Shown here: positions 1 to 40,042 of the stretch, piece by piece | Position numbering within the stretch: the stretch's first letter is position 1 | Layout: the number at the start of each line of letters is the position of its first letter | Source: a virus | Direction: 5' to 3' (one strand) | DNA: 40,042 nt | IMG/VR virus record: IMGVR_UViG_3300033148_006006 | Location: 1-40,042 of that record | The notes under the pieces: generated by a model | Told to the model about the DNA's origin: nothing | The model's database searches: none | What the model saw: the letters and a program-made list of their open reading frames with translations, nothing else | Program-made: the position numbers and the translations under genes

Positions 1-2736
1 GACTTTAAGTCGATATAATTTTCCCGCAGTTAGAGATATTCCTGTCTTTTTAGCTTGCCCATTGTCTGCCGTTACTGCAACCTTCAACCTATTGCCTGTC
101 ACCCCCCCAGCCTCGGAAGTCAAAGTAGCATTAGAGGGTGTCCAACTGTTTGTATTATCCTGGTCATCATCAGGGTCGGTGCAGCACGAGGTTGGAGCTA
201 ATTCATCTGTTGAAAATCCTTGCAAAGATATTCCTAAATAACTATCACTTGCATCATAAATCCCTTTGCAATCATCAATTGCATTGGCTAAAACAAATAT
301 AAAAGCTATTCCATCAGCCGCGGCTTCAGTAAGTTCACACTCAAGATAAAACTTGAAATCCCCATCAAAACAATCTACGCCCATATCCTTATAAAGATAT
401 GCATCCTCATCACTATCAAGACCATCAAAGCCAATTCTCCAATCCAAAAGAGATATATGGGAGTTAGGATCAACTTCAGTAAAAGCAGAAAGATCTCTAT
501 GCAATGGAAACCAATCAGGTACTTCAATAATACCTCGATCCCATTTGGCGCCAATAGTTGGAGAAAAACTTCTAAGTTGCTCGGACGCTTGAATGCTTAA
601 AGCCAATAAAGATAGGCCAGGATAATCTAATTGAATATCTAAAATTTCATCTAATCCCACCCAAAACAAGTCTGAAACATACTTAGTTTCAGTTTCTTCG
701 ACAGTCAAACGAGTAACTCGGACTTCATACTTATCACGATCCAAACTTACTATCTCATATTGTTTTCTGACTGGTGTTCTAACTGCCGCTGTAATTCTTT
801 CAAAATGTTGAAGGTCACTTGCTGATGCTGATGCTGTTGCAATATCCGCCACGCCTTGAGTATTATCTTTTAAAATTTCAGAAGTTTCAAATTCACCAGT
901 TATGTCTTTTAAAATCATAGTTCCAGCAGCATCTCCTCCTCCCCATGTTCCAGCAGTAACATCAGCACTAACAAATGTTCCTTTTGCCCCACTTGTTCCT
1001 CCTTCAATTTCATCATCTTCTACAGGCTCAGCTGTTCCACCAGAAGTAAAACCTATCGTTGCCTGCCTCAAAATCCAAGTATTTTCTATTTGTTTTCTAT
1101 ATTCAATACTAAAATCAACATTTCGATTTATTAATACACCAGAAGTATTGACTTCATAAAGACCATAAGGCATTTCAAAATGAGCAACTAATTTATCCGA
1201 CTCTCCCTTTGCTTTAACTATTTTTCCATAATCATCAGAAGGAGCTGCCGTTGGAACATCATAATCGGAGGTATGCCCAGCTTTCTTTTCAAAATGGATT
1301 TCATCTATCCGACCAATAAACGAAGTATACGAGTAATAGGTTATATCCCCAATTCTCACCGCTGCGCCAGACCAATATTGGTCTGTATATCCATATCCTG
1401 GAAATATTGATTCTTGCTCTTTAGCTTTTAGTAAACCATCAATAAACAAATAATAATAATCGCCTACCCGAGATAATTCAATATATCTCCAAGAAGACAA
1501 ACCGGAGATATCACCTTTAAAATCTCCTCCAAGACACGGAACATTTCTGTTCGCAAATCTAAATATGAGTTCATCATTTAGAATATAATAAGCATAATAA
1601 GAATAGCCAGTAGATTTTAAACAAGAATTAATATTATAATAAACCCCCCCTGTATTTGCATCCCGATATATCCATTGAGTTAGATTCCAATCCCCCCCCA
1701 TTCCAAGATCACTTGAAGCAGGAATTTCAAGATAATCTGTAGTAGCATCAAATTTCATAGAACCAGCACCAAACTTCTTAACTGTATTATCAAAATCAAC
1801 ATTATTATTCGTAACTGTTCTTCCATAAACACTTGAATCTACAAAAGGGGCAGCATCTCCATGAAGCATATAAATAGTACGAATTGTCATCTTTGAAGAA
1901 ATGGGTCGGTATTGATGAAGCTGTTCAAATCCACCAATCGAAATAGAATCCTGGTCTTGACCCCCTTTGGTTGCTTCAAAATCGCGTTCTTCAATATCAC
2001 TAAACTTTAATTGTCTATCTACATATATTTCATCTTTACTCTGTACAGGAGTTTTACATATTCCTTCACTCATACAAAGTAACATTTTAAGAGTTTGTGC
2101 ATATGTAGAATTATTAGTTTCAATCCAATGATTAATAACTTGTCCAGCAAGACGATATTTTCCATATAAAACAGGGTAAGGGAGACCAGGAATAAAACTT
2201 GTCTGTCCTCCTGTAAAACCATAAGTCGGAGAATCTGCTTTCCTATCTCCAATAAGCCCCCCCACCCCTTCTTGCAATTCAGCTGTTGGTGAAGGAAGTA
2301 GACTATTGACAAGAAGAGAGCCCGATGCAACTGTAACAGCCATAGTTGCCGCTGTAGCCATCTTAACTCCAAATGCTGACCATCCAGCAGCAGCAGCTTG
2401 TGCACCTACAATGTTGCCAATGGTTACAGCTGCTACCATCACCGCTATCATGGCCACAGTTCCTATAATATCTTTTCCGCCGCCCCCGTCCCCTCCTCCG
2501 CTTTGAAGTTTTGCAATTACCAGAATAGAATCTCCTGGTTGAAGAACCTTATTTAAGTTGGTGCAAACATAACCATTAATAACCACGTTAAAATAAGAAG
2601 CGTTTTGGATAGGAATTTGGCAATATTCTAAGAGATCTCCAACAGTAAAAGTTTTTTGAATTTCTAAAGAAAACCTCTCTCTGCCATCAGACTTGATGAA
2701 AGGATTTTTAACTTTAGTTATTGTCAATTCATTCAT
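1..2736 (-). CDS. Tail tip / host-specificity protein (lambda I-like N-terminus fused to J-like body), partial
   Basis: The frame is open from an ATG at 2736 to the window edge (912 codons seen, C-terminus missing). An AAGG-type ribosome site precedes it and the upstream gene stops 2 bases before. Residues 1-50 look like the beta-grasp fold of lambda gpI (a GDLLEYCQIP start and a VLQPGD turn). A Gly-rich linker and a hydrophobic stretch (about 60-115) follow, then a J-like body. Residues about 290-490 form a LamG/concanavalin-like insertion (FGAGSMKFD, DEIHFEKKA). It follows L- and K-like genes as in lambda. J-type proteins sit at the tail tip and bind the host receptor. Placing it in the tip family is fairly sure; the exact boundary between I-like and J-like parts is inferred. 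Confidence 0.8.
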   Translation of the reverse strand, partial: MNELTITKVKNPFIKSDGRERFSLEIQKTFTVGDLLEYCQIPIQNASYFNVVINGYVCTNLNKVLQPGDSILVIAKLQSGGGDGGGGKDIIGTVAMIAVMVAAVTIGNIVGAQAAAAGWSAFGVKMATAATMAVTVASGSLLVNSLLPSPTAELQEGVGGLIGDRKADSPTYGFTGGQTSFIPGLPYPVLYGKYRLAGQVINHWIETNNSTYAQTLKMLLCMSEGICKTPVQSKDEIYVDRQLKFSDIEERDFEATKGGQDQDSISIGGFEQLHQYRPISSKMTIRTIYMLHGDAAPFVDSSVYGRTVTNNNVDFDNTVKKFGAGSMKFDATTDYLEIPASSDLGMGGDWNLTQWIYRDANTGGVYYNINSCLKSTGYSYYAYYILNDELIFRFANRNVPCLGGDFKGDISGLSSWRYIELSRVGDYYYLFIDGLLKAKEQESIFPGYGYTDQYWSGAAVRIGDITYYSYTSFIGRIDEIHFEKKAGHTSDYDVPTAAPSDDYGKIVKAKGESDKLVAHFEMPYGLYEVNTSGVLINRNVDFSIEYRKQIENTWILRQATIGFTSGGTAEPVEDDEIEGGTSGAKGTFVSADVTAGTWGGGDAAGTMILKDITGEFETSEILKDNTQGVADIATASASASDLQHFERITAAVRTPVRKQYEIVSLDRDKYEVRVTRLTVEETETKYVSDLFWVGLDEILDIQLDYPGLSLLALSIQASEQLRSFSPTIGAKWDRGIIEVPDWFPLHRDLSAFTEVDPNSHISLLDWRIGFDGLDSDEDAYLYKDMGVDCFDGDFKFYLECELTEAAADGIAFIFVLANAIDDCKGIYDASDSYLGISLQGFSTDELAPTSCCTDPDDDQDNTNSWTPSNATLTSEAGGVTGNRLKVAVTADNGQAKKTGISLTAGKLYRLKV

Positions 2737-2738
2737 CC

Positions 2739-3155
2739 TTAATTTCCTTTATAAGTATGAAAGCTTAAAACTCTTTTCTTCCAAGCAGGAGAAGTTATTC
2801 GATCAATAACAACTCCTGTCTTAATTCTGGTATTAATAAACTTTTCACCATTAACCATTACTCCAAAATGTGATGCCCAACCAGGAAAAGGAAATGCCAA
2901 AATAATTAAACCCCCTGGAATAGGTTTTTTAATTTGATCCCAATCTTTCCATACCTCTTGCACTTTCTTATCAATCAGGGCCGTTTGTTCGGTTACAAAC
3001 CCCACTCCATAATCAGGTATTTCTATTCCCTGCCTTCTAAAAACCTCTAACACAAGACCATAACAATCATAAGCATCTGGACCTCTTGCTTTGTCTTTAA
3101 AAGGCTTTCCAATCAAATCATTTATTTGGAAATTCTTCAATTTTTCTAACCCCAT
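2739..3155 (-). CDS. NlpC/P60-family tail peptidase (lambda K-like)
   Basis: A 138-residue protein with the NlpC/P60 pattern: Cys31 in DAYDCYGLVLEV and His96 in GWASHFGVMV, the expected catalytic pair. Members cleave peptidoglycan stem peptides; in lambda-type tails the gpK homologue sits between L and I/J and acts in tip assembly or local wall cleavage. The ATG at 3155 is preferred over a TTG two codons earlier because AAGAAGGG lies 6 bases before it. It starts just after the L-like gene and is followed after 2 bases by the tip gene. It lacks the JAB/MPN domain found at the N-terminus of lambda K, so it is the peptidase half only. Confidence 0.85.
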   Translation of the reverse strand: MGLEKLKNFQINDLIGKPFKDKARGPDAYDCYGLVLEVFRRQGIEIPDYGVGFVTEQTALIDKKVQEVWKDWDQIKKPIPGGLIILAFPFPGWASHFGVMVNGEKFINTRIKTGVVIDRITSPAWKKRVLSFHTYKGN

Positions 3156-3167
3156 AATCAACCCTTC

Positions 3168-3809
3168 TTATTCTGCATAACTGGGCGCAACTCCAGCTTC
3201 ATCAAATATTCCATCTGGTATAGATGGGGTCCCACCAAATCTTGATTCATTTCCTCTTGCAATGCAATCTTCTAATACTTTATTACAAGAAGAATAAATT
3301 GTACCTGTATATCCGCATTCTCTTCCTTTAAATTTCTTTTTACAAGAAGTTCGAGAAAATAAATCTCTTGGAAATAGTTGAGTAAAAAAACTATCGGGTT
3401 GAAGTTCAAATATTACCCAATCATTAGTACATCTAATTTTACCAACCTTAAAAATTTCCTCAATTACAGCATCAAGAGCTAATTCTTCACTATAAACAAC
3501 CCTCAAAGTAACTGTGGTATCAGTTCCTCCATCAGCCTCATTTACATATTTTTCTATCTGTCTCAAAACATTACTAACACGAAGGGCAATAGATTGAATC
3601 ATACCGTCAGAAGATTGTTTGGACTCTGCAAGCTCAAAAGGAAAAGCTGTCCAGGTTTCACTATCCCAAACAATATCTTCAGTATTCCGCACTAACTTCA
3701 AAGGCTCATCTAATGCAGGAGTCTCAATTTCCAGAAGAATAAGCCAGGCTCCTGGATCAGATAATAGATTCTTAGCTGTAGCAATTGCTGATGCTAAATC
3801 TAAACTCAT
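3168..3809 (-). CDS. Minor tail protein L-like, Fe-S type
   Basis: 213 residues. The C-terminal half has the four-cysteine pattern of phage minor tail protein L (Cys156, Cys165, Cys175, Cys182) with the surrounding ECGYTG, ARGN and RFGG motifs. These cysteines bind a 4Fe-4S cluster in the lambda protein. The N-terminal half (to about 150) resembles the DUF1833 beta domain often joined to it. Its ATG overlaps the tape measure stop by 4 bases (ATGA), and the K-like peptidase follows. Role: part of the tail tip hub beneath the tube. Confidence 0.85.
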   Translation of the reverse strand: MSLDLASAIATAKNLLSDPGAWLILLEIETPALDEPLKLVRNTEDIVWDSETWTAFPFELAESKQSSDGMIQSIALRVSNVLRQIEKYVNEADGGTDTTVTLRVVYSEELALDAVIEEIFKVGKIRCTNDWVIFELQPDSFFTQLFPRDLFSRTSCKKKFKGRECGYTGTIYSSCNKVLEDCIARGNESRFGGTPSIPDGIFDEAGVAPSYAE

Positions 3810-6190
3810 GCTCTTGCTCCCATCATACCGTGAAAGATTGGCCCTCGCCTATTAAGATCAGTAAGTATTACATCAACTACTAATTGGTTTCCATCAAATC
3901 GAGGTTGACCTCTTTGCTCTGCTTCAACTTCCTGACTTGTTTGATTAATTACATTAACAGTAACATTTGCTCCAGTACCTTCCGCTTTCACTCCTAAATC
4001 TCCGCCTCTCGTTCTTGCTAATGGCAAGACCCCTTCTGGTCCTGCTTCTCCTATCAAACCCATACCTTGTTGCATTGGAAATACAGTTGGTTTATTAACA
4101 ATAGTTCCTTTAGCAAATTTCTGAACTCCATTTTCAACAGCAAATCCTTTAGCACCAAAAAGCCACTTCATCCACCCCCCTTTTGGTCCAGCTAACATTG
4201 GGGCAATAATCATTTGTTGAATAGCCATTTGAGTTAGCATCTTACCAAAAGATTCAAGTATCTTTCCAAAAGTTAATTCAGCCCCCCAAAGCATATCAGT
4301 CAATGTGGAAGAGAATGAACTTGCCCAACCTGTAATAGCATTTTTCATTCCTTCATACATCTCATTAGATTCTTTTCCAATATTTTTAGTTGATTCTTTA
4401 ACTCCAGCCTCAACTTCCTTCGCTAAATTATATTCTGCCCAATATCCGGCCTGGATTCCTGACCATGTTTGAGCCTCGTAGGCAGCTCTTGCGTCAATAA
4501 TTTTTTGCCAACCTTCTTCTTTATATTGTTGCTCCAATAAAGCAAGCCGTCCAATTTCCTCTGTCTTACTTATTTCCCACCCCAAAACTTTGTCGATATA
4601 TCCTTTATATCCTTTCAGAAGTTCTTCCATTCTTTTTTTAGAATCATCTACCATTTTAGGAGGAACACCAAACCCCCCCCAAGCTGTTTGCCAAGCTCTT
4701 CTCATCTCTTCTCGATCTTGAGGTTTTATAAGATCGAGTTGAGCTGTATCAATTTTTCCTCTTACAATCATAGCCCCGCCTATCCCCATGGAATCTCTTA
4801 TTCCTGCTGCAACATTTTGAGCGCTGGCCTTGAGATATTGAAGATAAGCAATTACTTGTTCCCCAATTAATCTCCATCCCTCCAGAGCTTTGGAAGGGGT
4901 AGGGAGAATTTCCATTTCCAGAAATTCATTGACTGATTTGGTTACATTGTCAACAAGAGTCGCCAACAAAATCCATTTAGCGGGACCCCACGATCCAAAT
5001 ATTATTCGTCCTGCAATACCTGCTCCAGCAGCCCCCACAACTCCTTCTGGCAATCCTTGATAAATCGCATATAAATCTTGAATAGATTTTTTTATTGAAT
5101 CAATCGATTTAATAAATTCATCGCTATGCTCTCGGACATATTTAGTTGTATCCTCAACAAATGTTCGAAGTTCATCTTTATAAACATCAAAAGATTTTAT
5201 TGCTACACCTTCAATGGCAGAACCTAATTCAATAAAAGCAACCCTCAAAGAAGTCCTCATAATATCAGCAAGTTTCTTTGATTCCCCTTCTGACTTAAAT
5301 AATTCACCGGTCAAAGTTTTAATTTGAGGGATCATATCTTTCAAAATAAGAACAGCTCTACCTCCCCTCATACCAAAAGCTTTTAACATTCTTTCATTTG
5401 ACCATCCTTGATCGTTCATTGCTTGAAGAACATCAGTGAGTTTTGAACTATCAATATTTAATTCCTTCGCGACCTTAGTCGCTTTTTGCATGGCAAAAGC
5501 TAACTGTGTTCCCGCCATTGATCCTTGAATACCAGCATTTCCTAACTGACCAATCATGGCAGATAATTCTTCAATACCATAACCAAACGCTCGTCCAACA
5601 GGGGCGGCATATTTAAAAGATTCCGCCATCATCTCCATATTGGTATTTGTTCTTGTAATTGTTCCAACAAAAACATCATTTACTTTAGTTAATTCAGAAA
5701 CAGGAAGTTGCATAGCAGTCAATGCATTGGAAGCAATATCAGCCGCTCTTGCTAATTCAATATTACCCGCAGTTGCCAAATCAAGGACTCCAGGTAATGC
5801 TTTAGTTGCTTCCATTGCTTTAAATCCAGCCATACCTAAAAATTGGAGAGCATTAGCAGATTGGGAAGCGGTCCATTCTGTTGTCTCCCCCATCTCTTTA
5901 GCAATATCGGTCATGACTTTAAATTCATCTGCTGTAGCTCTGGTAACTCCTTTAACAGTCAACATAGATTGTTCAAAAGTCATAGCGGTCTTTACAGCAG
6001 ATTTTGCTATATAAGCCATTCCTGCCATACCGACCATCCCAACAAAAGCTCCCTGCAAACTAAAGACAGCTCGTTTAACCTTTCCCAAACGAGCAACAGC
6101 ATCTCGCTGAAAAGCTTTCATTCCTGCACGAGCAGCCATAAGAGGAGCAGTATCAACTCCTATGCGAGCCATCATTGTTCCAATATTCAT
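3806..6190 (-). CDS. Tail tape measure protein
   Basis: 794 residues. The N-terminal 60-330 match the TP901 core of tape measure proteins (repeated AxSAVKTAMTFEQS, TGETTEWTASQSANALQFLGMAGF-type helices, MEMMAESFKYAAPVGRAFG). The middle holds hydrophobic segments near 390-425. The C-terminus has the motif row seen at the end of lambda-type tape measures: FAKGTIVNKPTVFPM, MGLIGEAGPEGVLPLAR. The protein sets tail length and is ejected with the DNA. Its ATG overlaps the stop of the T-like ORF (ATGA). 794 residues predict a moderately short siphovirus tail, shorter than lambda (gpH 853). Confidence 0.93.
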   Translation of the reverse strand: MNIGTMMARIGVDTAPLMAARAGMKAFQRDAVARLGKVKRAVFSLQGAFVGMVGMAGMAYIAKSAVKTAMTFEQSMLTVKGVTRATADEFKVMTDIAKEMGETTEWTASQSANALQFLGMAGFKAMEATKALPGVLDLATAGNIELARAADIASNALTAMQLPVSELTKVNDVFVGTITRTNTNMEMMAESFKYAAPVGRAFGYGIEELSAMIGQLGNAGIQGSMAGTQLAFAMQKATKVAKELNIDSSKLTDVLQAMNDQGWSNERMLKAFGMRGGRAVLILKDMIPQIKTLTGELFKSEGESKKLADIMRTSLRVAFIELGSAIEGVAIKSFDVYKDELRTFVEDTTKYVREHSDEFIKSIDSIKKSIQDLYAIYQGLPEGVVGAAGAGIAGRIIFGSWGPAKWILLATLVDNVTKSVNEFLEMEILPTPSKALEGWRLIGEQVIAYLQYLKASAQNVAAGIRDSMGIGGAMIVRGKIDTAQLDLIKPQDREEMRRAWQTAWGGFGVPPKMVDDSKKRMEELLKGYKGYIDKVLGWEISKTEEIGRLALLEQQYKEEGWQKIIDARAAYEAQTWSGIQAGYWAEYNLAKEVEAGVKESTKNIGKESNEMYEGMKNAITGWASSFSSTLTDMLWGAELTFGKILESFGKMLTQMAIQQMIIAPMLAGPKGGWMKWLFGAKGFAVENGVQKFAKGTIVNKPTVFPMQQGMGLIGEAGPEGVLPLARTRGGDLGVKAEGTGANVTVNVINQTSQEVEAEQRGQPRFDGNQLVVDVILTDLNRRGPIFHGMMGARA

Positions 6191-6372
6191 TTCTTTTTCC
6201 TCTCAGGTTTGTCTTTTCTCTTTTTCACTTTAGCCAAACCCTTCAAAGCCTCTCCCAACTCTTCCGGACTTTGTTTCTTCCCTTTCAATCCAGATTGTTC
6301 CAATACGAAAAAAGCGCTCCATTCAGTCAATTCATGTGCATCCATTCTGGACAACATCTCCCGAACTGTCAT
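6187..6372 (-). CDS. Tail assembly chaperone T-like domain (DUF4035-like), expressed by -1 frameshift
   Basis: The 61-codon stretch beginning MTVREMLSRMDAHELTEW matches the T/DUF4035 part of lambda-type GT chaperones. It has no clear ribosome site of its own. The same frame is open back to 6426, reading RPERRFYFRLAQSLG before the methionine, which is the normal conserved lead-in to this domain. It is therefore most likely made only as the C-terminal part of a 191-residue G-T fusion by slippage at 6432-6426. In lambda, T recruits the tail tube protein to the tape measure-G complex. Its end overlaps the tape measure start. Confidence 0.8.
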   Translation of the reverse strand: MTVREMLSRMDAHELTEWSAFFVLEQSGLKGKKQSPEELGEALKGLAKVKKRKDKPERKKK

Positions 6373-6386
6373 TCCCAGGCTTTGAG

Positions 6387-6761
6387 CTAACCGGAAGTAG
6401 AATCTTCGCTCAGGCCTGCCAAGAAGTTTTTTGTGATTTTCTCAATTTCGATACCCCAACCATTAAGCTCTTGAGCGACTTTAAAAAGACGGTCAATAAC
6501 AGCCGCGCTTTTTTTACCCAAAGCAGGAGCATCCTTTTCAGAAAATATTCTTTTCCCTTCCTTATCAATTGCAGTGAGAGCAACCAATCTCGCCCGAAGA
6601 TTTCTCAAGCCTCCAGCTTCAGACATGGTTTGTTCAAATATATCCCTTTCTTGTCCTGTAATAGTGCGGATAAAGACAACTCCGTTCCATTCAGGAACAT
6701 TGACCTCTTCTATTTTGAGATCGTCCATATTTAAAATCTCGTCTCTGGTTAAGACCTTCAT
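6387..6761 (-). CDS. Tail assembly chaperone G-like
   Basis: 124 residues, acidic to mixed, starting MKVLTRDEILNMDDLKIEEV, with the EWNGVVFIRTITGQERD motif typical of siphovirus tail chaperones. AAAGGAGG lies ahead of the ATG. It sits between the tail tube and tape measure genes, the universal place for this chaperone pair. Codons 110-112 (ACA AAA AAC) form a slippery heptamer that can move ribosomes into the T-like frame. The chaperone coats the tape measure during tail assembly and is absent from the finished particle (known for lambda). Confidence 0.85.
   Translation of the reverse strand: MKVLTRDEILNMDDLKIEEVNVPEWNGVVFIRTITGQERDIFEQTMSEAGGLRNLRARLVALTAIDKEGKRIFSEKDAPALGKKSAAVIDRLFKVAQELNGWGIEIEKITKNFLAGLSEDSTSG
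6426..6432 (-). promoter_or_regulatory. Programmed -1 frameshift site, A AAA AAC
   Basis: On the minus strand the heptamer A AAA AAC is in the exact X XXY YYZ phase of the G-like frame. After a one-base slip, translation continues without a stop through RPERRFYFRLAQSLG into the T-like ORF, giving a 191-residue fusion (112 + 79). The unshifted frame stops at TAG 36 bases downstream. A weak stem (CTTGGC with GCGAAG, one mismatch) may follow; I am less sure of that. Confidence 0.85.
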
Positions 6762-6782
6762 AATCTGTTCCTCCTTTCAAAT

Positions 6783-7205
6783 TTACGAAGTTAATGTCAC
6801 CTGACCAGTAATTTTTATGGTAACACTTGCCGTTACCTTATCATCCAGCGGAACAGCCATTCCAAGAGCAACCACATACGCTGCAAAATCAAGTTGCGTC
6901 GCGCCCGTGTCCGGCAGAACGACTCGATAATTTACCGAATCATCGCTTTCAAAGTCATCATCCATATCTTCATAACCGGCTCTGGTGAAATTCATTTCAA
7001 GAGTAATCTCTCCAGCATTACGAAAAGTAGTTATGAACTCGCGATAACCTCCAGCTGAATCTAAACTGGTAACATCGATGGTATCTCTGGTTTTATCTGG
7101 CCCAGCAATAGAATTAATTTCTGCAATTGGATCGAAACTTTCATTACTTGAGCCATCTCCTCGTGAAAATACCGTCCCTACACCACTAAAAGCATTAGTT
7201 GTCAT
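6783..7205 (-). CDS. Major tail tube protein
   Basis: 140 residues. It has the plan of lambda gpV-type tube proteins: an N-terminal SGVGTVFSRGDG strand, then IAEINSIAGPDKTRDTIDVTSLDS (the conserved 'DVTxLDS' loop), a central EITLEMNF strand and a C-terminal VTASVTIKITGQVTL strand. A strong GGAGG site precedes the ATG. It lies directly before the G/T chaperones and tape measure. Hexameric rings of this protein form the tail tube. No C-terminal Ig-like domain is present, so it is the core domain only. Confidence 0.88.
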   Translation of the reverse strand: MTTNAFSGVGTVFSRGDGSSNESFDPIAEINSIAGPDKTRDTIDVTSLDSAGGYREFITTFRNAGEITLEMNFTRAGYEDMDDDFESDDSVNYRVVLPDTGATQLDFAAYVVALGMAVPLDDKVTASVTIKITGQVTLTS

Positions 7206-7358
7206 GGTCCTTACCTCCTTTCTCTTAGATTTAAAGTTAAAAGATTAGTATTTAACCACCAGAATCCTGTTGAGACATAGGCGACAATCAATAAACATCT
7301 TCTAATCCATACCTTTTATAGATCTTTAAAAGAAAATTGATTGTCATAGCGATTTTCC
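7206..7358 (-). other. Short gap with two possible micro-ORFs
   Basis: The 153 bases between the tail terminator and tail tube genes hold a possible 19-codon ORF starting at an ATG behind ATAAGGAAAATCGCT and an overlapping 17-codon ORF. Neither resembles anything. The start context ATAAGGA-TCGCTATG recurs ahead of the gene starting at 23384. The right part supplies the GGAGG site of the tube gene. No terminator is evident. Confidence 0.3.
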
Positions 7359-7745
7359 TTATGACCTATGAACAAGAAAATTTAACGTAAGTACGGGCCT
7401 CCCCTTTTCATCATCGCCAATATCCAGGATATCTCCTTGCATCATAATCTGAATATATCTGGTGCCTCCAAAAGTTTCATTAGTCAATTCATGCAAGGCG
7501 TCTTTTATATCTTCAGCTTGATTCCATGCATCAAGATAACCCATCTTATCTCCCCGAACTCGAACCTGAACTGTTGGTTTATTGTAATCATGAGGCTCAG
7601 GATCAAATCCCCCCGTGTCATGAACAGAGATACAAGCGTCTGGTGTATCTGGCATTTGATGAAGGAAAAGATCAGTAGCAAAAGTTCCTATTCCAACACT
7701 GCTTTGTTCTAATATTTCTACAATATCTTCTGAAGGCGGATTCAT
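7359..7745 (-). CDS. Tail terminator / minor capsid protein
   Basis: 128 residues, beginning MNPPSEDIVEILEQSSVGIGTFATDLFLHQMP and containing PTVQVRVRGDKMGYLDAWNQAEDIKDAL. This alpha/beta layout resembles the minor capsid/tail terminator group (gpU-like role) found just upstream of tube genes. Its start overlaps the preceding stop (ATGA), showing translational coupling. It is expected to form the ring that ends tail growth and docks to the head. The family call rests on position and overall pattern rather than a sharp motif. Confidence 0.7.
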   Translation of the reverse strand: MNPPSEDIVEILEQSSVGIGTFATDLFLHQMPDTPDACISVHDTGGFDPEPHDYNKPTVQVRVRGDKMGYLDAWNQAEDIKDALHELTNETFGGTRYIQIMMQGDILDIGDDEKGRPVLTLNFLVHRS

Positions 7746-8116
7746 CTTCTTATCCTCGCATGGTCTCTAATGATTTGTACTATATCTTTGACCGATTCTT
7801 TCAAAGCTTTTTCTAAAAACTTCCACGAACTACCAGGCTTCTTATAACTCCTCTGTATCTCATGAACGTATGGAGCATAAGAAGCTGTATAACCAATCTC
7901 AACTCCTGGCTTTGTTCTTGTCCCTGTTGGAGTTATGTAAGCACTATTAATAAGATTACCTGTATCAACAGGAGTCCGTATCATAGATCTTCGCTTTACA
8001 ACCAGACCTGCTGCCATTAAACCCGCTTTCGTTCTGCCTCGAATACCCTTAATTTCTTTATTGAGATTTCTTAGGACTTTATCTGTTCCGGTTAATGTAT
8101 TTAATCTTACAGCCAT
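7742..8116 (-). CDS. HK97 gp10-like tail completion / head-tail joining protein
   Basis: 124 residues with the hallmark of the HK97 gp10 family: KRRSMIRTPVDTGNLINSAY, then EIGYTASYAPYVHEI, and a C-terminal FLEKALKESVKDIV helix. Members connect the tail terminator with the head side of the neck. It overlaps the upstream head-closure gene by 10 bases and the downstream gene by 4, so all three are probably translated together. Confidence 0.85.
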   Translation of the reverse strand: MAVRLNTLTGTDKVLRNLNKEIKGIRGRTKAGLMAAGLVVKRRSMIRTPVDTGNLINSAYITPTGTRTKPGVEIGYTASYAPYVHEIQRSYKKPGSSWKFLEKALKESVKDIVQIIRDHARIRR

Positions 8117-8442
8117 ATCTTCCTCTGATAGTAATTTCCTTTTAGAGTTGGAATTTTACTAAATGCTCTTATCTCAAAAGATCCTTCTTGATCCTTTGGA
8201 TTTGCTTCTGTTGAAGTTCCAAGATATAGATAACCATTAAGGACAACATCTTGTCCAATATAAACAACAGCCTTGCTTAATTCTTCCTTTCCTTCAGCCG
8301 TTATAAATAATTCTTGTCTCTTTTCCCATCTGACATCTACAGCGACAGGAGAAGCAAAAGTATATCCTCCGGAACCACTGGCAACAGGACTGCCCCAATA
8401 AGTTGCTGTCTGTTTTAAATTCTTAATTAAGTAATGAGTCAT
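8107..8442 (-). CDS. Probable head-closure (stopper) protein
   Basis: 111 residues, rich in beta strands, with QTATYWGSPVASGSGGYTFASPVAVDVRWEKRQELF and a C-terminal PTLKGNYYQRKIWL. This resembles small head-closure or minor capsid proteins encoded between the connector and the gp10-like gene. ATG lies 4 bases after the stop of a possible micro-ORF and behind GGGAAAG. The connector gene itself is displaced about 4.5 kb upstream, separated by secreted proteins. Function is inferred from position and size. Confidence 0.65.
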   Translation of the reverse strand: MTHYLIKNLKQTATYWGSPVASGSGGYTFASPVAVDVRWEKRQELFITAEGKEELSKAVVYIGQDVVLNGYLYLGTSTEANPKDQEGSFEIRAFSKIPTLKGNYYQRKIWL

Positions 8443-8446
8443 TTTG

Positions 8447-8530
8447 TTACTTTCCCATTAACTGATTCAACCCTTCTTGATTTGGCATTACAACTTTGTC
8501 TTTCTTTCTCTTGGCAGTTTTATGTACCAT
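8447..8530 (-). CDS. Possible 27-residue basic micro-ORF
   Basis: A short frame reading MVHKTAKRKKDKVVMPNQEG and ending QLMGK, overlapping the end of the membrane ORF at 8488. Its ribosome site is weak (TAGGG). It stops 4 bases before the head-closure gene and may serve mainly to couple translation. The upstream extension of this frame overlaps the membrane gene and does not look like protein. Low confidence. Confidence 0.3.
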   Translation of the reverse strand: MVHKTAKRKKDKVVMPNQEGLNQLMGK

Positions 8531-8706
8531 AGGACCAACCCTAAAAATATAAGCCATAGACTCATGTACCCTGCATCGGATAGTTTGACTACAGGATAGA
8601 ACCCTCGGTTGAGTATCCAGTAGACATGACCTATTATGCTGGCCACTACAAAGCATATACAGGAGATCAGGAAGTTTATGTTGATAAAGTTGCTGTTGAA
8701 TTTCAT
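8488..8706 (-). CDS. Small two-span membrane protein (holin-like size)
   Basis: 72 residues with two hydrophobic spans (about 8-30 and 45-64) and a charged tail LPRERKTKL. The ATG follows GGAGTTGGAGAA and overlaps the stop of a 32-codon ORF. Together with the 49-residue membrane ORF just upstream it could form part of a lysis or envelope function; phage holins are often this size and topology. No holin motif can be proven by eye, and no endolysin lies beside it. Confidence 0.55.
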   Translation of the reverse strand: MKFNSNFININFLISCICFVVASIIGHVYWILNRGFYPVVKLSDAGYMSLWLIFLGLVLWYIKLPRERKTKL

Positions 8707-8801
8707 TTCTCCAACTCCTTCGGCTTTGGGATTAACCAGACAGTATTAGAATCATATCTCGGCCATTTGACTGTTAAAACTTTTGCCCATTTCTGTTTCA
8801 T
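8703..8801 (-). CDS. 32-residue hypothetical micro-protein
   Basis: A short ORF (MKQKWAKVLTVKWPRYDSN...) whose ATG overlaps the preceding TGA and whose TGA overlaps the next ATG. This double ATGA chain is the main evidence that it is translated. Its last codons contain the AAGGAG ribosome site of the next gene, so it may exist mainly to couple the two membrane proteins. No known family recognised. Confidence 0.5.
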   Translation of the reverse strand: MKQKWAKVLTVKWPRYDSNTVWLIPKPKELEK

Positions 8802-8947
8802 TCGTCATCCTTCCCTAAATTATATGTGAGTAAGGCCGTGCCTGAAAAAGCCAAGATCAATCCTACTATGTGCAGGAATATCCCTACCGGCAACTCATGA
8901 ACAATACAGCCAACAATTATCATAAAAAGACTAAGGTATGCTCCCAT
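8798..8947 (-). CDS. 49-residue small membrane protein
   Basis: The ORF starts at an ATG behind AGAGGAGTTTAAA, an excellent ribosome site. It encodes two short hydrophobic spans (LSLFMIIVGCIVH and VGIFLHIVGLILAFSGTALL) and a charged end NLGKDDE. It begins 11 bases after the stop of the 615-residue secreted protein and overlaps the next ORF by 4. It resembles a minimal holin or envelope peptide; its function is unknown. Confidence 0.6.
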   Translation of the reverse strand: MGAYLSLFMIIVGCIVHELPVGIFLHIVGLILAFSGTALLTYNLGKDDE

Positions 8948-8958
8948 TTTAAACTCCT

Positions 8959-10806
8959 CTAATTAGAAGGTGAACCCATAGCGTTTATTTCTGCATCACT
9001 TAGTATCCGGTCAAATATAGCAAGGCGTTTGGTGTGCATGGGGCCGTAAAGCTCATAAGCAATATGTATATAACTGCCTATAGTATAAGACCCACCGTAA
9101 TCTATCGCTGTTCCCCAAGATATTCCAGAGCCTGAATCACAACCGATTCTCTTTTTGGCAACATTAGAAGTTAGATAACCCCACTGAACCACAATCTTAT
9201 ACCAATTTCCTTTAGTCCAATTAACATTAAATTTTTGAGCGTTGACTCCTGATGTTGCATCGCTTGAATAAAAATGTCCATGTTTTGTTCTTATTAAGCT
9301 ATCGGTGCTATTTGTTACCGCAAAAATTCCGCTTGATACTGCACCTGAATCTCCATAATCAAACCCTGGCCTCCACCAAATAACAGCCGTGCCAGGACAG
9401 GGTTGATCATTACGGGCGTTGGTGACGGGTTTAATAGTTGCGTTATCTACAAAGAAAGTTCCATTATCTGAATCTAAACAATCAATATAGAAATCAAAAT
9501 CAGTGCCTTGTGCGGTAAAATATACACTATAGGTAGTTTGGGCTGCCCCTACAGTAATAAAAAACTCTTGGAGGCCACTGACGGCATCAAGAATAAACAT
9601 TCTAAAATCTGTTTTTGTAGTTGTTCCTTGCCAGACATCTAACTCAAGTTTATACAATGTACCAATCGTAGAAGCTGCTATATTTGATGAAAGTATTGCG
9701 CCACAATGACCACTGGTATCCATTGTGACTTGCATTTTTCCGCCACCATCAGCAAGGACACCGCCGGAATAGCCACTCCAATGAACATTCTCCCATACAG
9801 TAAAATCTCTATCATCTGAAGCAGTTAATAACTCGCTCCCCAAACTCTCCGCAAACGTATTGGTCGGCAGGGTGTACCTCGGATACCCTGAAGTAGTAGC
9901 ACGGGTGACAGGAGAGCCCTGGGTGTCGATAAAGCTGGAAGGGACTTTGGTGTTAAGCTCGACCTGGATACCGTCTACGATTATGGTGCCGGTGGGGGCA
10001 GTACTGACAGCCCCTCCAAGAGTGGTTGCTAAACTTGGATATATTTTCACATGAAAATTAGTATCTCCGCTACTGTCATTGTCTACACTTATCCACCATC
10101 TCCACCAATCTCCACAATCATGAACACCATATCTATATGTACCAGCAGACGAAGCTACATCACTATTGCCTGTTTTAGTATTTATTCGTAGGTAGCAACT
10201 CTTTGCTCCTGTCCCCCCTGTAAAATAAGCACGGAGCTCTGGAAACCTTGCTTCATTATCGTCCTTCTTTATATGAACACTGTAAGTTACAGGATCATCA
10301 TCATTAGGCAAGGCAATTACTTGGACTATTCCCTGCGCTGCTGTGTCACTTGTATCTGAGCAACTCACGCCGGAATTAGCGTCTCCGAACAGTCCAGTCT
10401 GATCTTGCGTTGCTGACATACCTCCTTCAACTGTCCAATAAGTCGCATTATCACAGTCTCTCGCTCCCAGGATGCTATTAGTCGAGGCAGGTTCACGCAA
10501 GCCAGCAAGCTCACAGTCGGCGCAATTATAGGCCGGAGTCGTGCCGCTCATGCCCACGCACTGAAACACTTCCTCATCAGTAACCCCTGAGTGCATAACC
10601 CCGTCAGTACCCCAATAGTTGACAGGGCTGTTGCGGGTGAAGGTCCCTTCGCCAAGCTCCCCCTCCCAGTCAATCACTGGCCTTGTAGAAGTCTGTTGAG
10701 GGACTGAGAACTTTGGTCGCATAGCCCTGCGAGCATCCCAACTGGAGGCATAGGTATAATAGAACAACCCAAGGAAAACTAATATTGGAATTAAATATCT
10801 TTTCAT
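8959..10806 (-). CDS. Secreted lectin/fibre-like protein with signal peptide
   Basis: 615 residues. The N-terminus MKRYLIPILVFLGLFYYTYA is a typical Sec signal sequence with a likely cut near residue 20. Residues about 50-130 carry the TFTRNSPVNYWGTDGVMHSG ... GLREPASTNSIL pattern common in phage fibre and head-spike proteins. Carbohydrate-binding-like beta domains follow (about 130-290 and 330-455), then a concanavalin-like end (AVIWWRPGFDYGD to LSDAEINAMG). A GGAGGTAAATA site precedes the ATG. Virion proteins normally lack signal peptides, so this may be an exported decoration or adhesin rather than a tail fibre. Codon use and context do not suggest a recent insertion. Confidence 0.7.
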   Translation of the reverse strand: MKRYLIPILVFLGLFYYTYASSWDARRAMRPKFSVPQQTSTRPVIDWEGELGEGTFTRNSPVNYWGTDGVMHSGVTDEEVFQCVGMSGTTPAYNCADCELAGLREPASTNSILGARDCDNATYWTVEGGMSATQDQTGLFGDANSGVSCSDTSDTAAQGIVQVIALPNDDDPVTYSVHIKKDDNEARFPELRAYFTGGTGAKSCYLRINTKTGNSDVASSAGTYRYGVHDCGDWWRWWISVDNDSSGDTNFHVKIYPSLATTLGGAVSTAPTGTIIVDGIQVELNTKVPSSFIDTQGSPVTRATTSGYPRYTLPTNTFAESLGSELLTASDDRDFTVWENVHWSGYSGGVLADGGGKMQVTMDTSGHCGAILSSNIAASTIGTLYKLELDVWQGTTTKTDFRMFILDAVSGLQEFFITVGAAQTTYSVYFTAQGTDFDFYIDCLDSDNGTFFVDNATIKPVTNARNDQPCPGTAVIWWRPGFDYGDSGAVSSGIFAVTNSTDSLIRTKHGHFYSSDATSGVNAQKFNVNWTKGNWYKIVVQWGYLTSNVAKKRIGCDSGSGISWGTAIDYGGSYTIGSYIHIAYELYGPMHTKRLAIFDRILSDAEINAMGSPSN

Positions 10807-10816
10807 TATTTACCTC

Positions 10817-12556
10817 CTACCATGCCGCTGGAATAGTGCCTATTCGATATTGAAAAAAGACTCCAACCAACCATCCCTTCTCCTCCATATCATCAACTCC
10901 ATTTACATTCCTGCTAAATTTAAAATGGATTAGGTCTCCAGAGGCAGGAGTACCCGCAACAGTCAATGCTGGTGTAGCCGCCGTGATATGCATATCCCCA
11001 TTCTTACCAGCAGTTACAGTATCAGATACAACTTGGCTAACTCCGGAGGCTACATCAATAGGATCATCATCAGATATAGCTTCTGCTGTTACTGCCCATT
11101 CAACCGTATCCCCCGCAGTACAAGAGCTTGCTCCAGGGGTCCAATAAAACTTAAACTTAATTGTCGAAAGATCCCACTGAGCATCTAACACTCGACTATA
11201 TTCAATATACTGTCTGGTCACCCCATCGAATGAATAATAATCAAGATTGACATCATTTGTCGCATACTCATGAGTACCAGCAGTTGCAAAATCCGTAGCT
11301 GTCGGGGTCATTACATTAGCAGGAACATAAATCGTCCTATATCCTGTAGTAAGATCCCCATGTTGAGCATTTGTTAAATGGTAATATTGATCAGCCTCTC
11401 CCCCTTGCAGATTTGCTAATCCATTGTGATCTACAACTCCAGAAGCTTCAAATCCCTCCTTCCAATAGTCAGAAACTTCTTTAAAAGCAGCAACGTCCTT
11501 CTCAACAATTATTCTACCTACCGCAGCTCCCATAAGAGATACTTTAGCCGGTAAACTTGAAGGGAGAGTTGTCACTTGAGCTTCTGCTAATTTATATTTA
11601 TCTTGTCCATATACTACATGGACATCTTCATCCTCATGAATATAAACAAAATGGACTCCATATTTATCTGAAGAAGTTAAATTTGCAAGACCAGAAGCTG
11701 TATTGTTATACTGAGTAATACTCACTTCAGTGACCCCAGTTGTTTCTACCCAAGCAGAACCGTCATAATACCAAGTCGAAAATGGAGACATAGCAGAATC
11801 AAAAGAGTCTACATTAAATTCATTTAACCCCTTAAAAAATGTTCCGGCCGTAATTGTAATAGTTTGATTCCCCCCATCACCAAGAACAAGACCTGTCCCT
11901 CTCGCAAAACCGTCTACTTTTCCCAATCTATGATGAATTTTACGTGCCAAATTATAAGCATCAGTTCCCCCAGTAAGCATATGCAATTCACTTCCATCTT
12001 TATAAACTTTACCAAGTCGAAGTTCCGTTGTATGATTTATATCTGAATCTGTCGTGGTTGATGTCACACCAGAAGTAGTTACGTAGATATAATTCATAGA
12101 AGCATCAACCAAAGGCACAAGAGTTTCTGACCAAGAAAAGAAAAGAGTATCTCCTATTTCACTATCAGTATCTTTAATAAATCCTTGACCAGCCGAAACT
12201 GTAACCCCACTGGCTCCAGCATCCGTAAGTTCTCCTCCAGAAAGGATCCCTGCAGATTGCGTTGTATTCAACCAATCTTGAACATCGTCGTAAGCAGGAG
12301 AACCAACAGTATTTAATTTTACTTCTCCTCCCTCTATAGTTCCATCAAGATCAGGATCAAATATAATAAAATAATCATATAAAGCATTTGCGGATGGGGT
12401 CTTGTTTGTAATATTATCCCAATATTCAGGAGCAGTATTAATTACATTTCCAACTCCCAAAAGACCCAAATCTTCACCAAACTGTCCAGCATGGATTTGT
12501 AAGGGAAGGAGCCCTAACAAAAAACCCAAAACTAAAATCAAAAAAGTCTTTTTCAC
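10817..12556 (-). CDS. Secreted fibre-like protein with signal peptide
   Basis: 579 residues from a GTG at 12556, chosen because AAAGGAGG lies 8 bases before it; a GTG three codons earlier overlaps that site. The mature start follows MKKTFLILVLGFLLGLLPLQIHA, a clear signal peptide. Residues about 60-390 resemble phage neck or fibre proteins (GGELTDAGASGVTVSAGQGFI, HHRLGKVDGFARG, then LANLQGGEADQYYHLTNAQH, a common tail-fibre phrase). The C-terminal 150 residues are beta-rich. It is the middle of three secreted genes in a row. Possible roles: fibre that reaches the cell surface, or a receptor-masking lectin. Confidence 0.72.
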   Translation of the reverse strand: MKKTFLILVLGFLLGLLPLQIHAGQFGEDLGLLGVGNVINTAPEYWDNITNKTPSANALYDYFIIFDPDLDGTIEGGEVKLNTVGSPAYDDVQDWLNTTQSAGILSGGELTDAGASGVTVSAGQGFIKDTDSEIGDTLFFSWSETLVPLVDASMNYIYVTTSGVTSTTTDSDINHTTELRLGKVYKDGSELHMLTGGTDAYNLARKIHHRLGKVDGFARGTGLVLGDGGNQTITITAGTFFKGLNEFNVDSFDSAMSPFSTWYYDGSAWVETTGVTEVSITQYNNTASGLANLTSSDKYGVHFVYIHEDEDVHVVYGQDKYKLAEAQVTTLPSSLPAKVSLMGAAVGRIIVEKDVAAFKEVSDYWKEGFEASGVVDHNGLANLQGGEADQYYHLTNAQHGDLTTGYRTIYVPANVMTPTATDFATAGTHEYATNDVNLDYYSFDGVTRQYIEYSRVLDAQWDLSTIKFKFYWTPGASSCTAGDTVEWAVTAEAISDDDPIDVASGVSQVVSDTVTAGKNGDMHITAATPALTVAGTPASGDLIHFKFSRNVNGVDDMEEKGWLVGVFFQYRIGTIPAAW

Positions 12557-12574
12557 CTTCTCCACCTCCTTTCC

Positions 12575-12958
12575 TTACTTTTTCATTCGACCTAATCGAA
12601 CAATAACAGAACCAGAAGTATAATCCCCATTCTTAACCCCAATTCGGTATCTTACTCCTACTTCTGGATCAACTAAAGCTCTCCGAATATTCGAGGTCCA
12701 AGTATAATCAACGTCACTATATGTTACACCCGCATCGGTTGAACATTGGAGAGTAACGGTTGCTACCCAAGTACCAGAAATAGTAATGCTTAAAAATCCT
12801 CCTCTTGCTTTAAGAGCAGGAGCAATACCATCAGTCCAGGTTCCTGCCGCAGGTGGAGCACTACTAATTGTGGCAGTCACATAATCAGCCGCCTGTGCTA
12901 TTGAAAGAAAAGCAAATAGCACAAAAGCAGCAAGTTCTATCCTTAACAATTTTTTCAT
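12575..12958 (-). CDS. Small secreted beta protein
   Basis: 127 residues from an ATG at 12958, chosen because the GGGGGG ribosome site is 6 bases before it; an ATG two codons earlier touches that site. MKKLLRIELAAFVLFAFLSIAQA is a signal peptide. The mature part is a small all-beta domain (GGFLSITISGTWVATVTLQC, VRYRIGVKNGDYTSGSVIVRLG), resembling phage proteins that bind 'sequence of measurements'-type decoration sites. Similar small domains occur in phage structural regions without signal peptides. It is the first of the three secreted genes after the connector. Confidence 0.65.
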   Translation of the reverse strand: MKKLLRIELAAFVLFAFLSIAQAADYVTATISSAPPAAGTWTDGIAPALKARGGFLSITISGTWVATVTLQCSTDAGVTYSDVDYTWTSNIRRALVDPEVGVRYRIGVKNGDYTSGSVIVRLGRMKK

Positions 12959-12975
12959 TTTCATCCCCCCTTTTT

Positions 12976-13341
12976 TTAGTCTAAATCTAAATCAAGAGCA
13001 ATAAATTCCGCTGCTCTTTTACCAAGAGCCGCCAATATCCCCGAAGTGTCCAGGAGCTTAACCTGTTGTCCGTAAGAAGTGAAATCAAGGCCCATATCTG
13101 TTTTACCCTGATATTTAATTAAACTCTCTCCTGTCTTTTCTGATTGTGGCATCTGATCTCTGATAGCGACGAAGTGGGCCGAGAGCCATCGTTCTATTTC
13201 TTTCATCAAGGCGGAACTCAAACCTGCCGAACCTAACTTATCAGTAACAATTAAATTAGCAGCTGTTATAAAAGCAGAGATATCAGAGATATCAGTATCA
13301 ATGATTTCCTTAACCTCGGTTGAATTAACGCGGTCGGGCAT
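12976..13341 (-). CDS. Head-tail connector (adaptor) protein
   Basis: 121 residues, all-helical, starting MPDRVNSTEVKEIIDTDISD and containing ITAANLIVTDKLGSAGLSSALMKEIERWLSAHFVAIRD. This is the plan of HK97 gp6/DUF4054-type adaptors that form a ring under the portal. A GGAGG site precedes the ATG. It follows the sulfotransferase by 15 bases and so marks the return from the carbohydrate cassette to virion genes. Confidence 0.78.
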   Translation of the reverse strand: MPDRVNSTEVKEIIDTDISDISAFITAANLIVTDKLGSAGLSSALMKEIERWLSAHFVAIRDQMPQSEKTGESLIKYQGKTDMGLDFTSYGQQVKLLDTSGILAALGKRAAEFIALDLDLD

Positions 13342-13356
13342 TAGCTAATCCTCCTA

Positions 13357-14115
13357 TTATATAGCACTGCTTTTACTACCATCTCGTTTGCCCCTATTCC
13401 AAAGGTTGGGATCTACAAAGGCTTTTGCTTTTTCAAGATCCCATTCTAAATCAAGACTGTTAATCACATTTTGCATTTCAGAAAAATCTCCATTCATCAT
13501 ACGTTGTGGCCATACTTCCCTTATATCTAATTTCTGTTCATACATTTCTTCAAATCTTCTTTCATGTACAGAAACCCAATTAAGCCAACCAGAACGCGTT
13601 TGAAAAGCTCTCATAAAAGAAGTTCTTAAACAAGATCTGACAATATCTTCAACATCCCTTCTAACAATTATCCACTTAGCTTCAGGAAAAAGAAGATGCC
13701 ACAAAGGCCACATCAAACACATTTTTGCCCCCTTGTAAAAAAACCTTTGCCCATTATATCCTTGACTTTTCAAGATTTCTTCAAGGTCATGCATCCATAT
13801 AGCGGCTAAATGAGTATTGACAGATACAAAACGATCGCCATTACCAAAGCCTATAAGAATTGCATCATTGCCTTGGAGTTGTCTTCGTATTCTTGGAAGA
13901 GGCTTTTGCCCCATTGGATCACAGCCTGCATCTTTCAAAAAAGGCTTAACAAGATCGTTTCTGATTTGTGTATTTTCAAACATTCCTCTTCTGTTAAATC
14001 TTGTCGGACCAGCTAAATCTCCTCCCCATGCCCCACTCATATTCACAATACCAGCAACCAGGGAAGTTCCGGATCGTGCCGCGCCAGTAATCAATATCGG
14101 ATTAAAAATTTTCAT
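13357..14115 (-). CDS. Sulfotransferase-family protein
   Basis: 252 residues with the PAPS-binding signature: a P-loop-like ITGAARSGTSLVAG (9-22) for the 5'-phosphosulfate, and WIIVRRDVEDIVRSCLRTS (about 148-166), with Arg152/Arg153 and Ser161, for the 3'-phosphate. Enzymes of this fold move sulfate from PAPS to sugar or other hydroxyl groups. It begins one base after the GT4-GT8-like gene and is the last gene of the carbohydrate cassette, just before the connector. Likely acceptor: a glycan built by the neighbouring enzymes. No PAPS synthase is in the window, so PAPS would come from the host. Confidence 0.8.
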   Translation of the reverse strand: MKIFNPILITGAARSGTSLVAGIVNMSGAWGGDLAGPTRFNRRGMFENTQIRNDLVKPFLKDAGCDPMGQKPLPRIRRQLQGNDAILIGFGNGDRFVSVNTHLAAIWMHDLEEILKSQGYNGQRFFYKGAKMCLMWPLWHLLFPEAKWIIVRRDVEDIVRSCLRTSFMRAFQTRSGWLNWVSVHERRFEEMYEQKLDIREVWPQRMMNGDFSEMQNVINSLDLEWDLEKAKAFVDPNLWNRGKRDGSKSSAI

Positions 14116-14116
14116 A

Positions 14117-15751
14117 TTATCTCCAATGTCTTTTTACCCACTTCCTTCTGACTCTGTCCAATGACGGATTTCCATGAAAGCAAACAATTCTTGCTCCTCC
14201 AGGTAACTTTTGCCGACAATCTCTTTTGTAAGAGAAAATACCCTGGATTAATTTTTGAAGAGGTTGATAAGTTTTATTCTCTTGAGATAGTGCTCTTGAA
14301 ATATATTCTTGATCTCCACTAAAAGATTGTTCTTCTATCTCCTGAAATATAAACTTATCATAAATAAAAGAATAATCTCCATTTCTCCAGCCCATTATAC
14401 CAGATGCAAGGTGGCGATTTATTCTACTCGTAATATTCCAAGGTTGTAAGGCAACAAAATTAAGAGGGATTAAAAATAAATCATCAATATTTCTGAGAAT
14501 GATAGTATCAAGATCAAAGTAAATTATATTTTTCGTATCAACTAACCCTTCCCTAAAAAGTTCTATTTTAGACCACCAACCTGGCAAATCATCTTTCAAC
14601 TTTATTGTTCTACAGCCATCAACATTATCAAAATCAGTAAGACAAACAAAATCAAAAGAAGTAGTTACATTTCGCTCAAGCGTATTCTTTAATTTCAATA
14701 CCCACTCTTTTGTAAAAATACCTCCGGATTTTAAAACACACATAACAGTAACATCTTCAGGAACACCACTCCGTCTGGATTTAGCGGCTTTCATCTTGCT
14801 CAAAAGTTGCTTCAAAGCAACAGGAGATTGTTCAGAACATTCTAAAAATATTTTTCGATATTCTTTAGCAATTACTTTTATATCATGATGTTCTTCAGCA
14901 AACTTACGTCCTCCCAAAGAAATCTTCTTAAAAAGAACCTTATCATTTTTTAGTTCTTCTAATTGGGATATAAGAAACTTTTTAAACTTTCTGCAAAACA
15001 AAACGTTCTCCCTATGCACCATCTTCTCTCCATGGTATCCTGCTTCCTTTGTTATTATAACAGGTATCCCACAAGCGAGAGCTTCCATAACAGCATTACT
15101 ACATCCTTCTCCATCTGTTAATAAAACAAGAACATCGATCTTATCATAAAACTTTTCCTGCATTTGTTTATAAGGAATCTGATTATCCTTATAGAGAGCT
15201 GTATACAAAGGATAACCTAAAACGGAACAAGCCTTTTGTATAATTCCATATCCTTTATATTTGCTTTTTTGTAAGGTCTGAACATTACCCACAAACCCCA
15301 CCTTTAAAACAGATTCCTCAACTTTTCTTTCTTTAAATTTCCATTCCTCCAGATTTAGCCCATTAGGAATTAGATGAACTTTTTTATGAACCTGTCTTGC
15401 TATTCCTGCCAGCTTTTCATTAGTGGCAATAACAGCAAAGCACTTAGACATCTGCCTTAAATACTTTTCAACTCGAATTGGAGATTGATCTTCAAAAGAA
15501 AGGTTGCCTCCTAAACGACATATGACTTTTCTATAATCTTTTAGGTCTTGAAGCTGCGCAACATTCTGACTTAGAAAGTAGGAATCTCCATCAGCTTTTA
15601 TTTCTTCAGTTTTCATATTTCTCTTTCTCCATAATTTGTAATCCACCGATACAATTTTAAAATCCGATCTTAATTCTTTCAAAAGAGCTTGACAAATATT
15701 TCCCCAGCTCCACTTCTCATGTTCAAATTCTAAACTGATTATTGTTTTCAA
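14117..15751 (-). CDS. Fused glycosyltransferase: GT4-type plus GT8-like domain
   Basis: 544 residues in two parts. Residues 1-310 are a GT-B (GT4) enzyme: [19 protein letters not shown], and [20 protein letters not shown] (213-232), which contains the donor-binding E-x7-E-like region. Residues 330-544 are a GT-A domain with a DLD metal motif (413-415) in [19 protein letters not shown], as in GT8-type enzymes. It starts at a TTG overlapping the previous stop (TTGA). A two-headed enzyme could add two successive sugars. The fold classes are clear; donors and acceptors are unknown. Confidence 0.85.
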
Positions 15752-16617
15752 TGGTTCTTTACCTTTGCTGGAACCCCATATGCAACCGAGTTATCAGGAA
15801 TATCGTGCATTACCACAGAGCCCATTCCTATTGTACAATTCTTTCCTATTTTAATTCCGTTTAGAATAGAAACAGAAGGAGCAATCCAACTATAGTCTCC
15901 AATGGAACATGAACCTCCAAGCATAACATTAGCAACAATAAAACAATGCTTCCCGATTTTTACATTATGGGCAATATGAACAAGATTATCTATTTTGGTT
16001 CCTTCTCCAATAACTGTGTCCCCTAAAGCCCCACGATCTATACAAACATGAGAATGAATTTCAACATTATCTTCAATAATCACTCTTCCTATCTGTGGAA
16101 AATTAATCAATCTTCCTTTGTTGTCTCTGCGATTTGCAACGCTGATAGTACCCACAATAGTATAAGGCCCAACCATTACTCTCTTTCCTATAACAACACA
16201 GTCCATAATAACAGCAGTTGGATGAATACCATCGTTCCTCCCAGGATAATAATGTTTAACAACATTCATAAAAGCTACCCGTGGATTTTCCACAAAGATA
16301 AAAGTTTTTTCTTTATAAAACACGCTTCCCATCATATAATCTGGTAAAATTATTACTCCTGCTTCCGATTCTCTAATCCTTTTCCAGATTATCTCTTTAT
16401 CTTGATCACTTGGTTTTACTCCATACCCATTATCTAATATATCCAAAGGAGCGCGAGCAAAATTTCCCATCCTTGGGTCGTCACAAAACGAAAGCGAATT
16501 GTTTGTGGCTTCATCCAGCGGAGAAAATTTCTCGATTGATATCCCTGCCCCCGGATTAGTCACAGAATAAGGACCCTTTATTAATTGGCAAATATCGCCA
16601 AGTTCTATTCTATCCAT
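15748..16617 (-). CDS. LpxD-like hexapeptide-repeat N-acyltransferase
   Basis: 289 residues. The N-terminal 120 resemble the uridine-binding part of LpxD. Residues about 130-285 are a left-handed beta-helix with [54 protein letters not shown]. The [10 protein letters not shown] block (His214, His217) holds the catalytic histidine region of LpxD. LpxD moves an acyl chain to the free amine of a glucosamine. It overlaps the PIG-L deacetylase gene by 13 bases; that enzyme could expose such an amine. It may be a sugar N-acyltransferase of O-antigen type rather than true lipid A LpxD. Confidence 0.82.
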
Positions 16618-17201
16618 CGTTTTATGATATACCCCTCTGCATATGATTCTCCCATCATTTGCCCCCTTGTAACCGCTATTGCTTCTATATAATCTGGAGA
16701 ACGATGTCTCCTTACCTGGGAACCATATAAATAGTAAGCTTTAAGTTTTCGATTTATATCAATCTTAACAAGATGGTTTATTTCATAAGGAGCACAACCC
16801 CAATTACAATCAGTCGATTCGCACATAAGAACTTTCTTTACAAAATGATTTTTATCATGGGGTCTAAGAGCTATCATACAAGCCTTATAAATAGCTTGAT
16901 GATCCTGGTTGTAAGAAGGATAAGGAATAAAAATCTTGTCCGGTCTTCCCTCATTGATTATATCTTGAAGAAGATCTATATAATTCTGCCCTCTATAATA
17001 ATTCACTTTATCAATAGTCAGCATCTGCCAAGTAAAACCTAAATAATCAGCAACAGATTTTAGCTCCTCATATCTTTCTACGGCAGGCAGAATATGATAT
17101 TCTTGCATTCCGCAAAAGACAACATGAAAGTCTTTATTCAAAATACCTCCACAACCTAAAACTTCATCATCAACATGCGGAGCTATCACCAAATTCTTCA
17201 T
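16605..17201 (-). CDS. PIG-L-family N-deacetylase
   Basis: 198 residues with the diagnostic zinc/catalytic motif [13 protein letters not shown] (7-19) and a later YNQDHQAIY carrying the third zinc-ligand histidine. Family members remove acetyl from N-acetylglucosamine on lipids, thiols or nucleotide sugars (PIG-L, MshB, BshB, LmbE). GAGAGAGG precedes the ATG. It lies between the UDP-sugar dehydratase-type SDR and the LpxD-like acyltransferase, suggesting a remove-acetyl-then-reacylate sequence on an amino sugar. Confidence 0.88.
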
Positions 17202-17213
17202 TACAAGCCTCTC

Positions 17214-18230
17214 TCACTCAGGTAAAAGATTATACTTCTTTAACAAGTCTTTCGTTTCCTGAAAGTCAATAAGAACATTAGCAGAATTATACTCTCCCGT
17301 TAGAATGTTTTTCTCCTCATTATCAGTATTGGAAAGTTCTGGCAACATTGGAGCAATTACATAATAATCTCCTCTTTTCAAAACCCGTATATACTCATCT
17401 TCAGAAATTATAATCTCATGAACTTTTTCTCCGGGCCGTATCCCAGTTATTTTAATCTCACATTCCTTCGAGCCAATCATTGCCCTGGCAACATCAATCA
17501 TTTTAAATGAAATAAGTATAGGAATATAAACCTCTCCAGATAAGCCCTCTCTTATAGCTGCATATACAATATCAACCGCTTGATCCATAGTAAACATGAA
17601 ACGAGTCATTTCTAAAGATGTAACAGTAACAGGCCCCCCTTCTTTGATTTGTTGTTGAAAAATAGGAATTACAGAACCAACAGAAAGTTTGGATATAATA
17701 TTCCCATACCTAACACAGATAAAACGAGTACCAGGATTTGCGATGTTTGCCACAATAGCCATGCGCTCTTGAATTGCTTTTGTCATACCCATAACATTCA
17801 CGGGCTTACATGCTTTATCTGTACTAATAATAATAACCGTCTCAACGGGATAGTCATTTTCATTAATAGCTCGAATTATATTTTGAACTCCCATACAATT
17901 AGTTAATACCGCCTGCTCTGGAAAATATTCACAGACAGGAACTTGTTTCAATGCTGCTGTATTAATAATGATGTCGACATTTTTTATGACAGAACAAACA
18001 CTGGCATAATTACGAATGTCTCCAATTACAAATTCAAGCCGGTCAGAGGCAGGCGCTATATCATGATAGTATTCTGTTCTCATATAATGTTGTTTTGCCT
18101 CGTCTCTCGAAAAGACGACAACCTTTTTAGGCATTCCTTCTTCTCCAGACAATACACGTTTCACGAGTACCTTGCCAAGGGAACCTGTCCCGCCTGTAAC
18201 TAAAACTATTTTGTCTTTGAATATTTCCAT
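17214..18230 (-). CDS. UDP-N-acetylhexosamine 4,6-dehydratase-type SDR (PseB/CapE/WbjB-like)
   Basis: 338 residues of an extended SDR: NAD(P)-binding TGGTGSLG (12-19), FSRDEAKQHYMR, ISTDKACKPVNVMGMTK (136-151) in which Met147 stands where ordinary SDRs have Tyr and Lys151 is kept, VRYGNIISKLSVGSVIPIF, TRFMFTMDQAVD and IRPGEKVHEI. These are marks of the polysaccharide-synthesis dehydratases that act on UDP-GlcNAc, some also inverting C5. It probably begins a deoxy-amino-sugar pathway; no aminotransferase or reductase partner is visible, so later steps may use host enzymes or the radical SAM protein beside it. Confidence 0.85.
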   Translation of the reverse strand: MEIFKDKIVLVTGGTGSLGKVLVKRVLSGEEGMPKKVVVFSRDEAKQHYMRTEYYHDIAPASDRLEFVIGDIRNYASVCSVIKNVDIIINTAALKQVPVCEYFPEQAVLTNCMGVQNIIRAINENDYPVETVIIISTDKACKPVNVMGMTKAIQERMAIVANIANPGTRFICVRYGNIISKLSVGSVIPIFQQQIKEGGPVTVTSLEMTRFMFTMDQAVDIVYAAIREGLSGEVYIPILISFKMIDVARAMIGSKECEIKITGIRPGEKVHEIIISEDEYIRVLKRGDYYVIAPMLPELSNTDNEEKNILTGEYNSANVLIDFQETKDLLKKYNLLPE

Positions 18231-18242
18231 GGTTATTCTCTC

Positions 18243-19211
18243 CTACAAAAAATTCTTGTGTTCAAAAAACGAAAACTCTTCCGTTCCCATCACCCTTCTA
18301 TACGCATGAAGGTAATTTGTATAACGGCACATTGGACATTTTGTTATATCCGGTTGAAGATTTTTTCTTTTCTTCCACAAATCCAAAAACGGAGCATCTT
18401 GTAAAAAGCCCAACTGAAAATAAGGATTCCCTCGATGTTGACAACAAAAATAAACGCTCCCATCAGCATTAACTATTCCAACATATCCTGCAATTTGACA
18501 AGAAGAATGATCTCTTGCTTTCTGCCTCCTCATTAAAATTACATTCTCTTGTCCTAAAACATCTTCGTAACCATTGAAAATATCTCCATCTATCCAAGCT
18601 GGTTTAATCTGTAAATAATTAACTCCAAAATCCTTTGCTAATTGAGGCATCTTTTCAACCTCTTTTTTATTCTGTTCACAAACTACAAACGATAAACCAA
18701 TAACTGTCTTATCAGAACCCTTCGTCCTAATAACAGCCCTGTCAACATTAGCTAAAACTTCATAAAACATTGGTTTTCCTTTTATCTTTTTATAAGTTTC
18801 TGCTGTTGCGGCATCCAAAGATATCCTTATAAAATAAAAAGAGTCTAAACAATTAACTCGATCTAACAAGACGCCATTAGTAATTAAACCAATTTGAAAT
18901 CCCATATCACAGGCAAGCTTTACCATATCATTAAAACGAGGATTCAAAAGAGGTTCTCCGCCTCCTGTAAACGTAATAGATTTCGTTCCTCCCTGTTTAA
19001 GTTCCTGTATTAAATTGCAATAGATATCCCAATCTAAATCTACCTGACAATCTTTCAGCCTATCTTTAAACAAACAAAAAGAACAGGACAACATGCACCT
19101 ATTTGAAGGATCGATTTCACAGGTTATGGGAAACACAAACTTCCCGTCCAAAAGATCTTCAAAATCTTTTAGGTGATATAAAACTTTCTTATCTGTACTA
19201 TTTAGTTCCAC
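18243..19211 (-). CDS. Radical SAM / SPASM-domain enzyme
   Basis: 322 residues. The CxxxCxxC cluster motif is at Cys39, Cys43, Cys46 (NRCMLSCSFC), followed by FTGGGEPLLNP (SAM binding) and a TIM-barrel pattern. The C-terminal part has SPASM-type cysteines (SSCQIAGYVGIVNADGSVYFCC and KCPMCRY), which bind further Fe-S clusters. GTG start, sharing one base with the previous stop. Such enzymes modify peptides, sugars or other small molecules by radical chemistry; here the setting favours sugar modification. Oxygen sensitivity hints at an anaerobic or low-oxygen host (inference). Confidence 0.88.
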   Translation of the reverse strand: MELNSTDKKVLYHLKDFEDLLDGKFVFPITCEIDPSNRCMLSCSFCLFKDRLKDCQVDLDWDIYCNLIQELKQGGTKSITFTGGGEPLLNPRFNDMVKLACDMGFQIGLITNGVLLDRVNCLDSFYFIRISLDAATAETYKKIKGKPMFYEVLANVDRAVIRTKGSDKTVIGLSFVVCEQNKKEVEKMPQLAKDFGVNYLQIKPAWIDGDIFNGYEDVLGQENVILMRRQKARDHSSCQIAGYVGIVNADGSVYFCCQHRGNPYFQLGFLQDAPFLDLWKKRKNLQPDITKCPMCRYTNYLHAYRRVMGTEEFSFFEHKNFL

Positions 19212-19951
19212 TACAATCCTCTCTCCTTCAAAATATTTCTCATATCAAAGTTGGTTCGATATTCCTTAGTCATTTCCCGAGCTCTCTTCTTTCTTTCTTT
19301 TGGATGAGACAAATAAAAATCAACCAATCCATCATAAGATTCAATACTGTTAAATTGGGGCACAACAATCGGACAATAAACTTCTTCACTAATAAAGAAC
19401 TGTTCATTTGCAAGAAAGTAAGCCGTCCGAGTCCATTCTGTAATCGTTACTCCATCACTGAAATGAAGGTTCAAATTTATTCTTGCTCGCGAGATATTTT
19501 CACCCCGGAGTTTATCCTCATGAGAATTCAGAATAGCCCATTTATTTCTAACCTTATTTCTCCAATCTTCTCTCCTTCCTCTATGCCAACCCATAAACCC
19601 AACATCGACATCTTCTGGCAAAAAGGATTCAAAAAGTAAACAAGGATGATATCCAAGAGGAGTATATTTTTCTCTTTCGTTTTCAATATCAAACCCCCAA
19701 ATCTCATCAGGGCCAAAACAATAAAAGGATTCTACCTGAGCGGCCTTATTTTTATATCCTTCTGTTTGTAACAAAATGTATTTCTTATCCGAATACTTCT
19801 TATCTATTTCAAAGAAATTTCTTATCCCAATCACAATCTCTGCTTTAGAATGTTCAACCAGTTTATGTCCTAAATCCATTAAAGACTTTTCCATAATATT
19901 ATTTGTAATACGAGCCGAAGCACTTTTAAATTTAAGTAAACAAATTTTCAT
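19211..19951 (-). CDS. Glycosyltransferase, GT-B single-domain type
   Basis: 246 residues. The segment DVDVGFMGWHRGRREDWRNKVRN ... SRARINLNLHFSDG ... TRTAYFLANEQFFISEE matches a family of short GT-B-like transferases, where 'NLHYYE' and 'R.SYLLAN' are conserved. TAATG overlap with the methyltransferase stop implies coupled translation. It likely adds one sugar in the same glycan. Shorter than a full GT4, so it is either a compact member or acts with a partner. Confidence 0.65.
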   Translation of the reverse strand: MKICLLKFKSASARITNNIMEKSLMDLGHKLVEHSKAEIVIGIRNFFEIDKKYSDKKYILLQTEGYKNKAAQVESFYCFGPDEIWGFDIENEREKYTPLGYHPCLLFESFLPEDVDVGFMGWHRGRREDWRNKVRNKWAILNSHEDKLRGENISRARINLNLHFSDGVTITEWTRTAYFLANEQFFISEEVYCPIVVPQFNSIESYDGLVDFYLSHPKERKKRAREMTKEYRTNFDMRNILKERGL

Positions 19952-20733
19952 TAGTAAGCCTTTCTAAAAACACTTCGAAGATTTCTTTTAGTTCCTATGT
20001 TATTCATATTAACAACTTCATTCTTCAACAACGACCATCGGGCATCAAATAAATTAAATAAGACTTCTTTCCTTGGAAAGCTACTAAAATGGGCTGATTT
20101 ATTAGGATTAGCATCTGACTCTAATGGAATTTCAATATAGAGAATACCTTCCTTCATCAAAGCGTTATAGATATTATGAACCACAATTTGTGGATTAGAA
20201 CAATGCTCCAAAACATGAATCGCAGTAATAGTTCCAAACAGATTTTGAAATGGCATTTTTTGCACATCCATTTTTGTGCATCTTAACCCCTTAGCCTTTA
20301 CCTGATCAACTCCCTCTTGACAGATCTCTATGGCCTGGACATCTTTATATCCTGCTTTTATCAAGAACTCTAAAAACCATCCTTCTCGTGTACCAATATC
20401 TAAAAGAGGAAGATCTTTATTCACACAATCTGTAAAGTACATAAAGGCATTCAACAACCGAACAAAATTGCCTTCGTTCATAACAATACCGTCTTCTACT
20501 CTTCGTTGTAATCCTTCTTTTGTATGAATGATATTGACTTTTATATCATTCAATCCCTGAAATTTCTTCTCCCTTTCTACTCTTTCTATTTTTTTCAATT
20601 TCGATTTTATAGAACTTTCCAATACCTTCAGCCTTTTCCACTTTTCACTCCCCTCTAATTTTTTGACTTCTTCTTTCAACCGTTTCTGGACAGTTTTTAA
20701 TTCTTCTAATTTTGATTCTTTTTCACTCATCAT
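19951..20733 (-). CDS. Class I SAM methyltransferase with N-terminal coiled coil
   Basis: 260 residues. Residues 1-58 are almost entirely charged heptads (KLEELKTVQKRLKEEVKKLE), a coiled coil. The methyltransferase fold follows: LLDIGTREGWFLEFL (110-124) binds SAM, then VQAIEICQEGVD, MDVQKMPF and ITAIHVLEHC. This is the type found in polysaccharide clusters, where it methylates sugars or caps chains; a coiled coil can set chain length in some caps (e.g. the WbdD principle). Overlaps the GT-D gene by 11 bases. Confidence 0.82.
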   Translation of the reverse strand: MMSEKESKLEELKTVQKRLKEEVKKLEGSEKWKRLKVLESSIKSKLKKIERVEREKKFQGLNDIKVNIIHTKEGLQRRVEDGIVMNEGNFVRLLNAFMYFTDCVNKDLPLLDIGTREGWFLEFLIKAGYKDVQAIEICQEGVDQVKAKGLRCTKMDVQKMPFQNLFGTITAIHVLEHCSNPQIVVHNIYNALMKEGILYIEIPLESDANPNKSAHFSSFPRKEVLFNLFDARWSLLKNEVVNMNNIGTKRNLRSVFRKAY

Positions 20734-21451
20734 TTATTCCCCGTAAATATCCACGTTTTATTTTGTATGCATCCTGATAACTCCACTTCTCCGGATGGGG
20801 TTCTTTCTTAAACAAACTATATTCAAAAGCAATCGCTCCCATATCGAGAGCTTGTTCTCCTTCAAGACATATATCATAAGCAAGACAAGTAGCTACCGGC
20901 CCCGCCGAAAGAATAAATATTTTATTTTCTCCAAAGAATTGATAACAGGCATACAAGATTTGTTCATAATTCGAAAAACAATTCCTCGGAGAGATTTCCA
21001 CAAACTCACAAATACTATCTCTAAATAAAAAATGATTAGGAAGATCGGGTTTGGAATTAACAAGAACGACCTCTCTATCTTTCCAAATATTTTTTATCTT
21101 ATCAAAATATTCTTCAGAGTCTAAATTGACTAAACTTGGACGCGAGAAAAAAGCTGAAACAAAAACACTTTCTTCTTTCGCAGCCTTGTCTAAAATAAAT
21201 TTGTCGAATTTTTTATGAAAACCTTCAACATAGGACCTTGTGCAAAGAGGATCGGGTATTCCTATAAGTAATTTTTCTAAAGGTTTTTCAAATACCTTCA
21301 AAAGTCCTTGTTCTAATCCTACATCATATACCTGCATATTTGTTATAGATGAGCCCCGCATTATTTTAAATTCTCCATCACCATAACGAGCCATGGAATA
21401 ACCTTGTTTAAATTTCTCAAGTATAAATTCTTCTTCCCTATAAACTTCCAT
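20723..21451 (-). CDS. GT-D fold glycosyltransferase (DUF1792-like)
   Basis: 242 residues with SMARYGDGEFKIM (19-31) near the N-terminus, the DGE motif of the GT-D fold that coordinates the metal and nucleotide sugar. The later KIFILSAGPVATCLAYDI and QALDMGAIAFEY are also typical. GT-D enzymes were first described in glycosylation of bacterial serine-rich adhesins (DUF1792, glucosyltransferase). Overlaps the stop of the GT2-GT4 gene by 14 bases. Confidence 0.75.
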   Translation of the reverse strand: MEVYREEEFILEKFKQGYSMARYGDGEFKIMRGSSITNMQVYDVGLEQGLLKVFEKPLEKLLIGIPDPLCTRSYVEGFHKKFDKFILDKAAKEESVFVSAFFSRPSLVNLDSEEYFDKIKNIWKDREVVLVNSKPDLPNHFLFRDSICEFVEISPRNCFSNYEQILYACYQFFGENKIFILSAGPVATCLAYDICLEGEQALDMGAIAFEYSLFKKEPHPEKWSYQDAYKIKRGYLRGINDE

Positions 21452-23384
21452 ACTTTATATTCTCCATCATCGTCAAATACTTTTGAGCGACATATTCAAT
21501 TGATAGTTGTTCTGGTAATTCTACTCGAATTTTATTCTGTATAATACTAACCATTGCTTCTACAAAACTTTCTTCTGTCTTCTTTGACATTTCATTATAA
21601 GAATCTCGATAGATGTAATCTGGTTTAAAATCTTGTTCCCCTTCATAGACAATCTTACACCCTTCTACAAGCTCGCACATCTCCGTTGCCCCTCCACAAA
21701 GATTAGTGGTGACAACAGGTATTCCAGCAGCTATTGATTCAGGAACATTACTTGGGCAAGAATCTTTTTTACATAAATGCAAGGCTATATCTCCAGTTCG
21801 ATATATTTCTTTAATTTTTTCTAATGATTGAGATCCATAATAAATGACATTCTCAGAGGAGATTTTCTTTCCTCCTCTGGCCATTTCCCCTATTATATGA
21901 AGCTTTGCTTCAGGATAAACTCTTCGAAATGCTTCAAATATTTTAATCATCTCAGGCAATCTTTTTATCCTACGCCACTTAGAACAGGAAACAACATTAA
22001 TTCCCTCATGATCGGCTGGATTATACCAATTTGATTTATCAACCCCATTATGTATTATTTGATGATAATTTGTTTTCCTTTCAAGAAGATACCTTTCACA
22101 CATTGATCGAGAGCAATCGCTTTGATACACAATGGCTTCTACAAAAGAATGTGACTGACTAATGCCCTCATTTTTTATTCTATAGTCCAAATCTTTGTCG
22201 TAATAAATTCCATCCAATCGTAATAGTGTTGGCAAATTAGATTTGGTAGATTTTCTTGCTGTAGAAAATTGGACATTAGCCTCCGTTGGATGAGCGACTA
22301 AAACAGCCCCTTGGGATCTCCAGTAAGAAAACATTCTTCTTATCGCATTTCTTCTTGACCCATCAATAAATATACATAAATTAGTTTCTTTCTGTTTAGC
22401 CCTTCTCTTCAAAGTACTATTAAATATTTGATGTCGAGCATTTATAATTTTTTGCTTTTCTTTCTTACTTGCTCGATGATAAGCGGCATTCATAGAACCT
22501 GTATGCTTTCGATATAATAATAGAGGCTTGTCTATGTAAATGAGTTTTCCTACTTCCTCTAATTTTAAAACCAAATCTTTATCTACTGTCTTTTTAAGAG
22601 CAGAGTTTATGCCTTCTGTCAAATCATAAAATTTTCGTTTTAATACTTTTAGATGACTGATTGGCAAATTTGTTCTAAGGACTTCTTCTGTTTTTGGAGA
22701 ACGATCTAACCAATCTTCTCCCTCCTCGATTTGTCTTGACTTTGTTTGAAGGGGTTTTCCTTTTTTATCTATCTTCATTTTCAAATCATCGTGGCAAACT
22801 ATAAAATTACTATATGTCATTGAAGCTTCTGGATGGTTTTGATGAGTGTTAATACACGTCTGAAAAACTGTATTAGTATATAAAGCATCATCTGAATCAA
22901 GGATAACGACCAAGTCATTTGTAGCAGCCATAATTGACTCTCCTAAACTTGCTCCATAACCTTTATTCTGATCATGCTTAATTACATTAACCTTTTTTTC
23001 TATTCCATATTTAACAATACATTCTTCAATAACCTGAAGAGATCCATCAGTAGAATTGTCTTCTACTATAATTAATTCCCAATTCTTATGAGTTTGCTTA
23101 ACAACACTCTTGATTGCCGCCTTGATATATCGCTCATGATTATAGTTAGTCATTGCTATACTTATTGGAATATCTTCGATCTCTTTTTCTTTTATTCTTG
23201 GAATCTTTTTTCTTGGATTTCTTTTCCTTTGAACAGATTTTTCTTCTGGATAATTAAATTGATCAATAGATAAAGCGATGGTAATTTCTCCCATCTCATT
23301 GATCAAATGTTCATCCTTTTCCATTTCTTGCATGAGAACTTCGGCAACTAAATTATTTTTTTCAATAAACCAACCTATTTTCAT
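21438..23384 (-). CDS. Fused glycosyltransferase: GT2 plus GT4
   Basis: 648 residues. Residues about 72-290 form a GT2 domain: AMTNYNHERYIKAAIKSV, VEDNSTDGS (107-115) and the DSD metal motif at 163-165. Residues about 335-640 form a GT4 domain: LRLDGIYYD, IIHNGVDKSNW, VVSCSKWRRIKRLPEMI and VPESIAAGIPVVTTNLCGG. The ATG follows ATAAGGATTTCGCT. It is the first large enzyme of the cassette and, like the gene at 14117-15751, joins a GT-A and a GT-B domain in one chain, in the opposite order. Confidence 0.87.
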   Translation of the reverse strand: MKIGWFIEKNNLVAEVLMQEMEKDEHLINEMGEITIALSIDQFNYPEEKSVQRKRNPRKKIPRIKEKEIEDIPISIAMTNYNHERYIKAAIKSVVKQTHKNWELIIVEDNSTDGSLQVIEECIVKYGIEKKVNVIKHDQNKGYGASLGESIMAATNDLVVILDSDDALYTNTVFQTCINTHQNHPEASMTYSNFIVCHDDLKMKIDKKGKPLQTKSRQIEEGEDWLDRSPKTEEVLRTNLPISHLKVLKRKFYDLTEGINSALKKTVDKDLVLKLEEVGKLIYIDKPLLLYRKHTGSMNAAYHRASKKEKQKIINARHQIFNSTLKRRAKQKETNLCIFIDGSRRNAIRRMFSYWRSQGAVLVAHPTEANVQFSTARKSTKSNLPTLLRLDGIYYDKDLDYRIKNEGISQSHSFVEAIVYQSDCSRSMCERYLLERKTNYHQIIHNGVDKSNWYNPADHEGINVVSCSKWRRIKRLPEMIKIFEAFRRVYPEAKLHIIGEMARGGKKISSENVIYYGSQSLEKIKEIYRTGDIALHLCKKDSCPSNVPESIAAGIPVVTTNLCGGATEMCELVEGCKIVYEGEQDFKPDYIYRDSYNEMSKKTEESFVEAMVSIIQNKIRVELPEQLSIEYVAQKYLTMMENIKYGSL

Positions 23385-23467
23385 AGCGAAATCCTTATGA
23401 AATACTGTCTACAATCAATCTTCTCCGCATAATCTATATCAGTATATAGGTTTTTAAAAAGAAACTG

Positions 23468-23690
23468 TTATTTTGGATGTTTTTTTCTTACAAATCCAAG
23501 CATTTTCAATGTTATTTTACCATTTGGTCTAACTGCAATAGCTTTAAATTGAGCCACTTGCCCATTCATTTCTCACGGATACTCTGTTCCCTTGTTTCAA
23601 TCGAAAGTTTTTAAGCTGTTCTTCCTTACCTTCTGGAATCATTGTAGCAATTTGTTTTGGTTCATGCTTATGTTGAGACATTGCTTGCAT
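23468..23690 (-). pseudogene. Small basic protein gene split by a frameshift
   Basis: An ORF starts at ATG 23690 (AGAGGAGG just upstream) and reads 48 codons to TAA at 23544. A second 33-codon ORF starts at ATG 23569 and stops at 23468. Removing one base near 23570 (in GAGAAATG) joins them into one smooth protein of about 73 residues: ...LKQGNRVSVR then MNGQVAQFKAIAVRPNGKIT. It could be a broken gene, two overlapping genes, a +1 frameshift gene, or a sequence error. The protein family is unknown. It overlaps the DUF115 gene end by 23 bases. Confidence 0.5.
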
Positions 23691-24330
23691 GGATAGCCTC
23701 CTCTAATGTCGTAATTGGAAAAACATCAATTAAGCTCCCGGGAGTCGCGTTAATGATCTCAAGCCCTAACTCCTCGGCGTCTTTAGCAATCGATGGAAAA
23801 CATTTTAAGAAATTATCATAAGGATCTTTCTTGGGATATGGATGGTCGCTGTGCCAGTTGGCTTCATCGTCTACCCGTTGCATATCATACCCGATCAATA
23901 CAACTCTCTTAGCCCCAAAATGATATGCAAGATTTATTGCACTTGACCCACTACATTTATTCCAGGAAACTACTCCGGGATTCTTTTCTATTCCCATTGG
24001 TTTCCCTCTAAGCAAACGTTTAAGCCAACCAACATATTTTAGACGATTGACACAGTGGACTTTCAAACCAGCAAAATTAAGAAGTTTCTCTTTATGCCAA
24101 TCGAACCATCTTGAATCGGTAAACCAACACACATCTACCCAAGATCCTAATTGATAGGCATTATTAATACCTATCACCCTCTCATTTTTTATCAGACTTA
24201 GATTTACCTTTTTTAGAGACGGACCTCCGCCTACGAGGAACACGGTTCTTCCCGGCCAAATCTTTGGGACTTTCCACTTTGGTGGATTCATCCTTCTTTG
24301 TTTCCTTATCATTTTTTGGTTCCGGGCCAT
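23668..24330 (-). CDS. DUF115 / MptE-like Rossmann protein
   Basis: 220 residues. The core starts with IWPGRTVFLVGGGPSLKKV (24-42), the glycine-rich loop of the DUF115 group (related to Maf flagellin glycosyltransferases and MptE), then VIGINNAYQLG, CWFTDSRWFDWH, SGSSAINLAYHFGAKRVVLIGYDM. Phages often carry such a gene beside head genes. It may bind a nucleotide sugar and act with the transferases that follow. The chosen ATG makes a 149-base overlap with the acidic gene; another ATG at 24288 would still overlap by 107. Confidence 0.75.
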   Translation of the reverse strand: MARNQKMIRKQRRMNPPKWKVPKIWPGRTVFLVGGGPSLKKVNLSLIKNERVIGINNAYQLGSWVDVCWFTDSRWFDWHKEKLLNFAGLKVHCVNRLKYVGWLKRLLRGKPMGIEKNPGVVSWNKCSGSSAINLAYHFGAKRVVLIGYDMQRVDDEANWHSDHPYPKKDPYDNFLKCFPSIAKDAEELGLEIINATPGSLIDVFPITTLEEAIHASNVST

Positions 24331-24802
24331 CTTCTACAGTCTCCTCGTCTTCCTTTTGTTCTTGATTTTCTTTATCTCCCTGCATATTCTCTTCGTCAAG
24401 ATTAGGAGTCTCTTCCTTCTCTTCTTTATTACGAAGGTTAAAAAGCAATTTGCCAAGCACAGAATCTTTCCCCGGTTCAATTCCTTCCTCTGCTTTAGCA
24501 ACATCAGAGATAAGAGATTCCGCCTCTTTCTTTGTCAGAAGTTCATCATTGATAAACTCTTTTGTTGCCTCATTAAAAACATTGTACTTCCCTCCCCCTT
24601 GATGCTGAAGAGTTAATCCAACTGAAGGAATCTGGTCTTCAGGATCTGGGGGCGGCGGGCCTACAAGCTCGAACTTATCTTTAAATGCAACAACCTCTTG
24701 AGAAGTCAATTCAACTTCGTCTCCAGGAACGAGCTTCTTCATCACGCCCTCAACCTTTTTACGATGAGGGCCGCATCCTCTTTTTAATCTATATAAAGCC
24801 AT
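24182..24802 (-). CDS. Acidic then basic low-complexity protein of the head region
   Basis: 206 residues. Residues 1-60 form a small domain (MALYRLKRGCGPHRKKVEGV...VPGDEVELTSQE) also met in phage head regions. Residues 100-175 are very acidic and rich in Glu, Lys and Asp; the last 30 are strongly basic (RVPRRRRSVSKKGKSKS). It follows the major capsid gene by 39 bases, with GGGAGG before the ATG. Its end is out-of-frame with, and 149 bases inside, the DUF115 gene. Function unknown; a capsid- or DNA-associated accessory protein is possible. Confidence 0.65.
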   Translation of the reverse strand: MALYRLKRGCGPHRKKVEGVMKKLVPGDEVELTSQEVVAFKDKFELVGPPPPDPEDQIPSVGLTLQHQGGGKYNVFNEATKEFINDELLTKKEAESLISDVAKAEEGIEPGKDSVLGKLLFNLRNKEEKEETPNLDEENMQGDKENQEQKEDEETVEDGPEPKNDKETKKDESTKVESPKDLAGKNRVPRRRRSVSKKGKSKSDKK

Positions 24803-24841
24803 AAGATAAAACCTCCCTTATGGTTAAAGGGTTTTCGTTGT

Positions 24842-25813
24842 TTAGGTATAGTGTACAATACCGGACCTGTTATTCTGGTCATTACGGATCTGAGGAACCA
24901 TGATCATCATAACCTTAAAATTGGCTTGCATCCCACCTTCAGAATCCCATTGTACTGTGGTAATAGCCAGACCATTAACAAGCCTGACAACATCAGTAGT
25001 CATTTGCACCAGAACCACATTATCGGAACTCAAGAAGTCTGCAACTTTGATATCGGACAACCCTGCAATTTCAAGTAGCCTTGTCCGAATGGACTTATCG
25101 GAATTGGCTTTGAAATCATCATCAATTGCCGACTCAAAATTTGTGGGAATATAAAGTATCCAGGGTCCGAAATGATATGCATCTATGGAAGCCTGCTTCA
25201 TGGCAAGAACATCAGCCAGAATGGTTGCTCCGGAGGCGGCACTGTCATCCCAATTAGCAGTCAAGCTGCCGGTATTCCTTTGAGGAGCATCCTGATAACC
25301 ATAAATGGTCCCTCCACCAAACTTGTAGGAACTTGAGCCTTGGAATAAAATTGTTTCAGCTTTCTCAATTACCTTTCTTGCCGCCAACTCTGACGTGGTG
25401 GTATCCAAAGGCATACTACCATCTCTGCTCTGTTGAATTTCCCTAACTGAGTAAGAAAAATCATAATGAATAATTGGCAGAGGGATATAGTTAATATCAA
25501 ATTCCGGCCGATCTCTTTGACCTCTGGTAATACCATCCATACTCATGGATGCATCTTCAAGATCAGACGAATCCTGCCATGCCAAAACCGTCTTTGCCAG
25601 ACCATTTGGAATGTCATATGTCAGTCCACGACTCTGAAGATCGCCAATACCAAGCAGTCTTTGCGTTGCCGCTTTTAAAACCGCCTTATCAATAACCTTC
25701 CATTCGTCATAGAGCAAGACATCATTTGTTCTTAAAGCGTTGATGTTGAAATTGGACTGTAGCAATTTCATTGCCACATCACCAACAGCCTTTCCTTTAT
25801 AAATAAGATCCAT
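24842..25813 (-). CDS. Major capsid protein, encapsulin-like HK97 fold
   Basis: 323 residues. The row DVLLYDEWKVIDKAVLKAA ... IGDLQSRGLTYDIPNGLAKTVL ... SMSMDGITRGQRDRPEFDINYIPLPIIHYDFSYSVREI ... LDTTTSELAARKVIEKAE is the consensus of the phage capsid family most like encapsulins (linocin M18). It forms the head shell. It follows the cement gene; both are preceded by an identical 41-bp leader with an AAGGAGGT ribosome site. No N-terminal delta domain is visible, fitting a separate scaffold made from the protease gene. Confidence 0.9.
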   Translation of the reverse strand: MDLIYKGKAVGDVAMKLLQSNFNINALRTNDVLLYDEWKVIDKAVLKAATQRLLGIGDLQSRGLTYDIPNGLAKTVLAWQDSSDLEDASMSMDGITRGQRDRPEFDINYIPLPIIHYDFSYSVREIQQSRDGSMPLDTTTSELAARKVIEKAETILFQGSSSYKFGGGTIYGYQDAPQRNTGSLTANWDDSAASGATILADVLAMKQASIDAYHFGPWILYIPTNFESAIDDDFKANSDKSIRTRLLEIAGLSDIKVADFLSSDNVVLVQMTTDVVRLVNGLAITTVQWDSEGGMQANFKVMMIMVPQIRNDQNNRSGIVHYT

Positions 25814-25815
25814 AC

Positions 25816-25856
25816 TAAGTTACCTCCTTCATTTAAATTTTATTGTGTTAAAAAGT
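25816..25856 (-). repeat. 41-bp direct repeat, copy 2 (leader of the capsid gene)
   Basis: Identical over 41 bases to 26321-26361. It carries the AAGGAGGT ribosome site of the major capsid gene and an AT-rich stretch before it. The same leader precedes the cement gene, so the two most abundant head proteins share one translation signal. Confidence 0.9.
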
Positions 25857-25864
25857 GAACTTGT

Positions 25865-26317
25865 TTACATGACCTCGATTTTAATCCTGGCAGCAGCAGA
25901 TATTGCCGAGGCTGAAAGATCCAAAGCTTCAAGGGCTTTACCGATGATACTATTTGGATATTCAACAGCTCCAGCAGAACTGGATGCATATACTTGGAGA
26001 GTTCCATCTCCCGCTGACTCCAGATAGCTTTCAATAACCGCTGTTTCTCCATCTGCCAGCCAGGCATAAATCTCGTCTCCTTGCCGTGCAGCAACAAACT
26101 GACCGCGATCGCCATCAGAATAATCATCTCCAATTTCGTCTCCTTGAAGAGCGTTCTCAATCGCAAACAATTTAGAAGCTGTTTTTCCCGCATCCGAATG
26201 AACCACCGCCTCTCCGTCGGTATTCAGTTTGCAAAGATGGCCTGGAGTAATTGTCCCTCCGCATTCATATTCCTTCCGCAGAGGATCTCCTTTTAACAAA
26301 ATCGTTTTACTTGCCAT
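25865..26317 (-). CDS. Capsid cement / head decoration protein (DUF2190-like)
   Basis: 150 residues, mostly beta: KGDPLRKEYECGGTITPGHLCKLNTDGEAVVHSDAGKTASKLFAIENALQGDEIGDDYSDGDRGQFVAARQGDEIYAWL, then AIIGKALEAL-like end. This is the plan of the DUF2190-type capsid stabilising proteins (lambda D-like role) encoded between scaffold and major capsid genes. Small trimers of these proteins bind the outside of the expanded head. AAGGAGGT lies ahead of the ATG inside the 41-bp repeat. Confidence 0.82.
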   Translation of the reverse strand: MASKTILLKGDPLRKEYECGGTITPGHLCKLNTDGEAVVHSDAGKTASKLFAIENALQGDEIGDDYSDGDRGQFVAARQGDEIYAWLADGETAVIESYLESAGDGTLQVYASSSAGAVEYPNSIIGKALEALDLSASAISAAARIKIEVM

Positions 26318-26320
26318 AAT

Positions 26321-26361
26321 TAAGTTACCTCCTTCATTTAAATTTTATTGTGTTAAAAAGT
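26321..26361 (-). repeat. 41-bp direct repeat, copy 1 (leader of the cement gene)
   Basis: Exact copy of 25816-25856, placed at the same distance before the cement gene start. It includes AAGGAGGTAACTTA and a run of TTTAACACAATAAAAT on the minus strand. Flanking bases differ at both ends, so 41 bases is the full match. Confidence 0.9.
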
Positions 26362-26377
26362 TACCAACCAAACATTA

Positions 26378-27001
26378 TTAAACATTTGCCGAATTACCCA
26401 ATTGCAAGGTAGGCATATCCGGAACACCGGTGCCATCCTCATGTCTCTCATTGTCCTTTACTTCATTCTCCACAGGAGCCCCACCCTTACCTGAATAATC
26501 AGCCGGAACATCAGCTAACTTTGCCAAACTCTCCAATTCATCCATTGTCTTGCTATTGAGCTGTTCCTCTGTGAAGGTATTTCTCTTAATGGCGAGCAGG
26601 CTTTTAACCAAATTGGCTTTCAATTCCTGGTCCCGTTTATAGGAACGCTGCAAGGTTTCTCGAATGCCTTCAGGAGCATTCTCAATGAACTCCTCGGCAG
26701 TCTGTGGATCAGGAGTAGACGCTTCAGTTGGCGTTTCTTTAGGTTCGGATTCAAGCTCTTTGGGGGCTTTTACCTTCCCACTTGCTATCGCCTCATCATA
26801 GCCTTTCTGGATGGCCTCCTGAATCTTGAGTTCCTGATCCTTCTTGGCTTTGGCCACAGCATCCTCATCAACCACCGGCTCCAGTTTCTTTAGTTGATCT
26901 TCCTCAAGGGTTTCTAACCACTTGCGATCATCTTCCGAAAACGAAACCGCTTTGTTTGCTATTAAAGCATCAACCAACTCTTTACAGCACTTATCCTCCA
27001 T
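26378..27001 (-). CDS. Nested scaffold protein from an internal start
   Basis: Inside the protease gene, ATG at 27001 (codon 361 of the long frame) is preceded by AAAAGGAGGTAAAGATC, a near-perfect ribosome site at ideal spacing. The product would be 207 residues: MEDKCCKELVDALIANKAVSF, a helix-rich middle and an acidic C-terminus. This is how lambda makes scaffold Nu3 from within gene C. The segment from here on has scaffold-like low complexity and charge. Strong inference from sequence; not proven without protein data. Confidence 0.7.
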   Translation of the reverse strand: MEDKCCKELVDALIANKAVSFSEDDRKWLETLEEDQLKKLEPVVDEDAVAKAKKDQELKIQEAIQKGYDEAIASGKVKAPKELESEPKETPTEASTPDPQTAEEFIENAPEGIRETLQRSYKRDQELKANLVKSLLAIKRNTFTEEQLNSKTMDELESLAKLADVPADYSGKGGAPVENEVKDNERHEDGTGVPDMPTLQLGNSANV

Positions 27002-28081
27002 GATCTTTACCTCCTTTTCTGTTTGAAGTTTAACGTATTTGATTTCCTTCTTCACTTGTACAGGCTCATCAACGAACTTAATCTCGTCATCCGCATTGAT
27101 TCTATAATCCTGCCTGAACAATTTAGAAGCTTCCCCTTCCATGTGTTCTTCGTAAATAAAATAATTATCGAAAACACTATTCACATAACGATAAGGACCT
27201 TTTGATCCCACCTCCATATTACTACTGCCGATCATATCTGATAACCGGCCATAGATTTCGTTATGTGAAACCTCTGAAGTTTTATAACCAAGTTTATTAG
27301 CAAGTCTGACAAACATCAGTTTAAACTTACTTGGTGCTTCACCAGACTTCTTGCCTTCAGCCTCTAACTTCTCGAATAATTCTTTATCATCCACTTCTTC
27401 ACCTCCTTCCTTAGTATTTACGCGAACGCCACAACCATCTTCCCAATTACAAGCTCCTTCTCCTCCAGGAAGGAGAGCTAAATGATCTGGGCGATGGCCC
27501 CTCATAATCGCCTCATACTTTTCACCCTTCCATTCACCACTTGTGTTTTCATCTTCAGTCCATAAACCAGTTGACACTTCAAGTTGTCCGTCTCCATTAA
27601 TAATATCTAATACAGCTGGATTGACTTCCTTCGTCTTTTTAACATCAAGCCAGATTTCGCCCTTTAACTTTCCTTCTTCCATATAGACATTGAAAAATCT
27701 ACCAACGGCATTCTCCTCTATAATTTCAGGTGTATTGGCAGAAACAGAATGACCATCAACATCTTTTGGATGACCAACAAGAAGAGGGATTCCATTCCAT
27801 GCTTCTGCAAACTTTCCTATCTCTTCTTCTGGATAATACAGACCATTATGAACTCCTTCAACAATAGCAATAACAGGAGCTACCAAATGTTCCCGATCCT
27901 CAAAGGTCTCTTTTCGTAAAGGCATATTGATAGCAAACGATTCAAGGATTTGTAATTTAGTATTTGCCATTATAGCTTTATGCATAGCATCCGCCTCCTT
28001 CTTCGTTGGAAAACATTTAATGATAGTTCCTTTTGGTTTATCAGTCTTGCTCCCGGGTTTCTTCGGGTGCCCATGAACCAC
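26378..28081 (-). CDS. DUF2213-type prohead protease with C-terminal scaffold
   Basis: 567 residues from GTG 28081. Residues about 60-220 carry the DUF2213 consensus: HLVAPVIAIVEGVHNGLYYPEEE, AWNGIPLLVGHP, ENAVGRFFNVYMEEGKLKGEIWLDV, LEVSTGLWTED, RPDHLALLPGGEGACNWEDGCGV. Proteins of this kind sit between portal/MuF and cement/capsid genes and act as head maturation proteases. Residues 230-360 are a second conserved domain and 361-567 a scaffold-like tail. Two internal starts with strong ribosome sites (GTG 27394, ATG 27001) fall at these borders. The frame upstream of the GTG is interrupted by a TGA. Confidence 0.82.
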   Translation of the reverse strand: MVHGHPKKPGSKTDKPKGTIIKCFPTKKEADAMHKAIMANTKLQILESFAINMPLRKETFEDREHLVAPVIAIVEGVHNGLYYPEEEIGKFAEAWNGIPLLVGHPKDVDGHSVSANTPEIIEENAVGRFFNVYMEEGKLKGEIWLDVKKTKEVNPAVLDIINGDGQLEVSTGLWTEDENTSGEWKGEKYEAIMRGHRPDHLALLPGGEGACNWEDGCGVRVNTKEGGEEVDDKELFEKLEAEGKKSGEAPSKFKLMFVRLANKLGYKTSEVSHNEIYGRLSDMIGSSNMEVGSKGPYRYVNSVFDNYFIYEEHMEGEASKLFRQDYRINADDEIKFVDEPVQVKKEIKYVKLQTEKEVKIMEDKCCKELVDALIANKAVSFSEDDRKWLETLEEDQLKKLEPVVDEDAVAKAKKDQELKIQEAIQKGYDEAIASGKVKAPKELESEPKETPTEASTPDPQTAEEFIENAPEGIRETLQRSYKRDQELKANLVKSLLAIKRNTFTEEQLNSKTMDELESLAKLADVPADYSGKGGAPVENEVKDNERHEDGTGVPDMPTLQLGNSANV

Positions 28082-28126
28082 TCACCATTGACTTCCAATT
28101 TTCTTAACTGTATTTTCTGTAAGCAT
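28082..28126 (-). other. Upstream in-frame leader ending in TGA before the protease gene
   Basis: ATG 28126, with a good GGGGGA site 6 bases before, reads MLTENTVKKIGSQW then TGA, directly followed in the same frame by the GTG used as the protease start. The joined sequence (VKKIGSQW - VVHGHPKKPGSK...FPTKKEADAMHKAIMANT) looks like one small N-terminal domain common in phage head proteins. So the TGA may be a true nonsense change, a readthrough point, a sequence error, or a leader peptide used for coupling. Confidence 0.55.
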
Positions 28127-28140
28127 TTTATTCCCCCAAT

Positions 28141-28188
28141 AAAAAAGCCCAAACTCCTAAGAAATAATATCTCAGGAAACTGGGCTTT
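28141..28188 (-). terminator. Intrinsic terminator before the protease gene
   Basis: On the minus strand AAAGCCCA (28188-28181) pairs with TGGGCTTT (28151-28144), with an inner stem CCTGAGA/TCTTAGG and a 4/4 internal loop, followed by six T. It lies 18 bases before the leader ATG of the protease gene, so it may act as an attenuator rather than a plain operon end. Confidence 0.75.
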
Positions 28189-28230
28189 GTAAGCCTCTGG
28201 GTCTTAAGGCGGTTGAACCACTCTCTAATT
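28141..28230 (-). ncRNA. Possible structured leader or small RNA between com-like gene and protease gene
   Basis: A promoter-like pair upstream would start an RNA of about 90 bases ending at the terminator. Besides the terminator hairpin it holds GCCT-N10-AGGC and GTGGTTCAACCGC pieces that could pair. I do not recognise a known class. It may be a short RNA or an attenuator leader controlling the capsid genes. Confidence 0.4.
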
Positions 28231-28236
28231 TTCTGT

Positions 28237-28265
28237 ATATTAATAAAGTTTTTTCAATAAATCAA
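28237..28265 (-). promoter_or_regulatory. Sigma70-like promoter after the com-like gene
   Basis: Minus strand: TTGATT (28265-28260), 17-base spacer, TAATAT (28242-28237). The -35 hexamer overlaps the stop codon of the com-like gene. It would drive the structured leader and, if the terminator is passed, the capsid operon. Confidence 0.5.
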
Positions 28266-28393
28266 GTGTTTTCTTTTCCTCCTCGAATTATCTGAACACA
28301 ACCACACTTGGAACATTTGATTTCAATTTTAACTACTTTTCCTCGAAAGAGTTTTCTTTTACATCTTTTACATCGCACCCAAGGGAGATTCAT
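28262..28393 (-). CDS. com: Com-like zinc-finger protein (Mu Com family)
   Basis: 43 residues: MNLPWVRCKRCKRKLFRGK then VVKIEIKCSKCGCVQIIRGGKENT. The CxxC...CxxC spacing and the RC..C.K.LF / IEIKC..CG..N-like pattern match Mu Com and its many prophage relatives. Mu Com binds mom mRNA and frees its start for translation. Here no mom follows; instead a structured RNA, terminator and the protease gene lie downstream. It starts 12 bases after the 88-residue gene behind AAGGAA. Confidence 0.82.
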   Translation of the reverse strand: MNLPWVRCKRCKRKLFRGKVVKIEIKCSKCGCVQIIRGGKENT

Positions 28394-28405
28394 ATATTTT
28401 ATTCC

Positions 28406-28672
28406 TTACCAGCTTACCCAAACTCCCGTTTCGCTGAATAAAGTACACATAGCAAGTTCAAAATGCATCTCACTTTCCAATGGAGAAGCTAACTCTTCCC
28501 GAAAGTCGTCAATTTTTTGACTTTCCGGAATTCTAAATATTCGACTGGTATATAAATACTTTTCTATATCCAACACCAAAGAACGGTCAGGAAAGTCTAT
28601 TGATATTTCCTTTTCTTTTTTATTATACGTAACAAAACCCTTTTGTTTGCCATGTGATATTTTAACTTTCAT
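28406..28672 (-). CDS. Conserved-looking phage head-region hypothetical protein
   Basis: 88 residues: basic N-terminus MKVKISHGKQKGFVTYNKKEKEISIDFPDRSLVLDIEKYL, then FRIPESQKIDDFREELASPLESEMHFELAMCTLFSETGVWVSW. The 'IPES..IDD..' and 'MHFE.A.C.L...TGVWV' phrases look conserved, and I associate them with genes beside MuF and prohead protease genes, but I know no function. GGGGAGG precedes the ATG, which lies directly at the MuF-zincin stop. Confidence 0.7.
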   Translation of the reverse strand: MKVKISHGKQKGFVTYNKKEKEISIDFPDRSLVLDIEKYLYTSRIFRIPESQKIDDFREELASPLESEMHFELAMCTLFSETGVWVSW

Positions 28673-31177
28673 TTAATAAAACCTCCCCGCAAATTTCTTT
28701 TCAAATATCCTTTCAATAAAATCTGTCAATTCAGGATATCTCTCTTTAGCTTTTATCCAGTCAGAATAACCAACTTTTTCTACTATTTTATGCCCCGCAT
28801 ACCTCTCACAATTCACTGCCCACCATTCATTTCCAACGCCCGCTCCTTCGCCTTCATAAATTCTTCCCTCGTAATCACGAATCCAGTTATCTTTCCAATA
28901 TTGACCATCACCATTGGTATAAGTCCCTTTTACATTAGAATGAGTTTTTGCAAAAAGATCACTCATTCTTTTTCCTTCCGCTTCTGTAATAAAATCATTA
29001 TCTACCCATTGAAAACCCGTTCCTTTAGAGCCTTTTCGTACGACTTTTTTAGAGAAAATTAAATCATCAATACTATGGGCAAATTCATGAGCAAAAGTAG
29101 TAGAAGAATGCTGACTACTTAGAGTAATAGTCTTATTCAAATAAAAATATTCCCCTCGAACGAGAGATTTTTTGACACGGATCTGTAACCCTTGCGTTTT
29201 CAACATATCTAATATATCAAAAGGAATCCAGTCTGTTCCTTCTTTTGCCTTATTCATTATAGATTTAATTTCTCCGCTCGAAAAGGAAGACAAATCAAAA
29301 AGGTCATCCAAAATTTCACTTCGAAGACTTGCAACTTCCGCATCTGACATATAAGAAACATATCTATAATAAGCTTTTCTCTCGACCGCTTCTAAAACGT
29401 TTCTATGACCGACTGCTTCAATTTTAGTTTTTCCTTTTTTCAAACTCACCAACTCACTATGGATTCTTTCCCATTCTTTTTTTGCCTTCCCTCTTGTAGA
29501 AGGAATTCTTTTTGTCAAAAGATTTTCTACCTTCTTCAAAGTTTCATATGATTTCGCAACTCCCACTTTATGAAATTTCAAAGCCTCCTCTATAGATTTA
29601 TAATCCTTGAACATAAATTCGTATCCATCTCGAAAGGACTTACGTACCGCTCGCAATCGAGCAGCAGAAGACATAGAATACCATACTTTTAAACTCTTCT
29701 CAGAAAAATCAAGCTCTTGAAAAACCTGAATTTTCCTTTGAATGTCATCAACTAAGATTTTTTCCTTCGGCAAAAGTTTATATCTTTTCTTTCTCTTTGG
29801 TTTGGGTTTAACAACCTCTGGTTTAATAACGATCGGCTTTTTTATTACACCCCTTTTCTCCCACTCCCTCATCCAACCAAGAATTGTATCTATATCATAC
29901 CTTCCTCCTGCAATCTTAGAGAGGTCTCCTGCGCTTTGTCCACCCTTTTTCCAAGCCAACCAAGCATTATATTTGTCCTCATCAATTCCTGGTCCAAAAA
30001 CTTTCTTTTTAGGTTTTGGTTTAATCAAAGGACCCTTCAATAAAAATTCCTTTTCTCCCGGCGGTTTAACCACAGGCAAGGCTACACATCTGCAATTTGG
30101 ATGTGCAGGAATCATCGTTTCAATTCGATCAATGGTAAAGATTTCTCCTTCCATGGAAGTGCATATAGGGCATACACCAACACCCGCTGTACTCCACTCC
30201 GCTTTAACCCGAACTCCTTCTATTTGTGCATCCCTATACTCCTGGACATTGGCAGAATGATGCGCCCTGATTATTTCTGTTCTGGCTAATGTTCTTGCTC
30301 TTTGCATAGAGGCAGTGCGTCTGGCTTCACCAATCAACTTTACTTTAACAGGAGGCAAAGAGATTTGCTGATTCAATATTCTTGCGAGTTCACGAGGATT
30401 ACGACCTTCAGCTATACCTTGTGCAAGAACTCGACTTATAGCCATATCCATTTCCTGGGTAATACCTTTCAGTTCATTAAAGGTTCTGGTCATCAACAAA
30501 CCTGCTCTCTCAGCATGGAAAGGTTTATTGAACATAGCGCTCATTGCTTCCTGAGAACTATATTGAGGAATATCTTTTAACCCGGCGTTTCTCAACTCAT
30601 GACGTCCTCTCAATATCCCTTTCTGATATGCTGATTGAATATACATATCAGACCACGCCCCTGTTCCTTGTCTTAGTCCAGGCCTACGAATGACTTGAAG
30701 AACACTTCGTTCTTCCATCTCATTTAGCCAAGACATAAAACCTTCTACTTTACCAGCAGAAGTCCTGAAGGCAAACTGTCTGGCGGCCATGGATTTCATC
30801 GCTTCATCAACAGTCATAATTGCTTGCCGCTGCATTCTACCCACTTGCCATGTCCGGATACCTTCTGCTGTTTTAGCTTTGACAAGAACAAGAATCGGGT
30901 TTTCTTTACTTAATCCAAAGCAATCCAGATCTACAATAGCCCTTTTTATACATCGTTGGAGAAATTTAAATCGGCGAACAGCATCCTTCTCAAATGCCTT
31001 TCGCAGAGTTAATGTCCTCGAAGGATCTATATTTAAGACGGTATTGATAGTCACTCTTGGGTGAGCAATATCTTCAGTTATAACATTAGTGGCTAATTGT
31101 TGTCCCATTGCCATTACCATTAAACTTTTATCCCAACCAGAGGATGGATTTCTTGTATATTTTCCATAATCTCCCAT
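28673..31177 (-). CDS. Head morphogenesis protein (Mu gpF/SPP1 gp7 type) fused to a zincin metallopeptidase domain
   Basis: 834 residues. Residues about 230-370 match the Mu F/SPP1 gp7 domain: RTFNELKGITQEMDMAISRVLAQGIAEGRNPRELA, LARTEIIRAHH (about 297-307), then CPICTSMEGEIF and HPNCRC (336-364). A winged-helix-like stretch and long basic helices follow. The C-terminal domain has HEFAH (697-701) and a downstream glutamate in NEWWAVNCERYAG (about 784), a zinc metallopeptidase pattern. gp7-type proteins enter the host with DNA in SPP1, so the C-terminal enzyme could be delivered. Start may be 31177 or, better coupled, ATG 31120 (TAATG with a 36-codon ORF). Confidence 0.85.
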   Translation of the reverse strand: MGDYGKYTRNPSSGWDKSLMVMAMGQQLATNVITEDIAHPRVTINTVLNIDPSRTLTLRKAFEKDAVRRFKFLQRCIKRAIVDLDCFGLSKENPILVLVKAKTAEGIRTWQVGRMQRQAIMTVDEAMKSMAARQFAFRTSAGKVEGFMSWLNEMEERSVLQVIRRPGLRQGTGAWSDMYIQSAYQKGILRGRHELRNAGLKDIPQYSSQEAMSAMFNKPFHAERAGLLMTRTFNELKGITQEMDMAISRVLAQGIAEGRNPRELARILNQQISLPPVKVKLIGEARRTASMQRARTLARTEIIRAHHSANVQEYRDAQIEGVRVKAEWSTAGVGVCPICTSMEGEIFTIDRIETMIPAHPNCRCVALPVVKPPGEKEFLLKGPLIKPKPKKKVFGPGIDEDKYNAWLAWKKGGQSAGDLSKIAGGRYDIDTILGWMREWEKRGVIKKPIVIKPEVVKPKPKRKKRYKLLPKEKILVDDIQRKIQVFQELDFSEKSLKVWYSMSSAARLRAVRKSFRDGYEFMFKDYKSIEEALKFHKVGVAKSYETLKKVENLLTKRIPSTRGKAKKEWERIHSELVSLKKGKTKIEAVGHRNVLEAVERKAYYRYVSYMSDAEVASLRSEILDDLFDLSSFSSGEIKSIMNKAKEGTDWIPFDILDMLKTQGLQIRVKKSLVRGEYFYLNKTITLSSQHSSTTFAHEFAHSIDDLIFSKKVVRKGSKGTGFQWVDNDFITEAEGKRMSDLFAKTHSNVKGTYTNGDGQYWKDNWIRDYEGRIYEGEGAGVGNEWWAVNCERYAGHKIVEKVGYSDWIKAKERYPELTDFIERIFEKKFAGRFY

Positions 31178-31230
31178 CTGGCCTTGGTTACATCTGACCT
31201 TTCGTCATAACTAATTTCATCAAGATTCAT
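31120..31230 (-). CDS. 36-residue micro-ORF linking two genes
   Basis: ATG at 31230 overlaps the TGA of the membrane protein gene (ATGA), and its TAA overlaps an ATG in the MuF-zincin frame (TAATG). It reads MNLDEISYDERSDVTKARWE and continues protein-like, in a different frame from the start of the 834-codon ORF. The chain of overlaps suggests it is translated; function unknown. If real, the large gene probably starts at 31120. Confidence 0.45.
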   Translation of the reverse strand: MNLDEISYDERSDVTKARWEIMENIQEIHPLVGIKV

Positions 31231-31601
31231 ATGCACATCCTATCACATTCAATCGAAAGACGAGCAGAACTTAATAATTGCTTATACTGATCATAAGGCA
31301 ACTTTTTCAATTCATCCCCTCTGAATTTCCACCAATCTTTTACATCCTGCTCAAAATAAGAATTTTTCTCCAACTCTTGTTTTAATTCTTCAAAAGCCCT
31401 TCTATCATGCCCACATTGAATGGCCATCTGATTTGATTCCTCCAAATTCTTAGGAAAAGAATCTGAAGGATGATCAGCTTTATATATCACAATTATGGCT
31501 GTCAAAAGAGCAATGGTTAGAACCCCTAACTGAATTAAAAGAGAAGGGTCTCCCATCTTTATAACAACTTCATGAAAATATTGTATTATTATATCTATCA
31601 T
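31227..31601 (-). CDS. Single-span membrane protein with shared QMA-QCGHD motif
   Basis: 124 residues. One clear membrane span (about 21-40, LLIQLGVLTIALLTAIIVIY). Residues about 55-70 read ESNQMAIQCGHDRRAF, nearly the same as in the Cys-rich protein at 32347. The rest is helical and charged (FEELKQELEKNSYFEQDVKDWW). Starts in an ATGA overlap with an 18-codon ORF. Function unknown; position between papain-like enzyme and MuF suggests a lysis or head accessory role. Confidence 0.6.
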   Translation of the reverse strand: MIDIIIQYFHEVVIKMGDPSLLIQLGVLTIALLTAIIVIYKADHPSDSFPKNLEESNQMAIQCGHDRRAFEELKQELEKNSYFEQDVKDWWKFRGDELKKLPYDQYKQLLSSARLSIECDRMCI

Positions 31602-31654
31602 TCGATTTCCTCCTTTAGTTCTTCCAATTCTTTTTTTAGTTCTTGAAAAGTCAT
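31598..31654 (-). CDS. 18-residue micro-ORF
   Basis: ATG behind GGAAGGTGATAAA, reading MTFQELKKELEELKEEIE, a perfect short amphipathic helix, with the TGA overlapping the next ATG. Good ribosome site and coupling favour translation; product too short to classify. Its last codons contain AAAGGAGG for the next gene. Confidence 0.4.
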   Translation of the reverse strand: MTFQELKKELEELKEEIE

Positions 31655-31672
31655 TTTATCACCTTCCTTTAT

Positions 31673-32293
31673 CTAACCAGTCAAGACTGTCATTTCTCCA
31701 TCTATTATCTTATGTTCTGGCATCCATTCCTTCCTATCCGGCAATCTCCCTTCATAAACAATTATGTATTGCTTCCACCGATGCCATTCATCCGCCAAAG
31801 TGTCTGGACTGGTTCCTGTATACCATTTATGCCGAGGCCAGCAATAACCGCCTCTGCTAACAAAACCATAATCTTGAAATACCAGATAAAGAAATTTACC
31901 AACCTCCTCGCTGCATACCAAGAATCGTTTGCCAAAGGATGTATACTTACCAATAAAAGGAACAATATTTAAAGGCAGCCTCCAGCCCGGATATATCTTG
32001 CCTTCATCCTTTCGCAATGTTTCAAAGACCCGATCAAATATTATCTGCGTCATACCTTGCCATCGAGCAATTAAAACTTCCTGACCTACATAAGCTTCAA
32101 ACAGGTTTTGTCTTTTAATCCTCCAGCCAATAGCTTCAAAGGTTGTCCCTTTGTGGTCAATAAGAATACCTGCATGGGAATAATAACTCTTACCATCCCT
32201 TGACACTATTGCTTGAACAGTATTGATTGCTCTACCTAACGAGGCAGGACAACGAGTACAGAATAAATCTCCAGCTCTTATTTCAACATTCAT
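31673..32293 (-). CDS. Permuted papain-like (YiiX/NlpC superfamily) enzyme
   Basis: 206 residues. The order His then Cys is that of the permuted NlpC/P60 group: SHAGILID with His40 near the start, and FLVCSEEVGKFL with Cys127 later; a Glu near GTTFEAIGWRI (about 53) fits the third site. These enzymes act as amidases or peptidases on lipids or cell-wall peptides. It could be a wall-cleaving lysis enzyme or a virion-linked protease. Starts in a TAATG overlap with a 13-codon leader. Confidence 0.75.
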   Translation of the reverse strand: MNVEIRAGDLFCTRCPASLGRAINTVQAIVSRDGKSYYSHAGILIDHKGTTFEAIGWRIKRQNLFEAYVGQEVLIARWQGMTQIIFDRVFETLRKDEGKIYPGWRLPLNIVPFIGKYTSFGKRFLVCSEEVGKFLYLVFQDYGFVSRGGYCWPRHKWYTGTSPDTLADEWHRWKQYIIVYEGRLPDRKEWMPEHKIIDGEMTVLTG

Positions 32294-32334
32294 TAGTCCT
32301 TTACCTCCTCAACTGCAAAAAATAAATCTGTCAT
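32293..32334 (-). CDS. 13-residue leader ORF
   Basis: ATG behind AAGGAGGTGTAACC, reading MTDLFFAVEEVKD and ending TAATG on the start of the papain-like gene. The ribosome site for the next gene (GAGGAGG) is inside it. Probably a coupling device; product function, if any, unknown. Confidence 0.4.
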   Translation of the reverse strand: MTDLFFAVEEVKD

Positions 32335-32346
32335 GGTTACACCTCC

Positions 32347-32544
32347 TTATAAAATCTTGTGATTAATACAACCAAAATTTTCACCTACTGAAATTTTTCC
32401 GTCATGCCCACATTGAACAGCCATCTGATTTGATTCCATATCTTCAATATCAAAAGGCTCAAGATCACATAGTCCTATAATAAAATCTTTCTCCTCATGC
32501 TTTTCTTTATGCCCGAAAAATTTGCAGGTTTTACACGTTTCCAT
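32347..32544 (-). CDS. Cys-rich small protein with shared QMA-QCGHD motif
   Basis: 65 residues: METCKTCKFFGHKEKHEEKDFIIGLCDLEP...ESNQMAVQCGHDGKISVGENFGCINHKIL. The CxxC start and later Cys residues suggest a small zinc-binding unit of the 'CKTCKFF' kind seen in many phages. It begins directly after the portal stop. The 12-residue ESNQMA-QCGHD piece is duplicated in the membrane protein at 31227. Confidence 0.65.
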   Translation of the reverse strand: METCKTCKFFGHKEKHEEKDFIIGLCDLEPFDIEDMESNQMAVQCGHDGKISVGENFGCINHKIL

Positions 32545-33921
32545 TTATTGCTCTTCTTCCTCTTCCAATTCCTCTTCATCGATTTCTTCCTCTTGACCTT
32601 CAAGCGACTCCGCAACCTGTTCTATATCTTCAGCAGTAAAATCCATAAACTTTCTTAAGAATATTTCAAATGGCATATATGCATCCGCCCCAGAGGTAAT
32701 ATATTTCTCTAATGCATCCATCTTCAATTTAATTACTTCAGCCCTGTCCTTTTCTGTTGGAGCTGAAACATCTGGCCACTCCACAGTATATTCTTCCTTT
32801 GGAGCTGTAAGAACTTTAACCTCAATCATTTTATCAACGAAGGGTCTTAGTATCATAGGCTCACAGAAATCTTCCCTCCGTTCTGCAACCCTACTATTCC
32901 AAGCGGTTTCATCCTGGGTGCTTGCAAGATTTCCTCTTTCCGAACCCAATAAGATTCTTTGGGGTATGGCTTTCCCGCCTGCAATCAAACTAATCAAAAT
33001 CTCAAAATGCTTACTTGGATCGGCTACTTGTTGTGTTAATGATTCAATAGTAATACCCTGCAATCTTATGTATCGCTGAAGATTATGCATATAGTTTTGA
33101 ATTTCATCTTCAAGATCAGCTTTCTCCTGTGGCCCAAAAGTAGCATCTGAATCCGCTTTTAATCCGTATCCGGGAAATGCCCCCCTCCAAAACATTTCAG
33201 CCGAACCCCCTGCTATCAACTCCAAATCTTGCAATCTATTTAAAACAGATTTTAGTCTTGGTGTTCCATGAACATCATCATTAGTCAACCCTTCTGCAAT
33301 ATGAATAACCCTACTATTATGAACAGGAATATCCTTTGTCCCAGCAGTACTTCCTGACTGTTTCATTTTAATAACATAAGTCTCTGGCAAACCGTATCTT
33401 ATATCTTGCTTATCTCCTACCCAAGTTTTAATAATAGCATTCTCCTGTGTATAAGGAATTAAATAAAGAAGCTCTGTTGCTGTATCGACCGGTTCTATCA
33501 ATTTCTTTCCGTCTTTAAACCCCATCAACAAAACTCCATACTCCCCTATACCACTGATTCTGTCTGCCCTTAAGAGATAATGCCATACCTTAAAATCCTT
33601 GACAAGGGTAATCCATTCTTTATCGAAAGGCGTTTCCTCATCCGTCTTTTCTGATATGACAGGTTTCTTTTTCCAACAAGCATCGGGATAAGCTTCTACA
33701 ACACGTTTTGCAATATCCTGTCTCTGATATCTTGCATTATAATGATCAAATGTTGGAGATTTGACATAGCCAAGAGCTTCATAAAGATCTCGGTTTGAAC
33801 CAAAAGACATTCCCAACTGGGATGCATACTTTGCTCTTTCTACAAGAGCAGAAGCCAATGACCTGAAACTCCATCCTCCATCATCTGTTCCTTCTTTTAT
33901 ACTTGTAATTTTGGCAACCAT
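32545..33921 (-). CDS. Portal protein (DUF1073-like)
   Basis: 458 residues from ATG 33921, chosen because GGGAGGTGTTCA is just before it; a TTG ten codons earlier lacks a site. The DUF1073-like portal pattern is seen: RYQRQDIAKRVVEAYPDACW, RADRISGIGEYGVLLMGF, YLIPYTQENAIIKTW, VIHIAEGLTNDDVHGTPRLKSVLNRLQDLELI, PQRILLGSERGNLASTQDETAWNSRVAERRE. The C-terminus is very acidic (EEEIDEEELEEEEEQ). It forms the dodecamer at the head vertex through which DNA passes, following the terminase genes as usual. Confidence 0.9.
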   Translation of the reverse strand: MVAKITSIKEGTDDGGWSFRSLASALVERAKYASQLGMSFGSNRDLYEALGYVKSPTFDHYNARYQRQDIAKRVVEAYPDACWKKKPVISEKTDEETPFDKEWITLVKDFKVWHYLLRADRISGIGEYGVLLMGFKDGKKLIEPVDTATELLYLIPYTQENAIIKTWVGDKQDIRYGLPETYVIKMKQSGSTAGTKDIPVHNSRVIHIAEGLTNDDVHGTPRLKSVLNRLQDLELIAGGSAEMFWRGAFPGYGLKADSDATFGPQEKADLEDEIQNYMHNLQRYIRLQGITIESLTQQVADPSKHFEILISLIAGGKAIPQRILLGSERGNLASTQDETAWNSRVAERREDFCEPMILRPFVDKMIEVKVLTAPKEEYTVEWPDVSAPTEKDRAEVIKLKMDALEKYITSGADAYMPFEIFLRKFMDFTAEDIEQVAESLEGQEEEIDEEELEEEEEQ

Positions 33922-33961
33922 TGAACACCTCCCAACTTGCTGACAAGGCAAAATGTATAGA

Positions 33962-34298
33962 TTAAACTCCTTTTCCTTTTATTAACTTAAAATTACTCTC
34001 ATCAACAATTTCAGTAATCTCAAAAGTATCCAAGAGGGTAGTTCTTTCCTTATCTGAATATATATATAGCAAAATGGCGTACCATCATGTATATCTGGGC
34101 TTTTCGTTATTGTGACATAATAAATCTTATTTTTTTAAGATATATTGGCATAGGACAATTAATCTTATGAAATTCCAAACAACATTCTAATGAGGAATAT
34201 TTATGATTCACCAAATTCTTGGACCTACCTACATCCAAAGTAACAAGAGTATTTGAACCAACTTCAGTATAGTCAGAAAAATCTTCAATTTTTTCCAT
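33962..34298 (-). pseudogene. Small unknown gene apparently frameshifted at an A7 run and a TA repeat
   Basis: ATG 34298 (AAGGAGGTGTTCA before it) gives 63 residues to TAA 34107. Two later stretches in the other frames read on smoothly: KIYYVTITKSPDIHDGTPFCYIY, then SDKERTTLLDTFEITEIVD to a stop at 33962. The breaks fall at a run of seven A (34130-34136) and at an alternating TA repeat (34058-34068), both slippage-prone. So a protein of about 110 residues may be broken, phase-variable, or affected by sequence errors. Family unknown. Confidence 0.5.
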
Positions 34299-34309
34299 TG
34301 AACACCTCC

Positions 34310-34528
34310 TTACGCAGGAACCATTACAAAATATTTTGATTCTTCGGCACAAGTCAGCCATTGAGCGTTCTTTGGTAGTGGATGGCTTAACTTTATTTCC
34401 TCAAAAAATGTTTGTAGTTCACTATTATTATTTACTTTTCTTTGAGCGCATATTTTTGTGCTACCATCTCTAAACTGATGGTGTAACTGAATTAAGCAAG
34501 ACTTCTTTAATTTTAGATATTTATTCAC
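34310..34528 (-). CDS. Hypothetical protein after terminase
   Basis: 72 residues from GTG 34528, one base past the terminase stop. Reads MNKYLKLKKSCLIQLHHQFRD and ends LPKNAQWLTCAEESKYFVMVPA. AAGGGCGGG lies 10-12 bases upstream, inside the terminase end. Mixed alpha/beta; no family recognised. It may be distantly like the next small gene (both end in a '(C/H)P(L/M)P...' strand pattern), but that is weak. Confidence 0.5.
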   Translation of the reverse strand: MNKYLKLKKSCLIQLHHQFRDGSTKICAQRKVNNNSELQTFFEEIKLSHPLPKNAQWLTCAEESKYFVMVPA

Positions 34529-34529
34529 G

Positions 34530-35924
34530 TTACCACGTTCCCGCCCTTTTAGTTCTAACCAATTTGTTGAAAGCGCCCGCTGCCGCATCCCACTGATCTT
34601 TAAATTTGCCTGTAGGAGCTTTCTCATGTTCATTAATAAAATCCTTTGTCCAGTCAGCAATCAACACTTTCACATTACCAGCTTCTACCTGAACAGCATA
34701 AGGTTCCGCCCTTACTTCTTTTGCTCCTGTCGCCCTTTCTGTATGTATTTTAAAACCAGCTAAATTAAGAACAGTACTCTCCGCTGATTCTTTCCCCCCC
34801 GATCCTGGTTCTTGCTCAACCCAAATGACAACATTAGGGCCATCTAACTCAGCCGTCTGTTTAATCATCCTTTCTCTTTTAGGGGCAGCCCATTGCCCTT
34901 TTACTACATCAGATACTCCAAATGTTCCATCAGCAAATTTAAGAAAAAGAACTCCCGCAGTTCTTGCTCCTCCACCTTCTGTTCCCGCCTTATCCCAATA
35001 CCGGACAGAACTAACAGCCGGGGGAAGAGCATGAACCAAAACAAAGTTAGCGACTTCAAATAAACCGCCGCCCCGAGGATGAGGTCTTTGTTGGAGTTGA
35101 CCCGCCGTTGCATACGTTCCTAATTCCTTTTCAAGTTTCTCTAATTCCTTTTCCCCGTACCGCTCTGGACATAAAGGCTCTCCCTCTTTTGTCCGAGGAT
35201 CTTTGAACGACAAAGGGGTTTTAGTAAATAATTTCTTCCTTTCCAATTCATACCTGGCAGGCAAACAAAGATGAACATATCCTATTTCCTTCTCTAATAC
35301 ATGACCCGACAAATCAGCTTCATGGGTTCTTTGCATTATAATTACTTTTGATCCTGTTTTGGGATTATCAAGCCTTGTACTCATTGATTCGTCCCACCAT
35401 AAAATCGTTCCTCCTCTCACAGCCTCCGATTCGGCTTCCTTAATATTATGGGGATCATCACTTACAATACGACTCCCTCCCTCCCCTGTTCCTACCCCTC
35501 CTACCGATGTTGCTATTCTATATCCTGTTTTATCATTATCAAATCTTACTTTCTGATTCTGATCTGTTACTATTTCAAACTTATCCCCCCATCTTTGTTG
35601 ATACCAATTTGATTGGATTACATTTCTACATTTTCTGGAATCCCGTATTGACAGAGCCTCAGCGTATGAAGAATAAAGCCATCTGGTTTCAGGACGTTTT
35701 GTCCATTCCCATGCTGGCCACATTACTGAGGCTGATATTGATTTGGTATGTCTTGGAGGAATATTGATTATAAGGTTTTGTATTTGATGATTAGTGACAG
35801 CCATTAAATGCTCACAAATAGCATCCAAATGCCAACCCCATATAAGGTCGTTCTTTGGCTCCACTATATGCCAGGCTTGTTTTATAAAATGATTTAAATA
35901 ATCCTCAGCCAGAATCTTGTTCAC
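34530..35924 (-). CDS. terL: Terminase large subunit
   Basis: 464 residues from GTG 35924; the open frame reaches back to a TTG at 35990, but homologues start near MNKILAEDYLNHFIKQAWH. ATPase: NIPPRHTKS (54-62, Walker A variant) and RIVSDDPHN with Asp156-Asp157 (Walker B). Nuclease: SVRYWDKAGTEGGG with Asp311, IWVEQEPGSGG, and DQWDAAAGAFNKL at the end. This is the Terminase_6-type motor that cuts and packages DNA. Overlaps the small-subunit gene end by 20 bases (or 86 with the longer start). Confidence 0.93.
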   Translation of the reverse strand: MNKILAEDYLNHFIKQAWHIVEPKNDLIWGWHLDAICEHLMAVTNHQIQNLIINIPPRHTKSISASVMWPAWEWTKRPETRWLYSSYAEALSIRDSRKCRNVIQSNWYQQRWGDKFEIVTDQNQKVRFDNDKTGYRIATSVGGVGTGEGGSRIVSDDPHNIKEAESEAVRGGTILWWDESMSTRLDNPKTGSKVIIMQRTHEADLSGHVLEKEIGYVHLCLPARYELERKKLFTKTPLSFKDPRTKEGEPLCPERYGEKELEKLEKELGTYATAGQLQQRPHPRGGGLFEVANFVLVHALPPAVSSVRYWDKAGTEGGGARTAGVLFLKFADGTFGVSDVVKGQWAAPKRERMIKQTAELDGPNVVIWVEQEPGSGGKESAESTVLNLAGFKIHTERATGAKEVRAEPYAVQVEAGNVKVLIADWTKDFINEHEKAPTGKFKDQWDAAAGAFNKLVRTKRAGTW

Positions 35925-36669
35925 TGCTTCCAATTCCAGGTATCGTTGTCCCTGGGTTGAGCTGACTAAGGAAAGAGGCAAACTGTTCAAGTTTTTCCCT
36001 CCCTAAATTTAAGGATCTGATCTGCTCTGATTTTACATCAATTTCTATTCTGTGAGTTTTGATTTTCTCCTCTTTAACATGAAGATATTCATGAAGCAAT
36101 CCAAAATATTTCATTCCAAGTTTAATGGCTTCTACTTTAGGATGGGTTTTTATTTCTTTTAATACTCCTATTTGATGTCTATCTTCTCCCTGACCATCAA
36201 ATAATTCTGTTACTTTAATACTTGCTATTGCAGCCGCTTGTCTTTCTGTCCATTCGCTAATAGGCTTCAATGTTCCATCATCCTCATAAAGATCCTGTAC
36301 ATTAAAAAAGGAAATGGATGCTAATTCTAAAAGAAGCCTTTCAGCTGTCAGATCTAAATCTTTAAACCTTTTATTAAGTTTATCTAATCGATCTTTCATC
36401 AATTCATTAATACGGCGCCTAACTTTTTTTAATTGGAAAACTTGCCATCCAGCAACTCCTTTTACCTTTTCAGAATAACCAGCTCTTACTCCTGCTTGGG
36501 AAATATTCATATCAACAATAAACTCGCGACAAAATAATTCTTGCATTTCAGTAAGGCCCCCATTGCGGACAGTCCTTCCAGGGGTAGCCATTGTACCTAC
36601 TTGAAGGCCTGTACTTGAATTCCTTTTATTATTTTTCCCATTACCATTTTTTCTTCTTCTATATTCCAT
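35905..36669 (-). CDS. terS: Terminase small subunit
   Basis: 254 residues. After a basic, Asn-rich start come LTEMQELFCREFIVDMNISQAGVRAGYSEK (about 39-68), the helix-turn-helix of Terminase_2-type small subunits, then long helices (RRINELMKDRLDKLNKRFKDL) and a HPKVEAIKLGMKYFGLLHEYL piece typical of the family's C-terminal part. It recognises packaging DNA and stimulates the large subunit. It lies between the HNH gene and terL as in many cos/HNH-type phages. Confidence 0.88.
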   Translation of the reverse strand: MEYRRRKNGNGKNNKRNSSTGLQVGTMATPGRTVRNGGLTEMQELFCREFIVDMNISQAGVRAGYSEKVKGVAGWQVFQLKKVRRRINELMKDRLDKLNKRFKDLDLTAERLLLELASISFFNVQDLYEDDGTLKPISEWTERQAAAIASIKVTELFDGQGEDRHQIGVLKEIKTHPKVEAIKLGMKYFGLLHEYLHVKEEKIKTHRIEIDVKSEQIRSLNLGREKLEQFASFLSQLNPGTTIPGIGSSEQDSG

Positions 36670-36681
36670 TTTATATTCTCT

Positions 36682-37530
36682 CTACACGCACAAACTTCGT
36701 CTTGTTAAATCTACATATTGGCATCCCATTTCTGCATGCACTGATTTATGACATACATCACATAAAGTAATACCCATATCAACATCTGCCGACATCAAAG
36801 GGTTTTGATATATACCTTCCAAATGATGGGCTTCTAAATTTTCAGTAGTTCCACATCTTTGACAAGTATAATCATCTCTTTCTAAAACCAAGGCGCCCCA
36901 TTCAGCTTGATCGGGTCTTGAATTATCCGGACCTTCTCCTTTACGATATTTACTTCTACCATATATTGAACAATTATGTTTGCATTCTTCTGAACAATAA
37001 AAATTATTGCCTCCTCCTACTGAATTTATAACTATTAATCTTCTTGAAACCTCCCCAGTAGTAGGAGTAAACCATTTTCTACAACTACTTTCTGTACATT
37101 TGACTTGGAGGTATTTAAAATTATTAGGATCCCTCCTTACTTCTTCACAACAATTAATTTGATAAGCATAGGTATCATAAAGAGCTGGTTGTTTTCCATA
37201 TTGTATTCCATAACATTTTTGACATAATCCATGCGATGCATGAGGAATTGCAGTCAGTCCACATTCAACACAATGCCACTTTTTAGGTCTATTTCTTCTC
37301 TCAAACCAAGTATCATAACATCTTCCACATAAACCCTTTGCCTTATGAGGAAATTTAGTTGTTCTACAATTTGAACAAAATCCATAATACCTCCAAGTCT
37401 CTTCTGGAATCTCTTTTCCTCTTTTTCTTTTGGAATAACATTCTCGACATAATCCATCTTCTTTATGAGGTGAACTATCCTTTGCACAGTTCATACAACA
37501 AGAATATTCTTTACTCCATCCTTTTGCCAT
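36682..37530 (-). CDS. HNH endonuclease with three tandem zinc-finger repeats
   Basis: 282 residues. Three repeats of CxxC-N6-H-N5-CxxCY: Cys12/15-His22-Cys28/31, Cys52/55-His62-Cys68/71 and Cys87/90-His97-Cys103/106. A fourth Cys-rich zone covers 127-187. The HNH fold ends the protein: YTCQRCGTTENLEAHHLEG (221-239) and LCDVCHKSVH (256-265). HNH proteins beside terminases assist DNA packaging in HK97-like phages; free-standing homing nucleases are the other option. First gene of the leftward operon; AAAGGAATCTGAA precedes the ATG. Confidence 0.85.
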   Translation of the reverse strand: MAKGWSKEYSCCMNCAKDSSPHKEDGLCRECYSKRKRGKEIPEETWRYYGFCSNCRTTKFPHKAKGLCGRCYDTWFERRNRPKKWHCVECGLTAIPHASHGLCQKCYGIQYGKQPALYDTYAYQINCCEEVRRDPNNFKYLQVKCTESSCRKWFTPTTGEVSRRLIVINSVGGGNNFYCSEECKHNCSIYGRSKYRKGEGPDNSRPDQAEWGALVLERDDYTCQRCGTTENLEAHHLEGIYQNPLMSADVDMGITLCDVCHKSVHAEMGCQYVDLTRRSLCV

Positions 37531-37797
37531 TTCAGATTCCTTTATAAATCTCCAATTTTTTACTCCATAATAATAAAGAAAAAATAAAGGAAAATAAAGG
37601 ATTTTTTATGTTTTTTTATGTTTTTTTTACATTTCTTTATAACCCCTTGATATCAGGATATATTTTTTTTTGGTTTTTTTAAAATCATGATTAACCCATT
37701 GATATTATTAGAAAATCAGGATTTGACCCTATATAACCTATTGATATCATTAGTCTTTTTTTTCTTGAAAAACTTGATTTCTTTGTTTTGATGGATT
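37531..37797. other. AT-rich divergent region between leftward and rightward genes
   Basis: About 270 bases with no gene. Long A/T runs, a weak minus-strand promoter-like pair (TTTATT, 17 bases, TATTAT near 37598-37570) before the HNH gene, and three copies of an operator-like repeat. It is the switch between the late leftward genes and the rightward group. Confidence 0.6.
37640..37752 (+). repeat. Three operator-like repeats with TTGATATCA cores
   Basis: Three 19-base copies: TAACCCCTTGATATCAGGA (37640-37658), TAACCCATTGATATTATTA (37692-37710) and TAACCTATTGATATCATTA (37734-37752). Start-to-start distances are 52 and 42 bases, close to whole helix turns. TGATATCA is a perfect 8-base palindrome in copies 1 and 3. 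They sit between the two divergent gene sets, as regulator sites would, and are related to the leader and trailer repeats to the right. Confidence 0.7.
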
Positions 37798-37802
37798 ATA
37801 AT
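37774..37802 (+). promoter_or_regulatory. Strong rightward promoter
   Basis: TTGATT (37774-37779), exactly 17 bases, then a perfect TATAAT (37797-37802). It is the best promoter sequence seen in the window. Its -10 overlaps the palindrome at 37798-37820, so repressor binding would block it. Confidence 0.8.
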
Positions 37803-37820
37803 GTTCAGCATGAACATTAT
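37798..37820. promoter_or_regulatory. 23-bp palindromic operator over the promoter -10
   Basis: Arms ATAATGTTCA and TGAACATTAT match over all 10 bases, with a 3-base centre GCA. It covers the -10 and likely start point of the rightward promoter. The TGTTC...GAACA core recalls dimeric phage repressor or LexA-type sites, but no repressor gene is in the window. Confidence 0.75.
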
Positions 37821-37837
37821 AAATTATACAAAAGGAG

Positions 37838-38377
37838 GTGATCAAAACAAATCCAGGATTTCCGTCTTAACCAAGGAAATGAAAAAAGCCCGAAAGGGAT
37901 CTTGACCGAAAGGATGAACCGGCGGCCGGAACTCAAGATAAAAAATTTTAGAAAAGATTTTTTCACAACGGGTTGCAACCCCAGATAAAAAATTGCCCGT
38001 TTTACAGTTTAGACGGAAATTTCCATAAAGGAAAATAAATTTGAAACTGAGGAAGATTTGCAGACTCCCTTTACTCAATGAAAAACAAAATTGCAAAATA
38101 ACAAACCTTCCACAAACCTTCCAACATACCACTCTAAAAATTTAATCATCTATTTTCCTACCTCATCGCCACGGGTTCTCAATTGACCATAAACGAATTG
38201 GACTCCGATCAAGAGGAACTTGGTCATGTATAACTCATAGCTGAAATGGTCATGTTAAATGCCATTGTCTCTGTCATGATAGAAGAGACCAGAACAGCCG
38301 AGCCTTTAGAAAATTCCCTCAGGGAATAGTTCAAGACAGCTAAAAAAAAATTAAATAGCCAACTAATTTTTCATTGA
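37838..38377 (+). pseudogene. Possible decayed gene: one frame broken by eleven stops
   Basis: Behind a perfect AAAGGAGGTGATC site, a single frame from GTG 37838 to TGA 38375 gives protein-like pieces between stops: KKPERDLDRKDEPAAGTQDK, RFFHNGLQPQIKNCPFYSLD, TGSQLTINELDSDQEELGHV, then LIAEMVMLNAIVSVMIEETR followed by TAEPLENSLRE. All three stop types occur, so a changed code would not fix it. It may be a dead regulatory gene, or an untranslated control RNA whose sequence only looks coding. Nothing else gene-like was found in 37803-38402. Confidence 0.35.
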
Positions 38378-38402
38378 GAATTGATGATTTTGATTTTTAT
38401 AG

Positions 38403-38447
38403 AAACCACAACTAATTTATTTGGATACCTGATTAGTTGTGGTTTTT
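38403..38447 (+). terminator. Perfect 14-bp hairpin terminator
   Basis: AAACCACAACTAAT (38403-38416) pairs without mismatch with ATTAGTTGTGGTTT (38432-38445) across a 15-base loop, followed by five T in all. It lies about 600 bases behind the operator-controlled promoter and just before the first rightward gene, so it may stop or attenuate that transcript. Confidence 0.85.
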
Positions 38448-38465
38448 AATAGGAACCAAAATTAT

Positions 38466-38484
38466 TAACCCTTTAATACAAGGA
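38466..38484 (+). repeat. Leader repeat (copy 4 of family) with ribosome site
   Basis: TAACCCTTTAATACAAGGA directly before the gene at 38493; its end is the AAGGAG ribosome site. The same leader is found before the genes at 38892 and 39378. Confidence 0.8.
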
Positions 38485-38492
38485 GAAAGAAA

Positions 38493-38801
38493 ATGAAAAA
38501 AGAAATGACAACAAGAGAGGATTACGAAAAGATAATTGCCATTGATACAGCAGAGGACTATTTTGATCAAGTAAAACACTCTCTCAAAAGTGCCATGGAA
38601 GAACTTGAAAGAAACCATAAACATTGGAAAGATGCTCTTGCAGGGGGAACATATCCAGATGGTTCTCCATTAAATAAAAGTCTTATTATTAATCAAGTCA
38701 TTTGGACAGTTCATACCGTGCAACAAATTAACCTTCATCATGAATTAGCAGCAAGAGCAACAGCAAAATTAGCCAAGACATTTGATATTAAATCTTATTA
38801 A
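38493..38801 (+). CDS. Hypothetical helical protein in repeat-flanked cassette
   Basis: 102 residues, mainly helical: MKKEMTTREDYEKIIAID, ALAGGTYPDGSPLNKSLIINQVIWTVHTVQQINLHHELAARATAKLAKTF. The His/Gln-rich middle helix is unusual. No family recognised. The leader repeat supplies its ribosome site, and its TAA stop is the first three bases of a trailer repeat, so the gene is exactly framed by related repeats. Confidence 0.65.
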   Translation: MKKEMTTREDYEKIIAIDTAEDYFDQVKHSLKSAMEELERNHKHWKDALAGGTYPDGSPLNKSLIINQVIWTVHTVQQINLHHELAARATAKLAKTFDIKSY

Positions 38802-38860
38802 TCTTTTGATAATAAGGGAATCAATTTATTTTGGTTCCTTTTTATGAATGGATTAATTTT
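38798..38860 (+). repeat. Trailer repeat unit A with terminator-like stem
   Basis: About 60 bases nearly the same as 39599-39661. It starts TTAATCTTTTGATAATAAGG, then AAGGGAATCA (38814-38823) pairs with TGGTTCCTTT (38832-38841, with G-U pairs), followed by T, making an intrinsic terminator just after the gene. The first bases are the gene's stop codon. Confidence 0.75.
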
Positions 38861-38864
38861 TTAT

Positions 38865-38883
38865 TAACCCTTTAATGCAAGGA
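38865..38883 (+). repeat. Leader repeat (copy 6 of family) with ribosome site
   Basis: TAACCCTTTAATGCAAGGA, one base different from copies 4 and 7, placed 8 bases before the ATG at 38892. Confidence 0.8.
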
Positions 38884-38891
38884 GAATGAAA

Positions 38892-39065
38892 ATGAAATCA
38901 ATCACGCTGAGCCTATTAAAAACCAGAATATTATATGAGAAACATATTAAAAACCCCATGCCAGCAAATATGCCCTACTATCGGGCATTAGAAGAATTAG
39001 TTAAAAAGTTTGGAGCTGACAATTTAGTTATTATGAAATATCAAATGAAAGGAGAGAGAAAATGA
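38892..39065 (+). CDS. 57-residue hypothetical protein
   Basis: ATG behind the leader repeat (AAGGAGAATGAAA). It reads MKSITLSLLKTRILYEKHIK, has a Met/Pro-rich middle (NPMPANMPYYRALEEL) and ends KYQMKGERK; its TGA overlaps the next ATG, and its last codons hold the ribosome site AAAGGAGAG for that gene. The 'ALEELVKKFG' helix looks like a small phage-type domain, but no family is recognised. Confidence 0.6.
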   Translation: MKSITLSLLKTRILYEKHIKNPMPANMPYYRALEELVKKFGADNLVIMKYQMKGERK

Positions 39066-39286
39066 GAACAGAAAAAGAAATTGAAAGGATGTTAGGTCGA
39101 GTAATAAATGCCAATGGAGAGATAGAAAGAAGAAATAAAGAACAAAGACAGAGAAAAGAAATCTTATACGGCATGATGCAAATTCTTCATTGGATAAGAA
39201 AAGATGGAGAAAATCCTGAAGAACAGAACCTTAACCTGATCACTCGAATTGCTAAATTGGCAGAGGTTCCAGCGGAAAAGTTATAA
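39062..39286 (+). CDS. 74-residue charged helical hypothetical protein
   Basis: Starts in an ATGA overlap with the 57-residue gene and follows AAAGGAGAGAGAAA. Very rich in Glu, Arg and Lys in the first 33 residues (MRTEKEIERMLGRVINANGE, then IERRNKEQRQRKE), then LYGMMQILHWIRKDG and a short C-terminal helix. A small coiled-coil or nucleic acid-binding protein is possible; no family recognised. The 64 bases after it carry no trailer repeat, unlike the two other cassettes. Confidence 0.6.
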   Translation: MRTEKEIERMLGRVINANGEIERRNKEQRQRKEILYGMMQILHWIRKDGENPEEQNLNLITRIAKLAEVPAEKL

Positions 39287-39350
39287 GAAATTTTAATTTA
39301 TTAACTACAAAGATTAGAACATTTTCCTTTTGGCAATTGGCCTCTTTAAT

Positions 39351-39369
39351 TAACCCTTTAATACAAGGA
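39351..39369 (+). repeat. Leader repeat (copy 7 of family) with ribosome site
   Basis: TAACCCTTTAATACAAGGA, identical to copy 4, placed 8 bases before the ATG at 39378. Confidence 0.8.
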
Positions 39370-39377
39370 GAGAGAAA

Positions 39378-39602
39378 ATGAGATTCACAATGAAAAACAA
39401 TCACGCTTCAATGACTCCAAGAAAACATATCATTGGAGAAGAGTACATTGGATGCCGAACAGGCAGTAGTTCAAATGGATTAACAGGAATTCTTGTTCGT
39501 TGTTATGTAACAGTAAATGGGCCGTATAGAAATCCTGCTTATATTCTTTTATGCGAGGACGGCAAAGAGAGATCTTTTCAAAGAATAGTAAAAAGGTATT
39601 AA
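39378..39602 (+). CDS. 74-residue hypothetical beta protein in repeat-flanked cassette
   Basis: Reads MRFTMKNNHASMTPRKHIIG then EEYIGCRTGSSSNGLTGILVRCYVTVNGPYRNPAYILLCEDGKERSF. The strand-turn pattern suggests a small barrel, like short phage proteins that adjust other enzymes; no family recognised. Framed by a leader repeat before and a trailer repeat after, with its TAA forming the first bases of the trailer. Confidence 0.62.
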   Translation: MRFTMKNNHASMTPRKHIIGEEYIGCRTGSSSNGLTGILVRCYVTVNGPYRNPAYILLCEDGKERSFQRIVKRY

Positions 39603-39661
39603 TCCATTGATAATAAGGGAATCAATTTATTTTGGCTCCCTTCTTGAACGGATTAATTTTC
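39599..39661 (+). repeat. Trailer repeat unit B with terminator-like stem
   Basis: Near copy of 38798-38860. AAGGGAATCA (39615-39624) faces TGGCTCCCTT (39633-39642) with one mismatch; base changes against unit A mostly keep pairing (G-U to G-C). The T run is weaker, so termination may be partial. Confidence 0.75.
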
Positions 39662-39739
39662 ATTTTATCAACTTCTAAAAAATTAATATTTAAACCGGTA
39701 TGACTGAGAAATTAAACACTATAAACGGGAGGTAGAGAA

Positions 39740-39886
39740 ATGTTACGATCACAAATAAGACAAATCAGGCGTCTTGAAAAAGCTATTGATGAGATGATAA
39801 AAATCCAAGATGACGGACACGGCAATGACACAATAGCTCGAATATTAGAGATGCTGAACCATGAAATTACAAACAGGAGAATATGA
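39740..39886 (+). CDS. 48-residue helical hypothetical protein
   Basis: ATG behind GGGAGGTAGAGAA, a strong ribosome site without the leader repeat. It reads MLRSQIRQIRRLEKAIDEMI, then KIQDDGHGNDTIARILEMLN and a short basic end. It is helical with basic and acidic faces. Its TGA overlaps an ATG of a 9-codon frame (39883-39912) that is probably only a coupling leader. No family recognised. Confidence 0.6.
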   Translation: MLRSQIRQIRRLEKAIDEMIKIQDDGHGNDTIARILEMLNHEITNRRI

Positions 39887-39932
39887 AAAAAACCCCCAAC
39901 CATACGCCTTAGGGCGCGAAAGGAGAAGGAAA

Positions 39933-40042
39933 ATGGAAAACCTGAATGTGTATCGGGGACCGACAGAAACCAACATCCGACCAATTGAACGCTGGGTATT
40001 GGTATGTCCCGATAATCTCACAGATTGGTCAGAGAAAGCATT
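39933..40042 (+). CDS. Partial hypothetical protein running off the window
   Basis: ATG behind AAAGGAGAAGGAAA. 36 codons are visible: MENLNVYRGPTETNIRPIER, then WVLVCPDNLTDWSEKA. Too short to classify. It continues the rightward group of small genes. Confidence 0.5.
   Translation, partial: MENLNVYRGPTETNIRPIERWVLVCPDNLTDWSEKA

Follow-up and report, generated by a model that had tools for sequence, protein, structure and literature searches.

The stretch of viral DNA that we analysed (IMG/VR record IMGVR_UViG_3300033148_006006, positions 1 to 40,042, hereafter the window) carries eleven codirectional ORFs, mostly encoding glycan enzymes, at positions 13357-24330 of its minus strand between capsid and connector genes. 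We consider, with a probability of roughly 0.7, that this block is a cytosolic, soluble protein-glycosylation locus with fixed ends and an exchangeable middle, which adds glycans to the particle of the phage itself as the head is assembled. The eleven consecutive genes reported in the preliminary description were thus recovered in full, all on the minus strand, as are the two landmark genes and hd206 described below. Two observations confirm that the block is more than chance, namely dN/dS values of 0-0.27 for all eleven genes against the 89-kb relative G001 and recurrence of such a block in 34 of 38 related clusters.

The left landmark is the major capsid protein gene (24842..25813; phrog_771/DUF6260), whose product has 41% identity to the annotated major capsid protein of Brevundimonas phage StAshley. 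The right landmark encodes a head-tail connector-like protein (12976..13341), 34% identical to the StAshley protein adjoining its capsid genes; it is called a connector by position, and its homologues come after the cassette across the lineage. Both in the window and in the lineage, glycosyltransferase genes lie within or adjoining virion structural genes. Six of the ten internal junctions overlap by 1-14 nt, which agrees with the earlier statement that most do so, but the block is not strictly the single translation unit that was proposed, because at three junctions the genes are 1-12 nt apart and the first gene is followed by a gap of 283 nt (23385..23667). Ninety nucleotides of this gap (23387-23476) recur with 89% identity elsewhere in G001.

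The first gene (23668..24330; phrog_4603; MptE-like) encodes a Maf/CstII-like glycosyltransferase, the proposed initiating enzyme, and it overlaps the upstream head-region gene, hd206, by 149 nt. Its name, DUF115, is that of the preliminary description and was returned by no search with the window protein, the sole Pfam match of which is MptE-like. This match (PF01973) scores 28.5 bits, below the cut-off of 34.6; among 36 homologues at an E-value of 0.01, 29 match PF01973 and one matches CST-I. Foldseek alone found no PDB match to the AF2 model (pLDDT 94) at an E-value of 1e-3, and by VIA-align the best PDB match was Maf 5mu5 (Z 15.2, 193 residues, rmsd 4.1, 13% identity), with CstI and CstII at Z 10.4-12.5, placing the model in the Maf/CstII fold. 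This fold does not suffice to assign a function to the protein, however, because it is shared by HPPK/MptE (Z 10.8), SteA (10.3) and thiamin pyrophosphokinase (9.6), the nearest non-glycosyltransferase matches. In L044 and L068 DUF115 is part of a fusion, with a GT2-GT4-like protein in the first and with glycosyltransferase domains in the second. Maf enzymes glycosylate flagellin, modifying Ser/Thr residues, and both Maf and CstII use CMP-nonulosonates as donors.

At the other end, the last gene (13357..14115) encodes a sulfotransferase (PF13469, 9e-8, 33 bits against a cut-off of 27), for which we propose a capping step. In a 30-row alignment G11, R14-S15-G16 and R152-R153...S161, which we take to be PAPS-binding, are invariant.

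Between these ends, reading from the first gene, lie a GT2 + GT4 two-domain glycosyltransferase (21438..23384; PF00535, PF00534), a GT-D fold glycosyltransferase (20723..21451; PF08759, 4e-32), whose alignment with its homologue from Tetraselmis viridis virus S20 retrieved 44 IMG/VR loci, and a SAM methyltransferase (19951..20733; PF13489). Further along are a radical SAM/SPASM enzyme (18243..19211; PF04055, PF13186; CMLSCSFC motif), a UDP-GlcNAc 4,6-dehydratase-like SDR (17214..18230; PF02719, 2e-83), which falls below the cut-offs of the NCBI models PseB (284 bits against 408) and FnlA, a PIG-L/LmbE deacetylase (16605..17201; PF02585, PIG-L 8e-12; phrog_11796) and an LpxD-like hexapeptide acyltransferase (15748..16617; Hexapep, LpxD; TIGR01853 187 bits, below the cut-off of 242.5). 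A GT4 + GT8-like two-domain glycosyltransferase (14117..15751; PF13692) completes the interior; its C-terminal residues 335-544 match the glycosyltransferase family phrog_1962, 'GT8' being the earlier name. Typical motifs were found in the window proteins (GAARSGTS and RR..S; HVDDE; CxxxCxxC; DSDD; TDKA and MxxxK), and together with Pfam, PHROG and NCBIfam matches they uphold most of the family labels first assigned. The exception is the protein at 19211..19951, with relatives in the L019 and L044 cassettes, whose label 'GT-B' is unverified because searches of Pfam, PHROG and NCBIfam gave nothing for it at an E-value of 0.01.

Relatives were found by capsid protein and yielded 38 non-redundant clusters spanning capsid to connector ('closed'). 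A block of this kind was sought between these two genes, as had been suggested, and the 34 clusters that carry one all have DUF115 first. Among ordered pairs at 60-80% capsid identity, DUF115 is shared in 110 of 112 cases and the sulfotransferase in 98 of 98, compared with 126 of 491 interior genes. Likewise, pairwise identity tracks that of the capsid for both DUF115 (Spearman 0.80, 561 pairs) and the sulfotransferase (0.66, 435 pairs), values reached in none of 500 permutations. L021 and L026, with capsids 94.8% identical and DUF115 proteins 89% identical, nevertheless have only one of eight interior genes in common. The idea that relatives might carry these genes as unrelated passengers in no conserved order is consequently half right, in that interior content is little conserved while the end genes are conserved. 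In these comparisons the DUF115 and sulfotransferase ends diverge in parallel with the capsid gene, whereas the interior is exchanged between phages, which makes it probable that the particle glycan differs from one phage to the next. Among the 210 interior ORFs scanned are 32 matching GT2, 13 radical SAM and 13 PF02719, and GC content is lower than in the flanks in 31 of 34 cassettes, with one tie and two higher.

The neighbouring head-region gene hd206 (24182..24802) encodes a small protein made up of an N-module and a C-terminal module (about residues 62-105), both with AF2 block pLDDT values of 90-97, plus a tail of low confidence. It lies within 10 nt of DUF115 or overlaps it in all 42 clusters with both genes called. 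The C-module is present in 41 of 43 scored cassette clusters (the exceptions being L034 and L040) and in none of four cassette-negative closed clusters, and the sulfotransferase in 30 of 34 closed cassette clusters (the exceptions being L020, L040, L072 and L081), associations that are not phylogenetically independent, as the capsid tree requires at least three changes of cassette label. Where present, the sulfotransferase is the last gene in 29 of 30; in L021/L022 it is separated from the connector by a 231-aa ORF. The position of hd206 suggests a role in the head, and we regard it as a candidate acceptor or docking partner of glycosylation. In the 38-row alignment Asn85 is near-invariant (37 rows) and no conserved Ser/Thr was found, which counts against hd206 as a Maf-type acceptor.

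Glycans might instead be attached to the fibre-like proteins encoded nearby (8959-12565) or to the tail tube; fibre-like genes do lie directly downstream of the block, and mycobacteriophage glycans are reported on both capsid and tail tube (Freeman 2023, as cited in PMC12619734). We find this unlikely, since in other cassette phages (L018, L030) the site has no fibre-like genes and the connector gene is followed by c111, and since the hd206 module tracks the cassette, in a comparison that covered the modules of hd206.

A second possibility is that the enzymes alter host surface glycans (O-antigen, capsule, teichoic-type polymers) and so keep other phages from adsorbing. Serotype conversion of the host by phage glycosyltransferases is an established phenomenon, and such enzymes are named in PMC12619734; polysaccharide loci contain the same families as the interior, and flippases might in principle be taken from the host. 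However, none of 219 interior ORFs of at least 120 amino acids has two or more membrane segments and two have one, whereas the same count in the E. coli K-12 O-antigen locus, our positive control, gave 5 for wbbH and 7 for rfbX. The polyprenol-phosphate initiating transferase Bac_transf occurs in 0 of 41 cassette records, many of them fragments, so that its absence covers sequenced DNA only; the control search was positive in 9 of 14 genomes. Both marks of a Wzx/Wzy O-antigen/capsule locus are therefore missing, and the linkage of the cassette to capsid, hd206 and connector genes is fixed. A prophage role is also unsupported, because a search of genome contigs gave six matches, 24-29% identical, none a lineage member. 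Of the targets first considered, the virion accordingly stands as the most likely for a late-region block tied to head genes, with position and end genes conserved in the lineage, and the host envelope is disfavoured to the point of being distinctly improbable.

The description of the block as a near-complete pathway was not borne out, as the nonulosonate synthase NeuB was found in 0 of 41 cassette records (G001 included), the CMP-sugar synthetase family (CTP_transf_3) in one and the sugar aminotransferase family in two. Either the host supplies the nonulosonate donor or the donor differs, and the host would presumably have to furnish most of the sugar donors and PAPS.

We know of no DNA substrate of Maf/CstII-like enzymes and of no sulfated DNA sugar. 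Glycosylation of modified bases of the phage genome is very unlikely: virus glycosyltransferases doing so are reported (Pyle 2024, as cited in PMC12619734) and G001, the record scanned, carries a 7-deazaguanine gene set (QueC, GTP cyclohydrolase I, PTPS and a QueE-like radical SAM protein), but these genes are at least 25 kb from the cassette, which sits inside the head gene block with end genes that track the capsid gene. Equally hard to credit is an insertion hotspot between hd206 and the connector collecting sugar genes of no joint function, despite the poorly conserved interior, the homing endonuclease motifs inside some cassettes and the unrelated genes of KpV2811 near the same place (RusA, EndoVII, methylase, ParB-like), given the fixed ends, 189 of 214 same-strand internal gaps of at most 10 nt, the low dN/dS of the window/G001 pair and the glycan or methyl-transfer enzymes that are the commonest interior families among the best 25 of 79 and the best 25 of 70.

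If particle glycosylation is accepted, DUF115 would place the first sugar on a head protein, as its fold and position suggest; the interior glycosyltransferases would lengthen and diversify this chain in the cytosol, with the SDR, PIG-L deacetylase, acyltransferase, methyltransferase and radical SAM enzyme as tailoring enzymes; and the terminal sulfotransferase, judging from its family and motifs, would cap it with sulfate from host PAPS.

To our knowledge, few phages have been shown to glycosylate their virions with gene products of their own. Maf, a soluble transferase, works on a structural protein that self-assembles, and the match of the DUF115 model to it recalls flagellar glycosylation islands, but DUF115 has only 220 amino acids, the identity is 13% and NeuB is missing. 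Bacterial O-antigen and capsule loci have conserved ends and a variable interior of glycosyltransferases and sugar-tailoring enzymes, as the cassettes do, likewise with reduced GC; the phage cassette differs in its site in the head gene block and in yielding no multi-span membrane protein or lipid-carrier initiating enzyme. DUF115 homologues with 26-38% identity occur among late genes, with other glycosyltransferases nearby, in S20/SI1, P1 (pmgO) and the CcrColossus gp126 region, whose database records do not describe them as virion glycosylation loci. In S20, whose capsid belongs to another family (PF05065), the region from capsid to head closure contains DUF115 homologues, GT-D, methyltransferases and GT2, but no sulfotransferase was seen at the end of that block. 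In the mycobacteriophages Corndog, Che8 and Myrna, phage-encoded glycosyltransferases and a methyltransferase lie inside structural genes, and capsid and tail tube are reported in secondary sources to be glycosylated. In Corndog the genes concerned encode an O-methyltransferase and glycosyltransferases (gp35-38) and are flanked by those for portal and protease (PMC4351075), and glycosylated proteins have been identified in this phage (Freeman 2023, as cited in PMC12363180). Four such genes in Corndog stand against eleven in the window and twelve in G001, and the SDR, deacetylase, acyltransferase, radical SAM enzyme, sulfotransferase, Maf-like first gene and fixed ends with exchangeable interior across the lineage set the window apart. 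Megavirinae fibril clusters of 6-33 genes likewise make clade-specific particle glycans (PMC10117803), but in eukaryotic giant viruses with unrelated particle proteins. Cryoconite phages carry glycosyltransferases (six hits) and homing endonucleases (38 hits) in variable genomic islands, and the available part of that account (PMC7468147) contains no fixed-end glycan locus in head genes.

By analogy, the organisation would be that of an O-antigen or flagellin-glycosylation locus set in a phage head operon. More tentatively, and as a possibility for which we claim less than even odds, the block may act as a 'serotype locus' of phages, a viral equivalent of antigenic variation in O-antigens or flagella. 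Glycosyltransferase and tailoring genes would then be swapped by recombination between a constant Maf-like initiator and a usually constant sulfating cap, the sulfated glycan coat would differ among related particles, even those whose capsids are 95% identical, and a head-protein module serving as adaptor or acceptor would be gained and lost together with the locus.

As much as 11 kb of the head gene block seems to be given over to virion glycosylation in this uncultivated lineage. Such loci might be found by a Maf-like gene beside a head gene with a sulfotransferase at the far end, and the cassettes are a stock of testable glycan enzymes. In our reading their organisation implies selection for particle glycan diversity; if so, the capsids of phages fall into antigen-like types, a matter of consequence for whatever recognizes free phages, be it predators, surfaces, mucus, capsid-sensing host defences or antibodies in therapy.

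The window takes in an entire virus record of 40,042 bases. On its minus strand, from high to low coordinates, the late genes run from the small and large terminases through the portal, a MuF-like protein, a protease/scaffold-like protein and a decoration protein to the major capsid protein (24842-25813), which is followed by hd206 (206 aa) and then by eleven cassette genes (13357-24330), the first encoding DUF115, a Maf/CstII-like glycosyltransferase, and the last a sulfotransferase. The cassette is followed by a connector-like protein of 121 aa, by three genes whose products have signal-like N-termini and, in the lowest-coordinate part of the block, further connector genes, the major tail protein and the tape measure. 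The portal and large terminase were named by homology to Brevundimonas phage StAshley, whereas the small terminase and tape measure are putative, named by position. These data bear out the preliminary description, which had placed eleven glycan genes between capsid and connector and named their families, except that the gene it called 'GT-B' has no family match. Scans of positions 12500-26000 gave 34 promoter-like sites (45 in shuffles) and nine terminators (seven in shuffles), and the 283-nt gap that comes after DUF115 does not fit the proposed reading.

Single-query searches of viral_contigs with the GT-D and radical SAM proteins returned only G001, a near-identical 89-kb IMG/VR record, and in the phages collection nothing matched the sulfotransferase. 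The lineage was opened by an alignment of five capsid proteins, from which we took 80 IMG/VR loci out of 162 relatives found; with L002 replaced by the whole record G001, and with the window, StAshley and MaInes added, these made 83 capsid loci. Grouped at 90% capsid identity they form 56 clusters, and 38 of these span capsid to connector (closed clusters). One representative was counted per cluster, which hides within-cluster variation (e.g. L021 versus L026), and ORFs in relatives were defined by a rule based on length and homology, which favoured the plus strand. A scan of genome_contigs for prophage relatives gave six matches at 24-29% identity, none from this lineage.

In 34 of the 38 closed clusters a DUF115 homologue directly follows the hd206-type gene or genes, and 30 of these 34 also carry a sulfotransferase homologue. 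In 29 representatives nothing stands between the latter and the connector; in the thirtieth (L069) a 64-aa ORF follows it. Counting representatives hides a 231-aa ORF after the sulfotransferase in L021 and L022 (L045 cluster), and the absence of the sulfotransferase from 4/34 closed cassettes does not fit the proposed reading. Second DUF115 copies, seen as penultimate genes in L056, L061, L063 and others, proved to be an artefact of an HMM contaminated by the fused L068 protein; with a clean, rebuilt HMM these labels vanished save in L034, where both copies are genuine, and the positional counts for DUF115 and sulfotransferase were unchanged. Among 18 open-ended clusters, DUF115 comes first in 11, two end too early and five have distant capsids without DUF115. 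The four closed clusters lacking a cassette are StAshley/MaInes, L052, L084 and L085; StAshley is an empty site, in which capsid, hd206-like and connector-like genes adjoin, the hd206-like match being weak (E 0.002 over 42 residues). One branch of the capsid tree, with support of 84/73, below the tool's star, unites 43 rows that have a cassette and two unknowns, and StAshley and L052 lie with the cassette-bearing L034 and L081 near its base in unresolved placement; the starred branches require at least three changes of cassette label. The distant relative KpV2811 (L017) carries, at 7425-10397 on the opposite strand, RusA, EndoVII, methylase and ParB-like genes; to one side of them is a small virion gene lying past the capsid, to the other are later head genes. 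Because other genes stand there in KpV2811, the region after the capsid may be a general insertion spot.

For gene sharing, the 34 closed clusters with a cassette, a set picked for having DUF115, were compared in ordered pairs. A gene was scored as shared if it had a reciprocal best match with an identity of at least 30% and a coverage of at least 60%; sulfotransferase pairs were counted only where both loci have the gene. At capsid identities of 60-80%, shared genes amounted to 110/112 for DUF115, 98/98 for sulfotransferase, 126/491 for the interior (the genes between these two) and 667/980 for other structural genes; at 50-60% the values were 454/470, 386/408, 158/2183 and 2368/3921, and at 40-50% they were 367/455, 264/335, 49/2299 and 1535/3568 respectively. 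Identity of the end genes tracks that of the capsid, with Spearman coefficients of 0.80 for DUF115 and 0.66 for sulfotransferase, values as high occurring in 0/500 label permutations. The exchange is also visible between close relatives: the window's group and L080 (capsid 85%) have DUF115 (75% identity) and sulfotransferase (78%) in common, but not one of their interior genes (10 and 3), and L021 and the open-ended L026, members of one cluster (capsid 94.8%, DUF115 89%), share 1/8 interior genes, whereas L021 and L045, at 97.9% capsid identity, share 8/8. Cassettes are between about 1 and 11.8 kb long, with a median of 5.8 kb, and cassette GC is lower than that of the flanks in 31/34, with one tie and two higher. 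The block that the preliminary description saw between capsid and connector is kept in relatives in its ends and position, but little in its interior content.

Outside the window, the interior ORFs, 210 after removal of redundancy, include GT2 (32), radical SAM (13) and PF02719 (13), together with methyltransferases, other sugar SDRs, GT-D, GT11, GT47, GT92 and transketolase, all among the 25 most frequent of 79 and of 70 families, and 189/214 internal same-strand junctions have a gap of at most 10 nt or an overlap. A phage-encoded nonulosonate (pseudaminic acid) pathway from a PseB-like SDR was considered and rejected: in 41 records picked from cassette loci, with G001 standing in for the window's own, NeuB is found in none, the CMP-sugar synthetase family CTP_transf_3 in one and DegT sugar aminotransferases in two. 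CMP-nonulosonates are the donors used by Maf and CstII, so that on these counts the donor of DUF115 is a poor fit, and the earlier claim of a near-complete pathway has to be reduced.

The cassette of G001 encodes the same proteins at 96.7-100% identity. By Nei-Gojobori counts on this single pair of records, dN/dS is 0 to 0.27 for all eleven cassette genes (0.02 for the capsid protein), and on these values they look like maintained genes. G001 has one gene more, an ORF resembling NUMOD3 homing endonucleases that separates GT2-GT4 from GT-D (66430-67266; L007:6430-7266). Matches to such families are present in other cassettes too (NUMOD3 four and GIY-YIG four among the 210 interior ORFs), and it is possible that homing-endonuclease-like genes drive the interior exchange. 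Some 90 nt just upstream of the window's GT2-GT4 gene (23387-23476) recur with 89% identity at G001 22560-22649, at the end of a large gene (22641-26066) for a putative replicative polymerase. Elsewhere, the window's tape-measure-like protein (3806-6190) has 62% identity to its G001 copy, most other late genes compared exceeding 94%. The three tandem signal-like genes (8959-12964; 129, 582 and 615 aa) lie between two connector genes and are missing from the corresponding site in StAshley and L018; the 582-aa protein matches tail-fibre phrog_5668, and the 615-aa protein has 57% identity to its G001 copy (dN/dS 0.45), neighbouring genes compared being 94-100% identical. G001 also carries QueC, GTP cyclohydrolase I, PTPS/QueD and a QueE-like radical SAM gene (30126-38005; L005), a 7-deazaguanine set, which suggests that bases of the phage DNA are modified; its gene at 30126-31073, which has no Pfam match, may be DpdA-like.

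DUF115 adjoins or overlaps hd206 in 42/42 clusters with both genes called. The C-terminal module of hd206 (about residues 62-105) was found in 41/43 scored cassette clusters versus 0/4 closed cassette-less clusters, for which Fisher's test gives 8e-5, ignoring kinship and the seeding of the module HMM, which was by regular expression on genes after the capsid. The 43 scored come from 45 cassette clusters, as L027 and L081 have no separate gene called; in L027 the module is present in an overlapping ORF, and the L084 ORF scored is possibly in the wrong frame. In an alignment (A8) of the window with 37/42 listed relatives (L034, L038, L055, L062 and L074 left out), we found no conserved Ser/Thr acceptor in 38 rows; the most conserved residue, Asn85 (37/38 rows), precedes Asp in the window and has no N-X-S/T context there. 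Lacking a conserved Ser/Thr, hd206 may dock the DUF115 enzyme rather than accept sugar. Its fold search gave weak matches (best Z 5.3; YqbF 4.1), from which we claim no function. The hd206-type gene is tandemly duplicated ahead of DUF115 in L070, L073, L075 and L079.

As to the cassette's target, of 219 interior ORFs of at least 120 aa two have a single hydrophobic segment and none has more, compared with five and seven segments in the E. coli K-12 O-antigen polymerase and flippase used as controls, and the lipid-carrier initiating family is found in 0/41 records. From sequence, then, these loci look to have no candidate gene for carrying a glycan across the membrane. The DUF115 model (pLDDT 94) best matches, among solved structures, the flagellin glycosyltransferase Maf (Z 15.2), then the sialyltransferases CstI and CstII, with HPPK/MptE (10.8), SteA (10.3) and thiamin pyrophosphokinase (9.6) sharing the fold at lower scores; Foldseek on PDB alone gave no match at E 1e-3. 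The DUF115 alignment (A6) holds the window and 35/44 relatives, fused or cut copies being left out; A4 and A5 are scanning containers, not true alignments. DUF115 is fused with a GT2-GT4-like protein in L044 and with glycosyltransferase domains in L068, and is extended in L058 and L072. In mycobacteriophage Corndog, glycosyltransferase genes and one for an O-methyltransferase lie between those for portal and protease, and the authors who describe them suggest capsid modification (PMC4351075); virion glycosylation in mycobacteriophages was later reported (Freeman 2023, as cited in PMC12363180 and PMC12619734). The apparent lack of a glycan-export gene, the Maf-like fold, the hd206 linkage, the DUF115 fusions and this precedent lead us to favour the virion as the target.

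Similar arrangements recur outside the lineage. In Tetraselmis viridis virus S20, which has a capsid of a different family (PF05065), the stretch from capsid to head closure contains two DUF115 homologues together with GT-D, GT2 and two methyltransferases. Both pmgO of P1 and gp126 of Caulobacter phage CcrColossus are DUF115 homologues amid late or tail genes with other glycosyltransferases nearby. A GT-D alignment search gave 44 IMG/VR loci; 34 of the 43 other than G001 have a DUF115 homologue, including the capsid-lineage contigs L097 and L098, leaving 32/41, near-copies included, without lineage contigs. Among the matches listed in literature searches, which took in few subscription papers, none described a glycan locus of this kind, with constant ends and a variable middle, amid the head genes of a phage, an absence that is not proof of novelty. 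The most informative fact, invisible in the single sequence available to the preliminary description, is that across this phage lineage the ends of the cassette are constant and its middle is exchanged.
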